NCBI GenBank assembly: GCA_032622095.1
Contig: CP136064.1
Span: 130,621,605-130,685,604 of the forward strand
Direction of reading: 5' to 3'
From: Siphonodentalium dalli
Lineage: Eukaryota > Mollusca > Scaphopoda > Gadilida > Siphonodentaliidae
DNA: 64,000 nt
Shown: one piece after another, positions 1-64,000 of the stretch
Layout of the letters: each line of letters opens with the position of its first letter
How positions within the stretch are numbered: the stretch's first letter is position 1
Program-made: the position numbers and the translations under genes
The notes under the pieces: generated by a model
Told to the model about the DNA's origin: nothing
What the model saw: only the letters and a program-made list of their open reading frames with translations
Databases searched by the model: none

Positions 1-203
1 AATTAACTCATTGAAAAAAAAAATCGGGTAAAATTGAAAAACAAAAAATTCAATAAAAAAATTAAAAAGGCACAATTAACTCATTGAAAAACAACAAATT
101 AAATTAAATCATTAAATTAAAAAAATTAATTAAAAAAATTAATTAAATTTAAAAAAAAATTGTCATGTTTCTGACGATTGCCAGTGGCGGGCTAACCTGC
201 TAG
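1..203 (+). mobile_element. 3' end of a Helitron-like element (family H3)
   Basis: The window opens inside an AT-rich H3 unit. Its right end has the conserved block with a GC hairpin (CCAGTGGCGGGC), 7 nt, and CTAG at 200-203. The next unit starts immediately with TC at 204. The 5' part lies outside the window. Confidence 0.6.
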
Positions 204-229
204 TCTATACTATATATTTTGAGACTTCG

Positions 230-262
<33 letters not shown>

Positions 263-1630
263 ACTTCATCGAATCCAAAACGCGTGTACAGATTGAGATC
301 AAATTTCGTATGTAAGTGTAAAATCCCACCGATACCGCCGTAGTCGTGTTTTGGAGAAGCTCTGAGCACCCTTTATCCACTCCCAAACAACCGCAAAGGC
401 ACGGCGGGGGTTAATCGCGTTGATAGTTAAAGAGCGTTCCTATCGCATTGTAGTTGATAAAGAGCGTATATGCCTAATGTCATTCTTACGTCTGGGTCTC
501 GGCGTGTGCGTGTAAGACTGTATGCAGACATGAGCGTGTTGTGTGACGACATTCCCAACATCTAGCAGGGACAAATATCTATTAGCCAACATCAAGGCGA
601 GTTTTGCGACGTATTAATTCAAATGCTTTCGATCAAACAATATTATCTGTCGCACTCAGATTTCGTCATCTGTACGAATCCACTGCAATCGACCTATTTT
701 TAGAACGCAGCACATGTCGCGTTGCCGTTGGTGATGGGGTACACGGCGGGATTAATTTAAATATGTCATGTTGGTAACAATATCTAGCCGAGAATTCCTC
801 AGACATACAGACGAATGCGACCAGCAAATTTCAAAATTGGTCACTTGACCTCCCCATGAATATCTTCTGGGAAATGCCAGGGAACGTGTGCCCATTATCG
901 GGCCATTGTGTGTGTCGCGGTTGCGAGGTAAATACACGTGGTTGTGAATTACGTCACGCCACGTGGGTCCAGGCGGAAGTTAACATGACCCTTCCAATGC
1001 CGCGTACGTTAGTGATAACGAAGTTATAGCGAGCCCGTGTCAATTAGAATAAAAATTAAATAAAAAACATAAATTAAATTTTAAAAACATTTGTTTCTGA
1101 CCAATCCTGCGAGCACGGATGGCGCGCTTTGTTTTTACAGTATATACCTTTGGTATATACCGAAATCATCCCAGATAATCACGAATATAACATCAGATTT
1201 CTCCCCAGATGGGAAATTCCAGGGAATGCCGATTGAGCTCAAACTTGCTACCTACGGGAAGTGTCATATTCCAGGGAATGCCGATTGAGCTCAAACTTGC
1301 TACCTACGGGAAGTGTCATATATATGTGAGTGTCCTTTATAGACTCGAACCGATTGAGCTCAAACTTGCTAAATACGGGAAGTGTCATGGACGGGTTCAT
1401 TGAAAAACCAAAACAAAATCGGGTAAAATTGAAAAACAAAATTAAAAAGGCACAATTAACTCATTGAAAAACCAAAAAAAATCGATTTAAAAAGGCACAA
1501 TTAACTCATTGAAAAACATAAAAATTAACTCATTGGAAAACAAAAAATTAAATTAATTAAAAAAATTATTTAAAACTTAAAAATTGTCATGTTTCTGACT
1601 ATTGCCGCCAGTGGCGGGCTAACCTGCTAG
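204..1630 (+). mobile_element. Non-autonomous Helitron-like element, family H3, chain 1
   Basis: The unit begins TCTATACTATATATTTTG, carries a (TA)n(GT)n microsatellite, an AT-rich body rich in TTAACTCATTGAAAAAC, and about three ~60-bp core copies near 1220-1390 containing TTGAGCTCAAACTTGCT. It ends with the hairpin CCGCCAGTGGCGG and GCTAACCTG before CTAG (1627-1630). TC start, subterminal hairpin and CTRR-type end are the hallmarks of Helitrons. No Rep/helicase ORF is present, so it is non-autonomous. Confidence 0.7.
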
Positions 1631-2415
1631 TCTACTATATATTTTGAGACTTCCGTATATATGTGTGTATATATGTGTGTATATATGTGGGTACTTCATA
1701 GAATCGAAAACGCGTGGAAAGATTGAGCTCAAATTTCGTATATAAGTGTAAAAACCCACGGGGATCGTCGACGTCGCATTTTGGACAAGTTCTGAGCACT
1801 GATTCTCCACTCCCAATCATCAAAATCACCGCAAACGCCACTTCGGGGGTTAAGGCATCAACGATCTTTATATTGACCATATACGGAGTTGTTAACGACG
1901 AACGCTCTTTATTACAATCGACGTGGCTAAACGACTAGCCCCATGCGTCCGAAATACGGATGCGGGACGAAATGAAATTATCTCGATTAAAAAGGCAGAA
2001 TTGATCTAAGAAGTGTTTGTTTACAATTCAACGCAACCTTATCGCTCGAAATATTATGCAGAGAGATTTCACGACGGGATTAATTCACTGTCCGCTCTTT
2101 TCGGGGACTACGGGGAAGTTTAGGACGGTACCATGAATTAACTCATTGAAAAACAAAGAATGCGTTGTCTCGTTCCTAGGAAGGGGGATTTCATCGGGTC
2201 AATTAGAATAAAAATTAAATAAATAGGTCAATTAGAATAAAAATTAAATAAATATTAAAAAATTCAAAAAAACATAAATTAAATTTTAAAAAGATTAAAT
2301 TAATATTAAAAAATTCAAAAATTCAAAAATTAATTTTTTTTTTAAATAAAAACAAAATAATAAAACAAATGTCATGTTTGTGACCAACCACGCCAGTGGC
2401 GGGCTAACCTGCTAG
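1631..2415 (+). mobile_element. Non-autonomous Helitron-like element, family H3, chain 1
   Basis: It starts TCTACTATATATTTTGAGAC directly after the CTAG of the preceding unit and ends with CTAG at 2412-2415. It has the same layout as its neighbours: microsatellite, AT-rich body and terminal hairpin. There is no host sequence between units. Short reading frames here are spurious translations of the repeat. Confidence 0.7.
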
Positions 2416-3455
2416 TCTACTATATATTTTGAGAACTCCTTATATATATATGTGTGTACTCTATAGAATCGAAAACGGCTGCACCGATTGGGCTCAAACT
2501 TCCCATCTAAGGTTAAAAATCCACGGGAATGGTTTTGGAGAAGCTCAGAGTACCCGTTCTCCACACTCATTCACAAAAAACGGCACTTCGGGGTTAATAG
2601 CGTTGATAGTTAAAGAGCGTTCCTATCCGCAGTGTCGTTGATAAACATCTTCCATATTTGGGTTCGTTAACCGGGTAACGCTCTTTATTCCCTTCGGATT
2701 TCGCATACTGAACGGGGGACGGGGTTTGTTTACGTTATCTGGAACATCGGATTAGACCACCACGGCACCCCCACGGCAATTTTAATTCACATTCCCAACA
2801 CATAGCAGGGACAAATATCTATTAGCCAGCATCAAGGCGAGTCTTGTGACGTATTAATTAAAATGCTTTCGATCAAACAATATTCTCTGTCGCACTCATA
2901 TTTCGTCATCTACGAATCCACTGCAATCGACATATTTTTTAGAACGCAACACATGGTACCAAAATTATGTCGCGTTGGTGATGGGGGTGCACAACCTACA
3001 GACGAATGCGACCAGCAAATTTCAAAATTGGTCTTCTGGGAAATTCCAGGCAATGCCGATTGAGCTAAAAAAGTGTCATATATATGTGTGTGTCCTTTAT
3101 AGACTCGAACCGATTGAGCTCAAACTTGCTAAATACGGGAAGTGTCATGGACGGGTTCATTGAAAACAAAAATCGGGTAAAATTGAAAAAAAAAAATTCA
3201 ATTAAAAAATTAAAAAGGCACAATTATCTCATTGAAAAACCCAAAGAAAATCGGGTAAAATAAAAAAAATAAAAATTCAATTAAAAAATTAAAAAGGCAC
3301 AATTAACTCATTGAAAAACTAAAAAATTAACTCATTGTATAACAAAATTTTAAATTAAATAATTAATTAAAACAATTAATTAAAAAAATTAATTAAAAAT
3401 ATTAAAAATTGTCATGTTTCTGACGATTGCCGCCAGTGGCGGGCTAACCTGCTAG
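2416..3455 (+). mobile_element. Non-autonomous Helitron-like element, family H3, last unit of chain 1
   Basis: It starts TCTACTATATATTTTGAGAA and ends with the hairpin plus CTAG at 3452-3455. The next base is T, as expected for insertion between A and T. A core copy near 3040-3150 repeats the TTGAGCTCAAACTTGCT unit. The chain therefore stops here and host-like sequence resumes. Confidence 0.7.
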
Positions 3456-4422
3456 TCGTATATAAAAACGAATGCGTATAGTATTCCGCTGCGCATGTGA
3501 TACATACTACTTGTTGTTTGCTAACGTATTCATCGAGAAATCTAAATTCTAGACATTGATGTCGAACGCAGTTTTCGATGGGCGAATAATGAAACTCCTG
3601 GTTTCAGGTAGTTACGGGGTTAATATATTTGGTTGGGGCGAATATCGGCCTTTCGTTAGGCACAAAAACGAGCCCTCTATGAGCTATAGTTCTCGGGATA
3701 TCGGCCGTCCAACGTAATTTCAAATTCTGTTCCGCAGATTGTCATTCTGTTCAGCATTCCATCCCATTCCGCAGAATGTCATGTACCGAATGATTTACAC
3801 ACACTATTGATACTCATCAGCCATTGTTCACACCTAAATATCGAAAGCAATTAACGTGTTCATAAAAGTTAGATACTGCAACAATGAGACATCTGCAAAG
3901 ATAGCTCCGCGCGCGAATACAAACATCCTGCAAAATGTCTATATATACGGTATGCATTTTGCGAGTATACGTCCCTTGTTATTAAAGTCATATAATAATA
4001 CCGATTTGTTTGGGGGTTGTATACCAAAGTACCATCATTACACTACATCATGATACTGAATAATGCCATGAGATAGCATGCAGAATAATAATCAGACCAC
4101 AATTATCGAACTTCGTTACATGGTTCGAGTACGACGATACCCAAATACATTTCTAGTCACATTTACCCATAGCTTCTATATGTCCTATGAAATAACACCT
4201 TCACGGAATACACCCAGAAATACTCAGTAGTTTTCTATAATAGTTTTACCAAAGTTGCCAGTCTATACATCTGACATGCATAATGCTTCGACTGACAACT
4301 TTGGTCAGAATGTTGGAGCAAACAACTACGAATTTGGACACAAATGAGGTATCAGCTTGTTTGAAAAAGAAAAAAAAAGAATAACACATGATCGTAGCCA
4401 AATATAATACTATGTAATATGG
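3456..4422. other. Unassigned spacer
   Basis: No gene is recognised. A short internal near-repeat (ATTCTGTTCCGCAGA and variants) occurs around 3720-3785. The reading frames present are short and show no recognisable family. Confidence 0.5.
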
Positions 4423-7400
4423 GTCCGCGAAGTTAGCACAACATTCAACATTCAACATTCGTTCAACATTCGCGTGAAGTTGGCACAACATTCAACATTC
4501 GTTCAACATTCGAATTTTCTTGTACATTTGTTTTTGAACGTGAATGGATTGAGTGGGTCGTATATATAACACCCCTATCAAAATTAGAGTATTCGATACT
4601 TCGATGGATTGAGTGGGTCGTATATATAGCACCCCTATCAAAATTAGAGTATTCGATACTTCGATGCTCATTTTTGAGCAATTTTAACATTCGATTTTTC
4701 TTGTACATAAATTGTTTTAATGTGAATGGATTTAGTGGGTCGTATACATAGCACTCTTATCAAAATGATTATTGGATACCTCCACGCTCATTTTTGAGCA
4801 ATTTCAAATCACGCTCATTTTTGAGCAATTTCAATTCCGGGGGAGAGAGGGGGCACATCATATACGCATGATCGGATCGGGCCCATATATGCAGGCATTA
4901 TACCCCGATGGTAATTCATTATCCATAGGGCCCACGCCTAGCATGTGTGGTTTTCGCTGGCGAATGTTAAACAGAAAGAACATGCAACATTCGTTCAACA
5001 TTCGCGTGAAGTTGGCACAACATTCAACATTCGTTCAACATTCGAATTTTCTTGTACATTTGTTTTTGAACGTGAATGGATTGAGTGGTACGTATATATA
5101 GAACCCCTATCAAAATTAGAGTATTCGATACTTCGATGCTCATTTTTGAGCAATTTTAACATTCGATTTTTCTTGTACATAAATTGTTTTAATGTGAATG
5201 GATTTAGTGGGTCGTATACATAGCACTCCTATCAAAATGAGTATTGGATACCTCGACGCTCATTTTTGAGCAATTTCAAATCACGCTCATTTTTGAGCAA
5301 TTTCAATTCCGGGGGAGAGAGGGAGCACATCATATACGCATGATCGGATCGGGCCCATATATGCAGGCATTATACCCTTATGGTACTTTAATTCTCCATA
5401 GGGCCCACGCCTGCATGTGTGGTTTTCGCTGGCGAATGTTGAACAGAAAGAACATGCAACATTCGTTCAACATTCGCGTGAAGTTGGCACAACATTCAAC
5501 ATTCAACATTCGTTCAACATTCGCGTGAAGTTGGCACAACATTCAACATTCGTTCAACATTCGAATTTTCTTGTACATTTGTTTTTGAACGTGAATGGAT
5601 TGAGTGGGTCGTATATATAACACCCCTATCAAAATTAGAGTATTCGATACTTCGATGGATTGAGTGGGTCGTATATATCACACCCCTATCAAAATTAGAG
5701 TATTCGATACTTCGATGCTCATTTTTGAGCAATTTTAACATTCGATTTTTCTTGTACATAAATTGTTTTAATGTGCATGGATTTAGTGGGTCGTATACAT
5801 AGCACTCTTATCAAAATGATTATTGGATACCTCGACGCTCATTTTTGAGCAATTTCAAATCACGCTCATTTTTGAGCAATTTCAATTCCGGGGGAGAGAG
5901 GGGGCACATCATATACGCATGATCGGATCGGGCCCATATATGCAGGCATTATACCCCGATGGTAATTAATTATCCATAGGGCCCACGCCTAGCATGTGTG
6001 GTTTTCGCTGGCGAATGTTAAACAGAAAGAACATGCAACATTCGTTCAACATTCGCGTGAAGTTGGCACAACATTCAACATTCGTTCAACATTCGAATTT
6101 TCTTGTACATTTGTTTTTGAACGTGAATGGATTGAGTGGGTCGTATATATAGAACCCCTATCAAAATTAGAGTATTCGATACTTCGATGCTCATTTTTGA
6201 GCAATTTTAACATTCGATTTTTCTTGTACATAAATTGTTTTAATGTCAATGGATTTAGTGGGTCGTATACATAGCACTCCTATCAAAATGAGTATTGGAT
6301 ACCTCGACGCTCATTTTTGAGCAATTTAAAATCACGCTCATTTTTGAGCAATTTCAATTCCGGGGGGAGAGAGGGGGCACATCATATACTCATGATCGGA
6401 TCGGGCCCATATATGCAGGCATTATACCCTGATGGTACTTTAATTATCCATAGGGCCCACGCCTAGCATGTGTGGTTTTCGCTGGCGAATGTTGAACAGA
6501 AAGAACATGCAACATTCGTTCAACATTCGCGTGAAGTTGGCACAACATTCAACATTCAACATTCGTTCAACATTCGAATTTTCTTGTACATTTGTTTTTG
6601 AACGTGAATGGATTGAGTGGGTCGTATATATAGCACCCCTATCAAAATTAGAGTATTCGATACTTCGATGCTCATTTTTGAGCAATTTTAACATTCGATT
6701 TTTCTTGTACATAAATTGTTTTAATGTGAATGGATTTAGTGGGTCGTATACATAGCACTCTTATCAAAATGAGTATTGGATACCTCGACGCTCATTTTTG
6801 AGCAATTTCAAATCACGCTCATTTTTGAGCAATTTCAATTCCGGGGGAGAGAGGGGGCACATCATATACGCATGATCGGATCGGGCCCATATATGCAGGC
6901 ATTATACCCTGATGGTACTTTAATTCTCCATAGGGCCCACGCCTAGCATGTGTGGTTTTCGCTGGCGAATGTTGAACAGAAAGAACATGCAACATTCGTT
7001 CAACATTCGCGTGAAGTTGGCACAACATTCAACATTCGTTCAACATTCGAATTTTCTTGTACATTTGTTTTTGAACGTGAATGGATTGAGTGGGTCGTAT
7101 ATATAGCACCCCTATCAAAATTAGAGTATTCGATACTTCGATGCTCATTTTTGAGCAATTTTAACATTCGATTTTTCTTGTACATAAATTGTTTTAATGT
7201 GAATGGATTTAGTGGGTCGTATACATAGCACTCCTATCAAAATGAGTATTGGATACCTCGACGCTCATTTTTGAGCAATTTCAAATCACGCTCATTTTTG
7301 AGCAATTTCAATTCCGGGGGAGAGAGGGGGCACATCATATACGCATGATCGGATCGGGCCCATATATGCAGGCATTATACCATGATGGTACTTTAATTCT

Positions 7401-7542
7401 CCATAGGGCCCACGCCTAGCATGTGTGGTTTTCGCTGGCGAATGTTGAACAGAAAGAACATGCAAAATTCGTTCAACATTCGCGTGAAATTGGCACAACA
7501 TTCAACATTCAACATTCGTTCAACATTCGAATTTTCTTGTAC
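4423..7542 (+). repeat. ~480-bp satellite array, left copy
   Basis: The marker GGGCCCACGCC recurs near 4929, 5401, 5980, 6454, 6936 and 7408, giving periods of 472-482 bp and one long unit of about 579 bp that contains internal duplications. Each monomer contains runs of the sub-repeat CAACATTCGTT, a GTGGGTCGTATATATAGCAC block in two versions, and three copies of the short hairpin GCTCATTTTTGAGC. Short frames (for example 4945-5223 and 6468-6755) recur in every monomer and are not genes. Confidence 0.9.
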
Positions 7543-7856
7543 AGCTTGGTGGCTTCTTTCAACAATCTATTGTCAGTAATCCTCATTGACGAGTAGTCTA
7601 TCCACAAGAACATCAACTTCCCGGTCGTCTCCCTCGTTTTCATCTCCTATTTTCAACGCATCTTCCCCTCAGAAACCTGCTTCAGATCACCACCGGAATT
7701 ATAAATGAAATTACAAAATTGTCGATTTATAATCACATAGACATAATACTGGAACGTTCAGCCAATGACCTCCTGAAAATCCGACTGATATATCCACATG
7801 AAGTACAGTTAGACATTGTGGAAATAAAAATAAATTATGCCAGTCATTATTATACG
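7543..7856. other. Unassigned spacer between repeat arrays
   Basis: The satellite stops abruptly at about 7542. The following 300 bp match nothing else that I can see in the window. Confidence 0.4.
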
Positions 7857-8870
7857 CCCGTTTGAAAAACGGCCGTATTATAGTATTGGTCTGTCCATCC
7901 GGGCGTCCGGGCGTCCGTTAACCTGGTTTCCGGATGATAACTTTAGTTAGAGTGAACCAAATTTAATAAAATTTGGAATGTGTGTTTATTAGCCGAAAAG
8001 TAAGTTGAAGTTCGAATTTGGGTTCCGCCCGCCAATTTTCACCGGAGTTATGCCCCTTATTTGACGTTTTTTGACTTAGAAAATCCTTGAAATTTGTGTC
8101 CGGATTATAACTTTAGTATAGTTTATCGGAATGAATCCAAATTTGGTATATTACTTTCTCCCACCAAAACACAGGTCAAGTTCGAACTTGGGTTCTGTCC
8201 GACCATTTTTGGCAGAGTTATGCCCCTTTTTCGACTCAGAAAATTCAGTTTTTCTTATGTTTTTTGGTTTCCGGATGATAACCTGATTTTGGAATGTTTA
8301 TACGCAAAACCCGTTTTTTTGTGGATTACATATATCGAAATACAGCTCAAGTCCGAATTTCGTTTTAATCCGATAATTTTTGCGAGAGTTATGGCCCCTT
8401 TTTTGACGTAATTTGACTTAGAAAATCCCTGAAATTTGTTGTCCGGATGATAACTTTAGTTAGAGTGAACCGATTTCAATCAAATTTGGTATGTGGGTGT
8501 ATTAGGCTAACAGACAGCTCAAGTTCGAAGTTTGGTTCCGTCCGCCAATTTTCACCGGAGTTATGCCCCTTATTTGATGTAATTTGACTTAGAAAATCCC
8601 TGAAATTTGTTGTCCGGATGATAACTTTACTAGAGCTTATCGGATTCAATGATAATTTGGTATATTACTTTCTCCCACCAAAACACAGGTCAAGTTCAAA
8701 TTTGAGTTCCGTCCACCAATTTTTACCAGAGTTATGCCCCTTTTTTTCCCAGAGAGGGCGTATTTTTCACGCCCAGCGTAGCTCGTGTTTATTGGGGGTT
8801 AGGCCGATACCATGCAGGGAGGATTTGGAAGGGGCGACACCCCTTCCGCCTACAACCCATTTGTGAAATT
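7857..8870 (+). repeat. ~170-bp tandem repeat array (five units)
   Basis: The phrase TTCCGGATGATAACTTTAG or a close variant recurs near 7929, 8099, 8272, 8442 and 8611. Each unit also carries GGAGTTATGCCCC. The left flank has a palindromic ACGCCCGTTTGAAAAACGG, and the right flank has GGGCGTATTTTTCACGCCC. Dispersed repeats of this appearance are common in mollusc-like genomes as far as I recall. The 105-aa frame at 8094-8411 is repeat sequence. Confidence 0.75.
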
Positions 8871-9032
8871 TTGAATGTGGTCATGCATGTTACAGTACAA
8901 GACACGATGAAAATGATGATGGATATGATCTAGACATTGATTATTTTTTCTCTCTCCGTCTGTCTGCGAGAAGTTCACGTTCTTGTTGTTCTCGTTGCTG
9001 TATAATACTTTTTGGAGCTCTGCACGTTCATC
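8871..9032. other. Unassigned short spacer
   Basis: No gene or repeat was recognised between the 170-bp array and the MITE. Confidence 0.4.
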
Positions 9033-9036
9033 TTAA

Positions 9037-9516
9037 ACGTACTCAATCCGAACAGAGGGTCCCCATCTCAACAGATTCCAACAACAACAATCCGATCAGA
9101 GGATCCTATATTACTATTTCTTTGGCTTTGGGGGTAAAAAATATTTGATTCGAGTCGAGGAACCCATCAAACAAAGCTCAGAGTTATTAGATATTGATTT
9201 TTGAAATTTGTTATGTTCTCGAGATGAGTAATAATAATTGCCGTCAATTTCGTATCCTGCTCGAGATGTGTACACCAAAACACCATTCAAACAGACAAGG
9301 ATGGATAACTCTAAAATCAAGTGGTAATAATAACGCAATTTTGACTGAGTTCTGGGCCAGAAAGTATTCCCGATAATGAAAAATAATAGATTTCGAAAAT
9401 CGATATCTAACAAATCTGAGCTTTGATGGGTGACTTCCTCGACTCGAATCAAATATTTTTGACCCCCGAAGCCATTGAAATAGTAATTGAGAGGAGTTTT
9501 ATCGGATTGAGTACCT
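9037..9516 (+). mobile_element. TTAA-flanked MITE, copy 1 (480 bp, foldback)
   Basis: TTAA at 9033-9036 and 9517-9520 flanks terminal inverted repeats (ACGTACTCAATCCGA and TCGGATTGAGTACCT). Internal arms of about 95 bp (9120-9215 and 9390-9475) are inverted copies of each other. TTAA target duplication is typical of piggyBac-like and Kolobok-like elements. The 145-aa frame on the minus strand spans both arms and looks like a by-product. Confidence 0.75.
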
Positions 9517-9520
9517 TTAA

Positions 9521-9924
9521 TTGAAATGTATTTATTAACCCATTTCACCACTTATGCTGTGGTATTGCACTTCTGCTATCAGATTCTGACTGTTTCTTAT
9601 GAGCTCCGCAACAAATCAGTCAACAACAAATCAGTTGAATATTTACCAGTTGTATATTTACACAAACATGTTTTCACAACAACTCAAACTCAGTGGATTC
9701 ATGCTGATACCAATCACTGACCATTCATCACCGCGTGTCTGTTTATACAACGATATATATGAAGGGATCACACGCGCGTGCTTATACAAACATTTGATTA
9801 CCGATAAGGCATGCACACGATAACTGTCTTATAAAGCCAGAACATCACCGAAATGCTTAGAGTTATTACCTTGTGATAAGAAATCATAATTATATGTCCA
9901 ATTTGAAGTCATAAATATAATTTA
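9521..9924. other. Unassigned spacer
   Basis: No gene was recognised. It ends at the A that precedes the CTAG terminus of the Helitron chain. Confidence 0.4.
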
Positions 9925-10724
9925 CTAGAAGGTGACCGACTTCGTCCGGGCTTTGACCTTGAATTGACCATTTTGAAGGTCAAGGTCAGGTGGGGTCAAA
10001 CACCAACACCCCAAAAATGGTGGAAATCGGCCCAGCGGATACCGGGAAATCGGCCCAGCGGATACCGAGATACCCATATGCATCAAATTTCGTCCGTAAA
10101 AATCCGCCAGTTTAACCCGATTTGATTTCCGCTCAAGTATATAAACGCGCCTCATATACACACGCTCATTTGGATCGAGTTTCAACGTAAAGATAAATTA
10201 CCATCGGTGTCCGAGATATCGCCAAGACGTCTGAAACAGTCAAATGCATCGGCCGGTTAAGCGTTAACGTGATTTAACGTTATGACCTCTAACGACGTCA
10301 TAGAAGTTACGCATTGTTTTTATCCTGATGGAAGATAGTACCACTTCTTCTTGATAATTGAGGCAGATAACTAAAACGGATACATACGCATTATATATCG
10401 TTGGAAAGAGGAAACACGAAAGATTCTCACAGTGTCATTATTATGACTGGCTTTTTGTTATTCGCGCTGTTTCGAATCGATTTGTAAGCACCGAACTCAA
10501 ATGAAAGTCCCGTAACACAGCGTAAAAACAGATTTGACCTCGGCACGTGAAAAGATGACATCGGATCTGAAAATTAATATGCCTATGCCACTTCCCGACC
10601 GATAGTATCCTCACATACGAAGTTTAATCGAAATCGGGTAGGCCGTTTTCGAGTTCATCGCGAACACACACACAGACAGACAACCACACACACACAGACA
10701 GATCTTCCAAAAATATATAATAGA
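9925..10724 (-). mobile_element. Helitron-like element, family H1, chain 2 unit 1 (3'-most)
   Basis: On the minus strand it starts TCTATTATATATTTTTGGAA, has a GT-rich microsatellite, and ends with a CCCGG hairpin block and TCACCTT before CTAG (9925-9928). The next minus-strand base is T. The body carries TGACCTTGAA and TCAAGGTCA motifs, and a segment (10003-10570) shared with unit 3. Confidence 0.75.
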
Positions 10725-11294
10725 CTAGAAGGTGACCCGACTTCGTCCGGGCTTTGACCTTGAATTGTCCATTTTGAAGGTCAAGGTCAAGTGGGGTAAC
10801 GATTTGACCAGTCCAAAACACTGCCCGGACAAAAGAACCCGACAAACGTGCCCGTCGAAATCCATCCGGTTTTACCCGATTTGACCTTGAATTGATCATT
10901 TTGAAGGTCAAGGTCTGGTCGGGGTCACGATTGGACCCGTCCAAAACAATCGGTGAACAAAAGTAACCCAACGTATCAAATTTCGTCGAAATCCCATCAA
11001 AATTGGCGATTTGACCTTGAAGTTACCCGATTTCAAGGTCAAGGTCACGTCGCACGGGCAAATGAATATGCTTATGAGACTCGCCATAAGAAAGTACCCC
11101 CACATACCAAGTTTCATCGAAATCCCGTGATATTCGGGCGTTTGACCTTGAAATGACCCGATTTCAAGGTCAAGGTGACGTCGCACGGACAAATTAATAT
11201 GCCTATGTTCGTCCCCGGCCGAAAATACCCCCACATACCAAGTTTCATCGAAATCGGTTGGGAAGTTTTCGAGTTCATCGCGAACACACACACA

Positions 11295-11328
<34 letters not shown>

Positions 11329-11349
11329 TCTTCCAAAATATATAATAGA
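10725..11349 (-). mobile_element. Helitron-like element, family H1, chain 2 unit 2
   Basis: It abuts unit 1 with no spacer (CTAG at 10725-10728). It contains about three inverted or direct pairs of TTGACCTTGAA and TTCAAGGTCAAGGTC, then a (CA)n microsatellite at 11284-11328. It is almost identical to 17249-17865, which points to recent amplification. The 142-aa and 115-aa minus frames are repeat translations. Confidence 0.75.
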
Positions 11350-12274
11350 CTAGAAGGTGACCCGACTTCGTCCGGGCTTTGACCTTGAATTGTCTATTTT
11401 GAAGGCCAAGGTCAAGTGGGGTCACGATTTGACCCGTCCAAAACACTGCCCGAACAAAAGTACCCGACAAAAGTACCCGTCGAAATCCATCCGGTTTTAC
11501 CCGATTTGACCTTGAATTGACCATTTTGAAGGTCAAGTTCAGGTGGGGTCAAACACCAACACCCCAAAAATGGTGGAAATCGGCCCAGCGGATACCGGGA
11601 AATCGGCCCAGCGGATACCGAGATACCCTATGCATCAAATTTCGTCCGTAAAAATCCGCCAGTTTAACCCGATTTGATTTCCACTGAAGTATATAAACGC
11701 GCCTCATATACACACGCTCATTAATTATCAAGTTTCAACGTAAAGATAAATTACCATCGGTGCCCGAGATATCGCCAAGACGTCTGAAACAGTCAAATGC
11801 ATCGGCCTGTTAAGAGTTAACGTGATCTAACTTTATGACCTCTAACGACGTCATAGAAGTTACGCATTGTTTTTACCCTGATAGAAGATCGTACCACTTC
11901 TTCTTAATAATTGAGGCAGATAACTAAAACGGATACATACATATTATATATCGTTGGAAAGAGGAAACACGAAAGATTCTCATAGTGTCATTATTATGAC
12001 TGGCATGTTATTATTCGCGCTGTTTCGAATCGATTTGTAAGCACCGAACTCAAATGAAAGTCCCGTAACACAGCGTAAAAACAGATTTGACCTCGGCACG
12101 TGAAAAGTTGACCTCGGATCTGAAAATCAATAGGCCTATGTTCGTCCCCGGCCGAAAATACACCCACATACCAAGATTCATCGAAATCGGTTGGGACGTT
12201 TTCGAGTTCATCGCGAACACACAGACACACACACACACAGACAGACACACAGATCTTCCAAAATATATAATAGA
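11350..12274 (-). mobile_element. Helitron-like element, family H1, chain 2 unit 3
   Basis: The CTAG terminus is at 11350-11353 and the TC start faces unit 4 at 12274. The body matches unit 1 over most of its length, including the tandem CGGCCCAGCGGATACCG. A CACAGACA microsatellite lies near the 5' end. Confidence 0.75.
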
Positions 12275-12780
12275 CTAGCCGATGAGCCCGACGTTGTCCG
12301 GGCTATTCAAAAACCAAATTTCAAGTCGATAGCTCTACCCGTTTCCGAGATCTGGTCTGCGCATGCGCGAAGCTGGCGTCGCATGGGCTCGGCGACCCGA
12401 TAAAATTCGTATCCGGGGCAAGATACATTCACATACCAAATTTCAAGTCGATAGCTCCACCCGTTTCCGAGATCTCGTCTGCGCATGCGCGAAGCTGGCG
12501 TCGCACGGGCTCGGCGACCCGATAAAATTCGTATCCGGGGCAAGATACATTCACATACCAAATTTCAAGTCGATAGCTCCACCCGTTTCCGAGATCTCGT
12601 CTGCGCATGCGCGAAGCGGGCGCCGCACGGGCTCGCTAATACGACAACGTTCACCGCCTGGTAAAACTACTCACACGTACCAAGTTTCGTCCCGATCGGT
12701 CGAGAATCGTAGATTTGTATAAATGACAGACAGACAGACAAACAAACAAACAAACAGAGGTCTTCAAAATATATATGAGA
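12275..12780 (-). mobile_element. Helitron-like element, family H2, chain 2 unit 4
   Basis: The minus strand starts TCTCATATATATTTTGAAGA, then a (GTTT)n(GTCT)n microsatellite, a spacer, and three 122-bp core copies each centred on TGCGCATGCGCG. It ends with hairpin GCCCGGACAACGTCGGGC, TCATCGG and CTAG. The chain changes here from H1 to H2 without any host DNA between them. Confidence 0.8.
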
Positions 12781-13368
12781 CTAGCCGATGAGCCCGACGT
12801 TGTGCGGGCTATTCAAAAACAAAATTTCAAGTAGCTCCGACGTTGTCCAGGCTATTCAAAAACCGACGAAATTTGTATCCGGGGCAAGATACATTCACAT
12901 AGCAAATTTCAAGTCGATAGCTCCACCCGTTTCCGAGATCAGGTCTGCGCATGCGCGAAGCTGGCGTCGCACGGGCTCGGCGACCCGATAAAATTCTTAT
13001 CCGGGGCAAGATACATTCACATACCAAATTTCAAGTCGATAGCTCCACCCGTTTCCGAGATCTCGTCTGCGCATGCGCGAAGCTGACGTCGCACGGGCTC
13101 GGTGACCCGATAAAATTCGTATCCGGGGCAAGATACATTCACATACCAAATTTCAAGTCGATAGCTCCACCCGTTTCCGAGATCTCGTCTGCGCATGCGC
13201 GAAGCGGGCGCCGCACGGGCTCGCCAATCCGACAACGTTCACCGCTTGGTCAAACTACACTCACGTACCAAGTTTCGTCCCGATCGGTCGAGAATCGTAG
13301 ATTTGTATTAATGACAGACAGACAGACAGACAGACAAACAAACAGAGGTCTTCAAAATATATATTAGA
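12781..13368 (-). mobile_element. Helitron-like element, family H2, chain 2 unit 5
   Basis: It has the same architecture as unit 4 with three core copies (near 12946, 13068 and 13190) and a rearranged 3' part containing two partial terminal blocks. Confidence 0.8.
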
Positions 13369-14034
13369 CTAGCCGATGAGCCCGACGTTGTCCGGGCGAC
13401 GTTGTCCGGGCTATTCAAAAATCAAATTTCAAGTCGATAGCTCTACCCGTTTCCGAGATCTGGTCTGCGATGAGCCCGACGTTGTCCGGGCTATTCAAAA
13501 ACCAAATTTCAAGTCGATAGCTCCACCCGTGTCCGAGATATGGTCTGCGCATGCGCGAAGCTGACGTCGCACGGGCTCGGCGACCCGATAAAATTCGTAT
13601 CTGGGGCAAGATACATTCACATACCAAATTACAAGTCGATAGCTCCACCCGTTTCAAAGATCTCGTCTGCGCATGCGCAAAGCTGGCGTCGCATGGGCTC
13701 GGCGACCCGATAAAATTCGTATCCGGGGCAAGATATATTCACATAGCAAATTTCAAGTCGATAGCTCCACCTGTTTCCGAGATCTCGTCTGCGCATGCGC
13801 GAAGCTGGCGTCGCACGGACTCGGCGACCCGATAAAATTAGTACTCGGGGTAAGATACATTCACATACCAAATTTCAAGTCGATAGCTCCACCCGTTTCC
13901 GAGATCTCGTCTGCGCATGCGCTGCACGGGCGTCGCGCGGGCTCGCCAATACGACAACGACCACCGCCTGGTCAAACTACACACACGTACCAAGTTTCGT
14001 CCCGATTGGTCGAGAATCGTAGATTTGTATTAAG

Positions 14035-14068
<34 letters not shown>

Positions 14069-14090
14069 GGTCTTCAAAATATATATGAGA
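13369..14090 (-). mobile_element. Helitron-like element, family H2, chain 2 unit 6
   Basis: It holds four core copies (near 13546, 13668, 13790 and 13912) and a duplicated terminal block at 13376-13500. It is bounded by CTAG at 13369-13372 and 14091-14094. Confidence 0.8.
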
Positions 14091-15032
14091 CTAGCCGATG
14101 AGCCCGACGTTGTCCGGGCTATTCACAAAATCAAATTTCAAGTCGATAGCTATTCAAAAACCAAATTTGAAGTCGATAGCTACACCCGTTTCCGAGATCT
14201 GGTCTGCGCATGCGCGAAGCTGGCGTCGCACGGGCTCGCCGACCCGATAAAATTCGTATCCGGGGCATGATACATTCACATAGCAAATTTCAAGTCGATA
14301 GCTCCACCCGTTTCCGAGATCTCGTCTGCGCATGCGCGAAGCGGGCGCCGCACGGGCTCGGCGACCCGATAAAATTCGCATCCGGGGCAAGATACATTCA
14401 CATAGCAAATTTCAAGTCGATAGCGCCACCCGTTTCCGAGATCTCGTCTGCGCATGCGCGAAGCGGGCGCCGCACGGGCTCGCCAATACGACAACGACGA
14501 CCGCCTGGCCAAACTACACTCACGTACCAAGTTTCGTCCCGATCGGTCGAGAATCGTAGATTTGTATCAATGTCAGACAAACATACAGACAGACAGACAA
14601 ACAAACAGACAGAGGTCTTAGCTGGCGTCGCACGGACTCGGCGCCCGATAAAATTCGTATCCGGGGCAAGATACATTCACATAGCAAATTTCAAGTCGAT
14701 AGCTCCACCCGTTTCCGAGATCTCGTCTGCGCATGCGCGAAGCTGGTATCGCACGGGCTCGGCGACCCGATACAATTCGTATCCGGGGCAAGATACATTC
14801 ACATAGCAAATTTCAAGTCGATAGCTCCACCCGTTTCCGAGATCTCGTCTGCGCATGCGCGAAGCGGGCGCCGCACGGGCTCGCCAATACGACAACGTTC
14901 ACCGCCTGGTCAAACTACACACACGTACCAAGTTTCGTCCCGATCGGTCGAGAATCGTAGATTTGTATTAATGACAGACAGACAGACAGACAAACAAACA
15001 TACAGACAGAGGTCTTCAAAATATATATGAGA
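14091..15032 (-). mobile_element. Helitron-like element, family H2, chain 2 unit 7, with internal fusion
   Basis: This is the longest H2 unit. A second microsatellite plus AGGTCTTA is joined directly to core sequence near 14618. The usual AAAATATATATGAGACTAG junction is missing there, so two units appear fused by deletion or unequal exchange. Five core copies are present. Confidence 0.75.
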
Positions 15033-15604
15033 CTAGCCGATGAGCCCGACGTTGTCCGGGTTATTCAAAAACCAAATTTCAAGTCGATAGCTACACCCGT
15101 TTCCGAGATCTGGTCTGCGCATGCGCGAAGCTGGCGTCGCACGCGCTCGGCGACCAGATAAAATTCGTACCCGGGGCAAGATACATTCACATACCAAATT
15201 TCAAGTCGATAGCTCAACCCGTTTCCGAGATCTCGTCTGCGCATGCGCGAAGCTGGCGTCGCACGGGCTCGGCGACCCGATAAAATTCGTATCCGGGGCA
15301 AGGTACATTCACATAGCAAATTTAAAGTCGATAGCTCCACCCGTTTCCGAGATCTGGTCTGCGCATGCGCGAAGCTGGTGTCGCACGGGCTCGGCGACCC
15401 GATACAATTCGTATCCGGGGCAAGGTACATTCACATACCAAATTTCAAGTCGATAGCTCCACCCGTTTCCGAGATCTCGTCTGCGCATGCGCGAAGCGGG
15501 CGCCGCACGGGCTCGCCAATACGACAACGTTCACCGCCTGGTCAAACTACACTCACGTACCAAGTTTCGTCCCGATCGGTCGAGAATCGTAGATTTGTAT
15601 TAAT

Positions 15605-15636
<32 letters not shown>

Positions 15637-15664
15637 AACAGAGGTCTTCAAAATATATATGAGA
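15033..15664 (-). mobile_element. Helitron-like element, family H2, chain 2 unit 8
   Basis: It has four core copies (near 15116, 15238, 15360 and 15482) spaced 122 bp apart, then the GTTTGACC spacer and a (GTCT)n microsatellite. Confidence 0.8.
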
Positions 15665-16270
15665 CTAGCCGATGAGCCCGACGTTGTCCAGGCTATTCAA
15701 AAACCGACGAAATTCGTATCCGGGGCAAGATACATTCACATAGCAAATTTCAAGTCGATAGCTCCACCCGTTTCCGAGATCTGGTCTGCGCATGCGCGAA
15801 GCTGGCGTCGCACGGGCTCGGCGACCCGATAAAATTCTTATCCGGGGCAAGATACATTCACAAATTTCAAGTCGATAGCTCCACCCGTTTCCGAGATCTC
15901 GTCTGCGCATGCGCGCAGCTGACGTCGCACGGGCTCGGTGACCCGATAAAATTCTTGTCCGGGACAAGATACATTCACATACCAAATTTCAAGTCGATAG
16001 CTCCACCCGTTTCCGAGATCTCGTCTGCGCATGCACGAAGCTGACGTCGCACGGGCTCGGTGACCCGATAAAATTCGTATCCGGGGCAAGATACATTCAC
16101 ATACCAAATTTCAAGTAGATAGCTCCACCCGTTTCCGAGATCTCGTCTGCGCATGCGCGAAGCGGGCGCCGCACGGGCTCGCCAATACGACAACGTTCAC
16201 CGCCTGGTCAAACTACACTCACGTACCAAGTTTCGTCCCGATCGGTCGAGAATCGTAGATTTGTATTAAT

Positions 16271-16302
<32 letters not shown>

Positions 16303-16338
16303 AACAAACAAACAGAGGTCTTCAAAATATATATGAGA
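15665..16338 (-). mobile_element. Helitron-like element, family H2, chain 2 unit 9 (5'-most)
   Basis: It has four core copies (near 15786, 15905, 16027 and 16148). On the minus strand the unit begins TCTCATATATATTTTG and is preceded by A. Together with the T after the chain's other end, this shows that all nine units sit as one block in a single A|T site. Confidence 0.8.
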
Positions 16339-16779
16339 TAACTGGAAAGTAAAAATTCAAGCATGATTTTACGGGGTCCGTTAGGCCCGTTCCAAACGAC
16401 GGATTTTTGTCGACTCGAATATAATTGTATTAAATCCGTCGGTGATGCGACTGCGGTCAATTTTGTTTCAGACGGACGCATCTTCATCGCGTCGAATCTA
16501 ATGCATCGGTCGATTTATTTAAAGGTGCACCACCGGTTACCGTCACAAAATGGTCATCCGTAGATATGGAGGCCTATATATACCGGTATATTATACATAT
16601 ATACCAATATACAGTACAAATTATGTATATGCGCGATGGTAGCGCGAATATATGTACACGTGTATATATATAGTACATATATAGTTATATAATATACTAT
16701 ATAATAGGCGCTACAAATAAATGTTATATCGTGCAACCAATTGCCATATATGTGAATACCATGCATGTAAATACAGGTA
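16339..16779. other. Unassigned AT-rich spacer
   Basis: There is no gene. The segment 16570-16720 is rich in ATATAT and GTATAC steps. Confidence 0.4.
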
Positions 16780-17248
16780 TACAGAAGTTATTATAAATCA
16801 GAGACTACTACCCCTACCCCTTATAATAAGGAATACCGGAATATATTAATTATTATAAATCATAGGCTATACCACCTATATCCTTTATAATATGGAGTGC
16901 GGTATCTTTGAATTAATATCATAGGTTACCATCCCTATACCCCCCATAATAAGTAATACAGGTTTATATGAATTATTATAAATCTGAGCCTATATACCAC
17001 CTCTATACCCCTTATAATATGGAATACCGGTATATATAAATTATTATAAATCATAGGCTACCACGGTAGAGTGCATTCTGCATGTTCCTTATAATAAGTA
17101 ATACCGGAATATATGAATTATTATAAATAAGAGGTTACCACCCCTATACCCCTCATAATAAGTAATGCCGGTTTAAATAAATTATTATAACTCAGTGGTA
17201 CCACCACTACCCCTAGCTTATAATAAGTAATACCGGTATATATATTAA
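16780..17248 (+). repeat. ~75-bp AT-rich minisatellite, left part
   Basis: About six degenerate units contain ATTATTATAAATCA, GGCTACCACCCCTA and ATAATAAGTAATACCGG. The array resumes at 19013 after the Helitron-like chain. Confidence 0.7.
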
Positions 17249-17865
17249 CTAGAAGGTGACCCGACTTCGTCCGGGCTTTGACCTTGAATTGTCCATTTTG
17301 AAGGTCAAGGTCAAGTGGGGTAACGATTTGACCAGTCCAAAACACTGCCCGGACAAAAGTACCCGACAAACGTGCCCGTCGAAATCCATCCGGTTTTACC
17401 CGATTTGACCTTGAATTGATCATTTTGAAGGTCAAGGTCTGGTCGGGGTCACGATTGGACCCGTCCAAAACAATCGGTGAACAAAAGTAACCCAACGTAT
17501 CAAATTTCGTCGAAATCCCATCAAAATTGGCGATTTGACCTTGAAGTTACCCGATTTCAAGGTCAAGGTCACGTCGCACGGGCAAATGAATATGCTTATG
17601 AGACTCGCCATAAGAAAGTACCCCCACATACCAAGTTTCATCGAAATCCCGTGATATTCGGGCGTTTGACCTTGAAATGACCCGATTTCAAGGTCAAGGT
17701 GACGTCGCACGGACAAATTAATATGCCTATGTTCGTCCCCGGCCGAAAATACCCCCACATACCAAGTTTCATCGAAATCGGTTGGGACGTTTTCGAGTTC
17801 ATCGCGAACACACAGACACACACACACACAGACAGACACACAGATCTTCCAAAATATATAATAGA
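17249..17865 (-). mobile_element. Helitron-like element, family H1, chain 3
   Basis: It is a near-identical copy of 10725-11349. CTAG at 17249-17252 is followed on the minus strand by T. Its 5' end abuts an H3-type unit at 17866. Confidence 0.75.
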
Positions 17866-19012
17866 CTAGCAGGTTAGCCCGCCACCGGCGGCTTGTCCGT
17901 AACATGACATTTATATATATATATTTTAAATTTTTAGCTCCACGCGTTTCAATAAGAAAAAATTGTACCCGGTAGCTCCACCAGTTTCCGAGATCTGGTC
18001 TGCGCATGAAAATTTGTAGCCGACGCAAGATACATTCACATGCCAAATTTCAAGTCGATAGCTCCACCCGTTTCCGAGATCTCGTCTGCGCATGCGCTGC
18101 ACGGGCGTCGCACGGGCTCGGCGACCCGATAAAATTTGTACCCGGCGCAAGATACATTCACATAGCAAATTTCAAGTCGATAGCTCCACCCGTTTCCGAT
18201 ATCTCGTCTGCGCATGCGCTGCACGGGCGTCGCACGGGCTCCTCATCGTCGCAAAGAGCGGACAGTCAATTAACCCCGTTGTGAACCTCAATCACCAACG
18301 CGACGTAAACATGTGTTGCGTTCTAAAAATAGGAAAGCACTTTCTCTCTGCATAATTCTGCAGATGCTAATAACGTTGCTCCCCGTAGGTAGCAATATCG
18401 TTGTTGTTGATATTTACGGCTTGGGGGCTATTTTCTTATTTAGCAAGTTTGAGCTCAATCGGTTAGAGTCTATAAAGGACACACTCATATATATGACACT
18501 TCCCGTAGGTAGCAAGTTTGAGCTCAATCGGCATTCCCTGGAATTTCCCGTAGATTGTCAGATTCAAGTAGCTTTATAACGGTATATCTGGGGAGAAATC
18601 TGATGCTATATTCGTGATTATCTGGGATGATTTCGGTATATACCAAAGGTATATACTGTAAAATCAAAGCGGGCCATCCGTGCTCGCAGGGAATAAATTT
18701 CGAGCGATAACGTTTGCGTTCCCGTATAACTCTGCAGATGCGAATAACGTTGAATGTGAAACAGACGCTCTTTATAGAGATGCGTCAAAAACAAACGCTC
18801 ATTAAATAATCACTTGATTAACCCCCGCCGTGCCTTTGCGGTGATTTGAGATTGGAGAACGGGTGCTCTGAGCTTCTCTAAACCGCTACCACGGTCGTGT
18901 CGGTGGGATTTGACACTTACATAGGACGTTTGAGCTCAATCAGTACACGCGTTTTGGATTCTATGAAGTACACACACACATATATACGAAGTCTCAAAAT
19001 ATATAGTATAGA
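17866..19012 (-). mobile_element. Chimeric Helitron-like element: H3 ends, H2 core, chain 3
   Basis: The termini are H3 (the CAGGTTAGCCCGCCACC block next to CTAG, and the TCTATACTATATATTTTG start preceded by A). The interior from 17940 to 18240 carries H2 core copies with CTGCGCATGCGCTGC. The rest (18390-18960) matches H3 body. This is a composite of two families inside one set of ends. Confidence 0.7.
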
Positions 19013-19200
19013 TAGATTAAAGATTAATTATAGATTATTATACACCAGAGACTACCACCCCTATCCCTTACAATAAGGAATATCGGTCAATATGACTTAT
19101 TATAAATCAGTTTCTACAACCCCTACCCCTTATACCGGTATATATGAATTATTATAAATCATTGATACTATATCCATTATAAGATGTGAGTCAGTGACAT
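19013..19200 (+). repeat. ~75-bp AT-rich minisatellite, right part
   Basis: It is a continuation of the 16780-17248 array with the same ACTACCACCCCTA and ATTATTATAAATCA units, so the chain 3 Helitrons were inserted into this array. Confidence 0.65.
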
Positions 19201-19794
19201 GCCATGTTCATTGAGAAATCAAACTACCAAAATAATTAACTGCATGGTCCGTATCAGACAGGGTCCGTAAGAGCCAGGGTCCGCGTATCAGCCGCATACC
19301 ATTCAAACTTCCTGCTGAATTGAGGGTAAAAACATATATATCCAGGGGTCCTATATATACCTCAATGAAAGTGATCTAGTCTATATAGGCAATTATGGAC
19401 ATATATATAGGTATTGCATCGAGAGGAAAATTATAAGACCTATATACATTGTTCGTTAACATAAACACTTGACTTTCGGGATCCGTATTGGGCCTATTGG
19501 CCTATGTTGGATTTGTGAGATAGGTGGACTTTTTTTTATCACCACTTGGTTTGATTGAGGTATCTGATGATAAAATCGGTCATTTTTGCAATAAAGGTGA
19601 CATATTTGACAGAGATATTTCACACGTTTCGAGAAGAGATGTCAGAGATATTCGTTCAATTTCGATACTTGAGAATGGGGCGATACCAGAGTAAAATGTA
19701 ATACATGTAACCATTGAATCTCGGAATGGCAGTCATGACGTCATGTATATGGGCCCGATCCTATCATGCGTATATATGTGATACCCCCCCCCCC
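19201..19794. other. Unassigned spacer
   Basis: There is no gene. CAGGGTCCG recurs three times near 19255-19290. The segment ends in a long poly-C tract at about 19784-19800. Confidence 0.4.
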
Positions 19795-22700
19795 CCCCCC
19801 GGAATTAAAATTCCTCAAAAATGAGCATCGAAGTATATATCGAATACTATACTTTTCATACTATAGGAGTGCTATATATACGACCCACTAAATCCATTCA
19901 CGTTAAAACAATTTATGTACAAAAAAAATCGAATGTTAAAATTGCTCAAAAATGAGCATCGAAGTATCCAATACTCATTTTGCTATATATACGACCCACT
20001 AAATCCATTCACTTGAAAAATGAGCATCGAAGTATCGAATACTCTAATTTTGATAGGGGTGCTATATATACGACACACTTAATCCATTCACGTTGAAAAA
20101 ACTTATGTACAATACAAGAAATGTTGAACGAATGTTGAATGTTGAATGTTGTGCCAACTTCACACGAATGTTGAACGAATGTTGAATGTTCTTTCTGTTC
20201 AACATTCGCCAGCGAAAACCACACATGCTAGGCGTGGGCCCTATGGAGAATTAAAGTACCATCAGGGTAAATCCCTGCATATATGGGCCCGATCCGATCA
20301 TGCGTATATGATGTGCCCACTCTCTCCCCCGGAATTGAAATTGCTCAAAAATGAGCGTCGAAGTATCCAATACTCATTTTGATAGGAGTGCTATATATAC
20401 GACCCACTCAATCGATTCACGTTAAAAAACAAATGTACAAGAAAATTCGAATGTTGAACGAATGTTGAATGTTGAATGTTGTGCCAACTTCACGCGAATG
20501 TTGAACGAATGTTGCATGTTCTTTCTGTTCAACATTCGCCAGCGAAAACCACACATGCTATGCGTTGGCCCTATGGAGAATTAAAGTACAATCGGGGTAT
20601 AATGCCTGCATATATGGGCCCGATCCGATCATGCGTATATGATGTGCCCCCTCTCTCCCCCGGAATTGAAATTGCTCAAAAATGAGCGTGATTTGAAATT
20701 GCTCAAAAATGAGCGTCGAGGTATCCAATAATCATTTTTATAAGAGTGCTATGTATACGACCCACTAAATCCATTCACATTAAAACAATTTATGTACAAG
20801 AAAAATCGAATGTTAAAATTGCTCAAAAATGAGCATCGAATACTCTAATTTTGATAGGGGTGCTATATATACCACCCACTAAATCCATTCACGTTCAAAA
20901 ACAAATGTACAAGATAATTTGAATGTTGAACGAATGTTGAATGTTGAATGTTGTGCCAACTTCACGCGAATGTTGAACGAATGTTGCATGTTCTTTCTGT
21001 TCAACATTCGCCAGCGAAAACCACACATGCTAGGCGTGGGCCCTATGGAGAATTAAAGTACCATCAGGGTATAATACCTGCATATATGGGCCCGATCAGA
21101 TCATGCGTATATGATGTGCCCCCTCTCTCTCCCGGAATTGAAATTGCTCAAAAATGAGGGTGATTTGAAATTGCTCAAAAATGAGCGTCGAGGTATCCAA
21201 TAATCATTTTGATAAGAGTGCTATGTATACGACCCACTAAATCCATTGACATTAAAACAATTTATGTACAAGAAAAATCGAATGTTAAAATTGCTCAAAA
21301 AGGAGGATCGAAGTATCGAATACTCTAATTTTGATAGGGGTTCTATATATACGACCCACTCAATCCATTCACGTTCAAAAACAAATGTACAAGAAAATTC
21401 GAATGTTGAACGAATGTTGAATGTTGAATGTTGTGCCAACTTCACGCGAATGTTGAACGAATGTTGCATGTTCTTTCTGTTCAACATTCGCCAGCGAAAA
21501 CCACACATGCTAGGCGTGGGCCCTATGGAGAATTAAAGTACCATCGGGGTATAATGCCTGCATATATGGGCCCGATCCGATCATGCGTATATGATGTGCC
21601 CCCTCTCTCCCCCGGAATTGAAATTGCTCAAAAATGAGCGTGATTTGAAATTGCTCAAAAATGAGCGTCGAGGTATCCATGCAATAATCATTTTGATAAG
21701 AGTGCTATGTATACGACCCACTAAATCCATTCACATTAAAACAATTTATGTACAAGAAAAATCTAATGTTAAAATTGCTCAAAAATGAGCATCGAAGTAT
21801 CGAATACTCTAATTTTGATAGGGGTGCTATATATACGACCCACTCAATCCATTCACGTTCAAAAACAAATGTACAAGAAAATTCGAATGTTGAACGAATG
21901 TCGAATGTTGAATGTTGTGCCAACTTCACGCGAATGTTGAACGAATGTTGCTTGTTCTTTCTGTTCAACATTCGCCAGCGAAAACCACACATGCTAGGCG
22001 TGGGCCCTATGGAGAATTAAAGTACCATCAGGGTATAATACCTGCATATATTGGCCCGATCCGATCATGCGTATATGGTGTGCCCCCTCTCTCCCCCCGG
22101 AATTGAAATTGCTCAAAAATGAGCGTGATTTGAAATTGCTCAAAAATGAGCGTCGAGGTATCCAATACTCATTTTGATCGGAGTGCTATGTATACGACCC
22201 ACTAAATCCATTGACATTAAAACAATTTATGTACAAGAAAAATCGAATGTTAAAATTGCTCAAAAATGAGCATCGAAGTATCGAATGCTCTAATTTTGAT
22301 AGGGGTTCTATATGTACGACCCACTCAATCCATTCACGTTCAAAAACAAATGTACAAGAAAATTCGAATGTTGAACGAATGTTGAATGTTGAATGTTGTG
22401 CCAACTTCACGCGAATGTTGAACCAATTGTTGCATGTTCTTTCTGTTCAACATTCGCCAGCGAAAACCACACATGCTAGGCGTGGGCCCTATGGAGAATT
22501 AAAGTACAATCGGGGTATAATGCCTGCATATATGGGCCCGATCCGATCATGCGTATATGATGTGCCCCCTCTCTCCCCAGGAATTGAAATTGCTCAAAAA
22601 TGAGCGTGATTTGAAATTGCTCAAAAATGAGCGTCGATGTATCCAATAATCATTTTGATAAGAGTGCTATGTATACGACCCACTAAATCCATTCACATTA

Positions 22701-23056
22701 AAACAATTTATGTACAAGAAAAATCGAATGTTAAAATTGCTCAAAAATGAGCATCGAAGTATCGAATACTCTAATTTTGATAGGGGTTCTATATATACGA
22801 CCCACTCAATCCATTCACGTTCAAAAACAAATGTACAAGACAATTCGAATGTTGAACGAATGTTGAATGTTGAATGTTGTGCCAACTTCACGCGAATGTT
22901 GAACGAATGTTGCATGTTCTTTCGGTTCAACATTCGCCAGCGAAAACCACACATGCTAGGCGTGGGCCCTATGGAGAATTAAAGTACCATCAGGGTATAA
23001 TGCCACGCGAATGTTGAACGAATGTTGAATATTGAATGTTGTGCTAACTTCACGGA
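19795..23056 (-). repeat. ~480-bp satellite array, right copy (inverted)
   Basis: It has the same monomer as 4423-7542 on the opposite strand. The GGCGTGGGCCC marker recurs near 20217, 20549, 21018, 21499, 21983, 22466 and 22948, giving units of about 470-484 bp after one short unit. Its outer edge (GTGCTAACTTCACGGACCC) mirrors the outer edge of the left array (GGGTCCGCGAAGTTAGCAC). The short frames inside are repeat translations. Confidence 0.9.
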
Positions 23057-24547
23057 CCCTGTAATATGTCGTATCCTAGTTTATTACCTTTTCCTCGTTT
23101 CTGGTTGCGTTTGCGATTGCCTTGCCCATTTTGAATGCGTGATACTCATCAACCCGAAACAATGTGATTCCCCACCTTGTTTGAGATACGGAGGTAATAG
23201 CGAAGATTGTTTATTTTAAATTCGATGAATCGTAAATAAATCGTTCAGTTACTATCGCATTTCGCTGGCACGGTGATGTCATAAACCTAACGACCTAAAC
23301 ATTTTCACTTCATTAGCGAATTTACGATTCGTACAATGAGGAGAAAGCCCGTACAACTGACGCAAATTGTGGCGAGCACATGTCTCACTGGGGTGTACCC
23401 GTGGGACATATATAAGGAGCGTGATTGTTTTCGCCAGGTTCAGAAACCAAAGCGAAATACTTACAAATTGTGTGAGTATCACTTAAAATCGTTTGATACG
23501 CCCTTCGTGAAGTGTTTATACGTATACTTTGTTATAACTTCTTCGCGCTGTGCATTTAGTCATACTTACCAAGAGTGCCGTGTGAAGTGAATACGGAACC
23601 ATATTGTGGGAATATGTGGTCATCTATTTGTTTCATGGATATTTTATTCGTAATGATGTTTCACGGGCTTTTTGAAACAGGTATGCGTATACTTTATAAT
23701 TATATAATTGAATAACCAATACTCACCGTCGATTGACTCACTATAATGAGTTTCCGAATTAACGTTCAATTTAAAGTGGACACTGCTGAGCCAGTATTAT
23801 GGAAACCCTTCCCGTCTGCGGAACTTTGAAGACCCGATTTTTATGATAGAGCATAACATTCCGCATATTTTGAAGCTTATTTGCGACATGAGAAGTGTCG
23901 CATTCGAATTTTATGGCACTTTTTACGTTTTTGGCCTATGTAGGTGTCTAAATTGTACATTTTAGTTGGGTAGGGGTAAGTAATTCTCCTAATACTGGGC
24001 ACAATTTGACATATACTGAGCTGAAGTTGGTTTCAACTTGAAAGGGTGTTATCATATACTAGCAATATACATGGTTACATTATTGCATTTTTCACGAATT
24101 TAAATTTAAATTCTTCACGCTCCTTTTTCTGACACATCAGACAGGTATATATACAACAATGATGCATATATGCATTATATAGAGTCATTGAAATAAAATA
24201 GCATTCAGACAAATGTATTCGTATTATACAATCAATGTCATGTTAAGTTTCTTGGCTGTTGTTCTTTATAACTTATCGCCAGCATTATTGATTAGACTTG
24301 TTGGGATTGTGTGGTAAGCATGCTACAGGATTATGAACTATGATGTCAGTGAACGAGTTCGCGTCACAAGCGATATCAAATAATTCTCTGGGACATGCCG
24401 TGAGGAAAACATTTAATTTGATATCTGGACTGACGCTATCCGGTTTTATCGAATTTATTCATTAGTTCATACCATTAATTATATCGTTGTAATGTAGTAT
24501 TCCGCAATCCCTGGGTAGTTCATAATAACATGTAAAGGGAGATACTC
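23057..24547. other. Unassigned non-coding stretch
   Basis: I recognise no gene, repeat or RNA here. An 84-aa frame at 23336-23590 has no family resemblance that I can name and lacks supporting context. Confidence 0.4.
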
Positions 24548-25125
24548 TTAATCACAGTGGATAAACCGTACAAACATATAATCGGAAGTCGCTTTCGCCA
24601 AGACGAAATATTATATGTTTAGATCATAAATACTACAGAAGGTTCAACACAACACCATAAAAACCAGTTTTCAGACCGGATAGACGGTTTCCCCACAGCT
24701 GTAAACTATAAACGTACAAATATATTGTACATACACATTTGCTGATCGCAAGCTGGCTCCATTTGAGCGAAGGACTCTTTTTATAGATAAAAACGGCCTT
24801 TGATCAGTTCATAAAATAATGTTCCCCCAAAAAATCTCTCTTCAAACAGGGGGGGGGGGGGTAGTACAAATTTGCAGGAAGGTATGCCGTTTTTTTTGCA
24901 TCTGGCATTTTCGGGGACCCACCACCCCCAAACCTGCAAAAAAAAAAATTCTACACCCACCCCCCAAATTTTACTAAAATTGGTCTAAAATCTCATAAAA
25001 CTCTACTGATATCACTCATATGACTGGGAATGATCTCAATTAGTTCAAATAACAGTTTAACCTGTTTCAGAAGCTGTTTTAATTGAAAAAAAATGTTTTA
25101 TAAATTGCTGATCATCTTTAAACCT

Positions 25126-26146
25126 AGGTCATTGGGCAGAATACACAACATTTCATAATTTCTAACTATTTCCTGTCAACCAGCCCATTATCTAACATAT
25201 TCCATACCACTTATGTTAGTCTACTCGAGCAACTTACTTCTATTATACTAAACTAGCTGAAACAGGCTTAGACAGAGCCGTCATTTAGAAGCAGCCACTT
25301 CGTGCGCTTCAAGCACATTTGGTCATTGAAACATTTTGATTTATATATATTGTTTTAATATATTTTTTTTTAATGATTGAATTCCTTGCTCAATTTAACA
25401 AAACCAATTTTATTTTATTTTTTTTCATTAACAATTTTGAAAAACTAATACCATTATAACATCCGCCAGGGTACCCCGAATCACCACACCAAATTTGGTT
25501 GAACTCGGTCCAGGTGTCTGAGAGAAAAATCCAGACAGATGTTACTCGTTTATATATACAGATGACAAGCAGTCACAGCACTATACCAGACTTGGATACT
25601 TTAGGTCTTGTGAGAGATCATCTGAGTTGAAAGACATGCAAATAATTCACTGATTGGCTTGATGCACTAATGACAGATATTTTCTACCCATTGATAGTCA
25701 CATTAATGTTTGAAACTGTTGCTCGCTCTTTTTCCATGCACACAATGATCTACGTAATAGTTACATCAGGACAAGTTTACTTATTCATGTATATGCAAAC
25801 TTAGGTCATTGTACAGGATACACACAATTCCATAATTTCTAACCATTTCCCGATTAGTCTGTCAACCAGCACATTATCTAGCATTATGCCTTAACACCTT
25901 TGTTAGTCTACTGGGGCAACCTCTTTTATAATAAATGACAAACAGTCACTATGCCAGACTTGGATATTTTAGATGTTGTGAGACGGTAACCGGTCATATG
26001 AGTTGACAGACATGCAAATATTTCACTGATTGGCTTGATATATTCTAACCATTGATAGTCACATTAATGTTTGAGACAGTTGCTCGCTCTTTTTCCATGC
26101 ACACAATGATCTAGGCTTTAGTTACATCAAGACAAGTTTATTTATT
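25126..26146 (+). repeat. Imperfect tandem duplication inside the nested transposon
   Basis: 25126-25795 and 25803-26146 share GACTTGGATA, GATTGGCTTGAT and GTTGCTCGCTCTTTTTCCAT in the same order. The first copy is longer because a Helitron-like element sits in it. Confidence 0.75.
25253..25562 (-). mobile_element. Short Helitron-like element (family H4) in an A|T site
   Basis: On the minus strand it starts TCTGTATATATAAACGAG preceded by A and ends GCCTGTTTCAGCTAG followed by T, with a small GGCT/AGCC stem before the end. The second copy of the surrounding duplication lacks it and reads ATAATAAATGACA across the site. It leaves no target duplication, as expected for Helitrons. Confidence 0.75.
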
Positions 26147-28450
26147 TCAGTTTTACTTTTCTCGAAGCTTCTTTCCAAAGGGTGTCGGGAAGGATTTTTG
26201 TTCACCCCACCGCCCCATATGCAACATGCCATAGCTAATGTCATCTCCACTAAGGCCCACATGAGGTCCCAGTAAACATTAATATGGTGTTTTTGCAGTT
26301 ATAGATTCTTACAATATGTTTTAAACTATTAGAAATGTAAAATAAGGGCACAAAAGGTCTTTGGTAAAAAAAATTGCATGAGGTTGTAAAAAACGCGTTT
26401 TTTGCCCCTCGGGCCACCCACCACCCCGGCATACCTTCCTGCAAATTTTTTACTACCCCCCCCCGCTTCAAATGTCATTTTAACACATATACAGCAACTG
26501 TCGGAAATCTTACAATATTGCAACGGTAAGGCCGTTATGTTATGCAACCTATATTTACATTACCTTGGCTTGGGTATATTCACAATCAGAAAGTAGAGAC
26601 TATCTATTTGGACACCCCACTCGTCAGTCTCTGTATATACGCCTAGGTGTGTACGACGAGAATCACCACTCGCGACGTTGTACAGGTATCGTACAGTAAT
26701 TATATGTTCCTTTCGATCCATTTAAACATAACTATATGTCTTCGGAATGTCACGCCATTGAACTTATATACTCTGTCTGAATCAAACTAGGCATTCTTAT
26801 TAATATTTATAGCGACTTTATTCGACTCCGCAAGTAAAAAACTGTATTTGGGGGTGGCGGCTGTATGATATATTCTGTGATGAAATTGTGTTTACGTGGG
26901 AATTTACTAACACAAACTACAGGTTGTATATGTGCACCATCGCCTTATATTTGCGGTCGTGACTGCGAGTGCCTTCTTGTGTATCACTACATGAATATAG
27001 ACTGGCCAGTCCCGAAAAGTCAAACAAGTGCTATCTTCGAGTTGCACCTCTTGGGTTGGAATTTTCCGGCAGAGACACCCAGACAAACGATTAAGTTAAG
27101 CGCAGCTGAAATATATATTACGTTATTGGTGGCCCCAATTTTGGCACAGTGTTTCCAATAAAATCACATATTTCCACATAAGTAGACTTGGCTAAGATAT
27201 GTGTGGATAAGACATATTGTGTCACAATTGGAATAATATTGCAATTGTCTATGTTCGTTAACTGAAGAAACAAATAGATAGACTGTATTTCATGGCTCAC
27301 TGTGCCTAAATATGTCTTCTGATCATAATATCGATCTGAACAAGTGTGTGTTATGTACGGAAGAACCCATTTAAGAGAGATGTCATGGGATGTCGATTTT
27401 GGTTGTACTTGCATATATCAGTTTCCTGTCGATTAAATCAACAAATCGCTTCACTGACAACGAACATTCAAGCCTTGAGGTTTTATGTTTTTCAGCAAGT
27501 TTAATTCTACATTATTATATTATGTTTACTTAAATTTATTTGCAATTCTTTTGGTACTTATATTGAAAAGATAGAGTTTCATCTCTTGTGTCACCGGAAA
27601 ACTTGAGAAGTAATATGCATGATATGTATACATGTAGAGCAGAAGTCTTCAACTGCGTGCAATGCTTTTCGATGAACTACATCATGTAATTCAATAGAAA
27701 TGTCATAATACCTTTTAAAATATAGCTCAAATATACTTTAAGTTTCAGCACGGTATCTATTGATAAACATAGTTTCGTTCGGTGCTTGAATAAGAACAAA
27801 GTTTGTCGAGAAATCGGAAAACGGACGTGGAACGGAACAGTGACTTCGTCGTGTGATTGAAGGTTAATAATGACAATCGGGAGGAGGAACATGTCTAACA
27901 TGGAAACCTAATTCATGGTTTCGTCTTTGCAAACACATCCCATCACCACAACCTGACGTACATATTTTTGACAACTTGTGATCAGCAACTTAAACAACTA
28001 GGCGTACAGAGACTGACGAGTGGGGTGTCCAAATAGATAGTCTCTACTTTCAGACCAAACCAAGGTAATATCAATATAAATGCACACATAACGGCCTTCC
28101 GTTGCAATATAGTGGGAATTCCGACAGATGCTGTATATGTGTTAAAATGACATTTGAAGAGGGAATTTTGCGAGAAAATTATGTTCTGAAATGCATGATC
28201 AAATGCCGTTTGTATCAAGCAAAAAGAGTTCGTCTCTCAAATGGAGCCCGCTTGCGATCGGCAAATGTGCATGTACAATACAAGCTTACGTTTATAGCTG
28301 TGGGGAGACCGTCTATCCGGTCTGAAAACTGTTGTGTATGGTGTTGTTGTGATCCTTCTGTAGTATTTTATGTTCTAAAAATAAAAAAAATTCGTCTTGG
28401 CGACAGCGACTTCCGATTATATGTTTGTACGGTTTATCCACTGTGTTAAT

Positions 28451-29320
28451 CCCCACCACACTTGTTACAAGTTAGTGATACGGATCAAGTACAAGCTATG
28501 ATTCCAGACACAGTGAGGTATGCTATTTTGTGTCTTGAGAATTTTCGACAGTTAACGTTGGCTGTACGTTATGAAAGCGACTGAGTGTTTCGTCGCTCGC
28601 TGAGCTTTCCCATTCGGATTCTGAAAAATTCGGAAATAAATTATTGCCTTGCGCACTATACATTTCCAAATCTGCTTTGTTGGAAATCACTATGAGATAC
28701 ATAATAACTTTTGGTGAGGTATGGCATCAACTGGTGGCTCTCTAGAATATCTACAACTGGTGGCTCTCTAGGATATCTACAATGTCGGAAAAGCATGAAT
28801 ACTTAGATACAAATTTGGCTTCACTCTCTGTACTGAGAGCGCACAAGCACATGATTACATGACTATGTTCTACAGTGAAAAATAGTTTGATCTGAGTACT
28901 TTTTTTATTTCGTCTATGGCGTTAACTTTGTGATTGCACTTTTGTAACTAAGTGAACCAAACTATATCGACCTCAGACACTTGTTTTCTCCAAGTGTCCA
29001 TGCCATTTTACAGCTAGCCTTAGTGTGCTCATTTTTGCTTTCATTGAAGACAATAACTACTGACTTTTGTTCATTATATTTATATCTCCATTTGCGACTG
29101 TAATTTGCGCAGGCCATTTTCTGAAACAGAGATCGTTGTCATATCATCGGCTTGTGTCGGCATGAACAATTTATAGAGAACATATTTAGTCCTGCTCCCG
29201 AATATGCAAGCGATATTAAGAGCTGATCAATGAAGATCATGCAGGACAGAGGTGAAATAACGCCTCCTTATTTGTTCCCTGCTCTATCTGAAATTTCCTG
29301 GACTGACAATGCCCATATTG
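28451..29320. other. Unassigned spacer with a small tandem duplication
   Basis: No gene is recognised. At 28728-28780 a 25-bp unit (CAACTGGTGGCTCTCTAG) is repeated twice. Confidence 0.4.
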
Positions 29321-29436
29321 TACATGACAATAAGTTCTTCGCTCAAATGGAGCTATAAACGTAAGCATGTATTGTACATGCACATTTGCCGATCGCAAGC
29401 GGGCTCAGTTTGAGCGAAGAACTTATTGTCATGTAA
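29321..29436. repeat. Hairpin carrying a fragment of the Transib-like arm
   Basis: Arms of about 32 bp (ACATGACAATAAGTTCTTCG and its inverse) enclose TAAACGTAAGCATGTATTG, sequence also present in the arms at 24700-24780 and 28235-28300. Confidence 0.6.
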
Positions 29437-29822
29437 AATATGACGAAACAGAAGCCAGGTTTTTCTCTCATCAAACCAAGGAGATGCAGTTTATAGAGAA
29501 GACTATGTATCCATACGGTATCAAATGTGAACAACTTACTGTCGTTTTATGATGGAAATTATTTTGATTCCATGAGACCTTTGATACCCTTCTGGAAACC
29601 GTGTTGCAATGAATGTACTTTGATCATATTAGGAACACGAGAACCTACAGTCTTAATAAGATTATTTTTTCGAGCATTATTATATGCATGGTTATACAAA
29701 GACAAATTGTATCATGAGTGCACATGTGAATTACGAATAGAGGCAAAGGGATATGAAACCTGAGGGAATTGTGAAAGTGTATAAAAATGCTATTGAAATT
29801 TATGATAACATTTTGTTGGTCT

Positions 29823-29875
29823 CATAATATCACAGATGTCACATAATATCACAGATGTCACATAATATCACAGAT
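29823..29875 (+). repeat. 19-bp tandem repeat, about 2.8 copies
   Basis: CATAATATCACAGATGTCA is repeated perfectly in tandem. Confidence 0.85.
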
Positions 29876-30284
29876 TTATAACGTGTCAGCTTGGAACTAT
29901 ATTTCCCCACGGTGTTATAGCGTAACGCGGCAATTTTATTTTGACCATTCGAGACAACGTCAACTCAGTTTGTGGAAGATGAACTCATATCGATGTTCAA
30001 TATCTTGACTTGATATTCGATTGTTGCTGAAGATGGTATTCAGAAATGCAGAAGCATAATTCAATCCGGCGGAATTTATGTTCATGTTATTCGTCGTAAT
30101 TTCGCGATTCTGGACATAGCATGTGAATTCAAACCGAAAGTATAGTCCATATTGTAGTTATATCACTTTGCCGTTAAAATCGTATGGGAATCGTTTATAC
30201 ATACACCGTGCCTTTATACATACAGTGGCGATTAACAACATTTGTTTCACAATGACCGTTACTACTGTATAGTAGAGTACGTGA

Positions 30285-30640
30285 TAATGGTATTAATTAG
30301 ATCATGCCATGAAACTCTACTCTGTCTAACGCCCGTAGAAATCATATTCCACCAGTACAAAACCCAGAAACGTTTAAAGTTTTGACAGAGAACCTTATAA
30401 AGTCGAAAAAATAACGCGGGGAATGTATTTCTTTGTTAATACCAGTTGCTTAATGATTTATTCATCGGAACGTGAAGTTCCCAGCTCGAGATTACATTAT
30501 TTACGTGACTTTTGACACCAGATTCCGCGATAAATATTTATTTTTTTCTCTATCATCAAACTCTACACATTATATGGTAAGCGACAAACGCGGAAGCAAT
30601 TCTGATTGGTCGTTCGCCAAAAGTATAACTTCCCGCAACC
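30285..30640 (+). repeat. Repeat R, uninterrupted copy
   Basis: It contains CTCTACTCTGTCTAACGCCC, AACGCGGGGAATGTATTTC and AACGCGGAAGCAATTCTGAT. An inverted copy is split between about 32050-32094 and 43801-44090. The 97-aa frame at 30472-30765 lies across it and is not recognised as a gene. Confidence 0.65.
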
Positions 30641-30905
30641 GGTTCGCAAAACTGACCAAGCTCCCCCTTCATAACAATCACGCAGCAGTAATACACAATC
30701 CAATGCGACGGTTGTCGCTGTTATTGGGCCGCAGGATACATATTTCTTCACAAAGATTATCATAATTTTGTGATTTTAACTTTCTTTTTCGTCGTGTGTT
30801 CAATTTGATTTTGTTTAATTCATTGTTAAATCACTCCGCGGTCTTATCTCATAAATCCTAATTTCCTTGCATAACATCGGGCGATTTGGCGATCACAAAG
30901 ATAAT
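30641..30905. other. Unassigned spacer
   Basis: No gene was recognised between repeat R and the next MITE. Confidence 0.35.
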
Positions 30906-31350
30906 TACTCAATCCGATCAGACGGTCCGCATATCATCAAGTTACAACAACAACAACAACAACAACATTTCTTCAAAATACGCTTTTGTTATCAGAATCG
31001 ATTAATTACAATAAGATAATGCTAACTGATGTCAACTATGGTATAAAATATTTCCGAAAACGTGTTATTTATCAACATGTTGTTCAACGAAATAAGGCCG
31101 TATTATCACTTGCGTTGCAGGAAATTTTGCCGTATTACTACTTGATTTTGGAGTTATCCATCTTCATCCGCAATTTTGTCCGATACCATCAGTTTGACGG
31201 CTCCTATCCGGGCCACAAAGAACTTCACATTTCGAGAAATAACAAATTTCTAAAATCGATATCTGATCACTCTGAGCTGTGGGTTCCTCGACTTGAATAA
31301 AATATTTTTCACCACCGAAGCCAAAGAAATAGTCATTTGGGAGCGTTAAT
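30906..31350 (+). mobile_element. TTAA-type MITE, copy 2 (degenerate ends)
   Basis: It starts TACTCAATCCGATCAGACGG and shares AACAACAACAACA, TTATCAGAA and CCACCGAAGCCAAAGAAATA with copies 1 and 3. The right inverted repeat is lost. The 104-aa frame at 30986-31300 is inside it. Confidence 0.65.
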
Positions 31351-32049
31351 TTTTATTATGCAACTTTCATATATGGTGAAGTTACGGGGCTGCTTTTAAT
31401 AACTCAAACGTTCAATAGGAAAATCACCAGTTGCTGGAACTGCAGCATGCTAAGCACATATTACATTACATGTTGGTACTTTATACTCCATAAGTGCTGA
31501 AACAGCTCGGGTCCTGATATTAAAAAAAAAACATAATCTGCGACTATATCTAAACGACAGACGGAATATATCCCCATATATTTTCAGATGTCATAATAAT
31601 TATGTCCGATAGCCAGACAATTAAATGTGGAACTAAATTTACTAGACATTTGGGGATATTTGGGCTTCTAGAGTTTGGGCGCTCAATATTTCCCTGATGT
31701 ACCATATTATGTATAGCTCGTAGCCGATGACCATGCTCGGCAACTATTGGTAGTCACGATTAAAATCATCTTATTGCAGGGCGCTAGATCGTGAACAGTG
31801 CATTCGGAATGAATAAAACATTATTATAGGTTATTTTATAACTTATGAAAACTAATACAATTTTATTAGGTTAGTAGAATTAAACTGTTGATTATAAATT
31901 CTAATACAAACATATATATGCTGAATTCAGTATTTAGAGACAGTTAAGATACACTTTACTAACTTAAATTTGTATTAAAGTGTTTAGATCTCCAGAGGCA
32001 GTTTAGTAAAATACGCAGGGAGAGAATGACCCGTTTTCGTGGACCGAAA
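31351..32049. other. Unassigned AT-rich spacer
   Basis: No coding or repeat feature was identified up to the split copy of repeat R. Confidence 0.35.
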
Positions 32050-32094
32050 CCACAGCTTGGCGATCGATTAATCAGAATTGCTTCCGCGTTGGTC
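32050..32094 (-). repeat. Repeat R, inverted copy, left piece
   Basis: ATCAGAATTGCTTCCGCGTT followed by GGTCGC is the reverse complement of sequence at about 30580-30605. The remainder resumes after LINE B at 43801. Confidence 0.5.
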
Positions 32095-32262
32095 GCGAAT
32101 GATACTTTGATCTACACATGCGCGGTCTATTCTCAAATTGTATTATCTCCAGAGGATTTTCTCTTTAAAATATTTAATTCGGACGTCGATTGAAATCCCA
32201 CCTGGCAGAATTGGACTGTGAAAACAAGAGAACTCAGCTGGACTAATACTGCCATCATAAAC

Positions 32263-33376
32263 ATGTTACAGAACATCACAGTTCAACTCAGTTCGATTGA
32301 TGAACTCAAGAGCGAAATGGCCACTATGAATAGGACACTTTCTGACATACAGTAGTCTGTTATGAATCTAAAAGGCAGGGTGACCAACTTGGAAATAAAG
32401 GACCAGTGCAAATCCAGTGATATCATCAACCTTCAAATATTCCAGGAAAGCAGCAAAATGCAGATGGTCGAACTTTTACAAAGGTCCGCTAGATTAGACC
32501 TCATTGATGAACGATCTAAATTTGTGCTAGAAAAGGTCACAGACGTGGAATCGAGGTTCATGAGAAATGAACTTATATTCACAGGTATATGCGAGGCCTA
32601 AACTCCCAAACATTCAACCGAAGTAGTCCTCAAACGTTTCATGGAAGACCAACTCAATATCGACCACGATATTAGTCTGGAATTCGCTAAACGGCTTGGC
32701 AAAGGTAAAAGCCTGAGACCAATACTGGCACGATTTTCCAGACCGTGATGCAATCAAACGAAAAGCGGCATTCTCAGAGGCACAAACTTCTTTATAAATG
32801 AGAACTTCCCGGATGTTGTGAACGACTATAGGCAAAATACATTAAAGAAAAAAGCCAAGAAATTTCGAGGGAAGGGGCAGAAAGAGCCCGGACAAGTACA
32901 TAGGGAATTCCACCCCAGGAAGAGGACACTCACAGACAGGGGGCCGTAGAATGGCACGTGGCCACCGAGGGCGAGGTGGAAGAGGCGCACACGTGAACTC
33001 TCAAGATTATATGAACAATAGCTATTTTGACAAAACTCCGAACACCAATTATATGTATGCACGCGAACCACTGCCCCCACCACCACCACACCCACCATCA
33101 CCACCACCACCACCACCACCGGCAAGCAGGACATATGTTGGCCCGCCCTCAATATGGACCCTCGCCATTCACCAATAGCCACCCACCACTACCACCCCTC
33201 CTCAGCTCCCTCAACCCCCCACAAAGCCGATCGCCAACCCCACCCCCATACAGCAAGCAATCATTGACCCTCCATCTCCAATGCAAACTCAATCTGTAAC
33301 ACAGCCGCAGACTTCCACGCTCAACGACGGCCCCATTTGTGATCCTCCAGGTGAACCAACGGCTGACACTGAGTAG
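32263..33376 (+). pseudogene. LINE B ORF1, first copy (broken)
   Basis: The ATG at 32263 opens a coiled-coil-like stretch rich in heptad hydrophobics, interrupted by TAG at about 32354. The frame resumes as NLKGRVTNLEIKDQCKSSD, is stopped by TAA after GICEA, then continues with DISLEFAKRLGKGKS, typical of the L1-type ORF1 RNA-binding core (RRM plus C-terminal domain). An RGG box (RGHRGRGGRG) and a proline run follow. A ~9-bp deletion near 32740, a 24-bp deletion near 33345 and several one-base indels, absent from the second copy, further damage it. The product would be the nucleic-acid chaperone of the retrotransposon RNP. Confidence 0.8.
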
Positions 33377-33785
33377 GAAGGCCCGGGAGTGTTCCAGATA
33401 CGACTTCTATCACTGAATGTATGTGGGCTCCAAACACGATTAGAAGACCCGGAATTTTTGGAATATATAGACAATTTTGACATTCTTTTGTTTCAAGAAA
33501 CCAAGACCGACAATTTAGATGTTATATAAATAGAAAATTTTAATGTCCTAGAGTTAATGAATAGAAAAACCATATCAAAGAATCGTTCAGGGGGACTATG
33601 CATTGCCATCAGAGAATCCCTCAAACCTTTCTTCAATATTATCACAGATGACTGCCCAGAAATCCTCTGATGTGAGTTCCGCGGACCCTAGGGTCCAACA
33701 TATGCGATCGGTAACGTTTATATACCATGCGAAAACTCTAAATACTTCAACGAGAATACATTTTACAGAATCCACGTTTCTATAT
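33377..33785 (+). pseudogene. LINE B endonuclease N-terminus, first copy (truncated by LINE A)
   Basis: The reading RLLSLNVCGLQTRLEDPEF and LLFQETKT is the start of an APE-like endonuclease (catalytic N and E motifs). TAA follows NLDVI and another stop occurs after CPEIL. The sequence ends at GTTTCTATAT, where LINE A's AT-rich tail begins. The same stops occur in the second copy. Confidence 0.8.
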
Positions 33786-34090
33786 ATATATATATCTTTA
33801 ATTGTCCTCCATATGTGAAGAGTTATTGAATACAGAACATATACACACAGAAACATGGACACAAATATGTCAACATATATACAAGTACAAGTTTATACAA
33901 AACAAAGTTACATCACAAGGAATGGAATAACATACAGTCGCTACTCATTCGTGTATTATGCATTTAGGCACACGTACACAAGTCCACCCATACCAACATA
34001 TGCACCCTCTCTCTCAGTTTCTCCCTTCTCATTCGATATATATCTCTCTCTCTATCTCTATCTCTGTGAAATATCTCCCTCTTTCTGTTG

Positions 34091-34098
<8 letters not shown>

Positions 34099-34131
<33 letters not shown>
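34099..34131 (+). repeat. (CT)n microsatellite in the LINE A 3' UTR
   Basis: There are about 16 perfect CT units. Frames that read as alternating S and L, or R and E, at this site are artefacts of the tract. Confidence 0.9.
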
Positions 34132-34134
<3 letters not shown>

Positions 34135-34244
34135 CTCACTCTCGAGTTTCTGTCGCACACGCATCTACACTCTTTAACATATAAACATATTTAAAAGTAT
34201 TTCAATATGCCTTGTCGATCACAGTCACTTGGAAGCTATATTTA

Positions 34245-34856
34245 TTATATATCGCTCATGTTTAATAAGATGTAATTGTCAATCAATTTCTTAACAAGGC
34301 CAAGCAATACCATAGCTTGAGACTTGATTTGGCGAAAAAGTGTACTGTAAAAAGAAGGTGGTATATTCCCCAGAAATATGGATAACTGCTTTGCCCCTGT
34401 CAACTCGTCCATATACATAAAAGCATCTATTCCGAAAGTGTTTATGATATCGTACCAAATATTATTCCTTGTATTCGATATGGAAGTGCAGTTTATTATG
34501 GTATGTTCTATAATGCATTGATATTGAGTATTACATAGTAGACAAAGCCCGTTATATTTATATGCGGTGTGAGCGATAAGTCTAGCAATCATAAGAAATG
34601 TAAATTTTTCATCTGGATAAAGCCTGCATGTTTGCCACAGTAACGAGGAATTGAGTTTGGTTTGTGTAAGTCCATATTGTGCCAGATCACTATTTGATTC
34701 AATACTCTTTCTCCACTCAAGTGCATTTATAGTGTTAATCTCAGTTTTTACGATATTCTTCCAGTATGATTTGGTGGGAAACGTGCTTTCGAGCGTATAG
34801 CGTTCTAGGTACTCATATAAGTTATACCTCTTTAGAACTGTAGAAATATCTGCCAT
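34245..34856 (-). pseudogene. LINE A ORF2 C-terminal domain (frameshifted from RT)
   Basis: 203 aa continue the ORF2 protein after an apparent one-base loss around CCTTTATGG (about 34850). The segment contains LCLLCNTQYQCIIEHTIINC, a C-x2-C-x9-H-x4-C pattern like the zinc-knuckle-like domain at the end of CR1/Jockey-type ORF2 proteins, likely involved in RNA or DNA binding. It ends at a stop 450 bp before the element's 3' tail. It overlaps the upstream frame by 25 bases. Read as a stand-alone ORF it would have no known function, so it is best seen as part of a broken ORF2. Confidence 0.8.
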
Positions 34857-36835
34857 AAAGGATTGTGGGTGAGAAATTCCAAGAATATGACTATGGTCTT
34901 ATTTGTATTTAGTCTACATAATGTTGCTAGTAAGCTTAATTTCCTTTTATCAATATATGATTCAAGCCCACCGCACCCCAGAAGCCCCTGTACGATGTAA
35001 GTTCTGGTTTGTTGTGGGAATCCTTGAATATGTTTTAGGCAAAATCTATGTGCTCTCTCCGTGAATGCATGAGAAACATTAGATATATTCCAGAGCAGTT
35101 CACTACCGTACAGAGCCTTAGGGAGGACGATGGACTTGTAGATACTGAAACAACTGTATGGGGTGATACCGCCTGCGTATAATCCTGCATTGGTCAGCGA
35201 TAGATATGTGCCTTTGAGTTTTGTGCAAATTTTGTTTGCAAGTTTTGAGTTAAAGCTGAATTTCTCAATAGGGATTCCCAAGTGTGTTCCAGATTCGACT
35301 TCGTGTATTACACTGTTGCCAAATTTCCACGACCTCTGTGATTTAATGAATTCACGTTGCGTTTCGTTAAAAACAATGATGAATGTCTTGGATGAGTTAT
35401 AAAGGTATCTCCATTTCAAGCTATATTCTAGACAAATATTATACAAAGTACGTAGGCCTGACTCTGAAAGTGATAGAAGTACCATGTCATCCGCCTGTAC
35501 TGGCGAAGTGCACTTTATATCATGCATGTGGAGGCCACATAAAGAATTTTCCAACTCGTATATGAGGTCGTCTACATACAACATATAAAATAGAGGTGAG
35601 AGGATAGAGCCTTGTCTAGCTCCTTGAAAGATGCCAAACCAGTCTGAGAAAGTATTTCTATACCGTACGCAACATTCGATACCCGTCAGGAGTGCTTTGA
35701 AAGTGTGCCATATAATACCATTGAATCCTCTTTTATGCAATGTGTACAAAAGACCATTTAACCAGACGGAATCAAACGCTTTTGTGACGTCTAGAAAACA
35801 GGCGAATAATTTACTGTGCGTCTCTTTAGTGTAGGAAATGCACTCCTGTAATAAGTACGAAGTTGCCATACAGCTTACTCCGCTCTGAAAACCATGTTGG
35901 AGAGGGTTGATGGCTATATTATTTGGCGTGTATGATTGCAAGCGCATGAGTATCACTTTTTCATATAGTTTATATAAAGCAGGCATGATTGTAATTGGTC
36001 TGTAGCTGTCAAATGCTTGTTTTGACTTTTTACCGCCTTTATATAGAGATATCATCACTCCTTTCTTGGCATTGTTAGGAACATATGAAAATTCTAACAT
36101 CTTACTGAAAAGGTGGCACAATTTACAAACTATGTATGGTGCGCTATGAACAATGTGTTCATTTGTTATCGAGTCATGTCCCGCTCCTTTATTCCTGTTG
36201 AGTTTAGGTATAATAGGTATAATATCGGTCAACTCTGATTCACTGACTGGACAGCAGAGAATTTTATCAAAGTCGGTATATTTGTCTTTTTTAATAGACG
36301 ATACATATGAATTAACCGATTTAAGATGATTAGCGTCAAACTGCTCATTTTGTAGTGGTATGAATAGGTTTCCATAGTATGATGCCCATGCATTAGATAT
36401 AGACTGGTTAGTACGGAGAGTTTCACCGTTGTGCACGAAATGTGACGGCGATAGCGTGTTACGTTCTCTGCGTTTGTAATTGACCAATCGATAGAATGTA
36501 TTCTGATCTATTTCTGCGCACTTGTCGATTTCGGAATCACGGTCCCGCATAAATTGTTCTGAAATTTTGCGATGTGTACGTCGAAAAGAGCGTTTTGCTT
36601 CTTTATAATGGCGATATGAATTGGAACCTTCGTAATGAGGTTTGCCTTCTGCCAACCAGCATCTGCGACACTCGCGCATATTAAAGTGGGCGGATTTTAA
36701 CGAGTTGTTCCAATATGGTTTAATATGACTACGGAATTTTGATTTAGGAACAACTTCTGAGGCTGCATTACTGAGAGCAGAAACTAAGGAATTATAATAG
36801 TTATCAATCGAAGATACATGCATACAGTAGGGCAA
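34832..36835 (-). pseudogene. LINE A ORF2 reverse transcriptase
   Basis: 667 aa carry the RT domain that primes cDNA from nicked target DNA. Visible motifs in order are NRNKGAGHDSITNEH (motif 0/1), SYRPITIMPALYKLYE (motif 2), FLDVTKAFDSVW (motif A, catalytic D), GARQGSILSPLFY (motif B), VQADDMVLLS (motif C, catalytic DD with Q in place of F or Y), followed by the thumb with GTHLGIPI. The upstream linker separates it from the endonuclease. Its frame is offset from the endonuclease by one base at an A5 run (T5 on + at about 36836-36840). Otherwise the 2-kb frame is open, so decay is slight. Confidence 0.9.
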
Positions 36836-37701
36836 TTTTTACCCACGTTTGTCGCAAACGTACGAGCGAGTGTCGGATTTGAATTCAGAGCTGACCATTT
36901 TAATTTTGTCGAGCACTGTACATGAGAGGCCTGAGGCTGAAGTACTTCGTCATTCATACATAATGCAATGGAGATTATGGGACGATGCGTTGATACGTCG
37001 ATGCTATCATCTTGTAAAATATCAACTGTTTGTATGTTGTGGCTCATTGCTTTATGAATAAGGAAATGGTATATAATTGAACCGGAATCAGGATATGTCG
37101 GTGGTACGAATGTTTTTACCGTGGTAGTTTTGAACGATTTTTCAATTGGAGAGCAAACACCTTTGTCCATAAACATATTTGTCAATAGCATGCCTCTGTA
37201 ATTTGGGCGAAAGGAATTTACGTTAAAGTCCCCCATAACGATTACAGTTCCCAACGAACTATAATAGTCAAATAAATTTGACACTTTCTCAATATACTTT
37301 GAGAAAAAATCGTCAGAGTAATTGCTGGAAGGAAGATATACTTGGAATATGTAGTAAAATGTCCATTGATTAATGTATAGTTGAATTCCAATAATTCTAT
37401 CATCTTCAGTGTCGATAATTGATACATTATCATTCCACTGCTTATGCCAAAAAATAGCTACTCCGGCTTTTGGTCGACCCTTTTTACCAGGAGGGCCGGG
37501 TGTTGCGTCACATACAGTGTAGGAGTTATAGTATTGTGATATATGGTCCTTCAGCCAATGTTCTGAGATGCCACAAACGTCCACTCCCTGCCTATCGATA
37601 AATCTAGATAAGTAGGAGGAGGATGAAAAGATGCCAGTGGCATTCCATGACATAAAGGATAACATGCTGAAAATAAAATATGTATAAAGAAGTGACATCA
37701 T
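36784..37701 (-). pseudogene. LINE A ORF2 endonuclease
   Basis: 305 aa form an APE-like endonuclease that would nick the genomic target. Motifs are SFMSWNATG (N), GISEHWL (catalytic E), VIVMGDFNVNS (D and N), SIIYHFLI where a D normally follows the second I, and DVSTHRPI where SDH is usual. The two missing aspartates suggest either loss of activity or clade-specific variation. The start MMSLLYTY is 37 bp after the ORF1 stop. The frame runs on briefly past the join with RT and stops at 36784. Confidence 0.85.
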
Positions 37702-37738
37702 CAGAGAAGAACTATTGTTCTGATCTCAATGATGCAGT

Positions 37739-38956
37739 TTAGTGCCAGCTAGGGACGCGGCTGCTGTTCAGTTGTTCACGAGAGCAATCCAATCTGGTAG
37801 TATCCATCCGAGTGCATGTCATACCCACCGGCCAGAAGTCTCTGTCCAGAATAAATTCAGAGTGGTCATTTAATACATTTATCCTGGCAGTAGAAGTTCC
37901 ATTCACACTTGGATAGAGGCGAACTATAGAAAATTCCACTCTGTTGTCATACATGTATTTCTCAATGTCGTCTGAAGAGTAGTTATTGTCTATGTCTCTC
38001 AGAAGTACTCGGTCGGTCTTAATTGGGATTCTAGAACTGTAATTCGATTTTGGAGTGCGCCTAGCACGTCTGTTATTTATGTTTTGTTGTCCGTTGTTCC
38101 ATCGCTGGCCTATCGGAGCTTTTGTATAGTGATAGTTGCCATTATAGTTTGGCCGAGCACGATCATGGTATTCAGGGTAAAGCTTCCTGTGAGTCGAATA
38201 TGAATTTCTAGGCGAATATGATCTACTGTGAAATGAACGGCGTCGTCTAGATGAGTGAGAACGGCGTCGCCTTGGTGAACGTGAGAATGAATGACGTCGT
38301 GATTGGGAGCGACGACTTCTTGATGAGCGAGAACCCTGAGGTGAACGCGGGCGATAACGTCGAGATGAACGAGAACGATGGCGCGATGAGCGTGAATGAA
38401 GTTGAGAATGAGAACATGTTGGAGAATTAGATATCGACAGTCGCGGTGATGATGCACGTTGCAGATGAGTAGTTAGGTTCATTTCTCCGACGGTGGACTC
38501 GACATCGGCTGATCTAATTGATTCAGTATCAATGACATCTACTTTGGACGAAGTTGATTGAGTACCATAATCTGATTTGTACGTAGATTGCATCCTTTGT
38601 GTTAGCTCACTGAAGAAGGTTCCCATCGTGCTTTTAATAAAGTCAACACAATCTGCGGTGCACGATGCCTTGTTTACATTAGAAGAATCACAATTTTGTC
38701 CGCATTCAATCTGTTCTTGTACTTGACCGGTTAGTGCATCTAGTTTTGCAGAGTTTGAATTTATTTTTGCATATTCTATACTCATGCGGTCTAAAACGTC
38801 TGAGAAGTCCTGACGCAGAACAGTAAAATCATTTTTTATATGGTTTGAACCGTTCAGGTTATCATCTTGTAGTTGGTCAATTTTTAGTTTGTTTTCATGC
38901 ACTATTCTTTTAATTTCGGCAACGTCCTCTTCAACATATTTCACTCGGATGTCCAA
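37739..38956 (-). CDS. LINE A ORF1 protein (coiled coil, RS-rich, RRM-like)
   Basis: 405 aa, open throughout. Residues 1-90 look like a coiled coil (MDIRVKYVEEDVAEIKRIV), probably for multimerisation. Residues 185-265 are very rich in RS and SR dipeptides, like splicing factors. Residues 310-385 (DRVLLRDIDNNYSSDDIEKY) resemble a small RRM-like fold that may bind nucleic acid. It is expected to coat element RNA in the cytoplasm. The start is the first ATG after 52 bp of 5' sequence. The fold assignments are by eye. Confidence 0.8.
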   Translation of the reverse strand: MDIRVKYVEEDVAEIKRIVHENKLKIDQLQDDNLNGSNHIKNDFTVLRQDFSDVLDRMSIEYAKINSNSAKLDALTGQVQEQIECGQNCDSSNVNKASCTADCVDFIKSTMGTFFSELTQRMQSTYKSDYGTQSTSSKVDVIDTESIRSADVESTVGEMNLTTHLQRASSPRLSISNSPTCSHSQLHSRSSRHRSRSSRRYRPRSPQGSRSSRSRRSQSRRHSFSRSPRRRRSHSSRRRRSFHSRSYSPRNSYSTHRKLYPEYHDRARPNYNGNYHYTKAPIGQRWNNGQQNINNRRARRTPKSNYSSRIPIKTDRVLLRDIDNNYSSDDIEKYMYDNRVEFSIVRLYPSVNGTSTARINVLNDHSEFILDRDFWPVGMTCTRMDTTRLDCSREQLNSSRVPSWH

Positions 38957-39008
38957 TCCAGAGATGTTTCCCTGTATCGTGGGGATATCTATATTAATAG
39001 CCTTATTT

Positions 39009-39981
39009 ATTCCAGGAAAGCAGCAAAATGCAGATGGTCGAACTTTTACAAAGGTCCGCTAGATTAGACCTCATTGATGAACGATCTAAATTTGTGCTAG
39101 AAAAGGTCACAGACGTGGAATCGAGGTTCATGAGAAATGAACTTATATTCACAGGTATATGCGAGGCCTAAACTCCCAAACATTCAACCGAAGTAGTCCT
39201 CAAACGTTTCATGGAAGACCAACTCAATATCGACCACGATATTAGTCTGGAATTCGCTAAACGGCTTGGCAAAGGTAAAAGCCCGAGACCAATACCGGCA
39301 CGATTTTCCAGACTGAAGGACCGTGATGCAATCAAACGAAAAAGCGGCATTCTCAGAGGCACAAACTTCTTTATAAATGAGAACTTCCCGGATGTTGTGA
39401 ACGACTATAGGCAAAATACATTAAAGAAAAAAGCCAAGAAATTTCGAGGGAAGGGGCAGAAAGAGCCCGGACAAGTACATAGGGAATTCCACCCAGGAAG
39501 AGGACACTCACAGACAGGGGGCCGTAGAATGGCACGTGGCCACCGAGGGCGAGGTGGAAGAGGCGCACACGTGAACTCTCAAGATTATATGAACAATAGC
39601 TATTTTGACAAAACTCCGAACACCAATTATATGTATGCACGCGAACCACTGCCCCCACCACCACCACACCCACCATCACCACCACCACCACCACCACCAC
39701 CGGCAAGCAGGACATATGTTGGCCCGCCTCAATATGGACCCTCGCCATTCACCAATAGCCACCCACCACTACCACCCCCTCCTCAGCTCCCTCAACCCCC
39801 CACAAAGCCGATCGCCAACCCCACTCCCATACAGCAAGCAATCATTGACACTCCATCTCCAATGCAAACTCAATCTGTAACACAACCGCAGACTTCCACG
39901 CTCAACGACGGCCCCATTTGTGATGCTCGCAATGTCAAAGAAGACGAGCCTCCAGGTGAACCAAAGGCTGACACTGAGTAG
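39009..39981 (+). pseudogene. LINE B ORF1, second copy (C-terminal 256 aa still open)
   Basis: This copy retains sequence lost from 32263-33376. From 39211 an open frame of 256 aa reads the L1-type ORF1 core (HDISLEFAKRLGKGKSPRPI, then LRGTNFFINENFPDVVNDYR), an RGG box (MARGHRGRGGRGAH), and a long proline-rich tail (PPPPPPHPPSPPPPPPPP). Upstream, the same TAA after GICEA separates it from the coiled-coil part, as in copy 1. Divergence from copy 1 is small (a few substitutions and indels), so the duplication is young compared with LINE B itself. Confidence 0.85.
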
Positions 39982-39984
39982 GAA

Positions 39985-40760
39985 GGCCCGGGAGTGTTCC
40001 AGATACGACTTCTATCACTGAATGTATGTGGGCTCCAAACACGATTAGAAGACCCGGAATTTTTGGAATATATAGACAATTTTGACATTCTTTTGTTTCA
40101 AGAAACCAAGACCGACAATTTAGATGTTATATAAATAGAAAATTTTAATGTCCTAGAGTTAATGAATAGAAAAACCATATCAAAGAATCGTTCAGGGGGA
40201 CTATGCATTGCCATCAGAGAATCCCTCAAACCTTTCTTCAATATTATCACAGATGACTGCCCAGAAATCCTCTGATGTGAGTTCCGCGGACCCAAGGGTC
40301 CAACATATGCGATCGGTAACGTTTATATACCATGCGAAAACTCTAAATACTTCAACGAGAATACATTTTACAGAATCCACGTTTCTATATTAGAGAAATT
40401 TGTCTGCTATGATCACATATTTATCAGTGGAGATTTCAATTTAAGAACAGGAACGCTCGATGATATCACACATGTAGGCAAATTAATAGAAGAGTTTTCA
40501 CTCAATCTCCCCTCCAAACACCGACATAACCCATGCAGACACCTCATCTAACAACTCCGGAACGAAATTACTCAGACTTTGCGAAAGTACCAGCTTGATA
40601 ATACTGAATGGCAGAATAGGTTGTGATTACCCAAAACCTAACTTCACAACATGGGGGTACAGCGTTATTGACTACATGATTACCACCCCGAAACTCACCT
40701 AAGATGTTATTTTCAAGTCGCAGAATATAACCCGCTTGCATCTGACATACACTGTTCAAT
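39985..40760 (+). pseudogene. LINE B endonuclease, second copy (stops and frameshifts)
   Basis: The domain reads RLLSLNVCGLQTRLEDPEF, LLFQETKT, then CEFRGPKGPTYAIGNVYIP, FISGDFNLRTG and VIDYMITTPKL in changing frames. These are the N, E, GDFN and xIDY motifs of APE-type LINE endonucleases. Stops after NLDVI and CPEIL match copy 1. More stops follow beyond 40540. It continues past the point (40390) where copy 1 is cut by LINE A. Confidence 0.8.
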
Positions 40761-41059
40761 TATCGCGTGTATACGGATGCGTGTTTGTAAAGAGAGCAAA
40801 CGACTAGTGGTTAAGAACAGCACAAAGCCGAAACTCCCAAGTGGAAATAATCACAGGAATAACTTAACTGCCAAATACCGCCGCCAACCATCGCGAATAC
40901 GTGACACCCCAAAAATTGAATATACCGACCCACACAAGCCGAGAACAGTGAATGATCTCACCGCTATATTCGTGCGTACGCATAATCAGCCCTGTCCGGA
41001 CAGACAGACAGACAAACATAAACAGGATATCCGACGCGTTCAGCAATATCCTTTTAGGC

Positions 41060-42250
41060 ACTGAAAAAGAACAATATTCTACCGCACGAACCATGACTAG
41101 GAGACCAAATCCGCGAATAAAAATAAAAAACAAAGCACCGTGGTTCAAAAATGACTGCGCCCAAAATCCGCCCAACCACACAACACAAAGCACGCTGATA
41201 GAATCAAGATATCATTATAAAATAACTTTGAGAAAAAGTAAGAAATTATATTACACACATCTCAGGAACAAAATTCATGATCTTAAAGGTAACTAAAGCT
41301 CTGAATTTTGGAAATTTATGAAACAATTAGATAGAAAATCGGATGGCAATCCAGTAATCCCGTCAGCGCATATTTTTAAGGAACATTTCGCATTCGAAGA
41401 GCAGAAACTTTTCTCGCGAGTTGCACAGGAACGCCGAACGCCGAACCTCCCTTACTCCGATACGTCTAGCATAGACAATTCCCTTTTGAACAGAGAAATC
41501 ACAGTTGGGGAAGTGGCGCAAGCCGTTAAAAATCTTAAGAACGGGAAGGCACCGGGGCATGATGGGATAACCAATGAAATGATTAATATATATATATATA
41601 GTAGTCAACAGCTAGGGCCCTTCTATGCCAGGTTTTTCAACCTAATCCTCTCTACCGGTTATATACCAACGGAATGGTCGCTCGGCACCATACGACCCAT
41701 CTTTAAGAATAAAGGCGACTTTTTGAACTCCGACAATTATAGAAGAATTACACTGCTGTGCGTTATTTCCAAAATGTTTACTAGCATTCAATGTAAACGC
41801 ATAAATGTTTTCCTGTTAGAGAATGACCTTCAGATTGAATCTCAGGCTGGATTCCGTAAAGGATACTCTACCGTAGACCACATATTGGCCATGTATATGT
41901 TGACTCAATTACTCAAATCAGGGAAACAAAACTTGCACTGCGCATTCGTCGATTTTTCCAAAGCATTCGATTCAGTGTGGAGAGATGGGCGAAACTGAGG
42001 TATCATAAAATCACCGGAAATGTACTCAGAACAATACAGAAGATATATGATAATCTTAAGATGAAAGTAATCGCTAACCTATGCTAACCTAATCGCTAAT
42101 CAATGTACCTAAATGACCTTGAACTTTTCCTCGAATCGCGAAACTGCAATGGTATCCTGGTATCCACTATGTGGCATCTGCGGACGACTATATTGATATT
42201 TTCAAGAAGCTGTTCCTAATCATTTACGCAGATGATACAGTTATCCTGGC
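41060..42250 (+). pseudogene. LINE B reverse transcriptase (motif B region deleted)
   Basis: The largest open piece (41318-41998, 226 aa) contains NLKNGKAPGHDGITNEMI, DNYRRITLLCVISKMF, AGFRKGYSTVDHI and HCAFVDFSKAFDSVW (motif A). After a stop at 41998, only about 220 bp separate it from IYADDTVILA (42222), with MYLNDLELFLESRNCNG between. The expected Q-G-x-x-L-S-P motif B is absent, so a deletion removed part of the palm. The protein could not work. Confidence 0.85.
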
Positions 42251-43372
42251 TAACTCCCCGCATCAATCTTCAGACCGCGCTCACCCATTTCGCACAGTAC
42301 TGTGACACGTGGAAATTGAACATAAATTATTCTAAAACAAAAGCTATGATTTTTAGCGGGCGGAAAAAGATTAAACAACCCCTTAAACTGCACATAAACG
42401 GCGAACTCATAGAAAGTGTAAGTCACTTTAAGTACCTGGGTACTTGGTTCAGCAAAACGTGCAACTTCAAAAGGGAGAGATACCTCAGATGCAATGACGC
42501 TAACAAGGCAATGTATACTCTTATAAGTAAAGTTAGAAAGCACAAATTAACATTTGATTGTACCCTTGACATATAAGAAAAAACCATTGTCCCGATAATT
42601 ACATACGGGTGTGAAGTATGGGGTCATGAAAACATAACAGCGTTTGGAAAGCTGGAGATATGGTTCCTTAAATTCATGTTCGGCTTAAAAAAACCGACTG
42701 CCACTTCCTTTCTTAACGGTGAAACCGGAATATTCCCAATTGGGGAAAACTTATGAACATGCCCACCAATAGGTTACCACTAAAACTATATTACTCCACC
42801 CTTTCATCATCAAACAACAATGCATGGTTGCAATACGTTCGTAAAACTTTGAATGAATTGGGACGGTCGGCATTTTGGATCAATCAATGGTCCCCCGAAA
42901 CAAAGCAATTCAATAGAGCAATCAAAGAAAGACTACACGACATATTTATCCAAGAATGGAGGGGTTCTGTATCATCGTCCAGCAAATGCTCATTCTACAG
43001 AATAGTAAAAACTGACTTTGGCAAAGAATCATACATCTCATCTAGGAATCAATGCACCGTCTCACGATTAATGAAATTTAGAACGAGAAATCACCATTTA
43101 CCAATTGAAACGGGGTCCTGGACAAACACAGAGTATACCGATCGTAAATGCAAGCTATGTAACCTGGAAATAGGAGACGAATTCCACATTATCCTTAAAT
43201 TTCCAAAATTGAATGATCTTAGGAAGAGACATATCGAACCATACTACTATACTAGGCCAAACACGATTAAATTAAACGCACTTTTCAACACTAAGAATAG
43301 TAGAATATTGGCCCATTTGACTCTTTTTATCCGAAAAGCCCTCATATTTTGCCAGGAACACCCTGTGGCTTA
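42219..43372 (+). pseudogene. LINE B RT thumb and C-terminal domain
   Basis: Two open pieces (42232-42576 and 42753-43373) follow the YADD box. The first has WKLNINYSKTKAMIFSG and SHFKYLGTWF, usual after motif C. The second ends with RKCKLCNLEIGDEFHIIL, a C-x2-C...H motif that lacks the usual final cysteine, and a tail ending CQEHPVA before TAA. A stop after TLDI and a frameshift near 42750 separate them. The family is probably L1/CR1-like; the clade is uncertain. Confidence 0.8.
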
Positions 43373-43780
43373 ACTATGGGCCAAGCTGAACCACTACACA
43401 TCCTACAATATGGATATACTATATATTCCCAACCCATCCCTGTGGATACACTATTTCTCATGTGGTAATACTTTTGTCCCTGATGTCAAACAAATAAACT
43501 TCATTAGAACCACGATAGAATCCACCCACCCCCATAATACCCCCCCACCCCCCCAAATATTTCTCATACGGCTTTACTCTAGATTTCGCCCATCTTGTTA
43601 ATAAAAGAAACCTCATTAGAACCACCATAACACCACGCCACAATTTCCATCGAAATTGCACAGCGACACCAATCCCCTCGCCCAACCAGCGCATGCGTCA
43701 CGTATTTTATGTATTATTATGTTCTATACTGTATAGCTTCAATATCATTACATTCATGACAACATAAGCTAATAAATAAA

Positions 43781-43800
43781 TCGTATCGTATCGTATCGTA
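43781..43800 (+). repeat. (TCGTA)4 tail of LINE B
   Basis: Four perfect pentanucleotide units follow AATAAATAAA and directly precede the resumed repeat R. Short tandem tails are typical 3' ends of LINEs that lack poly(A). Confidence 0.8.
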
Positions 43801-44090
43801 CGATGTAATGTGTAGAGTTTGATGACAGGGAATAAAATAAATATTTATCGCGGAATATGGTGTCAAAAGTCACGTAAATAATATAATCTCGAGCTGGGAA
43901 CTTCACGTACCGATCAATAAATCATTAAGCAACAGGTATTAACAAAGAAATACATTCCCCGCGTTATTTTTCGACTTTATAAGGTTTCCTGTCAAAACTT
44001 TAATAAGTTCCCGGGTTTTGTACTGGTGGAATATGATCTCTACGGGCGTTAGACAGAGTAGAGATTGATGGCATAATCTAGGTATTAATA
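43801..44090 (-). repeat. Repeat R, inverted copy, right piece
   Basis: This is the reverse complement of about 30290-30575: AGAGTTTGATGA, CTCGAGCTGGGAACTTCACG and CTACGGGCGTTAGACAGAGT match at high identity. Confidence 0.8.
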
Positions 44091-44369
44091 TAACTACCTG
44101 ATAGATATATAAGTATATAGAATTAATGTTACCGATGGCGAGTTGATACGCACGAGTGTATGGCGGCCTTATTCAACACTGCTCTCGTTGTGAACTAACT
44201 AATGTACGTTGCACGGACCTCTTTTGAAAATAAAAAATAGTTGTCCGACTATACTGGATAAAATTTCCCGCACCAGCACACAAAATTACGGTTGATGTGC
44301 GAAGTTAAAAGAGTTTCAACCTAAAAAAAAAATTCTTTGGAGGAAACGTTTTTGAGGGAATTGGAAATT

Positions 44370-44690
44370 TAGCATGCAGAACAGCCAACCCACAACCACT
44401 CAAACGTGTCCAGAGCATAGTCTGGTCGTTGAAGCATTGGACCTAGAACAAATTGTTTACAAGCTGTTTTTGGTGTCATATTGTCGGGCAGAATGTAGGG
44501 AACAACATATCCAAAATCCGCTAAAATCCGCTTTGGGGAAAATTCTCTATTGAAGATGGCGTCCATAATGTCTGTTGTTATCGGAAAATACTGACTTCTG
44601 CTGCAGGTGCTCCAATTAATGCCAAATTCGTAATAAATTGAAATATACACAAATATTGCTTAGTCGTAAACCATATATGTAGAATATTTT
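44370..44690 (-). repeat. Dispersed repeat with ADFGYVVP reading frame, copy 1
   Basis: The minus-strand translation contains RILADFGYVVP and MTPKTACKQFVLG. It is one of three related segments, two of which (this one and 46305-46450) share the peptide. No known protein family comes to mind. Confidence 0.6.
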
Positions 44691-46259
44691 TCCCAAAATG
44701 GCCACCAAAATTGACAAAATCGAATGAAATTTACGTTTAGTGCAAATTGAATAGCTAGTCCTATACGAGTGAACAAACGCACGAATATTGCGAGGAAGAA
44801 TGACTACAAGTATAAGAGAAACTTTTGATTAGAGATGTACGAATTCTCTCTGATGTATCTCACGAGAGAGCAAGCGAAATCAGGGTCTTGTGGAACGGTT
44901 AAATCTGGACTTTTGGGTGTCCAGAAACGGAAAAATGACGCAGTTTTATCTGTACCGCTAATCTTGAATCGTGTGATATATGTGTAATTAAACAGCTAAA
45001 CTGGGTTTAGTAGGGATGTATTGACTATGCGGCCTTTCTCTAGAAGCAGAAATATATGTATTCAGAGCAGTCTCACGAATGAGACCGATCACCATTTATT
45101 TTGATATCTACGGTATAAAACCTTAAAAAATTAATTGCTATAAAACGGTATGAATTATGTTCATATTGTACTGGGGAGAATGCGTAGATCCTATTGTACG
45201 TTTATCAAAATAGTATAGTTGCCTCAGATCAAGTGATAAAACACGAATATTTCGCTTTTATCACAAGAATGCGTGATGGTGTACCATGAACTAAATTTGT
45301 TAAATCACAAATGAGTACCATAGACTGTCTTCAATAAATTCAAAACTTGACCAAAATTGCCTACATAATCTGTGACAGAGACTGTGTTTATACCTGGAAA
45401 TTATATTTGGTTGAATTCACCAAGGCCGCATCTACGTGAAACTTACTACGTTGTCTTCAACCGCATCACCGCGTTTACCCATTTTCCATAATGTTACACA
45501 TGTCTGTTGCATACAGAACCACAACTAACAATATTGGGTGAATATTCAACGTTGGAATAACATCTTAAACGATGATCACCTGATATTTAGCACGATTACG
45601 TGGGTGGTATTGTAATATATTTTCAAACAAAAATATACTGAAAACTAATAGTGTGCATTGCGCTGTAGCTTATTCTAGTTGTAAATTGGCCACTGAAGTA
45701 ATTTTAACAAAATTGTCTACCAAGAAACCGGGTTGGTAGCAGAATGGAAATTAGTCTTACATACAATGTACTGTGTACAGTCTCTTTGACCTGGTGAGAT
45801 TCGGTGCTAATCCATTGAAGATATGAGTGTTTCTTTACAGTATAATAACCATTGCGACATAAGTGTATCGTTTATTATCACCGGGAGTGTTGACAATTCC
45901 GGAAATATATACTAGTATTTATACCTCTAGAGTATGCACTTAAATTTCGGCGTTGCATTCAATATTTAATAACCATGCCGAATGAAACTACCATGCACTG
46001 TAATGCGAAACGAGCTATTTTTGTTTTGCCCAACAGTTGGATGTTGGATAAGCAGAACACCCAAACGTTAAAGACGTAAATCATTGGGGGTTGACTTGCT
46101 GTGCAGTGACCGATGATTCTTCAGATTGATCTGTTTTAATGATGTGTGTACCTTTAAAGATATTTAACAACCGACTTGTATATTGCCAATACGTATTTCA
46201 CTCTTATGTAGTTACCCAATATGTTGCCACTACCCAGTATGATGCCACTATATATCGTA
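44691..46259. other. Unassigned spacer between repeat copies
   Basis: No gene, RNA or repeat was recognised in about 1.6 kb. Confidence 0.4.
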
Positions 46260-46304
46260 TAATGACTTATATCGAGAACTGATGTACATGTAGTATAGAC
46301 AACC

Positions 46305-46450
46305 ATGTTGGACGCCATCGTGGATAACAAAGTTTCCCTAACGCGGATTTTTGCGGATTTTGGATATGTTGTTCCTGATGCTTTTCCGCGTCCAATGACA
46401 CCGAAAACAGCTTGTAAACAATTTGTTCTAGGTTCACCTCAAAATCGAGT
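46305..46450 (+). repeat. Dispersed repeat with ADFGYVVP reading frame, copy 2 (inverted)
   Basis: Translation gives FADFGYVVP and MTPKTACKQFVLG on +. It is about 85% identical by eye to the reverse complement of copy 1. It lies just upstream of the first metallopeptidase exon, but in another frame. Confidence 0.6.
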
Positions 46451-46725
46451 CTCAACGACCAGCAGTGTTCTTATCTCAAACAAGACAAACTACCACAGGG
46501 CATATCGATATATTGAAGTAACCGATGGCAAAAACGAAGTAAACTTACAAGTTAGATGTATGTGCGACCTATGGGAGCGTAATATATATTATAACCTTAA
46601 AAACTTTACATGTTCTAGCACGTTGTATTTACTATGGCGACGACAGTAGACCGGGCTCAGAGGCAGAAAGTCATACATGTGGGAGCGTCCGTGCAGTACC
46701 ACAAGAGCTACGATATTCAACCAAC

Positions 46726-46792
46726 ATGAAGCCATCTGGGCTCAATAATTTTTACCAGAAATACACTGAGGCGTATGGAATTCCAGTTGTAT
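46726..46792 (+). CDS. Putative zinc metallopeptidase, upstream exon (partial)
   Basis: The exon encodes MKPSGLNNFYQKYTEAYGIP followed by VV and one base of the next codon. It ends at T|GTGAGT (phase 1). That base joins CG at the next acceptor to make a serine, giving VV-S-SAYVSD, which fits the conserved start of this peptidase family (FY-x-KY-x-x-x-GIP followed by a serine-containing loop). The ATG is the first in this frame near the exon, but the frame is open further upstream, so the true start and any signal peptide may lie in an earlier exon. The neighbouring sequence is repetitive. The function follows from the next two exons. Confidence 0.65.
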
Positions 46793-46844
46793 GTGAGTAT
46801 CATCATTATCATCTCCATCGACATAGTCATAATACGTCGTCGTC

Positions 46845-46956
46845 GTCGTCATTGTCACCTCCATCGTCATCGACGTCAACATCGACAATATTCATCATTC
46901 ATCACCGTCATCATCATCATCATCATCATCATCAGTATCATCATCAACGCTTTCGT
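46845..46956 (+). repeat. Trinucleotide-rich tract (CGT/ATC) in intron 1
   Basis: CGTCGTCGTCGT and CATCATCATCATCAT runs lie a short way after the donor site. The S- and H-rich frames are artefacts. Confidence 0.85.
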
Positions 46957-47301
46957 TGACTGCCATACCACTCATTCAGATCAATGTGCTTGTAACAGGA
47001 GATGAAATACATGTAGTTCATGCAGAATTGCCACACACAAAATATGTAAGAAAGAAAGATATAGAATCGCAATAATTTTGCGCACATGTCTCTCTATTTT
47101 TCTTGGCTGGGTGGTTGCCTGGAACTTCATACAATCTGAATGGAATGAGATTGGGCTGTTTGGTCAAAATATACAATAGCAGCTACGACAGAACACGAAG
47201 TTCCAACATGCAAATGACACGACTACACTTAGTTATCAGATTGCTATAGCCATGTTTGATTGACGACATTTTGTAAACGTCTCTACCTCTCTATTCGACA
47301 G

Positions 47302-47738
47302 CGTCCGCCTATGTGTCGGATACAGCACTAAAACGAGCATGTTACGTTCTCAGAGCTATGTTGGCTGGCAATTCTAAAGTACGACAATGGTTTTACAAAC
47401 TGTCTGGTCGGATCGGTGTCATTGGAATAAACGAAGAAACGACGAACATTCCGGAGCACAGCCATTTGCCGAGTTGGTGGGATCAGCGAGCTCGTGGTCT
47501 TGGGGCTACGAAAGAGAGACCCATATCAACTGGCGGAGAGGAGAACGTTCTGTGTCACAGCTCGGACCGCTATCGTGAAGACATTCTTCTCCACGAGATG
47601 GCACACGGTGTTCACCTTCTGGGTGCCACCTACGCTATCAACAATTGGGATACCAGGCTAAAAAATGCATATAATCACGCAAAGCGTTGGGGTTTGTGGG
47701 CAAATACATACGCAATGGTGGATTTTAAGGAATATTTC
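47302..47738 (+). CDS. Putative zinc metallopeptidase, catalytic exon
   Basis: The acceptor TTCGACAG|CG and donor TTC|GTAAGT bound 437 bases (phases 1 and 0). The protein reads VSDTALKRACYVLRAMLAG, WWDQRARGLGATKERP, EENVLCHSSDRYREDILL, then HEMAHGVHLLG. HEMAH is an HExxH zinc site: two histidine ligands and the catalytic glutamate. The exon ends in MVDFKEYF, just before the third-ligand region. Similar proteins occur in bacteria and marine invertebrates, from memory, as secreted or lipoprotein gluzincin-type peptidases of unknown substrate. GLGAT and the cysteine in NVLCHS are typical of the family as I recall it. The exon is intact, so the gene is probably functional. Start and end codons are elsewhere. 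Confidence 0.8.
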
Positions 47739-48835
47739 GTAAGTGACACGTTATTTAAATGAATACTGTATCGAGTTGACAAAGTCATAATACGCAGTTC
47801 GATGATGTAATAATAATAATAATAATAATGCGGTCATCTATATATTATGCTCAATATATTGTATCCCCAAGTCGAATTGTTCCATGAATATTAACATAAG
47901 AAATATCTAGCACCATTTTTTACATTGTTCGCCATCATGAATGCTTCCAAATTACGTTGTTTGTATTTCTCGTTCTAGATAGAGTTATCCTTCTTTGTTT
48001 ATTTCGCCCTCCGGGTGTATAATAATCTACAGTTTCTTGGTAACCTGTGTGCGCTGGGGTTTTTATTTATAGAAATTGGGATTTTTGGGACGCATTATAA
48101 GTTGTAGTGCGACCCCGAGGCCGAGTCCGGTAAAAGGTGTAGTTGGGAATTTTAATTTCGTTTATTGTCGTTTTCACTATTATTTCATGCAGCAGGCTTC
48201 ACTCGAGAAATGCTTGATTGATCCATGGCTTGTTATTTGCATGCAAAGAGGTGCGAGGCGATTAATTCTAACGGGAATTCGCGCATTAACCATTAACGCG
48301 CTGCGCGTTATATGTTTGTATTGTTCTTTAACCTTCTTTGTTGCATTGTTATTTGAACATCTTTCGTTTATTTTCACGTGACATAAATCGGAATGCTATC
48401 TTCTACTATACTGCACGGAGATTTGACGATTGCATAAGAAATTTATTTCGAACATGAATCGTACTAGGTGTTTGTTTATATAGGTGTTTGACATGTTATT
48501 TAATATAGTTTAGTGAACTTTTTCATTTAGTTATACACGACAAGTATCGGCATGTTATATTCCAAATGAATTGGGATGGTAATTATTAACCAATTCCCAC
48601 GTTATCCCTTCGTTCTGTTTGTAAATATATTGACTTTTCATTTCTTTCTATGTGGAATATATCGGAGATATGAATAGAGATGTTGTTAAGAAAAATTCCA
48701 ACACTAACCCTTCACATTGATTGTTTGACATACAATGTGGCCTAATTATAAACATCATTTTTATTTATGTGCACCGAGGATATATCAGAATGCTATATGA
48801 ATTGATGAATGTTCAGAAATTACCCCCCCTTTCTG
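47739..48835 (+). other. Intron 2 of the metallopeptidase gene, first part
   Basis: The 3.8-kb intron runs 47739-51536 (GTAAGT...TTTCAG). This first part holds a (TAA)n run at about 47810-47830 and no gene. Confidence 0.6.
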
Positions 48836-49370
48836 TGACCATGTTTTAATTGATCCTTATGTGCAGGGGGCATATTATAATTAGTCCTCATTGGACCATA
48901 TTTTAATTGACCCTCATGGGACTATATTGTATTTCACCCCAGTGAGACCGTAGTTTAATCAACGCTGATGACACCATATTTTAATTTTAAGTAACCCTCA
49001 TAATGTTATTCTTTAATTAAGTCACGTTACCATATTTCAGTTGACCTTAATGGGACCATATTTCAATCACCCCCCCCCCCCCAATGGGTCCATATTTGTA
49101 TTAACCCTTATGGGACGATATTTTAATTAACAATCAAGGTACAATTTTAATTAACCATCATGGGACCATATGTTTTATTAACCCTCATTGGACGATATAT
49201 TAATTAACCCTCAGGTGACCATATTTTATTTAACCGTGATGTGACCATATTTTAATTTACCCTCGTCGGACCATATTTCAATTAACCCTCTCTGAGTGTG
49301 ACCATATTTTAATTTACCCTCATGGAACCATACATTTATTTTAATTAATCCTTATGAGAGGTCATATCAG
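48836..49370 (+). repeat. ~28-bp degenerate minisatellite within intron 2
   Basis: Units such as CATGGGACCATATTTTAATT and ACCCTCATGGGACCATA recur about 15 or more times with spacing near 27-30 bp. Confidence 0.8.
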
Positions 49371-51210
49371 GAGTGTATTGCCTGAGGCCATTCTTAGATC
49401 ATCATTACGCCCTCATAGGGTGTATATTGGTAAGTATATCTGACCCTGTCGCAGGAGGTAGTGGATTAAATGTGATTAAAAAATACTCGGTATTTGCGTA
49501 ATTGGATACTAAATGTGAATAGAAACGTGCTCGTACTTGAACAATGTTACGAAGATAGAACATTTTTTGCCCGATTATTATTCTGCATGCTATTTCATGC
49601 GCTATTCCGACCACTATTTAAAATGAAATTAGAAAAAAATATCACATATAATCAACTACATAGGCGTTACCTATATACATATTTTTCACAATCACCACGT
49701 TAAAGTTGTCATATTGTATATATGGCTAATAATATGATATTGAGGGCGTTACCATTTCTAACTATGGTTTTCTTGTTTTTAAATTGGTTTCCGTTTTGCC
49801 CCGTTTCAACTGGGCATATATATATATGACAGCACATGAGGTGCTAATGAACAACAATTATATAACTAGAATGCACTCAGAGAGATGCCAACGTGCGCAA
49901 AAATGTAATAACAAATAATTTCAGTGTATTTTACTTAATTTATTTAATTTTATTTAATTTAATGTTAGCAAAAAAAGACAATTACAATCTTCAATAATTT
50001 TATGAGTATATAATAAATTATAATCACATTGATATATGTAAGGGAAGTATAACTGGATTATTATCATGGCAGTAAAAAATGCATATTCCATGGTAACACT
50101 ATGGGAACAAACAAAACAGAGAAGGGGAAGGAATAAGGAATACCTCTATTTATATTATGTAAGGAATAAGGAATACCCCTATTTATCCACCTCCTACCCC
50201 TGTCTACTATACAGATAAAGCCCATCAGATAAACCACGCCTCTATCCGTCTACTAGACAGATAAAGCATCCTCTACTAGACAGATAAACTTAAAATATGC
50301 AAGGAAGAAAGGTTACAAGAACTTGGAGCAGTTAACCTCCAGCAGTTCGTGGGTGACGTCACTTGGTCGTAACAACGTTATGGAGCATCATTAGAACGGA
50401 CCATGCTGGTTTCCGTTGTTAGTGACAGCGTCCTTAGAAACGTCAACATACACAATGTATTTTTGTGCAACAACTTTCTAAAAGATCAAAGGATGCGCTC
50501 CAAAACGCACTCAAATAGAATTTTTAAATGTTCAGTTGGTGAAATCTATAACTTGATTAAGCAATTGGCAGTTTGTTACTATATAAAGTATAAGATATTC
50601 TTCCGTGAGCTGGTAGTAGTTCATAAGTGAATCGGTAGGTTAACACCAACGTACGTACCTACGAATCTGACTGATCGCCATACTGTTGTGCGAGCGCACG
50701 TAACTAGACATAATTATAGCCATGATGGTGACACGTCACACATGTACCAACAGAAACGTAGACACAAGAGGTATTCAATGTTCGGCTAATTGGATATTAG
50801 CTGCGGCATACTTTCACCGAGTGCCGCAAAATCGTATTTCGCCACTATTACAAGAGATCGTCTTATAGAAGCAAATTGCACTAATAAATAAAATAAAAAT
50901 ATAAAATAATTTTCAAACTTTTCTGGTTGAAACTAATTCCCAGTTATAACTTATACCTTCTAACATTCTGCTAATATCGATGCAAATGTGCTTGTTGCAA
51001 ATAACAGGGTGTGGAATTTCAGCAAAAGTTAATTACGACCATATGTAATTGCGTCAGGACACATGCATGCACGTCTTTTATTTACGTATATAATTATTTC
51101 CACGGGCCGTGCCTATCTTTGCTCTCAGTAATTTGTCTGGCGCAGGACATCAAATTACTTCACTATAGTGACATATCACTAAGCCCCAGAGGAGGCAAAT
51201 CGAATGTCAT
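49371..51210. other. Intron 2, middle part
   Basis: No gene is recognised. At 50115-50290 short direct repeats (GGAATAAGGAATACC, TACTAGACAGATAAA) occur. Confidence 0.4.
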
Positions 51211-51211
51211 G

Positions 51212-51292
51212 TTGGGCCCAGTGGCTAAGTCTGTAAGATGCATACCGCATTAGGCTCATAAACCGTCCAGCGATTATGAAGCTGGTTCGATT
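51212..51292 (+). repeat. tRNA-like segment, probable SINE head or tRNA pseudogene
   Basis: An A-box-like GTGGCTAAGTCTG and B-box-like GGTTCGATTCG are about 60 bp apart, with CTCATAA between them as in a methionine tRNA anticodon loop. The arms do not pair fully, so a working tRNA is unlikely. Confidence 0.45.
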
Positions 51293-51536
51293 CGCTATAA
51301 TAAACGAGGATTTGTGATTCATCGCGAATGGAATTGTGTAATTTACCCCTTGCTTACCGGGTCGTTCCTATATGTGCACTGAATATTTTCACAGCTAAAT
51401 TACCCACCCCCTCTGTGGCCTCCCCTCCGACAATAAAACAAACGTCATGCCAGCATGAATTTGAATTGTCGTTATAGTTCCAACAAAAAAAAACCTCCAG
51501 CATATATATAGATTGTTTAAAACCGGTATCTTTCAG

Positions 51537-51714
51537 GCGGAAGGTACACAGAGCTTCTTCAATGTAAATGCATATGCCAGTCAGCCAGACGGGGTCAACA
51601 ACCAAATCAACACGAGAGAAAAGCTGAAGTCATATGACCCTGTTCTATATGGACTGTTAAAAGAAGTATTCCCTTGCAATAATACCTACATCAAGAGATG
51701 TGAAGGAGATCGAG
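51537..51714 (+). CDS. Putative zinc metallopeptidase, third exon
   Basis: The acceptor TTTCAG|GCG joins in phase 0, so EYF is followed by AEGTQSFFN. The combined EYFAEG motif supplies the glutamate expected as the third zinc ligand of a gluzincin. The exon continues INTREKLKSYDPVLYGLLKE and VFPCNNTYIKRC, conserved at the end of the family's catalytic domain as I recall it. It ends at CGAG|GTTAGT (phase 1). No next exon was found before the window end. Two cysteines here could form a disulfide in an extracellular protein. The 178-bp exon has no frame errors. Confidence 0.8.
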
Positions 51715-53120
51715 GTTAGTTTATTTATATATGCGCTAGTGTTTACAAGAGTGACATCGATTCGTGAAACATGCACGCTAAATATACAATATAATATGTC
51801 TTTTGCATATTTCATATTTCGTCCATATCGAGGGTTTTGGAGACTTCAGCCACCAACTTTGGTAAAAATATTTAATAGTCGGAAATTTCATGCCTGACAC
51901 AACATATTACTATGATATTAGTTGGGAATTACAGGCCAAAATAGGTTGTTCTGATAGTTTGATATTCAAACCAGTGTGTACAGTGCGAAAATTGTTTAGT
52001 CCAATTCATAATTTCGATAGATTATCCTATTCATTGTAAGATTTCATCGGCAAATCTCATTGATAAAGTTGTCATTTAAGCAACGTTTTATGTTCAAATT
52101 CTCGAGGCGGCTTCTTGCGCGTGCGCTTACGCTAACTACGGACAGTCAATTGTTTCACTGACAACTGTGTTCACCCCAGTAATGACAGGTTATGGTAAAT
52201 GAGAGTGAGAAGATGGTGCTAGCAGGCCGATCGGCAGAGGGTTCTACCCCGAACAAATTGTAATGAAGGTTTCTTGGTCTCAATTTGTGAAGGAGGTGTT
52301 CGGTATCACATATCCAAAATCCGCTAAAATGCGCTTTGAGCTAAATTTTCTTTTCAAATAATGCCAAATTACTAATAAAATGAAATATACACACACAACG
52401 AGCACCAATCAATCAATCAATGTGTGTTGATCCAATTTTTGGTTAATCCATGCATTCTGATTAGACGTGACCAGGCCACATTTTAAGCCAGATAATATAG
52501 CTTCAGACGGTTCATTATTTCAACGAATAGAACGACCTCGGCATGCAGCCTTGATTGATACATTCGCTGAGATAATATAAAGTTTTCAGCCATTATCATA
52601 TACCTAGACATGTATTACACTTTTTGATACAACCGTTTAGTTACTTTATAGTATATATGCGGGTGGTGACTGATTTCTCACTTTAATTGATATTTATCCT
52701 TTGAACGGACATGGCGTTTTTGAACCTCAATAATTATGAATATCGTAGTGGGGGTAATATATTAAATTGACGAAGACACGAAGACACGAAGTATCGAAAT
52801 ATAGAACCAGTGACGTGATGTCTCTTGTTCCCACCAACATTGATCAAAATGTTCAACAGATGGAAATGTCATACTTGACATAACAGTAAAATTGGAAATT
52901 TCACACCAACAATAGGTTCTATAGTAATTTGATTTTCCAACGCGTAATCAGTGGGGTATTTGTTGTAATTTCTTTTTAGCCAACAGTAATATGGTTTCCT
53001 GCTTTTGGTAAAAATTTGGGACCAGTCTTAATTGATGCTATGATTTTGCAGTTTTCAGGTTCAGATTTCAAAATTAATAATATTAATAATAGAAGCCTGA
53101 ATTTTCTTGGAGATAGACCT
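51715..53120. other. Downstream intron or flank, including repeat copy 3
   Basis: The segment 52250-52400 is a third copy of the dispersed repeat (ACATATCCAAAATCCGCTAA), same orientation as copy 1. No further exon was recognised. Confidence 0.45.
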
Positions 53121-53330
53121 CTAGATGCTAGGATTTTTCAGGTTCAGATTTAAAAATGTTCTCCCACTGGGGGCGAGGGGTCCTCAGTGGTCCCTTCCCG
53201 ATGGCCAGTCACAAACTGCTAATCTATTTTTTAAAAACCGAGACTTGAATTTGCCTGGAATTAGACTTCCTATTGCAAGGATTTTGCAGTTTTCATGTTC
53301 AGATCGCAACCATCGTCGGCCCGATGGGTT
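53030..53330 (+). repeat. Degenerate tandem repeat with GGATTTTGCAG blocks
   Basis: Three partial units share GCTAGGATTTTTCAGGTTCA-like sequence. A related unit occurs near 58690-58860. Three overlapping 72-85-aa frames here have no known relatives. Confidence 0.5.
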
Positions 53331-54842
53331 CTGTTCCCTATAATCAGGACTGTGAGGTGTCAATTGGTCAATTTCAAGCCAAAACGGGTGTGCAAATGGT
53401 ATTACACGAACTTGGGATTTTGGCCGTGTTCAATGAGGTTTGGGGGGGGGGGGGGTGCGTCGGAAATTCCAAGGTGGACACCCCAATGGAAACCCTCTAG
53501 CCAAGTCTATGTATATAACTTATACTCTGGGCAAAACCTTACCATAGTCTGAGCGAGTTTCATCTGTTTTCTGGGTTTCAAACATAAATGAAGCAAACGC
53601 TCATTATTCAAACCCTATAATGAATAGACTATCATTGAGCGCACTTAACGTTTCCAAGTTGATATTTTCAACCATCCTCTGGGTTTAGATCCAGACAATA
53701 ATCTCAAATATTGGGATAAATTTCCCCAAAGTGTGCCTCGACCCTTCGATCTGTTGACAAATTCCAACCAAACAGTTAATAGGATTAACTAATTCCCAAC
53801 TAATATAAGGGACAAATTCGGTCTTATATTTGACTGAAATTGCATCTAGAACTTTATTGGTCTAACACAATACACTTTAAATACACCGAATATTGGTTGG
53901 AAATTTTGTCTAGCGTAATTGTATATTATAGAGCTAGCTTAACCTAATTTCTCAGTTTGAAAATTCCAACTAGTTTAGTCATCAGTTGATAGGTCTATGA
54001 AATAATTTGTGAAATCCATTAAAAAATGTTACCAGAATGAGTGAAAGAAACCCCTTTCCCGCTGTCGCTACGTCCCTTCGTGATGAATGCAACTGATTAT
54101 CCAGAGGCCCATCGTCTCCATACGGTAAAGTATATAACGTCGGCCAATAAAGGGAATGCGAATAACAATTTATCTATTTCATTTTTGTTGCATTTGGCTC
54201 ACCACACATTATCAGTCGATGTGCTGGATGCTACCCGTATAAATCAGGTTCCAATTACAAAACATGTACCGGTACGGGTAGCTACCCGTACACACACTAA
54301 ATCTCGAGTAGCTAAATTTGGGTGGTTAGAATATTCCAACGACTTTTATAGCATTATAAGCTACTTAAATATGCTATTTTTGCTACTTGACAAGTAGTTA
54401 CAAGACGGATCGGGGATAGTTAAGCGATGTCTATTCGTGATTGGTTCTATAACTGCACGTGACAACCTATTCAATGGCGGCTTCCCAGTCGAGTCGAGAA
54501 AAGGCACAATTACTGTTTCTGTCAATCCAGCTAGACTAAAATTTGAAAGGCGTAAAATGTATAACTTCTGTGTGACAAGTCATGGTTATTTATAATCTTA
54601 GGTACATGCAGGACATCCGGTAACAAATTTACCAATTATTGATACGACATTTAGACGTCACCAAATTTCCAATTCATTCATTCGCAATTTATTTTTGAAA
54701 TTTGAATCTGTGACAAGGAGAGGTAATATTTGCGCTCATGTCGCTTTTGTTTCTATATTGACGTATATCTATATGTTCTGTGTTCACATTGTAGCCTACT
54801 GGTAACTGTAATCATATAAACATAATTCCACTAGTTCATTAA
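53331..54842. other. Unassigned stretch
   Basis: The segment contains a G13-14 tract near 53441-53455 and a perfect 20-bp palindrome at 54272-54291. The 118-aa frame at 54041-54397 is not recognised and spans that palindrome. Confidence 0.4.
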
Positions 54843-54847
54843 GTAGT

Positions 54848-56008
54848 CAGGTCTGGCAAATGTGAGAATACAGCTACAATAGCTGTATTCAGCTAACCTA
54901 GCTGTATTCAGCTATATATTTACTCTCAAAGCGGCTGTTTTTCGATAATAAACTAGAAGCGCTAATTTGCGCATCAAAATTAGGCTACCCTATTCTCCGG
55001 TCACCCTCAACCAAATCAAAATCGTCGCTTGTGTTCTGACAAAGTGTTGCCTTTTGTCGGCACGACGATGGTGATTATGTGTGAAAACTTATTATGGCGT
55101 CGATGTCGGTCATAACGGTTAATAACTCTCTTAAAAGTATGCAATGCGGAATACCTTGAAAAATACAATATTTATCACCGAAGATGGAACATCTTAATCA
55201 TTCCCGGAAGTATCAATATGTCGATGCTGGTAAAACTCAGTTTGGTTGGTGCGTTAAAACAGGTAAAAAGGGGAACATCTCTAGCCAGAGTTTAACCGAG
55301 CGAGTTCCACTCACTGCTTGAGCTGATTCTCTCCAAAAATACGGAAACGCATACATGTATGTCGAATCGCGAAAATACAAATACCAATGTTATGTTTAGT
55401 AAGTTTTCACACATTATATATTTTCCCGCCAAAACAGATTGAATAGTTCTGACTCGCTAACGACCAGGACTTCATGTTTGAAATACTTCAGAAATTATAT
55501 AAGTCGCATTTTCATTTCAGTTGTCCCTATGTTGTGCCATACATTTGCAATATGTCGCACAATATCTGTATATATACCGTTATGAATAGTTACCAGTATC
55601 GCTCACAAACCGCTAGTGGTATGTAATTCTAAATGCTCGATATAGGTACACCATTCTAACGCCCCCTACCGGTTTAGCATCGGGAAGAAGTAAACGAGTG
55701 TTTGGGATGAATTTGATCTTTATTTTATAAGTTAGTTAATGAATGCATTTGCAGAAAATAGTCCCCAGAATATTTACTGACATCGACCACCGTAGTAAGT
55801 TTTCACACAAAATCAGAATTGCCGTGTCGACAAAAGGCAACACTTTGTCAGAACACAAGCGACGATTTTGATTTGGTTGAGGGTGACCGGAGAATATGGT
55901 AGCCTAATTTTGATGCACAGCCGCTTTGAGAGTATAATTTATAGCTGAATACATCTAGGTTAGCTGAATACAGCTATTGTAGCTGTATTCTCACATTTGC
56001 CAGACCTG
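54848..56008. mobile_element. 1.16-kb foldback DNA transposon with GTAGT duplication
   Basis: Inverted arms of about 230-260 bp (54848-55107 and 55778-56008) begin CAGGTCTGGCAAATGTGAGA. GTAGT is duplicated at 54843-54847 and 56009-56013. The left arm carries about 35 extra bases near 54940. Arm identity otherwise looks above 95%. No coding sequence lies in the middle. The superfamily is undetermined. Confidence 0.8.
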
Positions 56009-56189
56009 GTAGTTGTATAAAAAATCCGCGACAATAGGTGAAATCAGCTATAGGGCCTACTGATTCCAGTCTGTATAATATTTATGTCCCAATGTTTCCC
56101 AAAATCATGCCAAATGGCCTCACCAGGCCAGATAGCATCCCTATGTTGATCCAATGTAAAGACTAAAGTAAACGGTTGTCTCAAATTTT

Positions 56190-56790
56190 GTTTCAACGTT
56201 GAATTTGAAATAACGTTGGCGATTGGTCCAGTTTGCTCGTTGAAGTGAACATAGAAATATTAGAATATACATTTGAGACAACATTGAAAAACTAACTTTG
56301 AACATTGGAATAATATTGGGAAGCTAACGTTGAATTTTTTGACATTCGCTCAACGTTAAAATAATATTGGAATAAAAAAAGTATTTTTTTTGTTATGTTC
56401 GCTCGATATGATCAACAACATTGAATTGAAAATGGGATAATTTTGGAAAACTAATGTTGAATATTGGGACGATCACTCGATTTTGAAATAGCATTGGAAT
56501 CCTAATGTTGATTTTGTTTTATGTTCGCTCAGCGTTGAAATAAACATTAGGCTTCCAGCGGCTGGAAGCCTAATGTTTAATTTCTGGACATTAATTTAGC
56601 GTTGAATCGACATTGGGATTACGTTTGAAAGCTAATGTTCACTTTTGTCAAGTTTTGTGATGTTCGATCAACATTGAAATAATGTTAGAAATCTAACAGT
56701 TTAAATTTGGACAATCGTTCAACAATGAATCAATGTTGAAATAAAGTTGGAAACCTAATGTTGAATATCGAGATGTTATCTAATGTTGAA
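56190..56790 (+). repeat. ~60-75-bp degenerate minisatellite (AACGTTGAA units)
   Basis: Variants of TTGGAAACCTAATGTTGAAT and CGTTGAAATAATATTGG recur about nine times. The array resumes at 57354-57425 after a MITE. Confidence 0.75.
56541..56579. repeat. 39-bp palindrome with one-base loop
   Basis: TAAACATTAGGCTTCCAGC, a single G, then the exact reverse complement. Confidence 0.95.
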
Positions 56791-56794
56791 TTAA

Positions 56795-57349
56795 AGGTAC
56801 TCAATCCGATTCGACGGTCCCCATATCATCAGATTCCAACAACAACACCATTTTTTTAAATGCCATTTCAGTTATCAGAAAAGATTAATTGCCCAAAACA
56901 ATGCTTTAGAACCACAGTCAACTATAAAATTGCCCAAAACCTGTTATTTATCAAAGTTTTTTTCAACAAAATTTTATTGGTTGTCAAATATCTGACACAA
57001 AAAGCCACTCGATTCAGCCCTCTAAATTCAGATTGTTTGGCTTCGGCAATCCGCTACGGCAACAGTATGCCGTGCCCCAGTTTGCTTCGGCAATGCTGAT
57101 TGCCGTAGCCAATTATGAAGGCTGCTCGATTTGAGAGTTATCGATCTTCATCTGCTATCTTGTCAGATAAGTTCTTCTCGCTGACAGTTTACTGGGCCAC
57201 TTATAATTAAAATACTAGATTTAAAATATCGATATCTGATTACTCCTACTGTACCTTGATGGGTGGGTTCCTCGACTCAAGTTAAATATTTTGTACCCCC
57301 GAAGCCAATGATATTGTAATTCGTGAGCGTTAATTCGGATTGAGTACCT
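56795..57349 (+). mobile_element. TTAA-flanked MITE, copy 3 (555 bp)
   Basis: TTAA at 56791-56794 and 57350-57353. The ends AGGTACTCAATCCGA and TCGGATTGAGTACCT are perfect inverted repeats. It lies within the AACGTTGAA minisatellite. The 79-aa frame at 56860-57099 is internal and unrelated to any gene that I know. Confidence 0.85.
57012..57125 (+). repeat. Direct repeat shared with 59928-60050
   Basis: Both read TTCAGATTGTTTGGCTTCGG...GATTGCCGTAGCCAATTATG. GGCTTCGGCAAT and ATTGCCGTAGCC are near-inverted ends. Confidence 0.75.
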
Positions 57350-57353
57350 TTAA

Positions 57354-57425
57354 TGTGGGAAACCTAACACTGAATGTTGATACATGCTGTACGTTGAATC
57401 TAAGTTGAAATATCAATTATCATGC
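57354..57425 (+). repeat. AACGTTGAA minisatellite, right remnant
   Basis: GGGAAACCTAACACTGAATG and ACGTTGAATCTAAGTTGAAA continue the array interrupted by MITE copy 3. Confidence 0.65.
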
Positions 57426-58150
57426 CCTGACCGTGACGTTGCATGCAATTTTTTTATATGCACGATTTACTTTGCATTATACACAAAACTATAGTCCATT
57501 GTAATTGTTATAAACCACTATCTGGTAGTTTGATGAAACTTTTAATTTCCGATTCGATTCCTTTATTTAGGAACCACCGGCGGTCCATCATACATTCCTA
57601 CTTTTATATTGTTTGTATATATTTGGCTATTCATAACACTGAAATTAATCGCTATGTTCATTCTAATGAACTCACAAATATTATAACCATAACATTTCTG
57701 AGAACTGTGATGCTAATGGTATTCAATACATTGTGCTCATTATACCCCCTGCAACAATGTTGGGGTGGTATAGTGAAATCAGCTCGTCCATCGTTCGTGT
57801 GTGGACACAAATTTGTCCGGAGTTTTTTTCAGACAGTCGTTTTTTTTATCAATTTCCGTGAAACTTGGCAGAGACATCAACCACCATGGGAACCTGAGCA
57901 CCTGCGATTATGGCGTCTGTCAGACTTTTTTGGTGGAGTTATCTCCCTTTTTCGACTTTAAACATATGGGGTACCGTTTGTGAGTCGTGTGGTCAAAAAT
58001 TGCACAACATTCTCAATCTGTCAATTAAGCCATGTTCCGAATTCTGTTGCATGAGATTATCTAAATTGTACCCTCAGACTATCACCCCATGCCATCACTA
58101 TTATAAGGCACCATCACTATAATTTTTTTTGAGGAAAATACCACCTATCT
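57426..58150. other. Unassigned stretch with a possible repeat fragment
   Basis: The 172-aa frame at 57443-57961 has no recognised domain. Its 3' part (57790-57960, with AATTTCCGTGAAACTTGG and GGAGTTATCTCCC) has the style of the 170-bp repeat at 7857-8870, so I do not call a gene. Confidence 0.4.
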
Positions 58151-58342
58151 ATGATTTCAGTTGTTTTTTATTTCTCTGTTGGCCAGAGGCGGACTGGCCG
58201 ATCGGGAGGCCGGAAAAATTCTGATTCCACGTGATTTTCTATCAAGCGAGAATCCGAGGGTTTTTTTTACGGTTTGGGGGGGGGGGGGGTATATCATATG
58301 TGGTTGGGCCGACCAACCACAACTTGGGCCGCAAATGAAACC

Positions 58343-58500
58343 GACGTGGGCCGCCACATGTGTTGTTTAACCAGCCGTGTATCCAATAAGATGGTACTCT
58401 TCTCACATAAATTCATGAGGGCAGAGGCGGACTGCATGGCTGATCGGGAGACCGGGAAAATTCCGGACGTGGGCCGCCACATGTGTTGTTTAACCAGCCG
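58343..58500 (+). repeat. 35-bp direct repeat pair
   Basis: GACGTGGGCCGCCACATGTG and the next 15 bases are identical at 58343 and 58466. Preceding GCAGAGGCGGACT is duplicated too (about 58187 and 58423). Confidence 0.75.
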
Positions 58501-58510
58501 AATTGGCTAA

Positions 58511-59694
58511 TCGTAATTTTGACATTAAATGAACTTGTCGGCATCATATAACACCACGTAAAGACCCCATTAATCTCGAGATTTTAACAGTAACTCCCAG
58601 CTGTAAATCCCAAAAAAATTCTTACGCACCCCTTCCCCAATTGAAATTTACAAGAAAATAGGAATGCTTCAGTTGATGCCAGTCTAGTTTATCGGATTCG
58701 AGATTTTCTTGTATAGTTTTCAAAATGTTCTCACCCCGGGCCGAACAACCATGAACAGCCCGGTGTGTCCTGGTCTCTTGTCTGTAGCCGTGTGCATTTG
58801 TCTGGAGTTAGACCGCTAGATGTTAGATTTTATGCAATTTTTCAGGTAAAAATATCTGAATGGTCTCATACCGGGAATATATAGAACCATGGTTTATGAA
58901 TATATATGATATTAGACCAGAGGTGCAAATGGAATTATGCAAAAACATGTATTTGGTCTGCATCTGATTCAAGGGCGGGATTTAACTCTCAACCACCCAC
59001 CCTACCTGTATGTTTGCTGTTTGATACTGGTATAATAATATATAGATTCCTATTGATTTCTAAGCTGCCTGGGTGGAGGCAATGAGGCTGTAGATTTGAT
59101 TTTTCAACCAGTAACAGTCCACATTTTCCTACTTCGGGTTAAACTGTTCGACCGAAATCGCCACAAATGTTAACAGGTCTATTTTGCTGATATTTAGTAT
59201 GAAGGGTTCTTTGGTGTCTGGTATTGAAATTTATTCAGATGTGGTCACCAGGTTAAATAGGGTGGGACCAGGGACATAACTGTATGTCTCTATAGTCATT
59301 CTTAAATTGTCTTCTCAAGAGAGGTTGGACTATTTAGCTTACATATAGTATGGATGATCCTTTAGTGACTGATATTCAGATTTGTTAACAAATGACGGGG
59401 GCTATGGGGAGTTAACAATTTTATGTTTAAAAAATCATTGAAATACCAAATTCATTAAAACATCTTCCTTGGAACTACCTAACTGATTAATCTGACATAC
59501 ATGTATGGTGTTTTGGGTCCATGGATAAATGGGCTTCAAACATGTCTAAATGGTTTTATAAAAAGGTGCTTGTGAGATTGGAAATTTCCAAAAATTGAGA
59601 AAGTTTGAGATGTCGGTTGTGAAATTCCAACCCAAGACTTGGGAGTCTGGTGCCCGGTCGGGAGGGGACTTGTTGAGCTGGAGGAGGGGGTGAT
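58511..59694. other. Unassigned stretch
   Basis: Apart from a unit related to the 53030-53330 repeat (about 58690-58860), nothing is recognised. Confidence 0.35.
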
Positions 59695-59760
59695 CAGTAG
59701 TGAACAGTGGGCAATTTCATGGTGGATATTCACCTTGAAATTACCCACTGTACACTACTG
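59695..59760. repeat. 66-nt hairpin
   Basis: The 25-nt arms CAGTAGTGAACAGTGGGCAA(TTTCA) and their inverse pair at about 23 of 25 positions around a 16-nt loop. It may be a tiny foldback element or a structured RNA. Confidence 0.7.
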
Positions 59761-59927
59761 AAGCCTCTCTATGCTTATGAAAAGTTCTGACTATTGTGGT
59801 CTCCAGAGTCCCAGTCTTTGCAGTCTGGTGAGCGACCCCACAGTCTTTGACTGTCTTGTTGGTTAACCCATTGCTTGTTCACACCGGATAAAATTGTTAA
59901 CCAAATTTTTTATATGCCAGTTGCAGC

Positions 59928-60050
59928 CCTCTTAATTCAGATTGTTTGGCTTCGGCAATCTGCTACAGCAACAGTATGCCGTGGCCCAGTTTGCTTCAGC
60001 AAAATGCTTCGGCAATGCTGATTGCCGTAGCCAATTATGAAGGCTGCAGT
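59928..60050 (+). repeat. Direct repeat shared with 57012-57125
   Basis: It has a 10-bp extra segment (CAAAATGCTT) relative to the first copy; otherwise it is nearly identical. Confidence 0.75.
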
Positions 60051-62405
60051 TGTATTATGTTATTTGTCAGTCCATTTGTTCATCCATGCTAACATTTGGC
60101 AACTATGGGGTAATTATGGTATTTTGTCCAGCCCGTCATGGTTTTTTTATTTTTAAACTTAGCTCTACTAGGGCCCTGCGAATCTGAGTTTACAGTCAAA
60201 TCAAATTTTGAATTCAATTGGGGATGAGGTTCGCGAATCAAATCTCAATTCGAATATATACAGCTACATGTATGCGCAAAATAATTGACCCCTTTAACGT
60301 GGATGTAGGCCGGTAGTTACCGTTCGTACCACCAGTAAACCACAATCAAGTGGTATTACAACGAATAATAGCGACTGACATGTGGTGTTCATCGGTAGTC
60401 TTACCACGGTAATGATTTTTAACTGCGATAACCCAGTAAATAAATGCCAAATACATTTTTTGTGACTGCAATAACGGTAAATTCAATCTATAAATTTTTA
60501 AACTCATCCACATTTGACCTACTAGTATGCCATGTTCAATCGCAAAGTATTTAGTTCACAAATACCATATCAGGGTATCTTTATTTTCATGTTAACTAAA
60601 CACATAGTAATTCAGTACATGTACATTGTTTATTCAGCATAAATGTATATGTATGAGGTTGGTCACTGCAACATTGCAATTGCATCAACAGTGCAGCTAC
60701 GATTGTCCGTGTCTTTGAATATGTCAGTGGCTTGAAAGACATCTGACATTCAATTTGGCAGGTGTAGAAAAGTCATACCCACTCGCTTTTTGAAGCCTAT
60801 TTTTCTGAGTTGTATTGCTATCTGTTGTTAGGAGTATACCACCATGTGTGGCCAGGCTATAATCACAGAATAAAGGGTGCAGGTCTTATATTTCGGCGAG
60901 AATCCAATTCTAGATTCTCGTAAATATTCTCGCAAATTACCCTGGATTCTCATGAAAAAGTATGTATAGATTCTCACAAAATCAGATGAAATATATGCCC
61001 TGGGGTGATTGTGTTAAATTTGACACATACTAATACCAGTACCTGTCCATTCTGTTTTTATTGATTTAAATGCCCGCAGCCTTATGAAACAAAAAGTTCT
61101 GGCCATAGAGGTGGCCTTGTATGCCAGAGACTGGTCTTGTCAGCCAGAGAGGCAGCACATCGAATGGTAGGTGTACTACCATGTGGAATTAGCTCAGTTA
61201 AATTAACCCATAAATACCAAATGTTGGTTCATCCGTCCATATGTTCGCTTTTGGTTGATAACATTAGATAGTCTCAACTGAAGGGAATGAAATTTGGTAT
61301 GTGGGTTGTGTCCACAAATTTTAACGCAGGTAAGTCCCTTTTTGTTCAAATTCGCAATAAATTTTCATCTCTCTAGCCCAAAAATACAAGTCAAGTTTAA
61401 ATATTTGGGTTTTGACCACCAATTTTCACCAGGGATATGCCATCTGTTGGAATTGCCACGACCAAGTCTAAATCGCCTGAGATAACTTGAGCAACACTTT
61501 TGAAAAAATGTTCAACTATCACATAACATTGCACAGTGAGTTTATGTGGTCAGCCATTCAAAATGTATCCACATGGCACATATTACTAATTAGCCCCTTC
61601 TAGATTTCAGTCAATGCTCAAAGGGGCTCGAGAAACAAATGATGAATAAATTTGCCAATAATATAAAAGTCCATATAACCATTAGTACATCTCATATAAA
61701 AGAAATAATACCCTGTATCTCCTACGATATGTGCCCGATTGGGTTAACATTTTGAACATACATGTATGTGGTAAATCCAGTACATGGAGTGAGTAAATTA
61801 TCCAATTTGATTTTCTAACTTTCTTCTAAATGTCGCTTCATTTGAATTTTTGCCATTATCAAAAACAAGTCTGGAAAATGTTTGTCATTGCTCCCTATGG
61901 GAGACTCGCATATATAAGATAATGCATTGGCACAGGGTTTTTTTGTAAAATTTCAAGAAGCTCCATTCATGGAAGGGTTGTACAGTAAAGTAATTGAGAC
62001 AATTTCGTTTTTTGATGATCGGTTGTCCGTATCATTTCTACAACAAAATTATCACCTTATATTTACTTGGCTACACAATTTTAATGTGTGATCGCCACAG
62101 AACATTTTTTTTAAGAGTACATATATATATGTCCATATTTTGCTGTGGGTGTAGAGTATTCTCGGATAGAATAAATATACCCAAAGCAAAAACTAAGCGA
62201 GGGGCACCTAATGGTTGAGTCTGGGATATTTGGCACTTAGAACGTGGCTAGATGGTTTGGTGGGGAGGGTCGACATCTTGGTACTTCCAACTGAAGCCCC
62301 CCCCCCCCCCCCCAACCCCTTGAACGACACAAACTAAGTTTGCGTAATTCAATTTGCAAAACCCCATGGGGCTTGATTTTTCTGAACTTTTCCATCACAG
62401 ACCAC
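60051..62405. other. Unassigned stretch
   Basis: The segment 61225-61460 carries phrases like AATTTGGTATGTGGG and CACCAATTTTCACCAGGG, similar to the 170-bp repeat at 7857-8870. A long poly-C tract lies at about 62298-62314. No gene was recognised. Confidence 0.4.
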
Positions 62406-62407
62406 TA

Positions 62408-62597
62408 CAGTAATGCCCTAATTAATGGACTCCATAACCACAGCAGGATTTAGTCGGAAATATGGCTTGTTGTCATTCATTGGAAAGCTCTCGGAGAGCT
62501 TTCTGGTGAATGGCAACAAGCCATATTTCCGACTAAATCCTGAAAGTTACCAATAATTCTGCTGTGGTTACGGAGTCGATTAATTAGGGCATTACTG
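62408..62597. mobile_element. 190-bp foldback MITE in a TA site
   Basis: TA flanks both ends (62406-62407 and 62598-62599). The ends CAGTAATGCCCTAATTAAT and its inverse, plus inner arms around GGATTTAGTCGGAAATATGG, make nearly the whole element self-complementary. TA duplication and CAGT ends suggest a Tc1/mariner-type MITE. Confidence 0.75.
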
Positions 62598-62963
62598 TAA
62601 ATGGTAGCATATTCTAAATGGATCAGTAGTCTTGTGGCCACTATCCATGCAGGGGATGAAAAGGATGGTTCGGCCCAGTATGCGAATTTATTTAGATCTG
62701 AACCTGAAAATTACAACACCTAATTGTCTGTGATATTGATGAATGCCAGGAAAATTCGCACCCCAATTTATTGTGTTTTAAAAAATTAATTAACAGCTTT
62801 AACTGGCCACTGAGAACATCACAAGACAAATAGGTCGGACGGCCCGGTGGTTCTGAATATGAAAATTGTTCATTCTTAGCATCTAGACTGGCCTCAAGAT
62901 GTTCAAATTGGGGGAAATTTCCAACCTGATACCCATCCAAATGTTGGAAAATTGCCAACTAAT

Positions 62964-63490
62964 CAAGGGGGGGGGGGGGGGGTCGGAAAAAAATTTCAGG
63001 CACGTATGGCATTTTTTCCCTTTCGATCATTTTTTGTACCCACCCACCCCCACCGCCAATTTTTTTTCTGTTTTCGGCAGTTTTTTCCGACCATTTTTTT
63101 ACACCCCCCCCTTTTAACACTAAAACAGAGATTTGCGGGGGGAATTCACTGTAAACAGCTGTATATGAATTTCTGTGCATACTATTTATCATGGATGTTA
63201 ACATGGACATGTAAATAGGAATGAGTCATTTTGAGGTCATTCGGCCAAAAAAACATGGCTGCCAGCGGCCATCTTGGATTTCAAAATTTGCAACAAAATA
63301 CAACACGATAACTGCCTGCAGTCAGTTTACAGTTAGAATTACATTATTTCTCTCAACTCATTGCCAAAACACTAAAAAAACAAGCAGGAAATTTTATTTT
63401 TAGTTGCGGAAAAAATTGCTTGTTGGTGGCTTTGACCACCCACCCACACCGGCATATGTGCCGGATTTTTTTTTTTCCACCCCCCCCCTG
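62964..63490. mobile_element. Poly-G-ended DNA transposon, 527 bp, 7-bp duplication
   Basis: AACTAAT occurs at 62957-62963 and 63491-63497. The element starts CAAGGGGGG...TCGG and ends CCACCCCCCCCTG. Internal TTTCAGGCACGTATGGCATT resembles the inner inverted repeat of 24847-26465. No coding sequence. Confidence 0.7.
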
Positions 63491-63497
63491 AACTAAT

Positions 63498-64000
63498 GGC
63501 CATTTGAGTCCAAAGTTTTTCAAATGAAAGGAATATATGCAAATGTTCTAAAATAAACAAATATGTCACTAATAAATTGAACATTGGAAAATCAAACCTA
63601 ATTTTGGTATAATTTCCAACTAAATGTTGTGTGAGGTTTGGCTATAGGGGGGGGGGGGGGTAAGACCCCTGCATAACCAGCCCATGTCATCACGCCCCTG
63701 TCTGGCACCCCATGACAAAGGAGTGGTCTTGCATTCACTGATGATGAGAAATCATCAATATTAGATTTTGTTGGAAAACAGGATGGGACCACAACCCCTA
63801 GCTTGTCCATGAGGGTTGGCCCCATCGGGGAGATCTGCAGTAGTCTGCCCGGTAGATATAATTGGGAGATATCCTGGTGCCACCCATATTGGAAAAGATA
63901 TATTTTTAAAGTAGAAAAGATACAGAAATCAAGGGGACAATAAGAATGTGCTCTCATAACCACAAAACTACACGAAAGTCATCACAATCAACTCAAATAC
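63498..64000. other. Unassigned end of window
   Basis: It contains a G15 tract near 63647-63661. A 121-aa minus frame (63598-63963) spans that tract and resembles nothing that I recognise. Confidence 0.35.

Follow-up and report, generated by a model that had tools for sequence, protein, structure and literature searches.

The window analyzed here, a stretch of 64,000 nucleotides from the genome of Siphonodentalium dalli, contains one copy of a repeated family for which the best explanation, held with high confidence, is a non-autonomous DNA transposon with two inverted repeats of ~450 bp, a non-coding spacer, and a transposase supplied in trans. Direct reading of the window placed the element at 24553-28445, flanked on both sides by the 5-bp sequence TTAAT. 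At the left junction (24553), ...ACTCTTAAT is followed by CACAGTGGATAAACCG, and at the right junction (28445), CGGTTTATCCACTGTG is followed by TTAATCCCC. Reading both junctions confirmed the original prediction of an element with CACAGTG tips and a TTAAT duplication (Table 1).

Table 1. Features of the transposon copy in the window (positions are those of the whole stretch)
Feature	Position	Strand	Basis
Target-site duplication TTAAT, left copy	24548..24552		Direct reading
Left tip CACAGTG	24553..24559	+	Sequence reading, tip search
Left terminal inverted repeat, outer part, ending at the nested insertion	24553..24846	+	Alignment to right arm
Nested insertion, foreign to the family	about 24847..26465		Inverted arms rich in G/C, with CAGGGG...CCCCG at the termini
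Left terminal inverted repeat, inner part	26466..26653	+	Arm alignment; inverted pairs I3, I5, I8
Spacer, common to other copies, no recognised coding sequence	26654..27990		Copy comparison, frame tests
Right terminal inverted repeat	27991..28445	-	Inverted-pair search, arm alignment
Right tip CACAGTG (CACTGTG on +)	28439..28445	-	Sequence reading, tip search
Target-site duplication TTAAT, right copy	28446..28450		Direct reading

A 19-bp tip sequence, searched with ≤3 mismatches, was found at only two sites in the window, and these are the two ends of the element (mean of 0.00 sites in shuffled sequences, n = 100). The outermost 60 bp of the arms are 95% complementary, yet they are merely the outer portion of longer arms: once a nested insertion is removed, the left and right arms can be aligned over 477 and 455 bp, respectively. 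The inverted arms proposed at the outset are real, but the length of 55 bp assigned to them was wrong. Similarly, "foldback" is a loose term for an element of the long terminal inverted repeat (TIR) type with a spacer of ~1.34 kb between its arms. None of the eight window frames tested in the element had a Pfam match.

The nested insertion splits the left arm of the window element and is bracketed by 7-bp repeats (CTTCAAA, 24840-24846 and 26466-26472). The arms of other family copies align to both sides of it, without the insertion itself, and the outer part of the left arm matches those arms at roughly 79%–89%. Duplicated segments occur inside the insertion (e.g., 25676-25785 versus 26037-26146, 91% alike), and a piece of it is matched by positions 6125-6237 of one other locus (L011). 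Elsewhere in the window, the region 4604-23004 holds long inverted repeats; the 25 longest of 424 pairs measure 261-713 bp, are 96%–100% complementary, and lie about 13-18 kb apart. Non-LTR retrotransposon genes are present at 34832-41998 (RVT_1 twice and Exo_endo_phos once), the corresponding domains matching three of the five window frames tested, in keeping with a eukaryotic host.

A search of the host genome (2.23 Gb in nine contigs) with the outer 201 bp of the element as the query yielded 40 scored matches among 1013 first-look candidates. The 39 scored matches besides the window are only 86%–89% identical to it over these 201 bp, and hence the family is not young. We examined 31 loci, comprising the window and 30 fetched from the 39 other scored matches. 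Both ends could be evaluated in 17 of the 31; in the other 14, the retrieved sequence contained only a single type of end, and these loci were excluded. Sequence comparison showed that the arms and the spacer of the window element are common to other copies, and the consensus of nine copies is 2369 bp long, with a longest stop-free stretch of 101 codons. The family is a non-autonomous DNA transposon of about 2.4 kb. No autonomous copy or enzyme gene was found among the family copies examined in the host genome. In line with a family that is not young, its source enzyme is likely to be a rare or strongly diverged one, if it has not been lost.

Two open reading frames were considered as candidate enzymes and rejected. 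Locus L020 carries a Harbinger-like frame (PF13359) within 49-bp inverted repeats (about 2308-6329) inside a family copy. However, the sequence around this frame is an interruption of the family sequence with inverted repeats of its own, and we therefore read it as a nested element rather than as the source of the family's enzyme. A 552-amino-acid frame at locus L019 lies outside the family-related stretch and had neither a Pfam match nor a convincing PDB match.

The tips are exactly CACAGTG at 27 of the 34 ends in the two-ended set, a level of agreement inflated by the selection of copies for similarity to the end of the window element, which favors conserved tips. An overlapping set of 32 ends included 21 that are exactly CACAGTG (counted from the listed ends). 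Duplications of 5 bp predominate among the two-ended copies. Exact duplications were present in 8/17 copies, compared with 1/272 control pairs in which left and right flanks from different copies were matched, and at least four of the five positions agreed in 13/17 copies (15/272 control pairs). Exactly four of five agreed in five of the 17 copies (L033 included) and in 14/272 control pairs. The eight exact duplications are TTAAT, ATTGT, TATAT, GTAAT, GTGTC, AGAAG, ATACG, and TATTT. The presence of 5-bp duplications in other copies, which had been proposed as a test of the original prediction, was therefore mostly borne out, with three exceptions. L033 has an exact 8-bp duplication (ATTATAAT, flanks of 301-2606) and matches at four of five positions at 5 bp; L037 has an exact 6-bp repeat and matches at one of five; and L035 has an exact 4-bp repeat and matches at three of five. 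In the same 5-bp test, L022 matched at three and L034 at one of five positions. The right tip of L037 is repeated three times in tandem in 30-bp steps (about 3174-3261), and its outermost right tip is followed by CATAAT, a 6-bp match to the left flank.

The GC content of the eight exact duplications is 22.5%, compared with 42.6% in nearby flanks (a small sample of eight sites); the duplicated targets are AT-rich. TTAA stands on both sides of the window copy, and the piggyBac, Kolobok, and Sola3 elements have TTAA targets. A reading of the family as an element of one of these types, the left junction having gained one additional T, was nevertheless rejected as extremely improbable, given that the seven other exact duplications of the eight are without TTAA.

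Judged by its ends, the family appears to behave as a CAC-end transposon with a 5-bp stagger. We infer that it moves by cut and paste and that its enzyme, the kind of which is considered below, is supplied in trans. A DDE-type transposase encoded elsewhere would bind the tips of the element and would cut immediately 5' of CAC at both ends, and a 5-bp stagger at insertion would produce the 5-bp duplications.

The single most likely kind of enzyme is a Transib-like transposase, as suggested by the CAC ends, the heptamer, and the 5-bp stagger, although even this is less likely than not. The family would then be a non-autonomous member of the Transib or RAG-like elements, mobilized by a transposase of the Transib or RAG1-like kind. 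The tips match the full heptamer of the recombination signal sequence (RSS), and published descriptions of Transib, ProtoRAG, and protostome RAGL elements include both CAC ends and 5-bp duplications. Long TIRs together with a 5-bp duplication are likewise described for Hztransib; the family shares these with the Transib superfamily, along with CAC ends and a heptamer-like tip, but differs in being non-coding, in its AT-rich targets, and in that two probes detected no Transib gene in the host. These probes were E-region and D-region motifs, validated on the solved HzTransib transposase at 4.2e-20 and 1.9e-21, and in the host genome they gave no matches at E ≤1 (one and five first-look candidates, respectively); the E-region probe also had no match in viral_contigs and genome_contigs. 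With a hAT motif of similar length (63 amino acids), there were 1142 candidates, and the 150 that were scored matched at 44%–60% identity; the silence of the Transib probes carries weight because this control worked, although hAT is an abundant superfamily and the control demonstrates the finding of 44%–60% matches rather than of a single rare gene. An ordinary Transib gene is therefore unlikely to be present in the host genome, while a rare, strongly diverged, or lost one is possible. The Pfam RAG1 model (PF12940) also had no host-genome match at E ≤0.1, a result without weight, since its 14 control genomes were silent as well.

The tip of Hztransib resembles CACAGTGGATAAACC. RAGL and ProtoRAG elements share CAC ends and 5-bp duplications with the family, and non-autonomous RAGL copies are described from one oyster and several deuterostomes. 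Past CAC, however, the family tip is unlike the reported protostome RAGL consensus (CACTWMCAAAC), and it is CACAGTG where the ProtoRAG tip is reported as CACTATG. Tip positions 8-10 are mostly GAT or GCT, and AAA, which is described as typical of protostome RAGL ends, occurs in none of the 32 ends. The AT-rich duplicated targets, moreover, run opposite to the GC bias in target choice reported for RAG, ProtoRAG, and Transib (PMC8289069). A nonamer signal is also missing: the A/C-rich stretch 10 bp past the heptamer (ACAAACATA), first described as nonamer-like, matches ACAAAAACC at six of nine positions, but among 5000 shuffles of the tip composition the best score was 6 in 2857 and higher in 1370. 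At the V(D)J spacings of 12 and 23, the score was four and three of nine, respectively. The stretch is not unusual compared with shuffled tips, and we rejected it as a chance resemblance. The ends and the 5-bp duplications of the Transib/RAG interpretation stood up, whereas any link beyond the ends found no support. Given that a search for the enzyme came back empty, the family is not established as a member of Transib.

The enzyme may instead come from a different CAC-end superfamily within the EnSpm-Mirage-Chapaev-Transib group, or from one as yet undescribed, with the exact heptamer being convergent, a reading we regard as conceivable but doubtful. It fits the mostly CA..TG ends and 2-5 bp duplications of this group (PMC12730594). 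The empty Transib and RAG1 searches point in the same direction, the latter with the RAG1 model silent in the 14 control genomes too. Within the group, however, a length of 5 bp is typical of Transib, which counts against its other members. The family could also be a non-autonomous one of the hAT5 type, its transposase belonging to the hAT superfamily and producing 5-bp duplications. This is a serious rival, if a somewhat less probable one: hAT5 families with such duplications exist (PMC12730594), and hAT genes are abundant in the host genome. The 5-bp duplications are shared between the family and the hAT5 group, but in a sample of 20 hAT 3' flanks of the host (1.8 kb each, 20 picked among 150 listed of 1916 candidates), none contained sequence of the tip or of the arm. 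Many of the 150 scored hAT genes (of 1916 candidates) have open frames of >600 amino acids, which suggests recent hAT activity in this genome.

A transposase that is neither an ordinary Transib nor RAG may recognize these heptamer-identical ends and insert at AT-rich 5-bp sites, although we put this forward as a doubtful possibility. Such a transposase would be a hAT5, or else a CAC-end enzyme that has diverged strongly or has yet to be described. If the enzyme is indeed of such a kind, the exact RSS heptamer would have an origin separate from the RAG/Transib lineage; alternatively, the heptamer would derive from a lost RAG/Transib branch with a reversed target preference. Should the enzyme prove to be hAT5 or another type, a 7-bp match combined with a 5-bp duplication would be insufficient to identify RAG ancestry. 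If, on the other hand, the enzyme is Transib-like, this would be a non-vertebrate, multi-copy family whose tips equal the vertebrate heptamer, and it would help in asking which letters of the tip predate V(D)J recombination.
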